A DNA stretch of 40,335 nucleotides, taken from IMG/VR virus record IMGVR_UViG_3300006735_000072, positions 1 to 40,335 of that record. One strand, given 5' to 3'. Positions 1 to 40,335 of this stretch are shown piece after piece. The notes beneath the pieces were generated by a model. The model ran no database searches. It was not told the origin of the DNA and was given only the letters and a program-made list of their open reading frames with translations. A program made the position numbers and the translations under genes. The first letter of the stretch is position 1. Each line of letters starts with the position of its first letter. The DNA comes from a virus.

Positions 1-93
1 AACACTACTGACGTGCTACAATCGCACTACAGATGTGAAAGAGGTTTTGAAGGATTTGCGGCTAACCGTTACATGTTGATCAAGAAATCTTAA
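1..93 (+). CDS. C-terminal end of probable major capsid protein (partial)
   Basis: The window opens inside a reading frame of 30 residues ending in TAA at 91-93. The fragment (…FEGFAANRYMLIKKS) uses C-ending codons (CAC, TAC, ATC, GTG) more than the rest of the window, as expected of a very highly expressed gene. It sits directly before a small abundant-type virion protein and upstream of the connector and tail genes, where tailed phages carry the major capsid gene. The capsid assignment is inferred from position, codon use and the tail sequence; the fold cannot be judged from 30 residues. Confidence 0.55.
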   Translation, partial: NTTDVLQSHYRCERGFEGFAANRYMLIKKS

Positions 94-120
94 TTATTAA
101 CCTTATAAACTTTATATAAA

Positions 121-483
121 ATGGATAAATATTTATATTTCGCAAGTGCTGCTCCTGATGGAACAGCGGGTACCGAAGAGGTAGCTTGTTTTCCTGCTGC
201 ACAAATGTCTCACATGGAGATGGCATCAGCGACTTCGATGAGAGTTTACTTTGAATCTAGTCAAGAAAATGATGCTGACTCAGGTATAGATGCAGCTCAC
301 GTTGTGCTTACCGTTGCTACTGGTAAACATAAAGAGGCTATGCAAGATATGGTTAAAGCTATAGTAGAACCTTCGATTGCTGGAAGTAATATGTTTGTAA
401 ATATTGCAGACAGTGAAACTTCAGCATTTTGCAGTGCACACATTACAGCTTGTGCTTCTATTGCAGTGGTTGACGCATCGTAA
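121..483 (+). CDS. Small virion protein, possibly capsid decoration protein
   Basis: This 120-residue protein is rich in Ala, Ser, Val and Met, with no signal peptide or membrane segment and no family I recognise. Its codon use is biased (GCT/GCA, TTC, AAC, CAC) like the capsid fragment before it, implying high expression. The gap to the capsid stop is 27 nt, AT-rich, with no Shine-Dalgarno site; the start is ATG after TTATATAAA. A strong hairpin follows the stop, so the capsid and this gene may make a discrete abundant transcript. A head decoration or cement role fits position and size but is an inference. Confidence 0.6.
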   Translation: MDKYLYFASAAPDGTAGTEEVACFPAAQMSHMEMASATSMRVYFESSQENDADSGIDAAHVVLTVATGKHKEAMQDMVKAIVEPSIAGSNMFVNIADSETSAFCSAHITACASIAVVDAS

Positions 484-536
484 TAATTGCTAACTGTCTT
501 GAAATGATATACAGGCAGTATAAAGAACATATCTAA

Positions 537-559
537 GGAGGGGGAGTTTCTCCCCTTCC
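537..559 (+). terminator. GC-rich hairpin after capsid-region genes
   Basis: GGAGGGGGAG (537-546) pairs with CTCCCCTTCC (550-559) around a TTT loop: ten pairs with one G-T wobble, unusually GC-rich for this genome. No real T-run follows (AAAGGTATTT), so it may be a partial terminator or an mRNA 3'-end stabiliser rather than a full stop. It would let the capsid-region message exceed downstream genes. Confidence 0.6.
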
Positions 560-596
560 AAAGGTATTTAATAATAATTTTAATTTAATTTTAGAA

Positions 597-1493
597 ATGA
601 CAAAGAAAACAACAACAACTACAAAGACTGTAGAGCCAGTGGTTACGAAAACTATTGAGACTCCTATAGCAACAAAAACAAATACCAATGGTATTGCTAA
701 CCTTAATCAAGGTAAAAAGAACACAAGAAAACCAACTACATACAGATTATATAAAGAACGTAAAGATAGAAAAACGGGTAAGACAAAATTCCCTATCGTT
801 CATATGTTAAAAGCAGAAGACGTTATTTATGATCCAGAAAAAGGAATAAATAGAAAAATAAGATATATACCTGGTGAGCCTTCTATATTTGAGGATGAAC
901 AAAAAGAGGACTCAATGGTTAAATCTCCTATAACGTTTAATAATGGTTTATTAATGGTTGACTACACTAATCCTACTTTAAAGAAGTATTTAGATATGTG
1001 TAATGCTAACGCTAGTAATCCTGATAGAATAGCTCAAGGACCTCCCGTATTTAAGAGATTAGATTTTGAAAAAGATGCTAAGGAAAAAATGGCAAAAGAA
1101 ATTCAATCTATGGACGCTTTAAGAACTGTTTTTGAAATGCCTTTAAATAAATTGTTAGGATATGCACAAGTTTTAGGTGTTAAAATGAACAAGTCTACTG
1201 ATGAGATTAGATATGATATGAAAGTCTTAGCTGAAAAAGATCCTGTTAAATTTATAGCTGGGTTAGATGATCCTAAAATGGAAATTAAGCAAACTATACT
1301 TAGAGGTAAAGATGCTGGTATATTAGATTGGGACACTCAAAAGGTGACTTGGGTTCAAGGAAATCAACGTCCTGTTATAACTCATATACCTTTAGGTGTT
1401 AGGCCTATAGACTGTTTGGCGGATATGTGTATGACAGATAAAGGAAGTGGAATTATAGACCAAATTAAAGTAAAAATGGCATCTATGAATTAA
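597..1493 (+). CDS. Unknown 298-aa protein of the capsid region
   Basis: The first 45 residues are a low-complexity Lys/Thr/Asn tail, probably disordered. The rest is mixed charged sequence (segment IRYIPGEPSIFEDEQ near residues 87-101, then PITFNNGLLMVDY near 111). This resembles uncharacterised virion-region proteins I have seen next to capsid genes in marine phages, but I cannot name a family. There are no membrane segments. It lies between the capsid-region hairpin and the terminator at 1518-1550, so it is the last gene of the head transcription unit. The start is ATG after the leader TAATTTTAGAA. Function unknown. Confidence 0.75.
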   Translation: MTKKTTTTTKTVEPVVTKTIETPIATKTNTNGIANLNQGKKNTRKPTTYRLYKERKDRKTGKTKFPIVHMLKAEDVIYDPEKGINRKIRYIPGEPSIFEDEQKEDSMVKSPITFNNGLLMVDYTNPTLKKYLDMCNANASNPDRIAQGPPVFKRLDFEKDAKEKMAKEIQSMDALRTVFEMPLNKLLGYAQVLGVKMNKSTDEIRYDMKVLAEKDPVKFIAGLDDPKMEIKQTILRGKDAGILDWDTQKVTWVQGNQRPVITHIPLGVRPIDCLADMCMTDKGSGIIDQIKVKMASMN

Positions 1494-1517
1494 TCATTAG
1501 ATTTAATAATACTATTT

Positions 1518-1550
1518 AAAGGGGGTTGCAGGTTTGTTACCTCCTTTTTT
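1518..1550 (+). terminator. Intrinsic terminator of the head gene unit
   Basis: AAAGGGGGT (1518-1526) pairs with ACCTCCTTT (1539-1547) with one G-T wobble, loop of 12 nt, followed by an unbroken T-run to 1553. This is a standard Rho-independent terminator placed 24 nt after the stop of the 298-aa gene. The -33 element of the next promoter lies in its loop. Confidence 0.8.
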
Positions 1551-1563
1551 TTTGCTATATTTG
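1533..1563 (+). promoter_or_regulatory. Late promoter, Bacteroidetes type
   Basis: TTTG (1533-1536), a 19-nt spacer, then TATATTTG (1556-1563). This matches the known Bacteroidetes primary sigma consensus TTTG-N19/20-TAnnTTTG at every fixed position. Transcription should start near 1570, about 10 nt before the ATG at 1581, giving a very short leader. It drives the connector and tail operon. Confidence 0.85.
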
Positions 1564-1580
1564 TTTAAAATAAATGAGTA

Positions 1581-2471
1581 ATGAGTATAGATGAATTATA
1601 CAGGTTTGTACAGCTTATAGCGAATAAAGAGCAACGAGGGTTTATAAAACCTTCTGAATTTAACTTATTAGCACAACAGGCTCAATTAGATTTAATACAT
1701 GATAGGGTTGCTAGATATAAGACTGAAGCTGAGGCTATGAGTAAAGGATCTAAGGTTTTAGTTCAGAATCATTCTGTGCTTGATGATGTTAGGAGTGTGG
1801 TTTCTAGAAAAGAACTAGAATATGATGATAGTGGTCTTGGGGTTTGGAAGTACCCTACAGGTGAGTTGGATACGGTAACTAAAAAAGTTAGTGGAGAATA
1901 CCTTCATTTTTTAAGACTTTATCATGGATCTTCTGTGGGAGCCAGCCCAAGTAATGTTCAGCCTGGAGTAACTCATACAAATGATGACGGTGGAGAACCA
2001 AACAAAGAACTTAGAAGGGGTAGAATAGATCTAGTAACACATGATCAACTATCTTATAGGCTTCATAGTGAAGTGCTATATCCAGACTCCAATCACAAGG
2101 TGGCTGTAATGTTTGATAAAGGATTTGAGATATACGGATATGATAATGTGGCTAATGAAATAATAGAGCTTAAAGGAGATGATATTGCTAATATATTCCT
2201 TGTTTATATAGAAAAACCACCAGCTCCAAATTGGGGGTATCAAATGGTTAATAATCAATATGTATATAATCCATCAAGTGCTAATACTCAAGAGTTAACT
2301 CTTCCTAGTAAAACTCATAAAGAAATTGCTCAAAGAATGTTATCCTACATAGGTATATCTCTAAGGGATTCAGAACCAATGAATTATGCGGAAGCTAAAG
2401 TTAAAGAGCAGAGTGCTTCAAGTCCATCAGTAGGAAGACCTAGAATAAATCCACCAACAAGAAGAAGATAA
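1581..2471 (+). CDS. Virion protein, connector/ring-like
   Basis: This 296-residue soluble protein has a helical N-terminus (MSIDELYRFVQLIANKEQ…), a central mixed region and a Pro/Arg-rich C-terminal tail. The N-terminal pattern is one I associate with structural proteins in the connector gene group of crAss-like and marine flavobacterial podoviruses. It is the first gene behind the promoter at 1533-1563, and its TAA shares its last A with the ATG of the next gene (TAATG), so the two are translationally coupled. An ATG at 1574 is followed quickly by a stop in its frame, so 1581 is the start. The ring or adaptor role is inferred from gene order. Confidence 0.65.
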   Translation: MSIDELYRFVQLIANKEQRGFIKPSEFNLLAQQAQLDLIHDRVARYKTEAEAMSKGSKVLVQNHSVLDDVRSVVSRKELEYDDSGLGVWKYPTGELDTVTKKVSGEYLHFLRLYHGSSVGASPSNVQPGVTHTNDDGGEPNKELRRGRIDLVTHDQLSYRLHSEVLYPDSNHKVAVMFDKGFEIYGYDNVANEIIELKGDDIANIFLVYIEKPPAPNWGYQMVNNQYVYNPSSANTQELTLPSKTHKEIAQRMLSYIGISLRDSEPMNYAEAKVKEQSASSPSVGRPRINPPTRRR

Positions 2472-4105
2472 TGGCAACAACAAGATATAAAATAGCGGAA
2501 CAGGTACTTAGAATAGTAAATGGTGGATCCCCCACAGAAGATAGCTCTATTGATATAAGAGAGGTGATGCTTTTGGTTGATCAAGAGAGGGATGCTCTTA
2601 TAAAGTCTGAAATAATGGACTGGTCATACACTAAGTCTACAGCTACTGCTAAGGGTGAATTAGAAATAAATGGAGGGTGGATATCTCAAGCTACAGTTAA
2701 TGTAGGAACAGATGAAAGTAGGAATGGTGCTCTTGTTGCTCCTTTACATTTTGGTTATGTTTCACTACCTAATGATATGGGTATACAGAAAGTGGAATCT
2801 TGTGGTACTAGGTTCACAAGACAGACGAGTGTATATAGAGTAAAGGGAACAATTTTAAAAACAACCTACAAAAGAGACAAAATAGATATAGTATTTAATA
2901 GTGGTCCTAAATTTTTAGACAAAAAATATAATGTTTCTTTTGATTTTACTATAGGAACTACATTAATGTCCAACGGATCTACAACACAGGATCAGTACGG
3001 TGGAGTTAAGACTCATAAAATAAATTTTAATGTTGACACAACTGGTTATAATTCGTATGAGAATCAACACTTTAATTTTATTAAAGCTTTAGTTAATAGT
3101 CCTGGTTTTAAAAAGTTTGTTAAAGATTTTGATATTCATTACGGTGTTACAGAAAATGATCTAAATGACAATAATATTATTGATGCAGCAGCATCAGTGC
3201 TTCACGTAATTCAGGTTAGGTTGTCAACAAGTTATGGTTCTGATATTAGTAATTTTACAATTAATGGATCTGGAAAAAATAGTATTTTTGCTGGACCAAA
3301 TGCTGAGTATGGTGGTGCTAGTATATCGAGCACAATAATTGATGACAATATAGGTTTTGGTTGGGTGATTGAAAAATTAGAGGACAGTGTTAACTCTTCT
3401 AGTGGAACGGAAACAGCCTTAGAAAACTCCCATGGAATAGGGTTTATAATCAATGACACTATGTATACTACTGAGTTTGTTTCTCCTAAAGTTCAAGTAA
3501 CTTATGAGGATGTTATAGATAAGTTTATATTAGAAAATGCTGATAAAATTGCTAAAGAGCAGAATATTATATGTCACAAAAGCCAAGAGGGAGTTGCTAT
3601 AACGGGTATACTGTATACGATAGCATTTCAAGAAATATTTCCAAGAGGTGGTTTTGATATAGATATGTTAACACCAGGTAATGCTTTTAAAATGGAACTT
3701 ACGGAATCCAGCGTTGATCCAACACCAGCGGCAGAAGGGTATAATCAAATAATATTTCACAGAATGCCATCAGGTAGTGAGCACAATTCTCTATACGATA
3801 AAACAGTTCGTAAAACGGGGAGGCAGCATTACTATATAGAAAATTTTGTGGAGTCTGGAGAATCAACAAATAATATTGGTGGAGCAGCTATATATTTATA
3901 CAAGAAATATGATTTAGATATATTCACAAATAAGCATGGAAAAACTTTAAGGGTTCACTATATAGGTGCGTCAAACAGAGTGGAAGATCATGTGCTTTAC
4001 CCTATACCAGCAGATTACGAAAAAATAATAATAAAAAATTTAGTTGAATTACTAACTGTTATGAAAAATGCTAGTGATGATATGGCTAATGATAATATAG
4101 ATTAA
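2471..4105 (+). CDS. Large virion protein of the connector/tail operon
   Basis: This 544-residue protein has a helical N-terminal part (MATTRYKIAEQVLRIVNGG, then a D/E-rich helix to about residue 45). A long beta-rich Gly/Ser/Asn/Thr section follows (about 60-480), and then an acidic helical tail (…LVELLTVMKNASDDMAND). The N-terminus is of a type common in uncultured marine phage structural proteins. It overlaps the previous gene by one base and precedes the next by 2 nt. The layout, a helical core with a large beta insertion, fits a ring or collar protein, but no catalytic motif is visible and the precise role is open. Confidence 0.65.
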   Translation: MATTRYKIAEQVLRIVNGGSPTEDSSIDIREVMLLVDQERDALIKSEIMDWSYTKSTATAKGELEINGGWISQATVNVGTDESRNGALVAPLHFGYVSLPNDMGIQKVESCGTRFTRQTSVYRVKGTILKTTYKRDKIDIVFNSGPKFLDKKYNVSFDFTIGTTLMSNGSTTQDQYGGVKTHKINFNVDTTGYNSYENQHFNFIKALVNSPGFKKFVKDFDIHYGVTENDLNDNNIIDAAASVLHVIQVRLSTSYGSDISNFTINGSGKNSIFAGPNAEYGGASISSTIIDDNIGFGWVIEKLEDSVNSSSGTETALENSHGIGFIINDTMYTTEFVSPKVQVTYEDVIDKFILENADKIAKEQNIICHKSQEGVAITGILYTIAFQEIFPRGGFDIDMLTPGNAFKMELTESSVDPTPAAEGYNQIIFHRMPSGSEHNSLYDKTVRKTGRQHYYIENFVESGESTNNIGGAAIYLYKKYDLDIFTNKHGKTLRVHYIGASNRVEDHVLYPIPADYEKIIIKNLVELLTVMKNASDDMANDNID

Positions 4106-4107
4106 TA

Positions 4108-4833
4108 ATGGCACAGTTTATACCAGTTGAAGAAGTAATACAAAACCTTCTCATAGAAGAGGGTAAGTCTAGTGAACATGAATACTTGAGGTATTTTAAT
4201 ATAGCTATGAGTGGTCTTAAGGAGCTTAACTTTGATACAGTGAGACAAATAAAATCCATAGAGCTTACTATAGATCATAAGAATACTGTCAATTTACCAA
4301 CTGATTATGTTTCATATCTTAAAATAGCTACAACTAATAGTAACGGTGAATTAAACTACTTAGGAGCTAGAGACAGAATAAACCTGGTTCATGGAACAAC
4401 ATCTTCTAATACAGAAGATAAAACTCAACATCCAGTATTTACTGACAACACTCCTGGAGATGGATTATGGGGAAGATATGGTCAGGGCGGTGGAAATAAT
4501 GCTAATGGCTATTATAGAGAAAATTTTGAAGAAGAAACTATTGAGTTTTCTAGTGTTACAGGAACTGTTACGATAGAATATATTTCTGATGGATCATCTG
4601 ATCTAGAAGGGGAACAAATAAAGATACATTCTTTAGCTGAAGAAGCTTTAAAAGCGTATATATATTGGAGATCAATATACAGAAAAAGAGCTATTAATAT
4701 GAATGAAAAAATGGTAGCTAAAAAAGAATACTATAACCAAAAGAGACTTGCTAGAGCTAGAATGCAGTCATTCAATAAGCAGGAGGCTATGCAGACTACA
4801 AGAAAAGCTTTTAAGCAGGCTCCTAAATTATAA
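4108..4833 (+). CDS. Head-tail adaptor / tail tubular A-like protein
   Basis: This 241-residue protein has helices at the N-terminus (residues 5-45), a beta/Gly-rich insertion (about 75-150) and a long C-terminal helix (residues 173-225) with the pattern AEEALKAYIYWRSIYRKR. The helix-insertion-helix arrangement, and an A/E-rich helix ending in Trp/Tyr and basic residues, is characteristic of podovirus adaptor proteins such as T7 gp11 and P22 gp4. The gene directly precedes the large tail hub protein, the same order as T7 gp11-gp12. The assignment rests on pattern and order. Confidence 0.6.
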   Translation: MAQFIPVEEVIQNLLIEEGKSSEHEYLRYFNIAMSGLKELNFDTVRQIKSIELTIDHKNTVNLPTDYVSYLKIATTNSNGELNYLGARDRINLVHGTTSSNTEDKTQHPVFTDNTPGDGLWGRYGQGGGNNANGYYRENFEEETIEFSSVTGTVTIEYISDGSSDLEGEQIKIHSLAEEALKAYIYWRSIYRKRAINMNEKMVAKKEYYNQKRLARARMQSFNKQEAMQTTRKAFKQAPKL

Positions 4834-4837
4834 TTAA

Positions 4838-7800
4838 ATGCCTAGTAAACAGTCTAAAAAAATATTTGTTGGCGGGTTAGATAGAGATACTGATCTTAGA
4901 GCCTCGAAGAATGGTGATTATCACCACGCTTTGAATATAAGGAATATGTCTTCAGAGGCTAGCACAGAGGGGGTTGTAGAAAACATAAAAGGTAATCTAA
5001 AATCTGGCTACACATTTCCTACTCCACCTGCACAAGGTAAAAGGAGAATAACTCTATTTATGCCTTGGTTTAATTATTTTTGGAATTATGGCGGATCTTC
5101 ATCTGTAGGAGAGGGTACCAGTCAATCTGGTATTTTAGATGGTTTTAATGGTCAACCTGTCTCCCCTCTTGTTGGTTATGTTTCAGACCCTAATACAAGC
5201 ACTTATGACACTTATGGTGGACCATCCATATTTTTACTAAACTTTGATATAGCTATAGGTTTTTCTTTGTCTGAAATTCAAAATCCTACTAATGTGTTTC
5301 AAATAGCATATAATGGAGAAAACCTTACAGATATGTATAATTATTTAACCTTTTGGGTTCAAGTAAACTCTGCTTCCTTATCTGCGTTAGGCTTAACTGT
5401 ATCTGTTATTAATAATAATAGTCCATACTTTAATAATGAATATTTCTTTGGTGAATCTACACTAGAAAATATTACGAGTCATGAAGACTACACTGCGGGT
5501 CAGATTTATGCTTACGCTCTATTGTTTGAGGCACCTTATTCTAATGACGGTTTTTCCGAGGAGGGTCTGTTTTATATAGATTTAAAAGAATCTTCGTCAG
5601 CACAGCCTTTATACTCAGGGACAGAAGATGACTTAACTGGAATATTATTTACCGTAAATTCCGATGGAGAAGTTCCTTATTTTGTTAGTCCAGAACAAAC
5701 TGTTATAAGTGATGGGTATGGTTACGCAGATGAACCTGAGTTACTAAATAATTCTACAGACTGGTCTGTTTCAGAGGAATCTGATGAAGGGGAGTTATAT
5801 ATAACAGAATATTTAAATGAAATAGAATCTGTGGGATGGACAGTGGGAATGTATAATATTACTGAGGGAGCTTCTGCTCAGAATAAAACTTTTATAAAGG
5901 CAAACGCTACTATAGTAAATGACATTACAGATGGTGGTGGGGAGATTAACTACAGCACTATAGGTGCATATGAAGATACTAAAAACGATAAGATATATTG
6001 GATGGTTGCTAGCGATTCGCAATTTCATTTAATATTAGAATACGATATAAAAACAGACACTATAATAACAGTATTCAGAGATTCTGGAGATAGTGGTACT
6101 TGTGTGTTTAATTGGAATAAAGATTTCTTAATAAACGATATAGATAAAGTTGGGGACGTTTTATACTGGACTTCTAGAATGTATGGAGAGCCTTGTTCTA
6201 TAAATGTTAGAAAATCAAAAAACAGTATACAGGCTATAGAAGTGTATAATGGTCCATATATCTTAGATGAGGAGGGTGGAACGAATGATATAAGTTTAAG
6301 AGACCACTACCCATATGACCTGTATAATCCAAACTACCCTTCAGAAGACAAAAGACAATACATAGAAGTTATTAAGAGGCCTCCTGAGTATGCCCCTACG
6401 TATGTGTACTCTAGTGACGCTGCAGTAGCTAAAAACCATCTTTTTGGGAATTTATTCCAATTTAGGTATAGATATATGTTCTACGACAATGAAGTAAGTG
6501 CATGGTCTCCTATTAGTGATATTGTACCGTCTTCATTTGATAAAGTCAATATATCACAAACCAACATAGCTCCTTTTGTTGATAATTTCTTAACAATATC
6601 TGTGAAAAATTCATCTGGTATAGTAAAGAAGATAGAGATAGCTGGTAGAAAATGTAAAGATTTAGGAGTTATAACTAGAGGTAATAGGGGTCCTTACTCC
6701 ATTGTAGCGACAATAGATAATGATTTTAGTGCTTGGCAATTAAATTCCAATTCAGAACAACAAATAGCTTTTTATAATGATCAAGCATATCCGCCTGTTC
6801 AAGCAGGAGAAGGAGAGAGGTTATTTGATGCTGTACCTAGATCAGCACATACACAAACTATTTTAGGAAACAATAGATTAGCATACGGTAATTATACCGA
6901 AGGGTTTGATGTTCCAAAAGTTCAATTATCTGTTACTCCTCAATATGGGTTTACTCAATCAGATGCATCTCAACCATACGGTGGCCCTGAGTATGTGGAT
7001 CCAGTAACTGTAGATTTAAATGGAGTTGCTCAACAGGGAGAGGCAGTGCCTTCTTTTAAAAGTGGAGCCTTTCATAGTTTTGGTATAGCTTATTATGATG
7101 AGAAAGGAAGGTGTTCTACGGTATTAACTGATGATACATCTAGATGTTATGTTAGATTTCCTACAGAAAGAACAAATGCAGATATACCAACTGGAGTTAC
7201 TCAGTTTGATCTTAATGGAGCTGTAACAATGCAGTGGTCTATAAGCCATCGAGCTCCTACTTGGGCTAAATATTATAGATGGTTTTATTCAGGAAATAAT
7301 ACTGTAGATGAGTTTATTCAATTTAGAGTATTGCAAGCATTTAACAATCAGGATCCAGCATCTAATGATAACAGAATATTCTTAAACTTAAGAGGTTTAA
7401 AGGGGTCTGATGATTCATATATAACAAATGCTGAGTTAGATCCTAATGCAGTTCCCAACCCTGATATAAGTATATTAGATTATGAATTTACAAAAGGTGA
7501 CAGGGTAAGGATTATAACTCAGGGGACTCAAGTTGGAGCAACTTTTCCTGGTAATGCAGTATTGACACCTCCAGCTGCTGGAACAGAACAGGCAAATATT
7601 TTAAACAATAATGGAACTGTTGCAAACTACATTGACGCTAAAGTTTCAGGTTTTGAATTTTATTCTCATAACAATCCTAATATACCTATACGAACTAACG
7701 CAACTCCCGCAACAAATGCTCTTAATGATGACGGGTCTGAGGATGGATGGTATTTAATCATTGATGAGTTAATAGATGCAACTGGAACCCCTATAGCTAA

Positions 7801-9760
7801 CTACAGTGCAGCAAATGTTCAGGCAGGAACTGACTTTTTAGAGCAGGCTATAGTTGAGGTGTATAAGATAAAACCAGATGCAGAGCCAGGAGAATTATTA
7901 TATTTTGAGTTTAGTGAACTATATGATGTTAATCAACCTAGTCGTACACACTCAGGTACTTTAGCTGACCAAGGAGGTGGTTTCACTTTTGATAGCAACG
8001 GAAATGCTACGTCTGCCACTCCAGCAACAGGAGAGTTTTTGTTTGGAGATGTATACTATAAAAGGAGAAACATGCAAATGTTTTCGTTAATTGGTGGTGT
8101 AGCCACAAGAGGTTTTCAAGAGTTTTATGTAGAAGATTATTTTTTAAATGACTTTACGGACAGTAATCATATTAGTGTAGGTAGAGCAAATATTTATTCA
8201 GCTTTCTACAAACAACAAAATAAAGAAGCTTCTGTAACTTACTCTGATGTTTACCAGCCAGCCACTAGCTTTAATGGTTTAAGCACATTTGATTACAATG
8301 TAGGAAATTGGGAAGACTATAGTAGAATATATGGAACTATACAAAAATTACATTATAGAGAAACGGATATAGTAATGATACAGGAGGACACTACCTATAA
8401 AATACCTATTCAAAGAGATATATTACTTAGTGCTGACGGTAAAGGTACGTTAAGTGCGTCAAATAAAGTATTAAACCCTGTGATTCCTTTTGCAGGTAAT
8501 TATGGTATAAGTAGAAATCCTGAGTCATTTGTTGCTAATGGAAACGTGCTGTATTGGACTGATATAAGAAGAGGGGCTGTTTTAAGGTTATCTGGGGATG
8601 GCATAACTCCTATATCTGATGCTAAGATGCATGATTACTTTAGAGATAAGGAAGAAGAATATAGAGCTTATGATCCTCAATTTAGATGGGATGAGTATTA
8701 TGGAGAAATAGTAGGACCAATTAAAGCTGGTTATCATAAGAAATTTAAAATAAAGGGAGGTTTTAACCCTAAACATGAAGAATATGTAGTTCAAATGGAT
8801 CCTATACCTTTACCAGATTTACACTGGGGTGAGATTGGCACAACATATAATACTGCAGAAGAATGGAACTCAGCGGGGTGGTATGAGTATGAAATTTATG
8901 GACAGGATGGTTCTCCAAACAAAAATCTAATTGAAGGCTCTGTGGCTGCATGGAGAGATAAGCAAAAGAGGTGGACAAGTTTCTATTCTCATATTGCTGA
9001 GTATTACTGTAAAATAAACAGATTGTTTGTTTCTTGGGATGAAGGGTTTTTGTATTTACATGATGTAGATGATGAGAATTATAACACTTTTTATGGCACA
9101 ACTTACAATACAGAGTTATCTTTCTCTATCAACGAAGGTCCATCTACAGTTAAAGGATTCAAAACTATTACTCTAGAAGCTAATCAGGCAGTTGAATTAG
9201 ACTCAGAAGGAGTAGAAGAGGAAGAGGAAACGTCTTATGATATCAATCTAGTAACTGATATGACAGAAACCTTTATTGATAGACATAACTTTGATCAAAG
9301 AGAAAATAAACAGTATACACAAATACCTTTTGTGACTGGAAATAGTACAGGGTCAGAGATTATAGGTTTAGGTCTTGGAACTGGAATTAACAATGATGAC
9401 TCTGGTCTTGGTGTGATAGCTGGATCTAGCACAAACTTTGGAGCTGCCAATATAATTTTGGGGACATCTACAGACGTAACCAATTCTGATTACGGAGATC
9501 AATTATATTATAATAACGGAACAGAAGATGTTTTAGTAGGTACTATATCTGAGATAAATAGTAATAATGTACTAACTCTTTCTTCTGCTGTAGAGACTTT
9601 TAATAATCAGTTTTTGTTTATAAAAAGAAATGGTTTTGCTGAAGGAGATAGAATGAAAGGTAGGTATATGGAAGTAAAACTAAGGAAAAGGTCTAAAAGA
9701 TTATTGGAAATATTTAGTGGAAGTTCTACAATATTTAATAGTGAGTTAAGTGACGACTAA
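4838..9760 (+). CDS. Large tail hub / stabilization protein (T7 gp12 / P22 gp10-like)
   Basis: At 1640 residues this is the largest tail gene. The N-terminus (FVGGLDRDTDLRASKNGDY, then ALNIRNM and VVENIKGN) is the recurrent start of stabilization or tail-tube proteins in crAss-like and marine podoviruses. Other recurrent signatures are NRLAYGNYTEGF near residue 679, YGISRNPESF near 1224 and YWTDIRRGAVLRLSGDG near 1239. The body is beta-rich, with many Gly/Asn/Thr turns. T7 gp12 is about 790 residues, so this version carries several hundred extra residues, probably inserted beta domains that could contact receptors. It is the last gene before a new promoter. Confidence 0.75.
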   Translation: MPSKQSKKIFVGGLDRDTDLRASKNGDYHHALNIRNMSSEASTEGVVENIKGNLKSGYTFPTPPAQGKRRITLFMPWFNYFWNYGGSSSVGEGTSQSGILDGFNGQPVSPLVGYVSDPNTSTYDTYGGPSIFLLNFDIAIGFSLSEIQNPTNVFQIAYNGENLTDMYNYLTFWVQVNSASLSALGLTVSVINNNSPYFNNEYFFGESTLENITSHEDYTAGQIYAYALLFEAPYSNDGFSEEGLFYIDLKESSSAQPLYSGTEDDLTGILFTVNSDGEVPYFVSPEQTVISDGYGYADEPELLNNSTDWSVSEESDEGELYITEYLNEIESVGWTVGMYNITEGASAQNKTFIKANATIVNDITDGGGEINYSTIGAYEDTKNDKIYWMVASDSQFHLILEYDIKTDTIITVFRDSGDSGTCVFNWNKDFLINDIDKVGDVLYWTSRMYGEPCSINVRKSKNSIQAIEVYNGPYILDEEGGTNDISLRDHYPYDLYNPNYPSEDKRQYIEVIKRPPEYAPTYVYSSDAAVAKNHLFGNLFQFRYRYMFYDNEVSAWSPISDIVPSSFDKVNISQTNIAPFVDNFLTISVKNSSGIVKKIEIAGRKCKDLGVITRGNRGPYSIVATIDNDFSAWQLNSNSEQQIAFYNDQAYPPVQAGEGERLFDAVPRSAHTQTILGNNRLAYGNYTEGFDVPKVQLSVTPQYGFTQSDASQPYGGPEYVDPVTVDLNGVAQQGEAVPSFKSGAFHSFGIAYYDEKGRCSTVLTDDTSRCYVRFPTERTNADIPTGVTQFDLNGAVTMQWSISHRAPTWAKYYRWFYSGNNTVDEFIQFRVLQAFNNQDPASNDNRIFLNLRGLKGSDDSYITNAELDPNAVPNPDISILDYEFTKGDRVRIITQGTQVGATFPGNAVLTPPAAGTEQANILNNNGTVANYIDAKVSGFEFYSHNNPNIPIRTNATPATNALNDDGSEDGWYLIIDELIDATGTPIANYSAANVQAGTDFLEQAIVEVYKIKPDAEPGELLYFEFSELYDVNQPSRTHSGTLADQGGGFTFDSNGNATSATPATGEFLFGDVYYKRRNMQMFSLIGGVATRGFQEFYVEDYFLNDFTDSNHISVGRANIYSAFYKQQNKEASVTYSDVYQPATSFNGLSTFDYNVGNWEDYSRIYGTIQKLHYRETDIVMIQEDTTYKIPIQRDILLSADGKGTLSASNKVLNPVIPFAGNYGISRNPESFVANGNVLYWTDIRRGAVLRLSGDGITPISDAKMHDYFRDKEEEYRAYDPQFRWDEYYGEIVGPIKAGYHKKFKIKGGFNPKHEEYVVQMDPIPLPDLHWGEIGTTYNTAEEWNSAGWYEYEIYGQDGSPNKNLIEGSVAAWRDKQKRWTSFYSHIAEYYCKINRLFVSWDEGFLYLHDVDDENYNTFYGTTYNTELSFSINEGPSTVKGFKTITLEANQAVELDSEGVEEEEETSYDINLVTDMTETFIDRHNFDQRENKQYTQIPFVTGNSTGSEIIGLGLGTGINNDDSGLGVIAGSSTNFGAANIILGTSTDVTNSDYGDQLYYNNGTEDVLVGTISEINSNNVLTLSSAVETFNNQFLFIKRNGFAEGDRMKGRYMEVKLRKRSKRLLEIFSGSSTIFNSELSDD

Positions 9761-9792
9761 CTTGTACAAGTGAAAAATAATAAATATATTTG
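9761..9792 (+). promoter_or_regulatory. Late promoter, Bacteroidetes type
   Basis: CTTG (9761-9764), a 20-nt spacer, then TATATTTG (9785-9792). The -7 box is perfect and the -33 box has one mismatch. It starts immediately after the stop of the tail hub gene. The predicted transcription start near 9799 leaves about 180 nt before the first in-frame ATG (9978), far longer than other leaders here. Confidence 0.75.
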
Positions 9793-9829
9793 TAAAAAAG
9801 AATAAAAAATATACATATAAGCCTACATC

Positions 9830-9846
9830 TTCCGTAAAATACGGAA
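9830..9846 (+). repeat. Perfect short hairpin upstream of the S74-domain gene
   Basis: TTCCGTA (9830-9836) and TACGGAA (9840-9846) form a perfect 7-bp stem with an AAA loop, within the long leader or open upstream frame of the next gene. No T-run follows, so it is not a terminator. It could be a translational control element, or simply coding sequence if the upstream frame is translated. Confidence 0.45.
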
Positions 9847-9977
9847 AAGGAGGGAAAAATAAGAAAAAATCTTACAGAGATAATTACAGTAAAAAAATAG
9901 ACGGTAATCATTTTCAAGACTATGGCTTTCTATCTCCTCTTGTTTCTCCTATCGTTGAGCTATTTGGTATAAGTAGT

Positions 9978-11285
9978 ATGAATGAGTTTTTGGGCTATGA
10001 TGACTTAGTAAATGATCCTGATTTTGAAAGTATATATCAGATGGGTGTAGATCAACAAGCAGATGCTGCAGGTACAGGTACAGATATGGCAACTGGCATA
10101 GCAGCTGGCACATATGGTCTTGATGCAGAGGGTGAACTTGATTTACAATCTGTAGGCACACTTCAAGATCAAATTGATAATATAGGTATAGCTAGACCTA
10201 AGAAAACTTCTACTGAATTTACGGAAGGTATAAAAGATACTATAAGTCAACAGACAACAGGTGTTTTAGGTGAGATAGGAAAGACGGGTAAGATGACAGG
10301 AATACGAGATGTTATGCAATCTGCTGATCAAGCATTTATAGGAGCTCAAGAGAAAGCTGCTGGAATGGATGAGAGATACCAACAACAGCTAACAGACATA
10401 GAAAAATTTGAAACTGGTCAAGTATCTCAATTAGTTGGTCAACAGGCTCAACAGCAGTTTGGTGCAGAGTCATCATTATTTGATTTAGCTGGAGATTTAG
10501 CTGCTCAGTCAGCACAGGCAGGTGGTGATTTATCAGCGTCAGCATTAGCAGGTATAGTGGAGCTTCAAGGTCAAAACGTAGCTGCTTGGGGAGATCTTAT
10601 TTCTGGAGGTTTGGAGGCTATTCTTGCTGCAATTAATCCATTTGATTTTGATAGTGATAAGAAATTAAAGAAGAATATTGAAAAGGTGGGAGAAACTGAA
10701 TCAGGCGTTCCTGTTAGTGATTTTGAATACAAAAAAGATAAAGACGCTCCAGAGGGTCCTGGTAGATATAGAGGTGTTATAGCACAAGATCTTATGGGGA
10801 CAGAGCATGAGGGGGCTGTATCGAAAAAAGATAAAGGAACTTTAAGTGTTGATTATGGTCAGTTAGATGTACAGCTTCAAAAAATAGAGGAAGAGGGTAA
10901 GAGAATGAAAGCTGAAAATGGAGCTAAAATGCAGGAGTATGAGGAAGGAGCAAAGCAAGATATGATGCCAGCGGAAGAGGCTGATGTAACTCCAGGAAAG
11001 TTTTCTCACAAAGAAAATCCTATTGATATAGTTCAAGATGGAGAAAAGATAGGAGAAATGACTGGTGGTGAGGCTATTATGCCTGTTAAAGACGTAAAAA
11101 TATTTGAAGAATTATTAGCTGAAGGAGATAAAGATGGTGTGTTTGATAAGCTAGAACAATTATTTAATAAATGGGATCGTAAAGCTGAAATGCATAAAGA
11201 GAAGGATTTAGACCAAAGAGAGGCTATGGCTATGGGTGGAGCTAAAATGCGTTACCAACCTAAATCAACAATAAATTATAGATAA
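9978..11285 (+). CDS. Virion protein with S74-type intramolecular chaperone domain
   Basis: The protein has 435 residues from the first ATG. Residues 1-220 are Gln/Ala/Gly-rich helices. Residues 226-300 show the Peptidase S74 (intramolecular chaperone autocleavage) pattern: SDKKLKKNI at 226, then GVIAQDL near 266 and VDYGQLDV near 291. In known members the chaperone trimerises the upstream domain and cleaves itself at this Ser, here S226. About 135 residues follow the core, including NPIDIVQDGEKIGEMTGGEA, so the domain is not at the extreme end as in classic tailspikes. The frame is open upstream to 9774 with coding-like sequence (KYTYKPTSSVKYGKGG…) but no ATG, GTG or TTG, so the true N-terminus may be longer. 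It is the first gene behind the promoter at 9761-9792. Confidence 0.75.
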   Translation: MNEFLGYDDLVNDPDFESIYQMGVDQQADAAGTGTDMATGIAAGTYGLDAEGELDLQSVGTLQDQIDNIGIARPKKTSTEFTEGIKDTISQQTTGVLGEIGKTGKMTGIRDVMQSADQAFIGAQEKAAGMDERYQQQLTDIEKFETGQVSQLVGQQAQQQFGAESSLFDLAGDLAAQSAQAGGDLSASALAGIVELQGQNVAAWGDLISGGLEAILAAINPFDFDSDKKLKKNIEKVGETESGVPVSDFEYKKDKDAPEGPGRYRGVIAQDLMGTEHEGAVSKKDKGTLSVDYGQLDVQLQKIEEEGKRMKAENGAKMQEYEEGAKQDMMPAEEADVTPGKFSHKENPIDIVQDGEKIGEMTGGEAIMPVKDVKIFEELLAEGDKDGVFDKLEQLFNKWDRKAEMHKEKDLDQREAMAMGGAKMRYQPKSTINYR

Positions 11286-11287
11286 TT

Positions 11288-13345
11288 ATGGCTGGAGGAT
11301 TTACTAGCGGTTTTGACCCTCAGATATTTGATTTTGCTGGTCACAGACTAAAAAAAGAAGAACTTAGACATAGAAAGAGACAGTCTGAAAAGAAGAAAGC
11401 TGAGGATAAGATGAAGCAGTCTGCTGTTAATCCGTCTAAGATAGATCCTAAGTTTCCTGAAAAATTCATGCCTGGTCAGGAAGAATTACTAAGACAATTA
11501 GATTCTTATGCCGCTCTACATGCTAATTCATTAAATCCAAAAAACACTGCTGACGATGATATAGAAGGACAATTTGATCCTAATATATATTCTATATACA
11601 GAAATATGGAGCGTCAAGTGATGTTATTTTCAGAGCATACCGCAGGGTATGTAACAGATTATAAAAATCATCATGATCAGGTGTATCAAGTAGATGAGTT
11701 TGGTAATAACACTTATAATCTAGATATGGTAGAACAGGAGCCTGTGCATTTAACCAAAGAAGATGTAGAAGGTAAAATGGGAAAAGGTGAGAGTATGGAT
11801 GATTACAGCTGGATGTGGAACTCTGAAGGAACAGTTCATGATGATGGAGTAGGGCAACAAACAGCATTAAAAAATGAAAACGGAGAATATCAATATGAGG
11901 TAGGCCCTAATGGAGAGCAGTATTTATTAGGTCAGGATGGGAATAGGTTAACAGCTTACGAACTAGACGGAAATAATGAGGTGGTTCAATCAAAGTCTGG
12001 AATATACAAATTTGAGTCTATCTACAATCAAGAATATAATACTGACTTAATTAAGTTTAATGAAAAAGGAAATATAGTATATGGAGAAGAGGGTAGCGAA
12101 ACTGCTTTCTATGATTATTGGAGCAGGGACTTTACTAAACTAGACAAAAAACAATATTCTACAAATGGATTATATGAAATATCTCAAGGATTAAAATTTG
12201 AAGGAGCGTACGATGAGGCTGTTGGAGGTACAAATTCTTATTTAACTCCTGAAGCTATGAATGGTTTATGGTTTCAAGCTACTCAGGCCTACCAATGGAA
12301 TAGTGATTTAAATGAAGGTAAAGGTGATTGGTCAAATGATTACGGTACTATAGCTTCTATGCAGGTTGCAGATATGATACTAAAAGAACAAGGAAATAAT
12401 CAACCTAGTGTAGGAGCTAAAAATGATATTGTTAGAAAAATTCAATTAGGAAATTCAAAAGGTAAAGAAGAAGAATTATTAGGAGAATTGCCAGAATCTT
12501 TAAAGGGTTCTAGTAAATACGCTCCAGGTAAAAAAATAGAGACTTATCAAGATTACATGACTGAGATGATTCTAGAACAGTGGAAAGCTAGACATACTAG
12601 CGTGAAGATTAATAATCCAACTGTTACAGGAGTAGAGAATAAAGATATTTTATTTGACTGGGATAACGCTGGTGTTCAACAAACTCAGATGTCAATCGGT
12701 CAAGAGGGTATGTCTGTTAATAATGATATGGGTTATGTTACTCAATTAGATAAAGATGTTAATCTTGATAGACCTTGGAGACCTACTGATATAAGTGATA
12801 TAACTGATCATAATGATGTTGGATTCCAGGCTTTTGATCCTTCTTTAACTAAAATATTACAAAAAGGTGGAGCTCAGGGTGATGTTATAACAGGAACAAC
12901 AGGATTTAGGGCGATAGATAAAAGAACGGGACAGTTAATGCATAACGCAACTTTTGATAAATCTAGCGGGTCATACGTATTTACAGATGCTGAAGCAGCA
13001 GAAAATGCTATAATAGTATTTGGTTTTGATGGATACTGGAAAGCTAAAGACCCTGACGATATTAGAAAGTTATATACTGGAGATAATGAAGGCATAATAG
13101 AAGGTTGGGAAAGTATAACTATAGATGAAATATTGTCTAATGATAAAGGTATACCAGGATTCTTCCCTATAAATAGTTCAACTTTAAGTGTTAGAGAATT
13201 AAAAGCTTATCAAAAAGGTATTGATAAAATGAAAGATATTAAGAAAGTTATAATAAAGGATGGTAAGAAAGAGGAGATAGCTATGAATGGTGAAGTAATA
13301 GGTGATGAATGGGGATTTCCTGGAGCTAATACAATGACAGCATAA
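11288..13345 (+). CDS. Unknown 685-aa virion protein
   Basis: The N-terminus (MAGGFTSGFDPQIFDFAGHR) is followed by a basic coiled-coil-like stretch (residues 20-45, KKEELRHRKRQSEKKKAEDK). The remainder is soluble, acidic and rich in Tyr, Asn and Gly. There is no signal peptide and no recognised domain. It starts 2 nt after the S74-domain gene and is followed 18 nt later by the giant polyvalent gene. A position between tail protein and giant ejected protein suggests an internal virion or cargo protein, as in T7 gp14-gp16 or crAss-like cargo proteins. That role is inference only. Confidence 0.6.
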   Translation: MAGGFTSGFDPQIFDFAGHRLKKEELRHRKRQSEKKKAEDKMKQSAVNPSKIDPKFPEKFMPGQEELLRQLDSYAALHANSLNPKNTADDDIEGQFDPNIYSIYRNMERQVMLFSEHTAGYVTDYKNHHDQVYQVDEFGNNTYNLDMVEQEPVHLTKEDVEGKMGKGESMDDYSWMWNSEGTVHDDGVGQQTALKNENGEYQYEVGPNGEQYLLGQDGNRLTAYELDGNNEVVQSKSGIYKFESIYNQEYNTDLIKFNEKGNIVYGEEGSETAFYDYWSRDFTKLDKKQYSTNGLYEISQGLKFEGAYDEAVGGTNSYLTPEAMNGLWFQATQAYQWNSDLNEGKGDWSNDYGTIASMQVADMILKEQGNNQPSVGAKNDIVRKIQLGNSKGKEEELLGELPESLKGSSKYAPGKKIETYQDYMTEMILEQWKARHTSVKINNPTVTGVENKDILFDWDNAGVQQTQMSIGQEGMSVNNDMGYVTQLDKDVNLDRPWRPTDISDITDHNDVGFQAFDPSLTKILQKGGAQGDVITGTTGFRAIDKRTGQLMHNATFDKSSGSYVFTDAEAAENAIIVFGFDGYWKAKDPDDIRKLYTGDNEGIIEGWESITIDEILSNDKGIPGFFPINSSTLSVRELKAYQKGIDKMKDIKKVIIKDGKKEEIAMNGEVIGDEWGFPGANTMTA

Positions 13346-13363
13346 AATTAAAATTAATTAAAT

Positions 13364-16300
13364 ATGGCAGTAGTATATCAAAAAGATAAAAACGCTATTA
13401 GATTCGTTGCAGATTTCTACAAGAAGTTTAAGCCTAATCATAAGCTTACTCAGGTTGAGATTGACTCGATCTTTGCCCAGTACGATGGTGATTATGAAAC
13501 CATGGTTAAAGACATTTACGGTGCACTAACAGAATACACACCTAGTGATAGTGACATAACAAGTGTAATTAACCGTTACGCTTTAAAAAAAAAAGATTCG
13601 GCAAATGGTTTATTAGAATCGGCAACTGGAGAATCGGAGCAATTAGAAATAGACGAAAATAAAGAGGGTTTTACAGCTGAAGATGGAGCCTTTGTAACTG
13701 ATCTTAATTTAAGTACAGACGAAGAAATACATAAAGGTTTAGAGGGTGCGAAAGCAGGCACTTCAGCAACTCTCAATTATAAAACTAAAGAGCCTAGAGT
13801 TTTAGAGGGTAGACAAGATTATCCTATACATGTTTATGCAGATGGCGGTTATCAGGGTGTATTGAAGCCTGGGGGTAAAATGAAAACCTCTCCAGCATCT
13901 AAAATAGTAGAAATTCCAACTGACAAATACTTTAAAGCACAAGATGGAGCCATAGTTCCTAATGAAGAAAATAATCAAGATGTGAGCATCGAGAATGAAG
14001 AAGATGTTTGGAATTATGATTATATACTAAAAACTTTCACTAAAAACGGATCTCCTGTAGATGCCTCACAAGTTCCTATTAATATTATGGGGGATCTAAA
14101 GATAGATATACAAAATCAACATGATCTTCAAAAAAGAGAAAAATCAAGAAATGATGCTGAGATTCAAGCAGGGTTAAAAAATGTAGAGTTTAACCAAAAC
14201 TTTGAACAATTCTACGGACAAGAAGGTGACTTAAATTTCTACAAGGCAGCACAGCTATACGCTGAAAACCCTGAAAATTTTAATCTCCTATTAGAGAGTA
14301 CAGAGGAGGGTCAATTTGTAGATTATGAGGGTATGCAAATACCTTTAACAACATCTATATCTGAAAGTGGGAAAGATTTAATATCCGCTGCTAATCCTGA
14401 CACCAATACATTTTTCCATGAAGTGCCCGTAGGTGGAGGTTCTAATGAAGAAATTTTATCAGAATACGGAATAGAGTCAGGTCTTGTTACGGGGGATGAA
14501 AATCAATCATTTCAATCTGTAGATGATGACGGTTTAACTCAGTATGAGACTATTTTAAACATGGATAATCATATGGCTAGCTTATTAAATCAAAGGAGCG
14601 AACTTGTTGGTGGTAAACATGTATATAAAGAGGATAAGAAATCAAAGTTTTTAAGGCCAAAAGCTCTGTATGAAGAGGGTGTAGACCAAACAACGACACT
14701 TGGAAATATAAATTACAACACGCTTAGTGAGGATCAGAGATTTCAATATGAAAAATTAACAGAACAGATAAATAATGTTAAAGGAGCTAAAGCTAAATTA
14801 AATGTACAATTATTAACATCTTCCAATAAACACGGTGTAAATGACGTAAAAACAGCTTATGGTGGATTAAAGACTCATGAGGATAGAGTATCTTTTTTTA
14901 ATAGTAGTAGTGATCAAATAAACGATAAGGTAGATAGGTCTGAAAGTTATCAAATGAACTTAGTTGTAAGTGAGTTAAAAAATGAAATACAACAAGATTT
15001 AAGTGATGAATTTTCTGTTGACACAGAAGCTAAAGATCTTTTACAAAAATATCAAACCAATAAAGGGATAAAATTCAAAGGCCCTGAAGAAATGCTTGGA
15101 GATAAGGTTTTTATGAATCTTTATAGTGACTTTCAGAAGAGTAGACTTAACAAGATTAATATGACTATTGCTGATATAGATTGGCAAAATGAAGAAACTT
15201 TTAAAACTCAAGTTAAGCTAAACGCTTCCTTAAAAAATATAAACAAACAACTTGAAAGGTTAGAGTTACAAAAGGAGAATGAGAAAATAGATGAGGATGA
15301 ATATATTGAACAATCAACTAAATTAAATCAGCAAATATCTATTCTTAGAGAAAAAATGGAGGAGAATAGGGGAAAAAGAGGTTACGAGAGAGGTACGGAA
15401 ATGTTTACAGAAACGGGAGAGAGGATAGAAGGACCTGTAGCTACAGAAGAAGATAAAATTATTCAACAGCAAATAACAAATAAAGAGGCAGAATTTATGC
15501 AAGCTTTAAGTCAGGCTGAGGATTATGGTGCGTTTGTTGATAAATTAATGAGAGCTCAAGATGGTTTATACTCTACTGAGTTAATGAATCAGGATATATG
15601 GAAGAATGAAAAAATGACTCTTCCTAGTGGTAAAGAGATGACTCTAGAGGAGATGTATAGTTTTATACAGGCTCAATCTGGTGATACAGGTGCTCTTTGG
15701 AGTCTAGGTATTGGTGGTGGAGCAAAGGAGTTGAGAGAGCAATTTGACAGCGAAGCTGAAAGAAATACTGGTGTTATTGGTTTAAGGCAACAGCTAAGAA
15801 CTATAGATAAGTCAATCCCTATGATGATAGCTAAAAACTTTGGAGAGGGATCTAAGGAAGATGCTGTATTTATGATTGAGATGTTGAAAAATTTTAAAGG
15901 TAGGTATTATGAGAATCAAACTCAGTTAGTAGCTATGTCTAATGTATTAACATTCAATGTTGATCCAGGAAAAGAATGGGGGGAGAAAACTGGAGCAGGA
16001 TTATTTTTAAGACAAATGTCAGAGAGTTTTGGTCACGCTGTACATAAAAGGCATGTTCATAGCGAGGATGATATGATTAATTACTATGATGATATAGCTA
16101 ATGCCTACGGAATAGAGTTAACAGACCAACAAAAGGTAGCTGGAGAAATAAGTTTAAATGACATGGTGGCTCAAGGTGTGGGTACTACAGTTCCTATTAT
16201 GATTGAAATGATTGCTACTATGCCTTTAGCTGGTGCTGGGTTAAAAACTCTTACCAAAGTGCCTTTGATTAAGAATGCTATGGTTGCTGCTAAAACTACA

Positions 16301-19300
16301 GATGTAGGTAAATTTTGGTGGAATTTTAGTGAGAATGTAGTTAGAGGTGCTGTAGCTTTTGAGATGACATCAGGTGATCAGGCTACATGGAGAATGGGTG
16401 CTGCTGAGGGAGCTACAGAGCAAGTGATGAACTCTTTATTTAAAAGAACTCCTGTAACTAGATCTCTATTAACATTATATAGAAGTTTTGGAAAACCAGG
16501 TGTTAAAGTTGCTACCCTGCCTCCAAGAATCCTTGCGGGTGGTGGTGCTGAGCTTTTAGCGGAGTATTCAGGTGAGTTTGTTGAGAACTTAACTAATATG
16601 GGTTTTAACTGGGAAGAAGCTTTAATGGCTACTGTTGGTCAATCAAGAGACGAAAGGATAAATAAGTTAATGACTACAGCTATTATTTGTGTAGGTTTAT
16701 CTACAGCTTTTACAACTTTAACAGCTAATAGCATAGAACAGAATTTTCAAGACATGCTAGATGGTGGTCAGTTAGGTCCTGAAGACACTAAATTAGTTCA
16801 AGACTTCTTAGGTGTTATGGATGAATATAAAAAATCACCACAAGGAGAACAATTAACATTATGGGGAGATGATGATTTTGACACTATGGTTGGAGAGACT
16901 CCAGATCACTTAAGTGGAGTAAATGGAGATGACGAAGGAGATACTCCTGGAGGTCCTACTATTCCTTTAGGGGAAGGTCCAGGTGGTTTACCTACTATTA
17001 AAGATGAGCGTGATGAAGATATTGGTATGCCAGCTTCTGGCGGTAGACAATTAACTCTTTTTGAAGACGAGTCAGTAAGGAGTTCTGCAGGAAATACAAG
17101 TTCGGTTAATCCTGGAAATAGATTATTTAATGACCCAAACCCAGAAACTTCACAAATAGCAAAAAATTATATAAATACTAATTCTCCTCAGATTGGAGTT
17201 CAACATTCAGATGCTACTCCAGTAACTGATATTAACGAAGAAAACTCTAAAAATATAGCTGATGCATATGAGGCTATGGAAAATAACCCTAACGATCCTA
17301 AAGTTCAGAAAGCTTACACAGCTCTAGCTAATGAAACACAAATGCAATATCAAGAATTAATAAATGCTGGCTATACCATTGAAGTTTACAACGGTAAAGG
17401 AGAGCCTTATGCTAATAGTGACGAAATGATAAAAGATGTTAGGGATAATAAGCATTTGTATATATTTGGAACAGAAACTGGTTTTGGTCAAGGTCAGATT
17501 ACAGATCAAATGAGAGCAGAAAACCCCTTGCTTCAACCTACAGAATTTCAAGATGTTAACGGTAATCCATTACTTGTTAATGATTTATTTAGAGCTGTTC
17601 ATGATTTTTTTGGTCATACAGAGCTAGGTAATGGGTTTGGAATCAAAGGGGAGGAAAATGCTTGGCTTAATCACTCTAGAATGTTTAGTCATGACGCTAG
17701 AAGAGCTATGACAACAGAGACTAGAGGTCAAAACTCATGGGTTAATTTTAATCAAAAGTTAAGAAGAGAAGATGGGAGTATGCCTAAGAAGGGAGATCCT
17801 GATTATGTAAGACCTCAAGATAGACCTTTTGCAGACCAGAAAATAGGATTACTTCCTGATGAGTTTGTATTCCAACAACCATCAACGCCAAGTGTTACAG
17901 CTGACCCAGCGGTAGAAGTTACTCAAGATACTCCATTTAAGTATAATAGATCTAAAAAGGTATACGAGGGAACTGTTAATAACAAACCATTTGTAATAGC
18001 TAAAAGATATGGTAAACAAGAATGGATAGAAGCTTTGTCTGGAGAAGTGTTAGGAAGAACTAAAAAAGAAGCTATAAAAACTTTAAAGTTAGCTATGGAA
18101 GGTCCTGTGGCTATGGATCTAATGGAGTCTACTGATCAAATAACAGAAGAGTTAGCTGGCATAATAGATTTAATAAATGCTTCTACAAATGCTCATGATT
18201 CTGATGTTGATCCGAATACAAAATCTCCAGAAAATATAGAAAGTCTTGTAGATAGAACAATTAGAGGTATTGACTCAGAATTAGATAGAATAAATCGAAA
18301 TAGAGGTAAGAACCTGTATATGGACGTAACTATGGGGTTAGGACCAGTGGCGTGGGAAGCCTTCTTAAAAGCTTTAAAAACAGGCTTAAAAGCGGGACAG
18401 AGTGTTTCCGTTGCTTTCAATAAAGCTGTAGAGTCTATAAAAGGATTAGATGAATTTAAGGAAGAAAGTATAGAATCTCTTAAGAAAAGGTTCTTATTTA
18501 ATAATGATGGTGTTGTTAAGTTTGCTGAGGAAGCTATAATTAATAAAGTTACTGCACCTAAATTTCTTGAGGCTTTACAAGAGAAATATCCAGATCAGTA
18601 TAACGAGATAGAAGCTAAAGAGATATATAAAATAGCTAAGTTAAGAGTTAATCCTAAAGTTGTTAGAAGTAATTATACTAGAAGTGAACTTAAACAAATA
18701 GATAACTTACAAAACAAAATAGATCAGCATAATAATGTTGACATGAAAAATGATCGTAGCTTATCAGATCCTATGCAAATATTATTTGACGGAGGATTTG
18801 TAGTATTAAAGAATGGTAAACCTGTAATAAAAACTCTTCCTTTTAATTTTAATGGAGCTCCTATATTCCAAGGATTAAATGAGCAACAAAAAATAGAATT
18901 AGCTTCAGATTTACTTATACAGGATTTTAATACAAACAGCTCTAAAATAGATTTAGAAAGAGCTACAGGTTGGTATAGTAAAACAAAAAACTTAATACAA
19001 CAGAAGTTTGGTGGAAATGCACCAATATTCTTCGAGCTACTAGGCGTTACATCTCCACAAGCACCACCTCAAGTTAACTTTAGAAAATCTACTGAAGTTT
19101 TAAGATCTTATTCAGAGGGTAAGTTTGATGAATCTTTAGAGATATACGATAATAAAGTTAAAGCTATAATGGCTCAATATGATCAAGGTGTTTTTGGTGT
19201 GGGTAAAAAGGCTGTAATAAAAGCTAAAGAACTTATAAAGCAAGCCTCTTCTGATCAAGATGTTGTGGCCGCTATAAAAAAGAAAAACGGAAAGTCATTC

Positions 19301-22300
19301 GGTCTTCCAGTAGTTACCTCAGGTATTGTTAGAGTTTTATATGGTAATTGGCTATCTAATAATCCAGCTAATAAAACAGGACAGTTTTACAATAACTTGT
19401 CTTTAAGAGATAGAAGTGCTACTATTGATGTTTGGGCTGCTAGGAATATGAGAAGAATAGTATATTCTCAAGGAGGTTTTGTACCATTTAGAAGAAGACA
19501 ATCTCAAGAAACAACAGTAGGTAATAAAGATTTTTCTTTTGCACAAAGTGTATATGCTGTAGCTGCTAAGAAGCTAAACTTAAACCCTGACGACCTACAA
19601 GCTGCTATGTGGTTTATAGAAAAACAAATATATGACGAATCTGGATTTAGTGGAACTGATAGAACTGGAGCAGCTAAAGATCAAGCAACCATGGAAAACG
19701 CTGTAAATTCTGCTAAGATAACAGATAGAGTTATGGTGGGTGCTAGCACCTTTATAGGTAATACAAGTCCAGAACAGAAAAACAGAATATATAGTGCTAC
19801 AGCTAGAGCTATACAAAAAGCTTTAGAAAGAAATGCTACTGACGAAGAGATTGCCGCTGTGATAGCAGAGACTATGCAGGGTTCTGTAAGAATGGATCAA
19901 GCACTTCAAAACTTAGACGCTGTAGTTTCTTTATTAGGTGCTATGGGTAGACCATATCAGTCGGAAGGTATATATATGAATCAAACAGAAGATACTATAA
20001 ATTTAGAAATGTTAGTTGATGCTGGAACAGATTTATCTCCTTTATTTGATGAGCTATTAAATACAGCTATTAACAATGAGCAAGAGTCTGTGTTTGCATC
20101 TAAAGTGACAACAAAACAAGATCCTAACGCTAGACCTTTTAGGAGAATAGAGTTTGACTCTCCCATGACACTTACTGATGCTAGAATGTTTGCTAATGAG
20201 CATTTTGGGCCTAATGGTGTAGAGGGATTAACTCTTAATTACAATCAAGAAGGTGAGGTTACGGGTATGTCAATGCAATTTGTTCCTGAATATTTAATGG
20301 AACCTATGGGTGAGGGTTTAACGATGGAAAATATAAAAGAATATGAGTCAAGATGGGAGGATGGTGCAAATAAAGCTATAAGAGAAATACAAGAAAAATA
20401 CGGTGAAGATATTTTTAATACCGTAGAAAATGGATATATTAACACAAAAGTTTTTACAAATGGGGAATACGAAACAACTACAAGACAAGAAAAGTCGTTT
20501 GAAACAGACATCAATAGAGAGCTTGCCAGAAGGCAAAGAGCTATTAATAGCGGGGACAACGCCCAGGACATCTCTGATCTCAGAACAGGAGATGAATATT
20601 CTAGCGGAAGCGTTCAGCGTTTTCAAATCTTAACAGATTTTGCAGACAAATTAGATCAGATATATAAAGATTTAGGTGGTAATGCTTATGCAGATCCATT
20701 TATGTCAATTCCTATTATTAGAGCCGCCCTCAAAACAGCTTCTATTACCCTTAGAGCCACTTCTAGTGTAGCTAAAGCTGTAGATGCAGCTATAGATTAC
20801 TTAAATAGAGCTCAAGCTGATGGGGATAAATTTATTCCTAATCAAGAAGCTGAGATAAGAGAATTATTCAAAAATTTCCTATCAACACAAGAAGGGTTGT
20901 TTAACCCTAAAGATCCTGGAATGTCTGGAGAAACTGAACTGACAGAAGAAGAAGCATCTCAACTTGAAGAGCAAGAGGCTCGTTTACAGGAAATGAGAGA
21001 AAGACGAGTTCTTGAGATGATTGACGCTTTAAATTCTGATATAGACCTTAAAGATTGGACGGATGCAGACTACTCAGAAACTTTAGAAGAGTTACAGAAA
21101 GATCAAGATGCAGCATTCTCTAGGGGTAAAGATAATTTCTTTGGAAGGTTAGCGGATTTTAGAAGGTCTTTAGACAATATGTTTGTTAAATTAAAAGAGC
21201 AAACAGTAGATACTAAATTTAGAATAAAAAGATCTATTAGAAATATAGGTAAAGATTTAAATCTTAGTGAGACAGCTTCTAATGCACTCGCATCTATAAC
21301 TCTATGGTTAACGGTTCCAGGTACAGCTAAAGAACTTATAGATCAAGCTAATAAAAAAATATGGGGAGCTTTATCTTCTGCTCAAATAAAACTGGTAGGT
21401 CAACTATCTACACTTGAAAGAATAATAGAGCTTGATAATTTATCTGACGCTCAAAAATCAGCAGCTGATGCTATTGTTAAGAACTTAAATATTTTATCTA
21501 AAAAACTTGGTAAAGCTAAAACAAAAGAGGAAAAAGCCGCTATAAAAGAACAAATAAAACAATCTGAAGCTCAAATAGATAACATATATAAAGATAACTC
21601 CAGTGTTAGTGTCAAGAAAAACGAGGATGGCTCAGGTTATTATTTAGAATATGTAACGAAAGATAAGAGTGGAAAAGATCTTTTTATTAAAATGAAACCT
21701 GGTATAGCCTCAATAACTAATCCAACTACTAAGAGTAAGGTTTGGCCTTGGAGGATGAAGCATCCAGAGGTTAAAAATCCTAAAGGAGAAGGTTATGTCA
21801 TGATGAATAAAGAGATTGCTGAAGGTATGATTAACAGCATGAAGTTGAAGGAAGGTGATGGGTTTAAAGTTATTAGAGAGACTACAGATAAATTATTTGA
21901 AGAATATCGTAATGAGTTAAAAAGAAATTTTGAAGCGGGGTTAATAGATGAGGCAACTTATAATGAACTTAAAGATCTTAAATATAACCCTAGAAAGTTT
22001 GTTGATCACGTAATATTTACGGAGAGAAACTTGAATGAACAGAGGAAATCAGGTCGTGCTAATAAGGGTGATCATTTAGAGTCTCCTTTACAAATGTTAA
22101 AACAGGGTAGTGATCAGGTTCTTTTTATGGATCCAGTTAAGTTATTACAAAACACATTAGCTATCGGAGCTAAATTAAGAGCTGAGAATGAGGTTAGAAG
22201 AGGTATATATGATATAATATCTCAAGCTACAAAGAAGGGGTTTGAGTACGTTAATGGAACAAATATGGCTGTAGAGGAAATAGGATATATACTAAAAGAC

Positions 22301-24841
22301 GGAGAACAGGTGAGACCTGGATATGTGGAAATGAGCTATAATGAAGGTGGTAAAAAGATTAGGTTTGCCATGAAAAATGCTTCTTATGAAAGTTTATTTG
22401 CTCATCCTAGAGAAATGGTTCCTGCTGGGGATCAACTTAACATGATAACTGGACCCTTAAAATGGGGTGGTAGTATGCTTAAAACATTTGCTACTGGTGT
22501 TGGTGCACCATTTTTCTTTATTGCTAACGTGTTTTATGATTTTGCTCAGCAAGTTATGTTTACAGACACCTATAACGGTAATTGGTACGGATCAACTCTA
22601 GCAACAAAATTCGGAATAGCAGCTTCAGATTGGTTATCTGTAATGAAGGATGCAGCAACAAATGGACCACTTAGCCAGGAATATAAGATGCTTGGAGGTT
22701 CTTTAGAATTTATGACTAGATACGGATTAATGGATTACTCAACAGATTTATTGGTAAATGAAAAGGAGTTGTCAGAAAGAGTTAAAGAGATAATGTCTAA
22801 TCCTGAAAACAAACTCAATGAAGATCAGGCTAGAGATCAAGCTATTCGAGAACAAGTGAGTAGAATGTATGGTGATAACGCTCCTTACACAAACCCTAAT
22901 ACAAAAAGTGGATGGGAGATAATTAAAAGAGTTGTGTCATCTATGAACTCAACATCTGAAATGACGGGTAGATTAGCTAATACTCGTAGATGGACTAAAA
23001 AATATATACAAGAGTATAAAGATAAAAACGATGGTCAAGAACCTACGGGTGAGGATCTTATACAAATCAAGAAAAGAGCTGTGGCTAATGCGGTTGATTA
23101 CGCTAACTTTAATAATGGGGGGAAATCTATTAAGTTTTTTGATTCTTTAGGGTTTGCTTACCTTAATGCTGCATCACAAGTTCTTGATAAGAGTGTTAGG
23201 TATGTTAGTGAAAATCCAGCTCAATTCGCTTGGGATGCGGCACAATGGGCTGTAACATTTGGAGCTGGTATAATGGCTTACAACTTGCAGTATTTTGATA
23301 TCTTAGATGAGGACGAAGAAGAAAGATTACAGAATAATTTAAATGATGCGATAGAGAGTGGGGATAATAAATTAGAGAAAAGGATAAGAGAAAAGCTGTA
23401 CAAAAACAGAAGATACTTTATAAATCATATTAGCGATTATGATATGGAGAATTATCACTGTATAATATTACCTGGTAAAGTTACAGATATAGTGAGTCAA
23501 GAGAAAGAAATAGCTTTACAAGATCAATTAAAGATTGCTGAAAGCATGCCTATAGGGGAGGATAGAGATAAAAGAATAGCTGAAATTAAAGAGCAGTTAT
23601 CTGATAATAGAGTTGTAACTCCTAGATATTTAAAGATACCTAGCGATGCTAGAATAAATGCTTTTAGAGTTGGTGTTGAAGATCTTACGTTTAAGCATAT
23701 TACTGGATCTAACTACAGGGTTCAATCTGAAGACGCTTTATCATTTACTCCGTGGGGTAGAGGTGATGAGAAAAATTCTTACGGTAGAATATTACAGAAA
23801 GCTATACCAGCTGGTGGTGGTAATCCTAGGGATTTAGTAGCTTCAAATCCTCTCCTTAATGTAATATTAAAAACAACTCAAAATTATGACGCTTTTTACA
23901 ATAGACCTATATGGAAAGATTATAATGAAGGTGCTAATGGGTATACTCAGTATGAAGGTTCTTTTGATAAATATGAAGACAAGTGGCTAAGAGATTTATC
24001 TAAGAGACTTGATACAATGGGGTTGTGGGAAGGAGGTTTTCCTATTACAACTACAAAATCAGTTTTAAGTTCTTTATTTACCAATATGGATAGAAACCCA
24101 GTTAACGCTATAGTTAACCATAGTTATGTAGCTGCTACTGGAGGTCTTAATGAGTATGAGAAAGAACAATATGGAAATCAAATGAATATGTTTTTAAATG
24201 ATGTTTTAGGCCCAGTAACAAAAAGGTATGTTGGAGATATTGATCTTCTTAGAAATCAAAAATCTAAATTACAAGCTGAAGCTGATCATATGAGAGAGAC
24301 AGAAGATAGATTCCAAGCTAACTTAAGGCTTTCTTATCAAGCTGTTATAAACAAGAATGGAATAAGAAAAGATCCTGACACAGGAAATTGGATAGATGCT
24401 GACGGTAAGGTTATGAGACTTGAGGATTCAGATGGAGATGGATTATATGATGCTAAAGACTTTTTCTTATCTGAATCAGACAGAGTAATAAATCAAGTGG
24501 AGGATGAGCTTAGAGGTAGATTGGGTGAAGATGAGATTATAGATCAAAACTTATGGAACGTGGAAGAACAGAAAAAGCGAATACATAGAATGGTTGTTAT
24601 GGATTGGAAGTATGGTGAAAACAGTTCTGATATTCAAAGGGCTATTATAGATTTTAAACAAGGTAATAAAATGACAGCAGCCTTTATGATATATCAAATA
24701 AGAAAAGAGTCAATGGGTGACTCGCAACAATATAGCTCTTTAATGAAGACTATTAGAGAAGAAAATATAATTTCAGATCCTCAAGTTATGTATATGATGA
24801 AACAATTTGCAATAGCTGATGCTGAAAAAATTACAGAGTAA
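13364..24841 (+). CDS. Giant polyvalent virion protein, probably ejected into the host
   Basis: One 3825-residue frame covers more than a quarter of the window. Modules I can see, in order: an N-terminal 70-residue helical domain with more C/G-ending codons than the rest; hydrophobic stretches at about 938-960 and 1102-1121 that could insert in a membrane; and a phage polyvalent module with HDFFGH at 1413-1418 followed by SRMFSHDARRAMTTETRGQN near 1434. Next is a module with WY at 1870-1871, a SPQ motif near 1896, KTGQFYNNL at 2004 and IDVWAARNMRR near 2021 (DUF7178-like), then long helical regions. An LPD38-like region follows (FATGVGAPFFFIANVFYDF from about 3041, and FLN-type helices at about 3246-3300), and a DSDGDGLYDAKD calcium-type loop at 3688-3699. 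Large virion proteins built from such modules are known from many phages and are thought to enter the cell with the DNA. No protease or polymerase active site was recognised. Confidence 0.8.
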   Translation: MAVVYQKDKNAIRFVADFYKKFKPNHKLTQVEIDSIFAQYDGDYETMVKDIYGALTEYTPSDSDITSVINRYALKKKDSANGLLESATGESEQLEIDENKEGFTAEDGAFVTDLNLSTDEEIHKGLEGAKAGTSATLNYKTKEPRVLEGRQDYPIHVYADGGYQGVLKPGGKMKTSPASKIVEIPTDKYFKAQDGAIVPNEENNQDVSIENEEDVWNYDYILKTFTKNGSPVDASQVPINIMGDLKIDIQNQHDLQKREKSRNDAEIQAGLKNVEFNQNFEQFYGQEGDLNFYKAAQLYAENPENFNLLLESTEEGQFVDYEGMQIPLTTSISESGKDLISAANPDTNTFFHEVPVGGGSNEEILSEYGIESGLVTGDENQSFQSVDDDGLTQYETILNMDNHMASLLNQRSELVGGKHVYKEDKKSKFLRPKALYEEGVDQTTTLGNINYNTLSEDQRFQYEKLTEQINNVKGAKAKLNVQLLTSSNKHGVNDVKTAYGGLKTHEDRVSFFNSSSDQINDKVDRSESYQMNLVVSELKNEIQQDLSDEFSVDTEAKDLLQKYQTNKGIKFKGPEEMLGDKVFMNLYSDFQKSRLNKINMTIADIDWQNEETFKTQVKLNASLKNINKQLERLELQKENEKIDEDEYIEQSTKLNQQISILREKMEENRGKRGYERGTEMFTETGERIEGPVATEEDKIIQQQITNKEAEFMQALSQAEDYGAFVDKLMRAQDGLYSTELMNQDIWKNEKMTLPSGKEMTLEEMYSFIQAQSGDTGALWSLGIGGGAKELREQFDSEAERNTGVIGLRQQLRTIDKSIPMMIAKNFGEGSKEDAVFMIEMLKNFKGRYYENQTQLVAMSNVLTFNVDPGKEWGEKTGAGLFLRQMSESFGHAVHKRHVHSEDDMINYYDDIANAYGIELTDQQKVAGEISLNDMVAQGVGTTVPIMIEMIATMPLAGAGLKTLTKVPLIKNAMVAAKTTDVGKFWWNFSENVVRGAVAFEMTSGDQATWRMGAAEGATEQVMNSLFKRTPVTRSLLTLYRSFGKPGVKVATLPPRILAGGGAELLAEYSGEFVENLTNMGFNWEEALMATVGQSRDERINKLMTTAIICVGLSTAFTTLTANSIEQNFQDMLDGGQLGPEDTKLVQDFLGVMDEYKKSPQGEQLTLWGDDDFDTMVGETPDHLSGVNGDDEGDTPGGPTIPLGEGPGGLPTIKDERDEDIGMPASGGRQLTLFEDESVRSSAGNTSSVNPGNRLFNDPNPETSQIAKNYINTNSPQIGVQHSDATPVTDINEENSKNIADAYEAMENNPNDPKVQKAYTALANETQMQYQELINAGYTIEVYNGKGEPYANSDEMIKDVRDNKHLYIFGTETGFGQGQITDQMRAENPLLQPTEFQDVNGNPLLVNDLFRAVHDFFGHTELGNGFGIKGEENAWLNHSRMFSHDARRAMTTETRGQNSWVNFNQKLRREDGSMPKKGDPDYVRPQDRPFADQKIGLLPDEFVFQQPSTPSVTADPAVEVTQDTPFKYNRSKKVYEGTVNNKPFVIAKRYGKQEWIEALSGEVLGRTKKEAIKTLKLAMEGPVAMDLMESTDQITEELAGIIDLINASTNAHDSDVDPNTKSPENIESLVDRTIRGIDSELDRINRNRGKNLYMDVTMGLGPVAWEAFLKALKTGLKAGQSVSVAFNKAVESIKGLDEFKEESIESLKKRFLFNNDGVVKFAEEAIINKVTAPKFLEALQEKYPDQYNEIEAKEIYKIAKLRVNPKVVRSNYTRSELKQIDNLQNKIDQHNNVDMKNDRSLSDPMQILFDGGFVVLKNGKPVIKTLPFNFNGAPIFQGLNEQQKIELASDLLIQDFNTNSSKIDLERATGWYSKTKNLIQQKFGGNAPIFFELLGVTSPQAPPQVNFRKSTEVLRSYSEGKFDESLEIYDNKVKAIMAQYDQGVFGVGKKAVIKAKELIKQASSDQDVVAAIKKKNGKSFGLPVVTSGIVRVLYGNWLSNNPANKTGQFYNNLSLRDRSATIDVWAARNMRRIVYSQGGFVPFRRRQSQETTVGNKDFSFAQSVYAVAAKKLNLNPDDLQAAMWFIEKQIYDESGFSGTDRTGAAKDQATMENAVNSAKITDRVMVGASTFIGNTSPEQKNRIYSATARAIQKALERNATDEEIAAVIAETMQGSVRMDQALQNLDAVVSLLGAMGRPYQSEGIYMNQTEDTINLEMLVDAGTDLSPLFDELLNTAINNEQESVFASKVTTKQDPNARPFRRIEFDSPMTLTDARMFANEHFGPNGVEGLTLNYNQEGEVTGMSMQFVPEYLMEPMGEGLTMENIKEYESRWEDGANKAIREIQEKYGEDIFNTVENGYINTKVFTNGEYETTTRQEKSFETDINRELARRQRAINSGDNAQDISDLRTGDEYSSGSVQRFQILTDFADKLDQIYKDLGGNAYADPFMSIPIIRAALKTASITLRATSSVAKAVDAAIDYLNRAQADGDKFIPNQEAEIRELFKNFLSTQEGLFNPKDPGMSGETELTEEEASQLEEQEARLQEMRERRVLEMIDALNSDIDLKDWTDADYSETLEELQKDQDAAFSRGKDNFFGRLADFRRSLDNMFVKLKEQTVDTKFRIKRSIRNIGKDLNLSETASNALASITLWLTVPGTAKELIDQANKKIWGALSSAQIKLVGQLSTLERIIELDNLSDAQKSAADAIVKNLNILSKKLGKAKTKEEKAAIKEQIKQSEAQIDNIYKDNSSVSVKKNEDGSGYYLEYVTKDKSGKDLFIKMKPGIASITNPTTKSKVWPWRMKHPEVKNPKGEGYVMMNKEIAEGMINSMKLKEGDGFKVIRETTDKLFEEYRNELKRNFEAGLIDEATYNELKDLKYNPRKFVDHVIFTERNLNEQRKSGRANKGDHLESPLQMLKQGSDQVLFMDPVKLLQNTLAIGAKLRAENEVRRGIYDIISQATKKGFEYVNGTNMAVEEIGYILKDGEQVRPGYVEMSYNEGGKKIRFAMKNASYESLFAHPREMVPAGDQLNMITGPLKWGGSMLKTFATGVGAPFFFIANVFYDFAQQVMFTDTYNGNWYGSTLATKFGIAASDWLSVMKDAATNGPLSQEYKMLGGSLEFMTRYGLMDYSTDLLVNEKELSERVKEIMSNPENKLNEDQARDQAIREQVSRMYGDNAPYTNPNTKSGWEIIKRVVSSMNSTSEMTGRLANTRRWTKKYIQEYKDKNDGQEPTGEDLIQIKKRAVANAVDYANFNNGGKSIKFFDSLGFAYLNAASQVLDKSVRYVSENPAQFAWDAAQWAVTFGAGIMAYNLQYFDILDEDEEERLQNNLNDAIESGDNKLEKRIREKLYKNRRYFINHISDYDMENYHCIILPGKVTDIVSQEKEIALQDQLKIAESMPIGEDRDKRIAEIKEQLSDNRVVTPRYLKIPSDARINAFRVGVEDLTFKHITGSNYRVQSEDALSFTPWGRGDEKNSYGRILQKAIPAGGGNPRDLVASNPLLNVILKTTQNYDAFYNRPIWKDYNEGANGYTQYEGSFDKYEDKWLRDLSKRLDTMGLWEGGFPITTTKSVLSSLFTNMDRNPVNAIVNHSYVAATGGLNEYEKEQYGNQMNMFLNDVLGPVTKRYVGDIDLLRNQKSKLQAEADHMRETEDRFQANLRLSYQAVINKNGIRKDPDTGNWIDADGKVMRLEDSDGDGLYDAKDFFLSESDRVINQVEDELRGRLGEDEIIDQNLWNVEEQKKRIHRMVVMDWKYGENSSDIQRAIIDFKQGNKMTAAFMIYQIRKESMGDSQQYSSLMKTIREENIISDPQVMYMMKQFAIADAEKITE

Positions 24842-24877
24842 TAGATATAATGATTAAAAAATAACTATATTTACAAG

Positions 24878-25951
24878 ATGAAAAAGGACATAAGTAAAAT
24901 ACTTTATATAATAATGATGATAGTGGTATTTGGTATATCCACTGCTTTTAGTCAAGGAGACTTTTTTAAGTATTCCACTTTCTACACTTCAATGACTATG
25001 AACACTCCTTTTGTTGAGAGGGGTGACTATGTAGCTGCAGATAAAGGCTATGAGGATGTAACTCAAGTCCATCCATACGATTATAATTTAACTCTCGGCT
25101 TGAGAAAAATAGCACGATTTGATTATGAATACAAAGTTAAAACATGGTATTATGGAACTGAAAAAGCTGTTGCAGATAATGTTACTATTGGTAATAGCGT
25201 TGGTTGGGAGTATCTACTTAATTATTCATTTATACGTAATCGTGGTGATAAATATACTGAGCAAAATTTCTGGCTTAGATACCTTGGAGATAAATGTGTA
25301 ACAAAAGTTCAGTATAAGGATAATCAGAGAGTTAATTTAAGATATAACTCATTCGATACAAGATTTAGGATTAATAAGGGAAATTGGGATTTTACTATTG
25401 GTGGAGTATTTCGTATGCACCCAGTATATGGTGTCACTCCAATAGAAGATTTCTGGATTCCTGGAGAGTCTACTTTTCAACAGTTAGCAGAGGATTTTGG
25501 ATATGCTCCAGAACAATGGGTTCAGGGGTTTTATGTTAATCAAAACTGGTACGATGTTAGTGGTGGAGACTCCGTTTTGGTCGCTACCTCGAATGATGAG
25601 TTCTTCAACCACTACTTCGGTGATGCAGTGGAAACATATAATGAGAGAGAGTTAGAAAAACTTGGAATGCAGAAAGAATTAAGTGCTGTTATAGGAATAG
25701 CATACTATAAATATACCCCTAAAATGTGGATGCACGCTTGGGTTAATTGCATGCCTGTTCACTACGGAATGGATGAGTATTCATTTGAATATGGTAAAGA
25801 AGATTGGGATAATATGGAGTGGGATGCTGGTATGGTATTTGGATCTAGAATAACCAAGAACTTGGGAATGTTTGTGGAGGGAACTCATATGCGTTATTGG
25901 ATGAAACCTGTATATGAAGTAAAGTTTGGTTTTAACTATTTAATATTTTAA
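24878..25951 (+). CDS. Phage-encoded outer-membrane beta-barrel protein
   Basis: This 357-residue protein has a clear signal peptide (residues 1-25, basic start, hydrophobic core, cleavage after TAFS before QG). The mature part alternates polar and aromatic/hydrophobic residues in short strands (WEYLLNYSF, FWLRYL, VNLRYNSFDTRFRI, WDFTIGGVF, AVIGIAYYKY). It ends in a strand with terminal aromatic Phe (KFGFNYLIF), the usual sorting signal for Bam-assembled barrels. It would sit in the host outer membrane late in infection. The gene is on the late strand, 36 nt after the giant gene and 2 nt before a lipoprotein gene. I recognise no named porin family. A porin-like or receptor-blocking role is possible. 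Confidence 0.7.
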   Translation: MKKDISKILYIIMMIVVFGISTAFSQGDFFKYSTFYTSMTMNTPFVERGDYVAADKGYEDVTQVHPYDYNLTLGLRKIARFDYEYKVKTWYYGTEKAVADNVTIGNSVGWEYLLNYSFIRNRGDKYTEQNFWLRYLGDKCVTKVQYKDNQRVNLRYNSFDTRFRINKGNWDFTIGGVFRMHPVYGVTPIEDFWIPGESTFQQLAEDFGYAPEQWVQGFYVNQNWYDVSGGDSVLVATSNDEFFNHYFGDAVETYNERELEKLGMQKELSAVIGIAYYKYTPKMWMHAWVNCMPVHYGMDEYSFEYGKEDWDNMEWDAGMVFGSRITKNLGMFVEGTHMRYWMKPVYEVKFGFNYLIF

Positions 25952-25953
25952 TT

Positions 25954-26145
25954 ATGAAAAAACTATTATTCTTATTGGTACTATGTTCAGGGTGCTCAAT
26001 GTTATTTAATCCTGATAATTACAATCCAAACCCCACCCCAAAACCTATCGTTGAGGAGCCAAAAGATTCAATTAGGGTTGATACTATAAGATTAACAAAC
26101 GGTATTGATCATATTATTATGTTAGATACAGTAAAAATAAAATAG
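25954..26145 (+). CDS. Small Pro-rich lipoprotein
   Basis: This 63-residue protein has a short signal peptide and a lipobox-like LCSGC, giving Cys14 as the probable lipidated residue; Cys instead of Leu at -3 is non-standard. The mature part begins Asn/Pro-rich (NPNPTPKPIVEEP), as in outer spanins. It ends with two DT[IV] units (RVDTIRL, MLDTVKIK) like those of the next gene's repeats. It lies 2 nt from each neighbour, between the barrel protein and the T9SS-like protein. It could be an outer-membrane anchor or partner for the stalk protein, or an o-spanin; the shared DT[IV] motif favours the first. Confidence 0.6.
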   Translation: MKKLLFLLVLCSGCSMLFNPDNYNPNPTPKPIVEEPKDSIRVDTIRLTNGIDHIIMLDTVKIK

Positions 26146-26147
26146 AT

Positions 26148-27065
26148 ATGAAAAAACTATTAATAATATTATTTGCTTTCATTAGCTCTTTAACTTACTC
26201 TCAGCAATATGATTTTGAAGCTATATGTTTAGCTTGTGCTGAAGCAGAAGGTTTTTATTGTGGTGATGATCCCACAAACTGGACTCAATATTCTCCTAAT
26301 GGTTGTGTTCAAAACTCTTGGATAAACGATGGATGGGTGGACTGTGTTGATGCTACTGATGAAGGAGAAGATGTTGTTCCAACATCCCCTGATGAATGTG
26401 CTCCTCCCCCACCACAATGTGACACTATTTATGTGGATGTTCCAGTAATAGAATATGTATATGAAACTGACACAGTTGAAGTTGAGGTTCCTTTTTACAT
26501 TTATGAAACAATCATACAGCTAGATACAATAGTCGAGACGGAATATATAACTCAGATTGTTATAGATACTATTATTGAAACACAGCTAGACACAATTTAC
26601 AACACAGAATATATAACTCAAATAGTAATTGACACTGTGATTCAGGAGGTTGAGGTTTTTGTTCCTGAGTATATATATGTTACAGACACTGTATATGCGG
26701 AGGTGCTAGATACTATGTTTATAGATGTCATACAAGAAGTGGAGGTTGTTGTATATGATACTATAGTTGAAACAGAAATTGAATATGTGGAGTTTTTTGT
26801 TACAGATACTATTGTTCAGTATGATACTATAGTAAACACAGAATACGTTGAAATATTTGTTATTGATACTGTAGTAGAATATATTGAGGTTGTAGAAATT
26901 GAATATATAGACTGTGACACTGGTTTACCTTGCGGATCTGGAATGGAAGAAATATTAGATAAATCTATTAATACTGGATTGTTATACGATCTAAACGGGA
27001 AAGCTATAAGAAAAACAGAAGGAATATATATAAAAAATGGTAAAATTAAATATTTAATAAGATGA
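26148..27065 (+). CDS. Exported repeat-stalk protein with type IX secretion-like C-terminus
   Basis: 305 residues. Residues 1-18 are a signal peptide (cleavage after TYS). Residues 22-90 form a Cys-rich domain containing DGWVDCVDATDEGED, reminiscent of the DCxDxxDE calcium loop of LDL-receptor class A modules. Residues 90-262 are a stalk of Thr/Val/Ile/Glu repeats with recurring DT[IV]. Two 22-residue copies starting QLDTI lie 66 nt apart (26517 and 26583). The last 28 residues (YDLNGKAIRK, then GIYIKNGKIKYLIR) match the T9SS type-A C-terminal signal, which directs Bacteroidetes proteins across the outer membrane to the surface. It is coupled to the next gene by ATGA. The host T9SS would presumably export it. 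Function unknown; adhesin-like or surface-blocking. Confidence 0.7.
   Translation: MKKLLIILFAFISSLTYSQQYDFEAICLACAEAEGFYCGDDPTNWTQYSPNGCVQNSWINDGWVDCVDATDEGEDVVPTSPDECAPPPPQCDTIYVDVPVIEYVYETDTVEVEVPFYIYETIIQLDTIVETEYITQIVIDTIIETQLDTIYNTEYITQIVIDTVIQEVEVFVPEYIYVTDTVYAEVLDTMFIDVIQEVEVVVYDTIVETEIEYVEFFVTDTIVQYDTIVNTEYVEIFVIDTVVEYIEVVEIEYIDCDTGLPCGSGMEEILDKSINTGLLYDLNGKAIRKTEGIYIKNGKIKYLIR
26517..26648 (+). repeat. 66-bp tandem repeat in the stalk protein
   Basis: Two adjacent 66-nt units encode nearly identical 22-residue segments (QLDTIVETEYITQIVIDTII and QLDTIYNTEYITQIVIDTVI). Synonymous differences between the DNA copies are common, so the duplication is not recent and the protein sequence is maintained. 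More diverged DT[IV] units follow to about 26910. Confidence 0.75.
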
Positions 27066-27655
27066 AAATAAAAAAAGAATACATGGGCGGAGGAGTCAAT
27101 AGAATGAATAAAAATATGTACGAAAAGGGAGGGTTATCTGAAGCTCAAAAGAAAATGGACAAAAATAATAATAATGAAATAGACTCTGAAGATCTAGCTA
27201 TGCTTAGAAACGCTGAAGAGGGAATGAAGATGAAGTACGCTTATGGAGGTAAAAATAAAATGATGTATCAAGATGGGGGAATGAATAATATAAGCTCTAT
27301 GTCATTGGAAGAGCTGCAAAAACTACTACAATCTCTTGAGCAACAACAACAATCTAGTGAAATGAAGGGTCGTATGCCATCACAAAGAGATATAGAAATG
27401 AGGGCTAGGAGTGAGGGTCGTATACCTCAAGGAACTCCAATGGAGGTTAGTGGTCAGGTTATGGATACTCCAATAGGTCCAATGCATCATGGACCAACAA
27501 GTAGTGAGCTTCATCAACAAGCTGAGCAAGATGCGTCAGATAGAGAACTGCAGGTGCGGATTCATGATATTCGAAAAGCTATAAAAAACTACGAACCAAA
27601 TAAGGGAACGGGTGGAAATTACCAGAAAGGAGGAAGATTACCTAGATTTATGTAA
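27062..27655 (+). CDS. YxGG-motif protein with EF-hand-like loop
   Basis: This 197-residue polar, Met/Gln/Lys-rich protein has no signal peptide. Short aromatic-Gly units recur: EYMGGG, YEKGG, YAYGG, YQDGG and, near the end, NYQKGG. DKNNNNEIDSED (about residues 34-45) has the spacing of an EF-hand calcium loop. A coiled-coil-like Gln/Glu stretch lies near 80-100. It starts by ATGA overlap with the stalk gene. The YxGG units recur in the 103-aa protein at 27865 and in the open frame before 9978. Function unknown; a virion-associated protein is plausible. Confidence 0.6.
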   Translation: MKIKKEYMGGGVNRMNKNMYEKGGLSEAQKKMDKNNNNEIDSEDLAMLRNAEEGMKMKYAYGGKNKMMYQDGGMNNISSMSLEELQKLLQSLEQQQQSSEMKGRMPSQRDIEMRARSEGRIPQGTPMEVSGQVMDTPIGPMHHGPTSSELHQQAEQDASDRELQVRIHDIRKAIKNYEPNKGTGGNYQKGGRLPRFM

Positions 27656-27868
27656 ATGAATATATTTAAAGACGATAATAATTGGAATGAAAAGGCTATA
27701 ATTGGTTTTGTAGCTTTTATAATAATGTGTATAATAATGATCGCTGACCTAGCAACTGGATGGTATGGTTATGACCTAGTTATAAATGAGTTTGTATATG
27801 ATTCGTTTGTTTGGGTTGTCCTTGGTTGTTTTGGTATCAGTGGCGTAGAAAAATTTGCTAAGAAATGA
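27656..27868 (+). CDS. Two-TM small membrane protein, holin-like
   Basis: This 70-residue protein has two hydrophobic segments (about residues 14-34 and 45-62), a short charged N-terminus and a basic C-terminus (VEKFAKK). Size, two-helix layout and a position among envelope and lysis genes fit a class II holin or a holin accessory protein. Its TGA overlaps the ATG of the next gene. A second holin candidate lies at 31869-32267 on the other strand, so this one could be the antiholin or pinholin. Sequence alone does not decide. Confidence 0.55.
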   Translation: MNIFKDDNNWNEKAIIGFVAFIIMCIIMIADLATGWYGYDLVINEFVYDSFVWVVLGCFGISGVEKFAKK

Positions 27869-28176
27869 GTTTGTATGCTAACATAAATAAGAGAAAAAAA
27901 GCTGGAACCAGTAGGTCTAAAAAAGACTCTACTATAAGTGATAAGGCTTATTCTGATATGAAAAAGGGTTTTCCTAAAGGGAGAATGGGAATGAAGATTA
28001 ATAAGTATAATAAAGGTGGTAAGATGGAGGGGTTGACAGATCGTCAAATGGAAACATTGGAAAAACATAAGGAACATCATACCAAAAAACATATGGATTT
28101 AATGATAAAACTTATGAAAGAAGGTAAAACATTTACTGAGGCTCATAAAGTAGCTATGGATAAGGTGGGAAAATAA
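27865..28176 (+). CDS. Small basic protein with YNKGG motif
   Basis: This 103-residue protein is strongly basic in the first half (MSLYANINKRKKAGTSRSKK…), with KYNKGGKMEGL in the middle and a helical Lys/His/Met-rich C-terminal half. The N-terminal pattern is one I recognise from many uncharacterised marine phage proteins. No catalytic motif or membrane segment is present. It is coupled to the holin-like gene by ATGA and followed 1 nt later by another basic protein. DNA or RNA binding, or packaging with the genome, is plausible from charge alone. Confidence 0.65.
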   Translation: MSLYANINKRKKAGTSRSKKDSTISDKAYSDMKKGFPKGRMGMKINKYNKGGKMEGLTDRQMETLEKHKEHHTKKHMDLMIKLMKEGKTFTEAHKVAMDKVGK

Positions 28177-28177
28177 T

Positions 28178-28480
28178 ATGGCCAAGTTAAATAAAAGAAA
28201 GAAGACAGCAGCTTGGACCAGAAAAGAAGGGAAAAATCCTAGTGGAGGATTAAATAAAAAGGGTAGAGACTCTTATAAAAGAGAAAACCCTGGCAGTAAA
28301 TTAAAAGCTCCTGTTACAGGGAAGGTTAAAAAGGGTAGTAAAGCTGCCAAGAGACGTAAGTCTTTTTGTGCTAGAATGGGTGGAATGAAGGGGCCTATGA
28401 AAGACAGTAAAGGTAGACCAACAAGGAAAGCTTTAGCACTTAGAAAATGGAAATGTAGAGTTAATAAAAAAAAGAAATAA
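28178..28480 (+). CDS. Small basic DUF6321-like protein
   Basis: This 100-residue protein contains about one third Lys/Arg. Conserved-looking blocks are PSGGLNKKGRDSYKRENPGS, AAKRRKSFCARMGGMKGPMK and PTRKALALRKWKC. I recognise this arrangement from a widespread phage and marine-virus family annotated as DUF6321. Only two Cys (one in each of the last two blocks), so a zinc site is unlikely. The charge suggests nucleic acid binding; the function of the family is unknown to me. The gene sits in the late operon, 1 nt after the 103-aa basic protein. Confidence 0.7.
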   Translation: MAKLNKRKKTAAWTRKEGKNPSGGLNKKGRDSYKRENPGSKLKAPVTGKVKKGSKAAKRRKSFCARMGGMKGPMKDSKGRPTRKALALRKWKCRVNKKKK

Positions 28481-28482
28481 TC

Positions 28483-28764
28483 ATGAAAGAAATATCAGAA
28501 GATTCAAAATTTCAAGTAAGCCTAAAAACATTAGGTGGAATATCTATGTTAATAGCTACATTAGTTGGTATGTGGTTTACGCTACAAGCTGATATAGATG
28601 AAGCCAAATTACTTCCTGAGCCTCCTAAACCAGAGGTTACTCAAATGGAGTTCAAAATGAAAGATGAATATATAAGAGCTTCAATTCTAAAAACAGAAGA
28701 GGATGTTAAGGAAATAAAAGATGACATTAAATATCTTAGAGATAAGATGGATAACATGAAGTAA
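28483..28764 (+). CDS. Single-TM coiled-coil protein, inner-spanin-like
   Basis: 93 residues: a short polar N-terminus, one membrane helix (about 16-35, GGISMLIATLVGMWF), a Pro-rich linker (LLPEPPKPEV) and a charged heptad-patterned C-terminus (about 60-93). One N-terminal anchor plus a periplasmic coiled coil is the layout of an inner spanin, and the lysis-gene context agrees. The lipoprotein at 25954 could be its outer partner. A holin-regulator role is equally possible. No named family recognised. Confidence 0.5.
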   Translation: MKEISEDSKFQVSLKTLGGISMLIATLVGMWFTLQADIDEAKLLPEPPKPEVTQMEFKMKDEYIRASILKTEEDVKEIKDDIKYLRDKMDNMK

Positions 28765-28765
28765 T

Positions 28766-29158
28766 ATGAAATATTTAGACTTAAAATTATTAGTAGTATT
28801 TATATTAATCCTTATCATAGGATCTAAAGCTACGGGACAAGAGTTTATTAATCAAGATAATTTTAACCAGAAAATAGCTAAAGATATAGTGGCTGTAGAA
28901 TTTTGGGTTGAATGGAACTCTTCTAATGAATTTGTTGATCTTTCAAATTTAAATGACTGCTCAAAGTATAGGATTGACATAGCTGAATATCCTGATCTTC
29001 AAGCTAAATACGAAGTAACTTGTATACCTACTGTTATTATATTTGAGAGTGGAGAGGAGAAAGAAAGATTTAAAGCTAATATAATGTTTGAACTTGAAGC
29101 TGATAAAAAAGAAGTGCAAAAAAGCATTGATCAAATCATGATCGCAAAATTCAATTAA
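28766..29158 (+). CDS. Periplasmic thioredoxin-fold protein lacking CxxC
   Basis: 130 residues: a signal peptide (1-24), then a thioredoxin-like core. AVEFWVEW (43-50) corresponds to the VDFWAEW strand of thioredoxins, but the following CGPC is replaced by NSSN (51-54). The cis-proline loop is kept (CIPT, Pro88), followed by VIIFESGEE. Cys65 and Cys86 are the only mature cysteines, neither at the active-site position. It therefore keeps the fold but should not be a dithiol oxidoreductase. It may bind a partner, like thioredoxin as a processivity factor, in the periplasm. It lies 1 nt from each neighbour in the lysis/envelope cluster. Confidence 0.65.
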   Translation: MKYLDLKLLVVFILILIIGSKATGQEFINQDNFNQKIAKDIVAVEFWVEWNSSNEFVDLSNLNDCSKYRIDIAEYPDLQAKYEVTCIPTVIIFESGEEKERFKANIMFELEADKKEVQKSIDQIMIAKFN

Positions 29159-29159
29159 T

Positions 29160-29576
29160 ATGTATACTTATAAAGCAAAATTAGACAGAGTAGTCGATGG
29201 AGACACTATAGATGTTAATATAGATCTAGGATTTGATATTAGCGTTCATAAAAGAGTTAGGTTAGCAGATATAGATACTCCAGAATCTAGGACTAGAGAT
29301 TTAGAAGAAAAGAAAAGAGGGTTAGCCGCTAAATACAGGTTGACTGAAATTCTTGATAAAGGAAGCTTGGTTGTAGAAAGTAAAGAGGTTGGAAAATATG
29401 GTAGGGTTTTAGGTGTTTTAACTGTTTACCCTGACAATATGGATTTACCAATTAATGTTAATGAAACATTAGTTAGTGAAGGACATGCAGTTGAATACAA
29501 CGGTGGAAAGAGAAATAAAAAAAAGGTGGAAGAAGACTCATCTGATTTAAATGAGGACGTTCCCTTTGGAGATTAA
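29160..29576 (+). CDS. Thermonuclease (staphylococcal nuclease-like)
   Basis: 138 residues with the complete SNase core: VVDGDTIDV at 11-19, RVRLADIDTPE at 32-42, GKYGRVLGVL at 78-87 and LVSEGHAVEYNGGKR near the end. By comparison with S. aureus nuclease, Arg34, Asp39, Thr40, Glu42 and Arg82 fit the calcium and phosphate-contacting residues, so it should be an active Ca-dependent DNA/RNA endonuclease. There is no signal peptide, so it acts in the cytoplasm or enters with the virion. A role in host DNA breakdown is inferred. The acidic tail (EEDSSDLNEDVPFGD) is extra to the core. Confidence 0.85.
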   Translation: MYTYKAKLDRVVDGDTIDVNIDLGFDISVHKRVRLADIDTPESRTRDLEEKKRGLAAKYRLTEILDKGSLVVESKEVGKYGRVLGVLTVYPDNMDLPINVNETLVSEGHAVEYNGGKRNKKKVEEDSSDLNEDVPFGD

Positions 29577-29599
29577 TAATAATTAAAAACAAAAAATAT

Positions 29600-29782
29600 A
29601 TGATTAATTGGATTAATTCCTGGACATCAGGAAATAAAAAAGATAGGTATGAATTAACATTCAGAATAAGTACACTTACTATTTTTGAATTAATGTTTTG
29701 CCCTTGCTTGGTTTGTGAAAACAAAAAGGGAAGTTGTAAAAGATTTAGATTTATGATTTTTAATTTTGGGTTTGAGCTTTGA
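29600..29782 (+). CDS. Small Cys-rich protein, unknown
   Basis: This 60-residue protein has CPCLVC and a later Cys (KKGSC) between residues 33 and 46, plus an aromatic C-terminus (FRFMIFNFGFEL). Its start follows an A-rich leader (AAACAAAAAATATATG) typical here. Its TGA overlaps the TTG start of the next gene (TTGA), which supports both being real. The cysteines could bind a metal, but spacing matches no family I know. Moderate confidence that it is expressed. Confidence 0.5.
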   Translation: MINWINSWTSGNKKDRYELTFRISTLTIFELMFCPCLVCENKKGSCKRFRFMIFNFGFEL

Positions 29783-30459
29783 TATCACAAGTAAATAAAA
29801 ATAAAACACAAAAAGGAACTGAACTAAAGAAGGTTCCATCAATAAAAAGATCTAAGGGTCTTCAAGGTGCTATAGATTGGGTGGTTGAAAATGATGCTAC
29901 GGAAGAAAAGGATAAATTAAGACACTTAATGGAGGCTACAGCCTTCTTAGAAAATTCTTTTGGTGCAAATGAAAAAGCTTACAATAGAGACTACACTAAC
30001 TCGCACTGGTCTATAGATGATGGTTTTTTAAACGATCTTGTAACTAAGAAAGATAGTAAGTATGATAAAGTTTACAATGATTATTTTGCTAAGTATGATG
30101 CTATTGATGCAGATAGAGGTAATTTAAAAGATATGTTAAATGCTAATGATGAAATAGCCTCAGCGTTATCAGCTAGAATAAAGTATGCTATCTCACCAGA
30201 TCCTCTTCCTGATACTGATGTTGACTCTGTTGTTGATTATTGGTATAAACATTATAATGCTAATAAGGATTTTACAAAGGATGATATTGATAGAAAGAAA
30301 GATGAATACAGAAAGTTTTTAGAATCTAAAAGCGAATCATCTACTGAAGAAGAACAAGAGTTTAGAGACACAAAGACAAAAGAAAATACTGGACATTATT
30401 ATCCGATGGGATTTACGGGTGGTAAAAGTAACTCTGTAGAGGAATTATTTAATAATTAG
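29779..30459 (+). CDS. Lytic transglycosylase-like endolysin or virion murein hydrolase
   Basis: 226 residues from a TTG start overlapping the previous stop (TTGA); the next in-frame ATG would remove about 50 residues just before the key motif. LMEATAFLENSFGANEKAY (Glu58), then NSHWSIDDGFLNDL and later SALSARIKY and YWYKHYN, follow a pattern I associate with SLT/lysozyme-like domains of marine phages, where the Glu before [ST]/N-x-[FG]GA is catalytic. No signal peptide, so release would need the holin. Position between nuclease and the final late promoter fits a lysis gene. The C-terminus (about 175-226) is acidic and probably disordered. Confidence 0.6.
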   Translation: MISQVNKNKTQKGTELKKVPSIKRSKGLQGAIDWVVENDATEEKDKLRHLMEATAFLENSFGANEKAYNRDYTNSHWSIDDGFLNDLVTKKDSKYDKVYNDYFAKYDAIDADRGNLKDMLNANDEIASALSARIKYAISPDPLPDTDVDSVVDYWYKHYNANKDFTKDDIDRKKDEYRKFLESKSESSTEEEQEFRDTKTKENTGHYYPMGFTGGKSNSVEELFNN

Positions 30460-30467
30460 ATAATGTT

Positions 30468-30499
30468 TTTGTTTTACAGATAAAAAATGATTATATTTG
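30468..30499 (+). promoter_or_regulatory. Late promoter, Bacteroidetes type
   Basis: TTTG (30468-30471), a 20-nt spacer, then TATATTTG (30492-30499). All fixed positions of the Bacteroidetes consensus match. The expected start near 30506 gives a leader of about 28 nt to the ATG at 30534. It provides the 136-aa protein and the DUF5675-type gene with their own strong transcript. Confidence 0.85.
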
Positions 30500-30533
30500 A
30501 TAAAAATTAGTTAACAATTTAAAATAAAAATAA

Positions 30534-30944
30534 ATGGCAACAACAACTGCACAAATTACGTTATCTTCTAGTGATCTATTAACAGATTCTTTGAGTTTAA
30601 CTACGACAGCTACTTTGTATGATGCTGGAACAACAACAGGTGTTACTCAGACTAGCGGTTTATCTAGAAAAACAACCACTGCTACAGATGTGGTAACTTT
30701 GTTTAATGCTGCTCCACACACTGAGTATGGTGCTAATGGAGCTCATAAAGTTTACGTCAAAAACTGTTCTTCAACTAGATCGGAGTTTATTACAGTTACT
30801 ATTAATACTGAGGAAGTAGGTAGATTATATGCTGGAGACTGGATGTTTATGCCTTGGGGTGCTCATGATACAGATAATGATATCAAAGTTACACCAAGCG
30901 TAGCAACAAGTATGACTTTTGAGTACATGTTATTCATAGGGTAA
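30534..30944 (+). CDS. Small beta-rich virion protein, possibly head decoration
   Basis: This 136-residue protein is Thr/Ser/Ala-rich with alternating strand patterns, has no signal peptide, and has conserved-looking segments YVKNCSSTRSEFITVTIN and LYAGDWMFMPWGAHD. Such Thr-rich all-beta proteins with an AGDW-type turn occur as capsid decoration or fibre-type proteins in marine phages. It has its own perfect promoter, which argues for high expression. The decoration role is an inference, and it may be a distant functional parallel of the 121-483 product. Confidence 0.6.
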   Translation: MATTTAQITLSSSDLLTDSLSLTTTATLYDAGTTTGVTQTSGLSRKTTTATDVVTLFNAAPHTEYGANGAHKVYVKNCSSTRSEFITVTINTEEVGRLYAGDWMFMPWGAHDTDNDIKVTPSVATSMTFEYMLFIG

Positions 30945-31442
30945 ATGGAACTTGAGGTAGTAAGGTTTTCTAGTGAGTCTGATTCTACGAATGGGATTCT
31001 ATTTGACTCTAGCAATAAACTAGATGGTAGAAAATTCTTATGTTACACTCTAGAAGATGAACAGAGAGACAAGAAGGTTAAAGGGGAAACTCGTATACCA
31101 GCGGGATCTTATAAAATTAAGGTTCGGAAAGTTGGTGGATTCCATGCAAGATATTCTAAAAAGTTTGGTAAAATGCATCGTGGCATGCTTCATGTCACCA
31201 ATGTTCCTGGTTTTGATTATATACTCATTCATTGTGGTAATACTGATGAGCACACGTCTGGGTGTCTACTTGTTGGGGACTCGCAGGAAAACAACCAAAT
31301 CAAGAAGGACGGTTTTATAGGTAAATCTACTCAATCTTATAAGAGGGTATATGATTATATAATGAAGGCTATTGAGTGTGATGATAGTGTTACAATAACA
31401 TATATAGATTTTGATTCACCATCCACACCTATTAGTTGTTAA
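30945..31442 (+). CDS. DUF5675-type protein (L,D-transpeptidase-like fold)
   Basis: This 165-residue protein starts directly after the preceding stop codon. The pattern IHCGNTDEHTSGCLLVG (His96, Cys107) with an earlier TLEDE and RIPAGSYKIKV matches DUF5675, a family frequent in phages and resembling YkuD L,D-transpeptidases, whose catalytic Cys lies in a HxGN…GC arrangement. It probably acts on peptidoglycan peptides, either as an endolysin or virion-associated enzyme. No signal peptide is seen. It is the last plus-strand gene and is followed by the hairpin terminator at 31541-31563. Confidence 0.75.
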   Translation: MELEVVRFSSESDSTNGILFDSSNKLDGRKFLCYTLEDEQRDKKVKGETRIPAGSYKIKVRKVGGFHARYSKKFGKMHRGMLHVTNVPGFDYILIHCGNTDEHTSGCLLVGDSQENNQIKKDGFIGKSTQSYKRVYDYIMKAIECDDSVTITYIDFDSPSTPISC

Positions 31443-31461
31443 TAATTTTTTACAACAAACC

Positions 31462-31492
31462 TTTAAAAACCTAATAAATATTTGTATATTGG
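31462..31492 (+). promoter_or_regulatory. Weak promoter-like site before the convergent terminator
   Basis: TTTA (31462-31465), a 19-nt spacer, then TATATTGG (31485-31492) resembles TTTG-N19-TAnnTTTG with one mismatch in each box. A transcript from it would run about 65 nt into the terminator. The intergenic stretch also holds an imperfect palindrome, TGTTAAC…GTTTACA (31498-31517). Otherwise the region is empty. Confidence 0.3.
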
Positions 31493-31540
31493 ATTTATGT
31501 TAACATTCGTGTTTACATAGTTTTAGTTTTAAGTTTCGAT

Positions 31541-31567
31541 AAGCCCATCTCCCAGATGGGTTTATTG
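31541..31567. terminator. Bidirectional terminator between convergent gene blocks
   Basis: AAGCCCATCT (31541-31550) pairs with AGATGGGTTT (31554-31563): ten pairs with one G-T wobble and a CCC loop, followed on the plus strand by T-rich TATTGTTTTAT. It lies between the last plus-strand gene (ending 31442) and the first minus-strand stop (31577), so it closes the late operon and probably also the replication block. Confidence 0.8.
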
Positions 31568-31576
31568 TTTTATAAC

Positions 31577-31867
31577 TTAAACTTTATCCTCTTCTTTAGG
31601 AGACGGAGTGAATACTCCCTCATCAATATTAATAGTTCCAGAACCATATTTTTTATTCATCTTATCCATCATCTTTTTCCCTTTTGTCTGATTGCCTTTA
31701 AATTTAGCTACCATATCCTCTTCCATTTTTTCAAGCTCTTTCATTTGAGCTCCCACTAAGATCATGTCCGTTTTAAGTTTACCAAAATCTACTGTTAGTT
31801 GATTTTTTTCACTAGCAATTTCTTTTATTTCATTGATTTCTTTTTCTTCTAAATTTTTTGTTTCCAT
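31577..31867 (-). CDS. Coiled-coil protein, unknown
   Basis: 96 residues, nearly all heptad-patterned Glu/Lys/Leu/Met coiled coil (residues 5-70), ending KYGSGTINIDEGVFTPSPKE. The combination of a coiled coil with a C-terminal KYGxGTINxxxGxF is something I recognise from several Bacteroidetes phages, without known function. It is the last gene of the minus-strand block, 1 nt after the holin-like gene. It may be a virion or lysis-associated small protein. Confidence 0.65.
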   Translation of the reverse strand: METKNLEEKEINEIKEIASEKNQLTVDFGKLKTDMILVGAQMKELEKMEEDMVAKFKGNQTKGKKMMDKMNKKYGSGTINIDEGVFTPSPKEEDKV

Positions 31868-31868
31868 T

Positions 31869-32267
31869 TTATTTACTTTTATTATTGTTTTTATTACTTT
31901 TTATTTTCTCGATTGATCTACCAGCGAAGTACGCTGAGTATACTACAAGTAGGAGCTGGGTGTAAATTGGACCGTACATTGGATTCATTTTAAACTCCCC
32001 TACATTACCGTCAAAGAATGACATAACTACCAGCATAATAGTTAAAAAAGCTAGAGTTAGAGGCCTAATATTAGCTGGTAACCATCCCGCTTTAGCGTCA
32101 GCCTCCCATCTTCTAGTAACTTGCTCTTGAGCGTTCATCTGAGACTTAGCTATAAGCTCTTTCATCCTCAATTTTAAGGACATCTTTTCCTCTTCTGTTG
32201 TTACACACTCATCTATTATAGTTGATGCGTTTCCTATTAAACTTTTAAATATGTCTCCTAGTATCAT
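31869..32267 (-). CDS. Holin, GTA/3TM type
   Basis: 132 residues. A helical N-terminal half with RRWEADAKAGWLPANIRPLT is followed by hydrophobic segments (about 62-85 and 96-117) and YFAGRSIEK near the end. The order RW-x-AD…W…(V/I)RP-L then two or three membrane helices then GRS-(I/V)EK is the signature of the 3TM-type (GTA) holin family. It should form inner-membrane lesions releasing the murein hydrolases. Unexpectedly it lies on the minus strand, opposite the other lysis genes, overlapping the nuclease gene upstream by 23 nt. Confidence 0.75.
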   Translation of the reverse strand: MILGDIFKSLIGNASTIIDECVTTEEEKMSLKLRMKELIAKSQMNAQEQVTRRWEADAKAGWLPANIRPLTLAFLTIMLVVMSFFDGNVGEFKMNPMYGPIYTQLLLVVYSAYFAGRSIEKIKSNKNNNKSK

Positions 32268-32733
32268 TACGCCTTTCTTTTCTTGTATATTTTTTTTTCA
32301 GTTTCTCTACAACTTCCATAATTTGTTTTTGAGTCCCTGGCATGTAAAGATCGTAACTTTTTTTCTGTTTTGCAAGCGTGTTCTTAAATAATTTCCACCT
32401 AAGATTGAACGCTTCTGTTCTAAGACCTTTACATTCTATGATCCATCCTTGCTCAAGATTAGTAAAGTCAGGAAGGTATGTAGCTTGTGATATATTTTCA
32501 GAAGATTTTAAAAATACATTCTTCCCCTTCCTCTTCTTCTTCTCAATACATTCACCCTTATATATAAACTTATCTATAAGAACAAATCTATCTTCTTCAT
32601 ATTTAAAAGGTATGCCCGCCACCTTAAGGCATTGATATGTAAACTTCTCTAGCTTAGATTTAAATTTAACACCATTAAATGTGGTGGCTGTGGCATTCCT
32701 TACTTTTTTATTGTATTTCCTTTTTCTTTTCAT
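32245..32733 (-). CDS. PD-(D/E)XK endonuclease, DUF1064-like
   Basis: 162 residues. NGVKFKSKLEKFTYQ (Glu29), TYLPDFT (Asp89) and WIIECKG (Glu100-x-Lys102) supply the spaced acidic residues and ExK of the PD-(D/E)XK fold, in the arrangement of DUF1064, a phage family related to T7 endonuclease I. A likely job is resolving branched or recombining phage DNA before packaging. The ends are highly basic (MKRKRKYNKK, RKERRNDTRR). Its ATG overlaps the previous TAA (TAATG). Confidence 0.75.
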   Translation of the reverse strand: MKRKRKYNKKVRNATATTFNGVKFKSKLEKFTYQCLKVAGIPFKYEEDRFVLIDKFIYKGECIEKKKRKGKNVFLKSSENISQATYLPDFTNLEQGWIIECKGLRTEAFNLRWKLFKNTLAKQKKSYDLYMPGTQKQIMEVVEKLKKKYTRKERRNDTRRHI

Positions 32734-33170
32734 TATTCCTCCATTATATAATTGCCGTCTTTTGATGACTCAGCGTTATCATTATCTATAGGTATCTTAA
32801 TCATATTCCTAAACTCTATTAATTTCTTATATTCAAATGCGTTATATTTGTCTTCATAAAAATAATATATACCATTTATTTCTGGCCCAACACACACCTT
32901 AGTTCCGTTTGTTAAAATATATGTGTAGTGGGTGTCAAAAAAATCTATACTTTTCCAAGCGTGATAAAACCCTAAACCACCTGGGGGATATATCCTTATA
33001 CCGTCACTTGTTATGTCTAGATATTGAGATGTTTCCATTTTGGTAGTATTATATGCTGTATAATTATCTACATCAGATCTGTAAACATCTTCAGAGTAAT
33101 ATAACCCACTCTCAATTTGTGCGAATACCTGACCCGTCAGCATAAACGCAATAAAAATCATTTTCTTCAT
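32733..33170 (-). CDS. Secreted protein of unknown function
   Basis: 145 residues with a signal peptide (1-17, cleavage after QVFA) and a soluble Tyr/Asp-rich mature part with one Cys. There is no lipobox and no further membrane segment. It sits in the replication block between the primase-helicase region and a nuclease, coupled to the latter by TAATG. That is an odd place for a periplasmic protein, and superinfection exclusion or envelope modification would fit. No family recognised. Start ATG follows the leader AACTAAAATTATTAATT. Confidence 0.65.
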   Translation of the reverse strand: MKKMIFIAFMLTGQVFAQIESGLYYSEDVYRSDVDNYTAYNTTKMETSQYLDITSDGIRIYPPGGLGFYHAWKSIDFFDTHYTYILTNGTKVCVGPEINGIYYFYEDKYNAFEYKKLIEFRNMIKIPIDNDNAESSKDGNYIMEE

Positions 33171-33185
33171 AATTAATAATTTTAG

Positions 33186-33458
33186 TTAATATATATCGTT
33201 ACTTAAACCCAACTCTAGAGATTCTAATATTTCCTCTAAAGTTATTTCAACTTCTTTTTTAGTTTTTTTACCTATGTCAAACATTATTTTATCCATAGAT
33301 CTTTCGCAATTCATTAGGTCTTTTATATTGTTCTCGGTAAAGCACCTATCTATTATAATTTCATTTTTATTTTTACTAACCAATCTTCTTCCAATTTTAT
33401 TATAGTTAACATTCTGATAATAACATTTTAGTTTAAGTGAATATATTATTTTCCTCAT
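33186..33458 (-). CDS. Small unknown protein
   Basis: 90 residues from the ATG at 33458, which comes 1 nt after the primase-helicase stop; an upstream in-frame TTG (33467) inside the previous gene is less likely. The first half is basic (MRKIIYSLKLKCYYQ…NKIGRRLVSKNKN), the second acidic and helical (EVEITLEEILESLELGLSND). No signal peptide or recognised domain. Probably co-transcribed with the helicase. Confidence 0.6.
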   Translation of the reverse strand: MRKIIYSLKLKCYYQNVNYNKIGRRLVSKNKNEIIIDRCFTENNIKDLMNCERSMDKIMFDIGKKTKKEVEITLEEILESLELGLSNDIY

Positions 33459-33459
33459 T

Positions 33460-35250
33460 TTACTCAAAATCCTTTCTATCTACCCACTCCTGCTCTGGTG
33501 AATATGTAGTTTTTTCCCTCCATAAACTGTGTGTTTGGCTAACACCATCTAAAGGACAGCTCATTTGGTGATCCAAATATCTACCAGATCTTCTATCATA
33601 CTTAAGAGACTCTTCTCCTGGAACCCCTACAAGCTTTTGAAACTTAACCTTTTGAACACTAAAAGCAACAGATGTGTTGTTAATATCCATTGAGTTGTCT
33701 CTATGTATACATATAACATTATCAGCTTTATTAAACCAGTTTTGACTACCACTTATATCATATGCTGTAGGTTTTTTATATCCACCATTGTCATCTCTGT
33801 CCATTTTTCTAGGGTGTGCTATAATAATAAACTTAAGATCATTAACCTGTTCAAATCTTCGTATATGAGTCAAGCATTCTCCTATGTATGTTGTTTCATC
33901 TTTACCTTGAAACTTATGATCTAATTGATTAAATGGATCTAACAGACAACCTTTTATACCGTGTCTCAATACTAAATGTTTAAACTTGGATAGTATATTA
34001 TCGAGACTAAAATCATCTTCAGGATATATAGCGTAGAAATGATTATGTAAAAAGTCTATGGCTTTCTCATACTCATATATTGTCATTCTATCATTAACAT
34101 CTACATCTGATGTGTTACCTATATACATTTCAGCTAGAGTGTCGAACAGGTCTCCCACAGGGTAGTTTTCTGGGGAAAATATTCCCCACTTCCACCCGTA
34201 TAAAACAGAGGCGTTTAACATTATCTGTAAAGCCATCATAGTTTTACCTGAGCCTGGAATACCTGTCCACACATCTAGTTCTGAAGTTCTGAGGGTATAG
34301 TGATTGTCTAATACTTGATATCCTGTAGTTAATCCTTTCTTTTTACCATTATTAAAAACATCTATCATGTAATCTTGCTCAGATTTAACAGTAAAAATAC
34401 CGTCCACAGGATATGGTTCAGCGTCTTTTATTATTTTTTCTAATGCTAACACACCCTCATCAACCAGCATTTGATTAGCGTCTTTTATTTCTTCTGGAAA
34501 CTTAACTATATAACATCTCTCTCTACCTATTCTTCTACTAAGTTCCTCTAATAAAACCCTACCATTAGTGTCATTATCTGAACATATATATATCTTTTCC
34601 ATTTCTTCAAAATATTCCCAGCAGTTGTCTAGATATGAGAATTTATTGTCATAGTTTTTAGTCCCAGGATTAGGTGCTCCATCAGGAACTGACACACAAT
34701 TATCTATACCTATTTCATTTAGAGATAGCTTATCCATTTCTCCCTCTACTATATATACTTCTTTATGATCCTTTATATCGTCAAGTCCATAGAATATTTT
34801 TTCAGCATCTTTAAATTGTTTAAAGTTTTTCTCCCCATCTCTATACTTAATATTGATCAACTCCCCATCTCTGAAGTAGTTAAAGCAAATAGTATTTCTA
34901 TTTTCAGATACTTGAGGCATATATTCTTTTGTTTGACTGATTTTATTTTTTATTAAAACTCTCTGAGATATCCCTCTAGACTTGAACCAGTCCACCATTT
35001 CATCTGACAGATCAGTTGAGTTACTCATTTCGGGTCTAGAATATTCTATATTCTTTTCCTTTTTATAAGTTTTATATTGATTAATAATACCACTATCTGA
35101 GCAGTGGTGACACATATATGCTCCAGTCTCTCCATTTATAGCTAGACATTTTTCTTTAGATTTTTTACGATCTGTTGAACAATTATAACATATGTGTCTT
35201 ACCTCGCTTGATGTATCATTAATTCGTATTCTATCATTATTTAGGCTCAT
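33460..35250 (-). CDS. Primase-helicase (T7 gp4-like)
   Basis: 596 residues. The N-terminal zinc-binding primase motif is Cys21, Cys24, Cys47 and Cys50. The TOPRIM domain shows VYIVEGEMDKLS near 168 and IYICSDNDTNGR near 215. The DnaB-like helicase has Walker A GIPGSGKT near 330, a Walker B strand GCLLDPFN near 433 and IIIAHPRK near 470. It primes and unwinds phage DNA, as T7 gp4 does. TTGYQVLD near 302 marks the usual start of the helicase part. Its ATG overlaps the TGA of the gene upstream (ATGA). All key motifs are present, so both activities are expected. Confidence 0.92.
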   Translation of the reverse strand: MSLNNDRIRINDTSSEVRHICYNCSTDRKKSKEKCLAINGETGAYMCHHCSDSGIINQYKTYKKEKNIEYSRPEMSNSTDLSDEMVDWFKSRGISQRVLIKNKISQTKEYMPQVSENRNTICFNYFRDGELINIKYRDGEKNFKQFKDAEKIFYGLDDIKDHKEVYIVEGEMDKLSLNEIGIDNCVSVPDGAPNPGTKNYDNKFSYLDNCWEYFEEMEKIYICSDNDTNGRVLLEELSRRIGRERCYIVKFPEEIKDANQMLVDEGVLALEKIIKDAEPYPVDGIFTVKSEQDYMIDVFNNGKKKGLTTGYQVLDNHYTLRTSELDVWTGIPGSGKTMMALQIMLNASVLYGWKWGIFSPENYPVGDLFDTLAEMYIGNTSDVDVNDRMTIYEYEKAIDFLHNHFYAIYPEDDFSLDNILSKFKHLVLRHGIKGCLLDPFNQLDHKFQGKDETTYIGECLTHIRRFEQVNDLKFIIIAHPRKMDRDDNGGYKKPTAYDISGSQNWFNKADNVICIHRDNSMDINNTSVAFSVQKVKFQKLVGVPGEESLKYDRRSGRYLDHQMSCPLDGVSQTHSLWREKTTYSPEQEWVDRKDFE

Positions 35251-35747
35251 TTAAATAAATCGTTTACATTAAATTCTTGTTTCTTTTTCTCTTCTTCTTT
35301 CACTTTCTCATCCTTCCAATACTCTCCATTCAACCAAGTGAGTGGGTGTTTTCTAAACTTTGGATCAGGAGTCTCTTTTATATAGGGTGGTACAGCATCT
35401 ATAATTATTTGCATTGTCTTAATATTATATTTAATAAACTTATCTTGACACTTATGCATACCAGTCTTTTTATTGTAAAGAGTCCAAAATACTTTAAACA
35501 TAGCTAGTTTTATTTCTTTATCCTCGTTTGTCTCTTTAGGAGATGATAGTGGTATCACTAAATCCTTAGACTTAAAATGTTTATTTAGGTTGTGAAATAT
35601 TTGGCTACATTCCCCTTCTGTATCATATATAATATCTAAAGGTTTGTCATTGTTTTTTCTTATTATATAAAGTATCCTTCCTTCGCAAGAAAAACCTGCT
35701 ATAGAATTGCTATCAATAGACGTGTGTTCAGATATTTTTAAATACAT
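35247..35747 (-). CDS. Replisome organizer / helicase loader-like protein
   Basis: 166 residues. An N-terminal ~75-residue domain is followed by FWTLYNKKTGMHKCQDKF…TPDPKFRKHPLTWLNGEYWKDE. The W-x-x-Y…P-x-T-W-L-N-x-x-x-W pattern is typical of the C-terminal part of phage replication initiation and organizer proteins, and the gene is coupled by ATGA to the primase-helicase. It probably recruits the helicase to the origin or to SSB-coated DNA. The last residues (FNVNDLFK) may be a short interaction peptide. Confidence 0.65.
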   Translation of the reverse strand: MYLKISEHTSIDSNSIAGFSCEGRILYIIRKNNDKPLDIIYDTEGECSQIFHNLNKHFKSKDLVIPLSSPKETNEDKEIKLAMFKVFWTLYNKKTGMHKCQDKFIKYNIKTMQIIIDAVPPYIKETPDPKFRKHPLTWLNGEYWKDEKVKEEEKKKQEFNVNDLFK

Positions 35748-35766
35748 AGTTTAGTTTTTTTATATA

Positions 35767-35795
35767 GAGGGGATGCACCCCCGTACTCCCCCTCC
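35767..35795 (-). terminator. GC-rich hairpin after the SSB-like gene
   Basis: On the minus strand GGAGGGGGAG is followed by a second G-run and then CCCCTC. GAGGGG/CCCCTC (35767-35772 with 35789-35794) can pair, and GGGG/CCCC around ATGCA is an alternative inner stem. There is no T-run on the minus strand. Together with the capsid-region hairpin it suggests an mRNA-end stabiliser or pause element after abundantly made proteins. Confidence 0.45.
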
Positions 35796-35807
35796 ATAAG
35801 TGTTAAT

Positions 35808-36077
35808 TTAAAACGGTAAAGCTTCCTCTTTCTTATCTTTCGATTGAGTCTGAGGTTCAGGTTTAAACGTATTTATCTTAACATAATGTGTTTTACCATA
35901 CTCATTAGCACCCTCTCTGTTGGCACCCATAGTAAGGTTAACGTATTTTTTCCCGTTATACTCATACACATGATCCTTTAATTTAGCAAGGTCAATAGTA
36001 AAGTTAACAAGCGACCTTCCTTCATCGAAGACCTTCTCTGTACCGCTCCCGCAGTAAATGTTTTCGGATTTCTCCAT
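35808..36077 (-). CDS. Single-stranded DNA-binding-like protein
   Basis: 89 residues. The central beta-rich part (LVNFTIDLAKLKDHVYEYNG, then KYVNLTMGANREGANEYGKT) resembles small OB-type SSB-like proteins of flavobacterial phages. The C-terminus EEALPF matches the acidic-hydrophobic tip (DDxxPF) by which SSBs recruit replication partners. The neighbourhood (organizer, primase-helicase, recombination genes) agrees. Short for a classical SSB (about 150), so assignment is by pattern and tail. Confidence 0.65.
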   Translation of the reverse strand: MEKSENIYCGSGTEKVFDEGRSLVNFTIDLAKLKDHVYEYNGKKYVNLTMGANREGANEYGKTHYVKINTFKPEPQTQSKDKKEEALPF

Positions 36078-36097
36078 AATAAAATAATTTTAGTTAA

Positions 36098-36553
36098 TTA
36101 ATTAATAAACTTCTCTAAAGCTTCCATTCTACTTTCCATAGTTAGAATCTTGTAATGAAAAGACTTTAAAGTTCCTTCGGTATTTCCGAAGTCGATACCA
36201 GTATCGTGAGGATCATCTAACACTAGACCATCTTCAACGATTTGGTATTTTTCTGCGTAACCTGAATCAAACTTAGAGTCTACTCCATGCATATTTAATG
36301 CGTGCATAACAGAGGTATGGTTACTATACCCTATTCTTTCTGCTATTTCCTCTAATCTGTAATCTAATTTAAGATACATCAAGTGACATAGTACATTTCT
36401 AGCCTGTACAAATTTTCTTTTTCTACCACCAGAAGCCATGATTTGATTAGGTTTAACCTTAAAGGTGTCACTAATAAGAAATAATGCATTACTAAATGAT
36501 TTATCCCTAAAGCTATTCTTCAACGTTAAATAGTTCTCCAAAAGTGTACTCAT
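36098..36553 (-). CDS. Stand-alone DnaA domain IV-like DNA-binding protein
   Basis: 151 residues. Residues 44-90 (KRKFVQARNVLCHLMYL…EEIAERIGYSNHTSVMHALN) match domain IV of the bacterial initiator DnaA, including the basic-loop R-x-K-x-x-x-x-AR and the DHTTV-type signature, here NHTSV at 78-82. DnaA's AAA+ domain is absent. It could bind DnaA-box-like sites at a phage origin or on the host chromosome. The start is ATG 36553, which overlaps the upstream HTH gene by 41 nt in another frame; its leader AAAAAATTATGAG matches the neighbours. The C-terminus is helical and unassigned. Confidence 0.75.
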   Translation of the reverse strand: MSTLLENYLTLKNSFRDKSFSNALFLISDTFKVKPNQIMASGGRKRKFVQARNVLCHLMYLKLDYRLEEIAERIGYSNHTSVMHALNMHGVDSKFDSGYAEKYQIVEDGLVLDDPHDTGIDFGNTEGTLKSFHYKILTMESRMEALEKFIN

Positions 36554-36719
36554 AATTTTTTGATTTTAAGTGTTTTATAATATTTTTTCCGTCTCCAACA
36601 GAGAATAGGTCAGGGTTTTTCAGGTATTTTCTGACGGTAGGTATAGACAGCCCTGTTATATCCCCAACCTTATTCTTTGTCACTTTACTTTGTTTTAATG
36701 TTTTAAATAATTTACTCAT
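36513..36719 (-). CDS. Small helix-turn-helix protein
   Basis: 68 residues. VTKNKVGDITGLSIPTVRKY (about 14-33) reads as a helix-turn-helix, with a following Lys-rich segment. Likely a small DNA-binding regulator. The leader TTAAAATTATG precedes its ATG. It overlaps the DnaA-like gene by 41 nt and is 11 nt after the exonuclease gene. Confidence 0.65.
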   Translation of the reverse strand: MSKLFKTLKQSKVTKNKVGDITGLSIPTVRKYLKNPDLFSVGDGKNIIKHLKSKNYEYTFGELFNVEE

Positions 36720-36730
36720 AATTTTAATTT

Positions 36731-37504
36731 TTATAATGTTCCTGTATATACATGATCGTATGGATCAAAAAGTTTTTCAATAAAGAATAGATTATACATA
36801 TCTAGTAATTTTCTATATTTCATTCTTCCTTCGTCTATAAACTCCTCACTACAATTATATATAGCCATATTATAAGGTGCGGACTTCTCTATGACAATAA
36901 ACCAAAACTGATCTACACCAAATCCATCCAGATAAAAAGCCGCTTGCCTATCATAACCATATTTGTAAGCTGACTTTCTAAAACCTTCGGGGCTAGAGTC
37001 TTGAGTTGTTTTTATATCCACAAGAATATTCCTTTTCTTATTCCAGTAATCAGCTTTACCTTTGCAAGCCACGTTACTCTCTTTATTATTCCAAACATTG
37101 ACTTGTTCAGCTACACCACCAGACAATAATTCCATAGCTTCAACAGAAGAGTTTAGCTTTTTTCTCATACCCACCAAAGATTGATCCTCATCATGAGATA
37201 GTATTGTCATGCCCTCATGTAGGGTTAAAAACTTTTGATATTCTTCCTTCCCCGCTTTAGTTCTTTTATTCACATCAGGTTCAACCACAACTTCCTTTTT
37301 GTACTTATCATGCTCAAGCATACACATGTGAAATGCTTTACCAAAATTAAGTGCTTTAGTTATAGGTCTATCACTGGGGTTTTCTCTGTAATGCTGATAA
37401 GTGGCTGGACTTCTTTTAATTAATCCTAATTGTGAGTTAGTTACAAAAGAATAGTCGTTGTAGTAAACCTCGTCAGAGGCAAACTTTTTTATTATTTCAT
37501 CCAT
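36731..37504 (-). CDS. RecE/exonuclease VIII-like PD-(D/E)XK exonuclease
   Basis: 257 residues. SQLGLIKRSPATYQHY near 24, ALNFGKAFHMCMLE near 51, KGKADYW (Asp152) and ILVDIKTT (Asp163-x-Lys165), then YGYDRQAAFYLDG near 183, follow the order of the RecE C-terminal nuclease family (DUF3799). These enzymes resect double-stranded DNA to leave 3' single strands. It directly follows the annealing protein (gap 5 nt), forming a Red/RecET-like pair used in phage recombination and concatemer formation. Confidence 0.85.
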   Translation of the reverse strand: MDEIIKKFASDEVYYNDYSFVTNSQLGLIKRSPATYQHYRENPSDRPITKALNFGKAFHMCMLEHDKYKKEVVVEPDVNKRTKAGKEEYQKFLTLHEGMTILSHDEDQSLVGMRKKLNSSVEAMELLSGGVAEQVNVWNNKESNVACKGKADYWNKKRNILVDIKTTQDSSPEGFRKSAYKYGYDRQAAFYLDGFGVDQFWFIVIEKSAPYNMAIYNCSEEFIDEGRMKYRKLLDMYNLFFIEKLFDPYDHVYTGTL

Positions 37505-37509
37505 AAGTT

Positions 37510-38031
37510 TTAAGCTGTTTCGTTAATAGATTTATTAATTGCATCTTTCTGAGCCTTAGTCATGTCATATTTATTCATATGCTCAGTAACAAGATCTTTA
37601 TTACCATCTTTGATAGACTTCATCATAGCTTGATAGATTTCTATAGTCATCTTCTTTTTAACGACTCCATTATTGGATGGTTTACTATCTTTAGATATAG
37701 CCATTTGTAACTCTTGTGCTGAAGCTACAGACTCATCAATACCTATACCAAAATTAGCTAATGCTCTACCCCATGATGATGTTTCACAATTTTCCACATA
37801 GCTAGTCTTATTAATATAGTTAGCACCTTTCTCTTCGTGTGCGTGTCCAGATGCTAACACCATGCCTTCAGGATTTAATATGTCTGATTTTACAACTACC
37901 ATTTCTGAATCTATGTGTGTGATAGTGCTAACTAATGAATAGTTAGGGTAGTTTGATCTAAAGTATTTAAGTCTTTCGTTGACTTCTACATACTTCTTTC
38001 CTTTGATATTTATTGTTTTAAGTTTCGTCAT
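37510..38031 (-). CDS. Single-strand annealing protein-like recombinase
   Basis: 173 residues. KYVEVNERLKYFRSNYP near 13, then NKTSYVENCETSSWGRALAN around 75-93 and GIGIDESVASAQELQMA, form a pattern common to a phage family adjoining recombination exonucleases and related to ERF/Rad52-type annealing proteins. The C-terminal 50 residues are a basic-acidic helical tail. Partner of the RecE-like nuclease 5 nt downstream. First gene behind the TATATTGCA-type promoter at about 38057-38070. The exact annealase class is uncertain. Confidence 0.7.
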   Translation of the reverse strand: MTKLKTINIKGKKYVEVNERLKYFRSNYPNYSLVSTITHIDSEMVVVKSDILNPEGMVLASGHAHEEKGANYINKTSYVENCETSSWGRALANFGIGIDESVASAQELQMAISKDSKPSNNGVVKKKMTIEIYQAMMKSIKDGNKDLVTEHMNKYDMTKAQKDAINKSINETA

Positions 38032-38056
38032 TTTAATTTAATTTAAGTTAATTTTA

Positions 38057-38070
38057 ATTGCAATATAGTA
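38057..38070 (-). promoter_or_regulatory. Early/middle promoter-like site, TTTACTATATTGCA
   Basis: On the minus strand TTTACTATATTGCA lies about 25 nt before the annealing protein's start. TATATTGC resembles the -7 box TAnnTTTG with changes at its 3' end. The same 14 nt occurs before the 39558-39812 gene, also in an intergenic gap. No clear TTTG lies at -33 here, so an activator or a different sigma factor may be involved. Confidence 0.5.
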
Positions 38071-38135
38071 AATAATTTTCATTAATCCTACTATTTCTGA
38101 AAGTTTTTTTCAAATCAGTTCGCAGAGCCGATTGT
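38071..38135. other. Intergenic remainder with imperfect hairpin
   Basis: A 104-nt gap without genes (38032-38135) separates the recombination genes from the small-gene cluster. Besides the promoter-like site it holds an imperfect inverted repeat (AATCAG…CCGATT, 38113-38133) that is GC-richer than its surroundings, and a T7 run. A weak terminator for the upstream gene or a protein-binding site is possible. Confidence 0.3.
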
Positions 38136-38435
38136 CTATTCAATACTCCACTGATCCATAAGACTATATATCTTATGACATTTCTCAAACTCTTGATCTT
38201 GTTCGTAGTATTCCAACAAATGATCTAACACTTCCATGAACTCTTTAGTGCAACTCTTAGGAACTACTTTTCTTATATCTACACAATCATCAAATATGTA
38301 CTGAAAAAGATCATCTTCTTCTGTGTAATTTACTAATAAATCTAAGTTATGAGTATTTTTTTCTAATTTGCTTAATACAAGTCGAAATAGGAACTTTCTG
38401 TAATTTTTTAATATAGTGTCTAATTTCTTCGCCAT
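38136..38435 (-). CDS. Small acidic helical protein, unknown
   Basis: 99 residues, with a basic N-terminus (MAKKLDTILKNYRKFLFRL), then acidic and helical (EVLDHLLEYYEQDQEFEKC); three Cys with no zinc-like spacing. It starts 89 nt inside the preceding gene in another frame, so either the overlap is genuine or one of the two starts is misplaced. Stop codon is TAG. No family recognised. Confidence 0.55.
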   Translation of the reverse strand: MAKKLDTILKNYRKFLFRLVLSKLEKNTHNLDLLVNYTEEDDLFQYIFDDCVDIRKVVPKSCTKEFMEVLDHLLEYYEQDQEFEKCHKIYSLMDQWSIE

Positions 38436-38676
38436 TTAATGATGTTATTTTATCTTGAATAATCATTTTGATATTGTCAATAACAGATTCTTCTGTTTGT
38501 CCAAACCCCTCTTTACCTATCAGATCTTTTATTGTTTGGTTATCATTTAAACTATCTTTAATTAATCTCTGTAGTTTTTTTTCAATCACATAATCTTGAC
38601 ATGAGTTTGATTTTTTACCCGTCCTCTCCACTGAGAATTTGAGATCGTGTATTCTTCTGAAAGCTATACTATCCAT
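38347..38676 (-). CDS. Small unknown protein
   Basis: 109 residues, Lys/Ile-rich, soluble. The ATG follows the stop of the membrane peptide gene by 1 nt (TAATATG), which supports the start. Its last 89 nt overlap the next gene. No recognised domain. Confidence 0.55.
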   Translation of the reverse strand: MDSIAFRRIHDLKFSVERTGKKSNSCQDYVIEKKLQRLIKDSLNDNQTIKDLIGKEGFGQTEESVIDNIKMIIQDKITSLNGEEIRHYIKKLQKVPISTCIKQIRKKYS

Positions 38677-38677
38677 A

Positions 38678-38818
38678 TTATATTCTTTTAATTAATTTTA
38701 TTATAGGTAGTATTAATTCTGTATATAATGCTAATATAAACACATAACTAAATATAGTTATAAATAAACAGATATACAATACCACTATAAACATTGTTGT
38801 TTTTATAAATATATCCAT
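38678..38818 (-). CDS. 46-aa single-span membrane peptide
   Basis: The protein is mostly one long hydrophobic helix (about residues 9-32, FIVVLYICLFITIFSYVF), with a basic tail (KLIKRI). It begins 4 nt after the stop of the 47-aa gene and ends 1 nt before the start of the 109-aa gene, so it fits the packed operon. Possible early inner-membrane effector. No homology can be claimed at this length. Confidence 0.55.
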   Translation of the reverse strand: MDIFIKTTMFIVVLYICLFITIFSYVFILALYTELILPIIKLIKRI

Positions 38819-38822
38819 GATC

Positions 38823-38966
38823 TTACCTCTCTAATGTTTCTACCAACCTGTCAAATTCTTCCCTCATTGATTCTGTATCATATACTTTTTCATGCTTATC
38901 ATTATATATATAATAAACACCTACTTCTAACTTTTCTCTGTAAAGATTTCTTTTACTTTTATCCAT
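38823..38966 (-). CDS. 47-aa charged small protein
   Basis: MDKSKRNLYREKLEVGVYYI… to …VETLER: a small beta-then-helix protein, soluble and highly charged. ATG is joined to the preceding stop by the junction TAAAATTATG, which supports its being translated. Unknown function. Confidence 0.6.
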   Translation of the reverse strand: MDKSKRNLYREKLEVGVYYIYNDKHEKVYDTESMREEFDRLVETLER

Positions 38967-38970
38967 AATT

Positions 38971-39261
38971 TTATTTATTTAATTTTAATTCTCTATAACT
39001 CTTTGCAATATCCTCTAAATTATCTAATTCAGTATTGCTATATACACCTAACATATTATTAGTTAGTGTTTCATACTCATCATACACATCATTATAAAAA
39101 TCTTGTGCCTCATCTGTAAACTTTATAACTTCTTCTTCTCCATGTTTAATGCTTTTGTATTCTTTATATGTGTTTTCTTTAAATTCTAATTCAGTCATTC
39201 TTGTTGCTATCTCATCTACATATTCCATGAATGTTGAATTTTCTATATATATCTTACTCAT
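38971..39261 (-). CDS. Small acidic protein, unknown
   Basis: 96 residues from the ATG at 39261. A longer open frame reaches 39321, but the ATG at 39261 sits in the recurrent TAAAATTATG junction after the previous stop, so the shorter form is chosen. Acidic, helical (EYVDEIATRMTELEFKENTY; DFYNDVYDEYETLTNNMLG), no Cys. A DNA-mimic or host-factor-binding role is possible from charge, but unproven. Confidence 0.65.
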   Translation of the reverse strand: MSKIYIENSTFMEYVDEIATRMTELEFKENTYKEYKSIKHGEEEVIKFTDEAQDFYNDVYDEYETLTNNMLGVYSNTELDNLEDIAKSYRELKLNK

Positions 39262-39265
39262 AATT

Positions 39266-39400
39266 TTAGTTTTTATCGTTAATAATTTCCACCTCGTCTC
39301 CCTCGTAATCAAATACATCATAAGGGTTTTTGTGTGGGTTGTTTATATAGTAGTGAATCTTGTCCACTATATCTTGATAGGCAGTTTTTTTCTTGTCCAT
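39266..39400 (-). CDS. 44-aa acidic small protein
   Basis: MDKKKTAYQDIVDKIHYYIN then PYDVFDYEGDEVEIIND: short helix followed by an acidic tail. Both its start and its stop fall within copies of the TAAAATTATG junction, which is good evidence for a real gene despite its size. Function unknown. Confidence 0.6.
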   Translation of the reverse strand: MDKKKTAYQDIVDKIHYYINNPHKNPYDVFDYEGDEVEIINDKN

Positions 39401-39404
39401 AATT

Positions 39405-39539
39405 TTAGTTCTTTAATTCTGTTTCTAATTTATTTAGTAGTTCGCTAACTCTTTCTCCTAATTCTGTATCATATTCCATATCCTCTATTGTATATAATAT
39501 CTCGAATAATTCTTGTCTTGTTGTTTCTTTAATTTCCAT
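39405..39539 (-). CDS. 44-aa acidic helical small protein
   Basis: MEIKETTRQELFEILYTIED then MEYDTELGERVSELLNKLET: essentially one or two acidic amphipathic helices. The stop is part of TAAAATTATG leading to the next gene, and the leader is AACTAAAATTATG. Function unknown. Confidence 0.6.
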   Translation of the reverse strand: MEIKETTRQELFEILYTIEDMEYDTELGERVSELLNKLETELKN

Positions 39540-39557
39540 AATTTTAGTTTTAAGTTA

Positions 39558-39812
39558 TTAATCTTCTTTTTCCTTGAGTCCTATATCTTCTGCAAAGTAT
39601 CTTATACTTTCCCATACTTGATTTGCAGTTCCATCATTATCTAATGCTTGATCTAATATGTCCATAGCTTCTGCATCAGTACATTCATAATAAGATTGTA
39701 CATCTTCAATATGGTACATAGAGTATATGTAATATCCATTTTCTCTCAATAGTTCTTTTGCATCTGCGATTTTATCGTTATTCGCTATAATATCTTCTGG
39801 TAATTGTTTCAT
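39558..39812 (-). CDS. Small acidic protein of a recurrent phage type
   Basis: 84 residues. The segment VQSYYECTDAEAMDILDQAL (about 38-57) followed by VWESIRYFAED has a pattern (Q-x-x-Y-x-C-T-x-x-E-A-x-x-I-L) that I have seen in uncharacterised proteins of several Bacteroidetes phages. Soluble, acidic. First gene after the second TTTACTATATTGCA site, so probably early-expressed. Confidence 0.65.
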   Translation of the reverse strand: MKQLPEDIIANNDKIADAKELLRENGYYIYSMYHIEDVQSYYECTDAEAMDILDQALDNDGTANQVWESIRYFAEDIGLKEKED

Positions 39813-39839
39813 AATTTTAAGTTTTAATTAGTTTTAGTT

Positions 39840-39874
39840 AATGCAATATAGTAAATTTTTTTCACTTATGCAAG
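39840..39874 (-). promoter_or_regulatory. Early/middle promoter-like site with CTTG -33 box
   Basis: On the minus strand CTTG (at 39874-39871), a 20-nt spacer, then TATATTGC; the core TTTACTATATTGCA is identical to that before the annealing gene. CTTG-N20 is also the arrangement of the 9761 late promoter. It lies in the 62-nt gap before the 84-aa gene, immediately after the zinc-finger gene's stop. Confidence 0.55.
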
Positions 39875-40000
39875 TTAATCGTTGAAGAATGCTCTACTAC
39901 AAGAGGTAGAACAAAAGTCATAGTTAGTATCTTCTCCACAGAATTTACATTGTGTTTGATCTACTTGATCTTGGTATGGTTCTCTATCGTAATCGTTCAT
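39875..40000 (-). CDS. 41-aa treble-clef-type zinc finger protein
   Basis: CKFCG (Cys18, Cys21) and FCSTSCSRAF (Cys30, Cys34) give CxxC-x8-CxxxC with the C-S-x-x-C-x-x-x-F ending typical of small treble-clef zinc fingers. The N-terminus is acidic. Starts 2 nt after the preceding stop, with leader AATTAATTATG. Likely a nucleic-acid or protein-binding early factor. Confidence 0.65.
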   Translation of the reverse strand: MNDYDREPYQDQVDQTQCKFCGEDTNYDFCSTSCSRAFFND

Positions 40001-40002
40001 AA

Positions 40003-40215
40003 TTAATTATTATAAGGTTCTCCATTAACATCTAATTGAGTTATATTACTCATAAATAGAGTAATACTTTCATCTCCATCATCCCATACCTCTATGTTGT
40101 TAAATATCATATCAAAATCTTCATCTTCCCCATTTGTTGAGTTTCCTAATAAGTGAATATACTTATCTTGATTTTCAACTTGTTTTAATTGTTCTATAAG
40201 TTTTTTTATTGTCAT
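40003..40215 (-). CDS. Small acidic protein, unknown
   Basis: 70 residues from the ATG at 40215, which sits in the TAAAATTATG junction; an in-frame upstream TTG overlaps the preceding gene and is rejected. MTIKKLIEQLKQVENQDKYI then a very acidic middle (NGEDEDFDMIFNNIEVWDDG). The MTIKKLIE opening is common to small phage proteins of unknown function. Confidence 0.65.
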   Translation of the reverse strand: MTIKKLIEQLKQVENQDKYIHLLGNSTNGEDEDFDMIFNNIEVWDDGDESITLFMSNITQLDVNGEPYNN

Positions 40216-40219
40216 AATT

Positions 40220-40335
40220 TTATTTTTTTTCAATTAATTCTATTGCTTTATCTATACATTTAAATAATTCCTTATAGTACAAAGATGTTTCTGTTTCTCC
40301 ATTATACTCTAATAATTGTTTTATTGCATATTTAG
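40220..40335 (-). CDS. C-terminal part of a small helical protein (partial)
   Basis: The right edge cuts a minus-strand frame with 37 visible residues (KYAIKQLLEYNGETETS… to …AIELIEKK) ending in TAA at 40220-40222. Helical, no recognised domain. Its stop forms the TAAAATTATG junction with the next gene. Confidence 0.6.
   Translation of the reverse strand, partial: KYAIKQLLEYNGETETSLYYKELFKCIDKAIELIEKK

Follow-up and report, generated by a model that had tools for sequence, protein, structure and literature searches.

A conserved phage protein with an LDLa-like head and a C-terminus resembling short type IX secretion signals, encoded beside a predicted outer-membrane barrel

A gene of the virus record IMGVR_UViG_3300006735_000072 (40,335 bases; the entire record was analysed and is called the window here) encodes a protein, hereafter the cargo, which is conserved among related phages, carries an LDLa-like head and ends in a tail akin to the short tails of host proteins; its gene is paired with that of a predicted outer-membrane beta-barrel. 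The host range, timing, secretion, cleavage, barrel partnership and function of the cargo are what we infer from the gene evidence. In our main reading, to which we assign a probability of roughly 0.58, the cargo would be a phage-encoded client of the host type IX secretion system (T9SS), displayed at or shed from the surface of the infected cell alongside the phage barrel. Since a T9SS-like tag and a neighbouring phage barrel are both present, the phage probably places the cargo on the surface of the infected cell. The cargo would be exported by Sec, and its last ~43 residues, which look like an abbreviated targeting tag for the host T9SS, would act as a short signal composed of Motif B (YxxxG), Motif D (GxYI) and a basic Motif E. 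This signal would be recognised by the host translocon (SprA) and by PorV, allowing passage to the surface, and the tail would probably be cut off by PorU. What would remain on the cell surface, or be shed from it, is an LDLa-like head, predicted to bind calcium and borne on a stalk whose length varies; this product may act together with the phage outer-membrane barrel encoded upstream. The likeliest use of such a product would be as a display module for masking or altering the cell surface, by receptor blocking or superinfection exclusion. The features of the locus are listed in Table 1.

Table 1. Position of the cargo gene, its parts and neighbouring genes in the window
Feature	Position	Strand	Basis or remark
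Cargo gene: signal peptide, LDLa-like head, DT[IV] stalk and putative short T9SS-type C-terminal signal	26148..27065	+	305 aa
Sec signal peptide, residues 1-19	26148..26204	+	Sequence; Q19 in all 58 rows
Degenerate LDL-receptor class A head, C27-C84	26226..26399	+	Pfam, family profile, AlphaFold
DT[IV]-repeat stalk, residues 92-255	26421..26912	+	Length varies across the family
Short T9SS-type C-terminal signal (putative), residues 263-305	26934..27062	+	Profiles, motifs
Motif B, Y280-DLN-G284	26985..26999	+	Y 70/71, G 71/71
Motif D, G292-I-Y294-I295 (GxYI)	27021..27032	+	G 61/71, Y 70/71, I 71/71
Phage outer-membrane beta-barrel protein (predicted), 357 aa, signal peptide, C-terminal Phe	24878..25951	+	
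Small lipoprotein, 63 aa, DT-containing C-terminus	25954..26145	+	Lipobox by inspection
Small two-TM protein	27656..27868	+	tblastn match in 55/96 loci; TM by inspection
TM and charged coiled-coil-like protein	28483..28764	+	83/96 loci (tblastn); TM and coil by inspection
Thioredoxin-like protein with signal peptide	28766..29158	+	PF00085 E 4.4e-8; 82/96 loci (tblastn)
DUF5675 protein	30945..31442	+	PF18925 E 7e-28
Holin	31869..32267	-	phrog_3427 E 5.8e-21

The open reading frame of the cargo proved to be as the earlier note on this DNA had described it, with a Sec signal peptide, a Cys-rich head and a DT[IV] stalk. It starts 2 bp past the stop of the upstream lipoprotein gene. By inspection, the N-terminus (MKKLLIILFAFISSLTYSQ followed by Q) is a Sec signal peptide; the stalk holds 12 DT dipeptides within residues 92-241, and the C-terminal end is YDLNGKAIRKTEGIYIKNGKIKYLIR. 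In the AlphaFold model, built from a 58-row alignment (mean pLDDT 50.8), the head and the tail were confident and the stalk was unfolded, with a pLDDT mostly of 22-30 and no predicted fold. Genes matching 'virion structural protein' PHROGs are located upstream of the cargo (window 1581-11285), and the DUF5675 gene, the minus-strand holin gene and a primase/helicase gene are located downstream; this position between structural and lysis genes suggests late expression. The best named matches of the primase/helicase came from a sewage phage and then from Tenacibaculum and Cellulophaga phages, and Flavobacterium phages were the most numerous among its matches (172 of 857 records), which suggests a Bacteroidota host. 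The same genes were carried, at 100% protein identity, by a 54,783-base IMG/VR contig. Two further observations concern the genes upstream. The DT motif of the stalk recurs in the short C-terminus of the small lipoprotein, for which tblastn found a match in 10 of 96 loci, and a 3,825-aa open reading frame at window 13364-24841 gave two PHROG matches only, both of unknown function.

Relatives of the cargo were collected from IMG/VR, where 227 of them were recovered with an alignment of 16 sequences and 18 loci with the single protein. The best 80 of the 227 relatives were fetched. All 94 viral loci encode the cargo, several of them sharing one contig, and 79 closed distinct cargo proteins were left after duplicates, one open frame (L063) and two cellular loci had been removed. 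A signal peptide pattern ending in [SAG]Q was present in all 79. Whereas the length of these proteins varied from 168 to 314 aa, the C-terminal block was kept at 50-53 aa in every one of them. Moreover, dN was lower than dS in four of four pairs, for head, stalk and tail alike. A tblastn search of the cargo and the barrel against the 'phages' collection gave no match at E<=1, and no T9SS match was found for the window cargo in Pfam, NCBIfam and PHROGs scans.

The head contains the cysteines C27, C30, C38, C53, C66 and C84. Residues D61, D65, D71 and E72 were invariant over 58 rows, and correspond to the D, D, D and E calcium ligands of LDLa modules. Pfam Ldl_recept_a matched 14 of 16 members at E<=10, with a best E of 4.2e-4; the window cargo reached E 1.6 and 9.5 bits against PF00057, far under the Pfam cut-off of 24.1. 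When the 58-row family profile was compared with the PDB, 27 distinct sequences were matched at E<=1 (best E 0.0078), of which 26 are LDLa-containing molecules and the other is an S-layer protein. The head was modelled by AlphaFold with a pLDDT of 72-88. Like PF00057 modules, the phage head has the D-G..D-C-x-D-x-x-D-E calcium loop and most of the Cys framework; unlike them, it has an invariant Asn60 at the usual position of the fourth Cys, by which the six-Cys framework is broken (assignment by eye), and the window cargo scores well below the Pfam cut-off. Judged by its sequence, the head belongs to the LDL-receptor class A type, in a degenerate form that keeps the calcium ligands. One scan of genome contigs gave two cellular relatives of the head. 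The Neomarinimicrobiota protein contains LDLa-like repeats, one of which is near the phage head. The Crocinitomicaceae protein, the better-scoring of the two at 48% identity, is 1,123 aa long from its ATG, holds two head copies together with PKD and Kazal domains, passes PF00057 at 26.8 bits and ends in a canonical T9SS CTD (TIGR04183 E 6e-9, PF18962 E 7.6e-9); 53 PF18962 matches were found in its genome. The constancy of the head suggests that its partner is conserved too and is not a receptor differing between strains, and the variable stalk suggests a spacer.

The earlier note had read the C-terminus of the cargo as a T9SS type-A signal and had named the type-A family HMMs and an AlphaFold model of the tail as checks. 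Both checks were run. PF18962 and TIGR04183 gave nothing at E<=10 in the window cargo and in 16 of 16 members, and a seven-strand Ig-like beta-sandwich was absent from the modelled tail; therefore, the long-CTD test, as worded beforehand, fails. The tail model consisted of a helix at residues 266-276 and short strands, with a pLDDT of 79-88 over residues 271-305; strands were placed at 293-296 and 299-302 and two-residue bridges near 279 and 286, a three-stranded sheet, as predicted for short CTDs, not being clear. Against a profile of 30 long CTDs, the tail reached a probability of 10% over 18 columns that covered Motif B only, and 2 of 200 shuffles did equally well. Nevertheless, a short CTD is not refuted by the failed long-CTD test, because the short form, as described in PMC11969387, has no sandwich.

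According to that paper, 48 of 80 predicted T9SS cargo proteins of Prevotella intermedia carry short signals, 40-55 aa long, in which Motifs B, D and E occur. The short CTDs permit cleavage and attachment in P. intermedia, with cleavage sites determined for five, and in AlphaFold models of two pairs the short and long CTDs dock on PorV alike; P. intermedia is given there as the sole species reported to have both long and short CTDs (PMC11969387). Earlier work had mapped a T9SS signal to the final 22 residues of a CTD (PMC4804311). As for the phage tails, all 71 distinct ones extended for 42-45 aa after the last Cys-containing block, or for ~40-43 aa from an assumed cleavage point, and on that assumption they fall within the 40-55 aa of short CTDs. 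Motifs B and D were found at the frequencies given in Table 1; the former was accompanied by K or R at alignment column 28 in 62 of 71 tails, and the latter reads GIYI in the window cargo. In the basic Motif E, K was found at column 39 in 59 of 71 tails and at column 41 in 55 of 71, no column being absolute; the Motif E of P. intermedia has one basic residue that is absolutely conserved, as is the Gly of its Motif B (PMC11969387). The Gly of Motif B and the Gly position of Motif D were separated by seven residues in 71 of 71 tails; the published motif spacings of short CTDs are 6-11 aa and 1-6 aa (PMC11969387). The phage tails resemble the short CTDs of P. intermedia in the 40-55 aa block, in Motif B (Y..G plus a basic residue), broadly in Motif D (GxYI) and the basic Motif E, in the N-terminal signal peptide (by pattern, 79 of 79 closed distinct members) and in having no beta-sandwich. 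They differ in three respects. Firstly, the protein is here encoded by a phage. Secondly, the Gly of Motif D, which is absolute in the P. intermedia short CTDs (PMC11969387), gives way to Ser or Asp in 10 of the 71 phage tails. Thirdly, the putative cleavage motif is S-[SGNA]-I, with Ile in 53, Met in 9, Leu in 8 and Val in 1 of the 71 tails and with PT absent, not the PT/GI motif with Ile at +2 given for P. intermedia in the same source.

The kinship of the phage tails to host tails was examined by profile searches. A host-only profile of 15 short-tailed host proteins was run against 2,253 open reading frames of the phage loci and the window. All 22 matches at E<=0.1 were cargo (22 of 94 open reading frames; 19 of 79 distinct; best E 1.9e-7), nine cargo open reading frames (seven distinct) were found at E<=0.001, and the top non-cargo match stood at 0.28. 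None of 100 column-shuffled decoys of this profile matched the cargo at E<=0.1. The window cargo was matched marginally, at E 0.2, over residues 264-300; E exceeded 0.1 in 57 of the 94 cargo open reading frames, and 83 of the 94 reached E<=10. The host-only result is supportive and not independent, because its host tails had been obtained through a partly phage-derived profile. A phage-only profile gave five matches at E<=0.01 in 150 genomes, four of them in the last part of signal-peptide proteins (by inspection). After trimming, it gave eight matches in 150 genomes of the order to which the host of L095 belongs, namely two short tails, one long CTD and five that were noise; the best (E 7.3e-6; ASGIEEM...YDLLGREL...LYIQNGKKLFRIE) ends 6 residues before the C-terminus of a signal-peptide protein that the untrimmed profile had matched as well. 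A column-shuffled decoy gave 10 matches at E<=0.01 in 150 genomes of the same order, all at the C-terminus of one protein family, with a best E of 3e-4; single tail matches above ~1e-4 therefore mean little. The family matched by the decoy is a MurA-like enzyme family.

A mixed profile of 13 phage and two host tails was also run, and 31 matches at E<=0.01 were obtained in 299 genomes. All 30 that were examined lay in C-termini that are T9SS-like by eye: 17 were short (two of them seeds and several closely related), three were intermediate and 10 were Motif B of long CTDs. Of the 30, 25 showed a signal peptide pattern, and some of the others were cut by contig ends. A phylum-wide tail search gave at least 41 matches, and the 30 loci examined comprised seven T9SS long CTDs, seven members of one TldD-like FYIENGK family, and 16 others. 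Ten of the short-tailed host genomes contained 36-124 PF18962 matches each, and PorV was present in 9 of 10 genomes searched, including 7 of 8 short-tailed ones. No T9SS match was found by Pfam and NCBIfam in three short-tailed host proteins tested; that host short tails go unrecognised in PF18962-rich genomes is explained by the short CTD form described in PMC11969387. Taken by sequence alone, the family tail is similar to T9SS signals above chance, and the similarity is to the short type, not to the PF18962/TIGR04183 type. Thus, of the T9SS-type C-terminus put forward in the earlier note, the relation to C-termini of secreted proteins in T9SS-bearing Bacteroidota stands and the assignment to the type-A families does not. 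Among the host loci, L162-L173, L175, L178, L179, L187 and L191, which belong to one Bacteroidota order, encode small secreted proteins of ~170-210 aa ending in short CTD-like tails. Phage-tail and long-CTD profiles run over the open reading frames of the phage loci gave no further convincing cargo.

The gene upstream encodes a predicted outer-membrane barrel. The AlphaFold model of its product (mean pLDDT 75.6) has 12 strands of >=8 residues and a long loop helix. The best structural matches were Tsx, EstA, KdgM and NanC, with Z of 13-14, and the outer-membrane barrels listed by Foldseek and VIA-align included EstA, FapF, NanC, Tsx, OMPLA and autotransporters, with FadL at Foldseek rank 43. 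Among viral models, A0A516LKJ4 came closest, at 29% identity. PorV or PorP/SprF was not among the 50 matches listed by each of the two programs, which proves nothing. By hhalign, the barrel appeared to be a PorP/SprF relative (61.5%, with 0 of 60 block-shuffles equal), and the value fell to 0.27% once the signal peptide was removed; this reading was rejected because the aligned core was the signal peptide. No Pfam match to PorP/SprF (PF11751) was present in 58 barrel members at E<=1. The barrel was likewise rejected as a relative of PorV (PF19572), with hhalign values of 0.10%, and 0.11% without the signal peptide. In L011, L012, L067, L069-L071, L083 and L085, the N-terminal signal sequence of the barrel holds a lipobox-like SCA and, after it, a second site, KCC[AS]Q.

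The pairing of the two genes was assessed with barrel-only searches, in which the best 80 of 246 and the best 80 of 188 relatives gave 120 distinct barrels after duplicate removal. The cargo was found downstream of 115 of the 120, the other five lying at contig ends with <=136 bases left. The gap between the genes was 1-4 bp in 81 of the 115 and up to 1,494 bp in the rest, and a loose form of the tail pattern was present in 115 of 115 paired cases. This close pairing favours a rather improbable alternative, in which the tail would dock on the phage's own barrel, not on PorV, so that the two proteins would form a dedicated exporter/anchor pair with little or no need of the host T9SS. The long loop helix of the barrel and the FapF secretion channels among its structural matches also fit such docking, and the type B cargo of F. 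johnsoniae needs a cognate barrel from the adjacent gene (PMC12618676). However, the same kind of tail is found on host proteins, and a search for barrel relatives in 150 genomes of the host order came out empty, a result that is uninformative alone for want of a positive control. Furthermore, a mirror-tree comparison of barrel and cargo over 63 loci showed no excess co-evolution (r 0.26 and 0.40, vs 0.42 and 0.44 for neighbouring genes), and the profile comparisons without the signal peptide argue against kinship of the barrel to PorP/SprF or PorV. A bolder version of the surface-display reading, which we hold to be doubtful though conceivable, is that an obligate pair of barrel and calcium-module stalk would hijack the T9SS via a minimal signal, invisible to current T9SS models, across a widespread family of Bacteroidota phages, the barrel being a dedicated shuttle or anchor by which the stalk protein is retained at the surface of the infected cell.

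The cargo could also be a spanin-like periplasmic or outer-membrane lysis component, in which the beta-prone stalk and the tail would break the outer membrane together with the lipoprotein, coiled-coil and DUF5675 proteins. The nearby holin and DUF5675 genes, the TM coiled-coil protein and the thioredoxin (Table 1) are in keeping with this role. We consider it improbable, since the cargo shows no lipobox or C-terminal TM by inspection, its head is akin to that of a surface-type bacterial protein, its tail matches secreted host proteins, and the lipoprotein was found in only 10 of 96 loci. Equally improbable in our view is a plain periplasmic protein whose T9SS-like C-terminus is convergent and unused. 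The standard models remain unmatched, the weak matches are noisy, and the window cargo itself reaches no better than E 0.2 with the host-only profile, all of which would fit an unused resemblance; against it stand the constancy of the C-terminal block over 79 proteins of widely varying length and the failure of all 100 decoys to match the cargo. A virion fibre of the tail or head bearing repeats is very improbable, since its one pointer, a match to the tail fibre phrog_6320, is at chance level (E 0.47) and all 79 closed members carry a signal peptide.

The surface-display reading has a precedent in the phage T9SS cargo described for Cryophage in 2020, for which takeover of the host system and, possibly, a part in superinfection exclusion were proposed (PMC7468147); crAss-like phages also carry T9SS sorting domains (PMC6949934). 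Cryophage and the present family are alike in that phage gene products bear T9SS signals. In Cryophage, type A sorting domains are borne by a PA14 protein and by enzymes that vary, whereas here one conserved LDLa stalk protein has a short signal and an adjacent phage barrel. In the F. johnsoniae system of type B CTD cargo and PorP/SprF (PMC12618676), the gene of a surface protein likewise adjoins that of an outer-membrane barrel; however, the phage barrel is upstream and not downstream, is not related to PorP/SprF by profile, and is paired with a type-A-like tail. The small lipoprotein Llp of phage T5 acts on FhuA and stops re-infection at the outer membrane (PMC9586334). Superinfection exclusion like that of Llp is the function we prefer for the cargo, at a chance of about one in three, and the analogy would lie in the possible effect only, Llp being a small lipoprotein. 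In the literature searched, which left most subscription journals outside, no account was found of the family, of short signals in phages or of the paired barrel; PMC10013915 and PMC13269007 mention the T9SS of bacteria alone. Phage T9SS cargo has precedent, and a short phage signal or an obligate barrel partner is apparently unreported in that literature.

If the surface-display reading is true, the host's secretion machine for gliding and adhesion serves hundreds of environmental phages as a means of covering infected cells with a single conserved protein. Short T9SS signals, reported from one Prevotella species, would then extend to other Bacteroidota and to their viruses, and current annotation would therefore miss a class of T9SS cargo. 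The tail would be of interest as a small and portable signal.

That the tail may be a module able to move between proteins is hinted at by a second secreted phage protein, which was found via position and pattern. At L087:7017-7529 and L008:341-853, a Cys-containing protein of 170 aa is encoded between the barrel and the cargo, the two copies sharing 73.5% identity. Its body is unrelated to the cargo, a signal peptide is present, and it ends in a motif-like tail, YIDTFGRQHIVPPKGLSIKDGQKYFRL. The L087 protein was similar to the L008 cargo in the signal peptide and 15 tail residues only (E 0.004); with the cargo of its own locus, the signal peptide alone aligned (E 0.92) and the tail did not. 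Its tail gave no significant match with the profiles (E 1.7 to 10), and a pattern search of 3,326 distinct open reading frames gave no further signal-peptide protein of this kind. Another insertion between barrel and cargo was observed at L045:7286-7993 and L064:7286-7993, where a 235-aa protein without a signal peptide is encoded; by its EIDIFE motif, this protein looks like a family 16 glycoside hydrolase.
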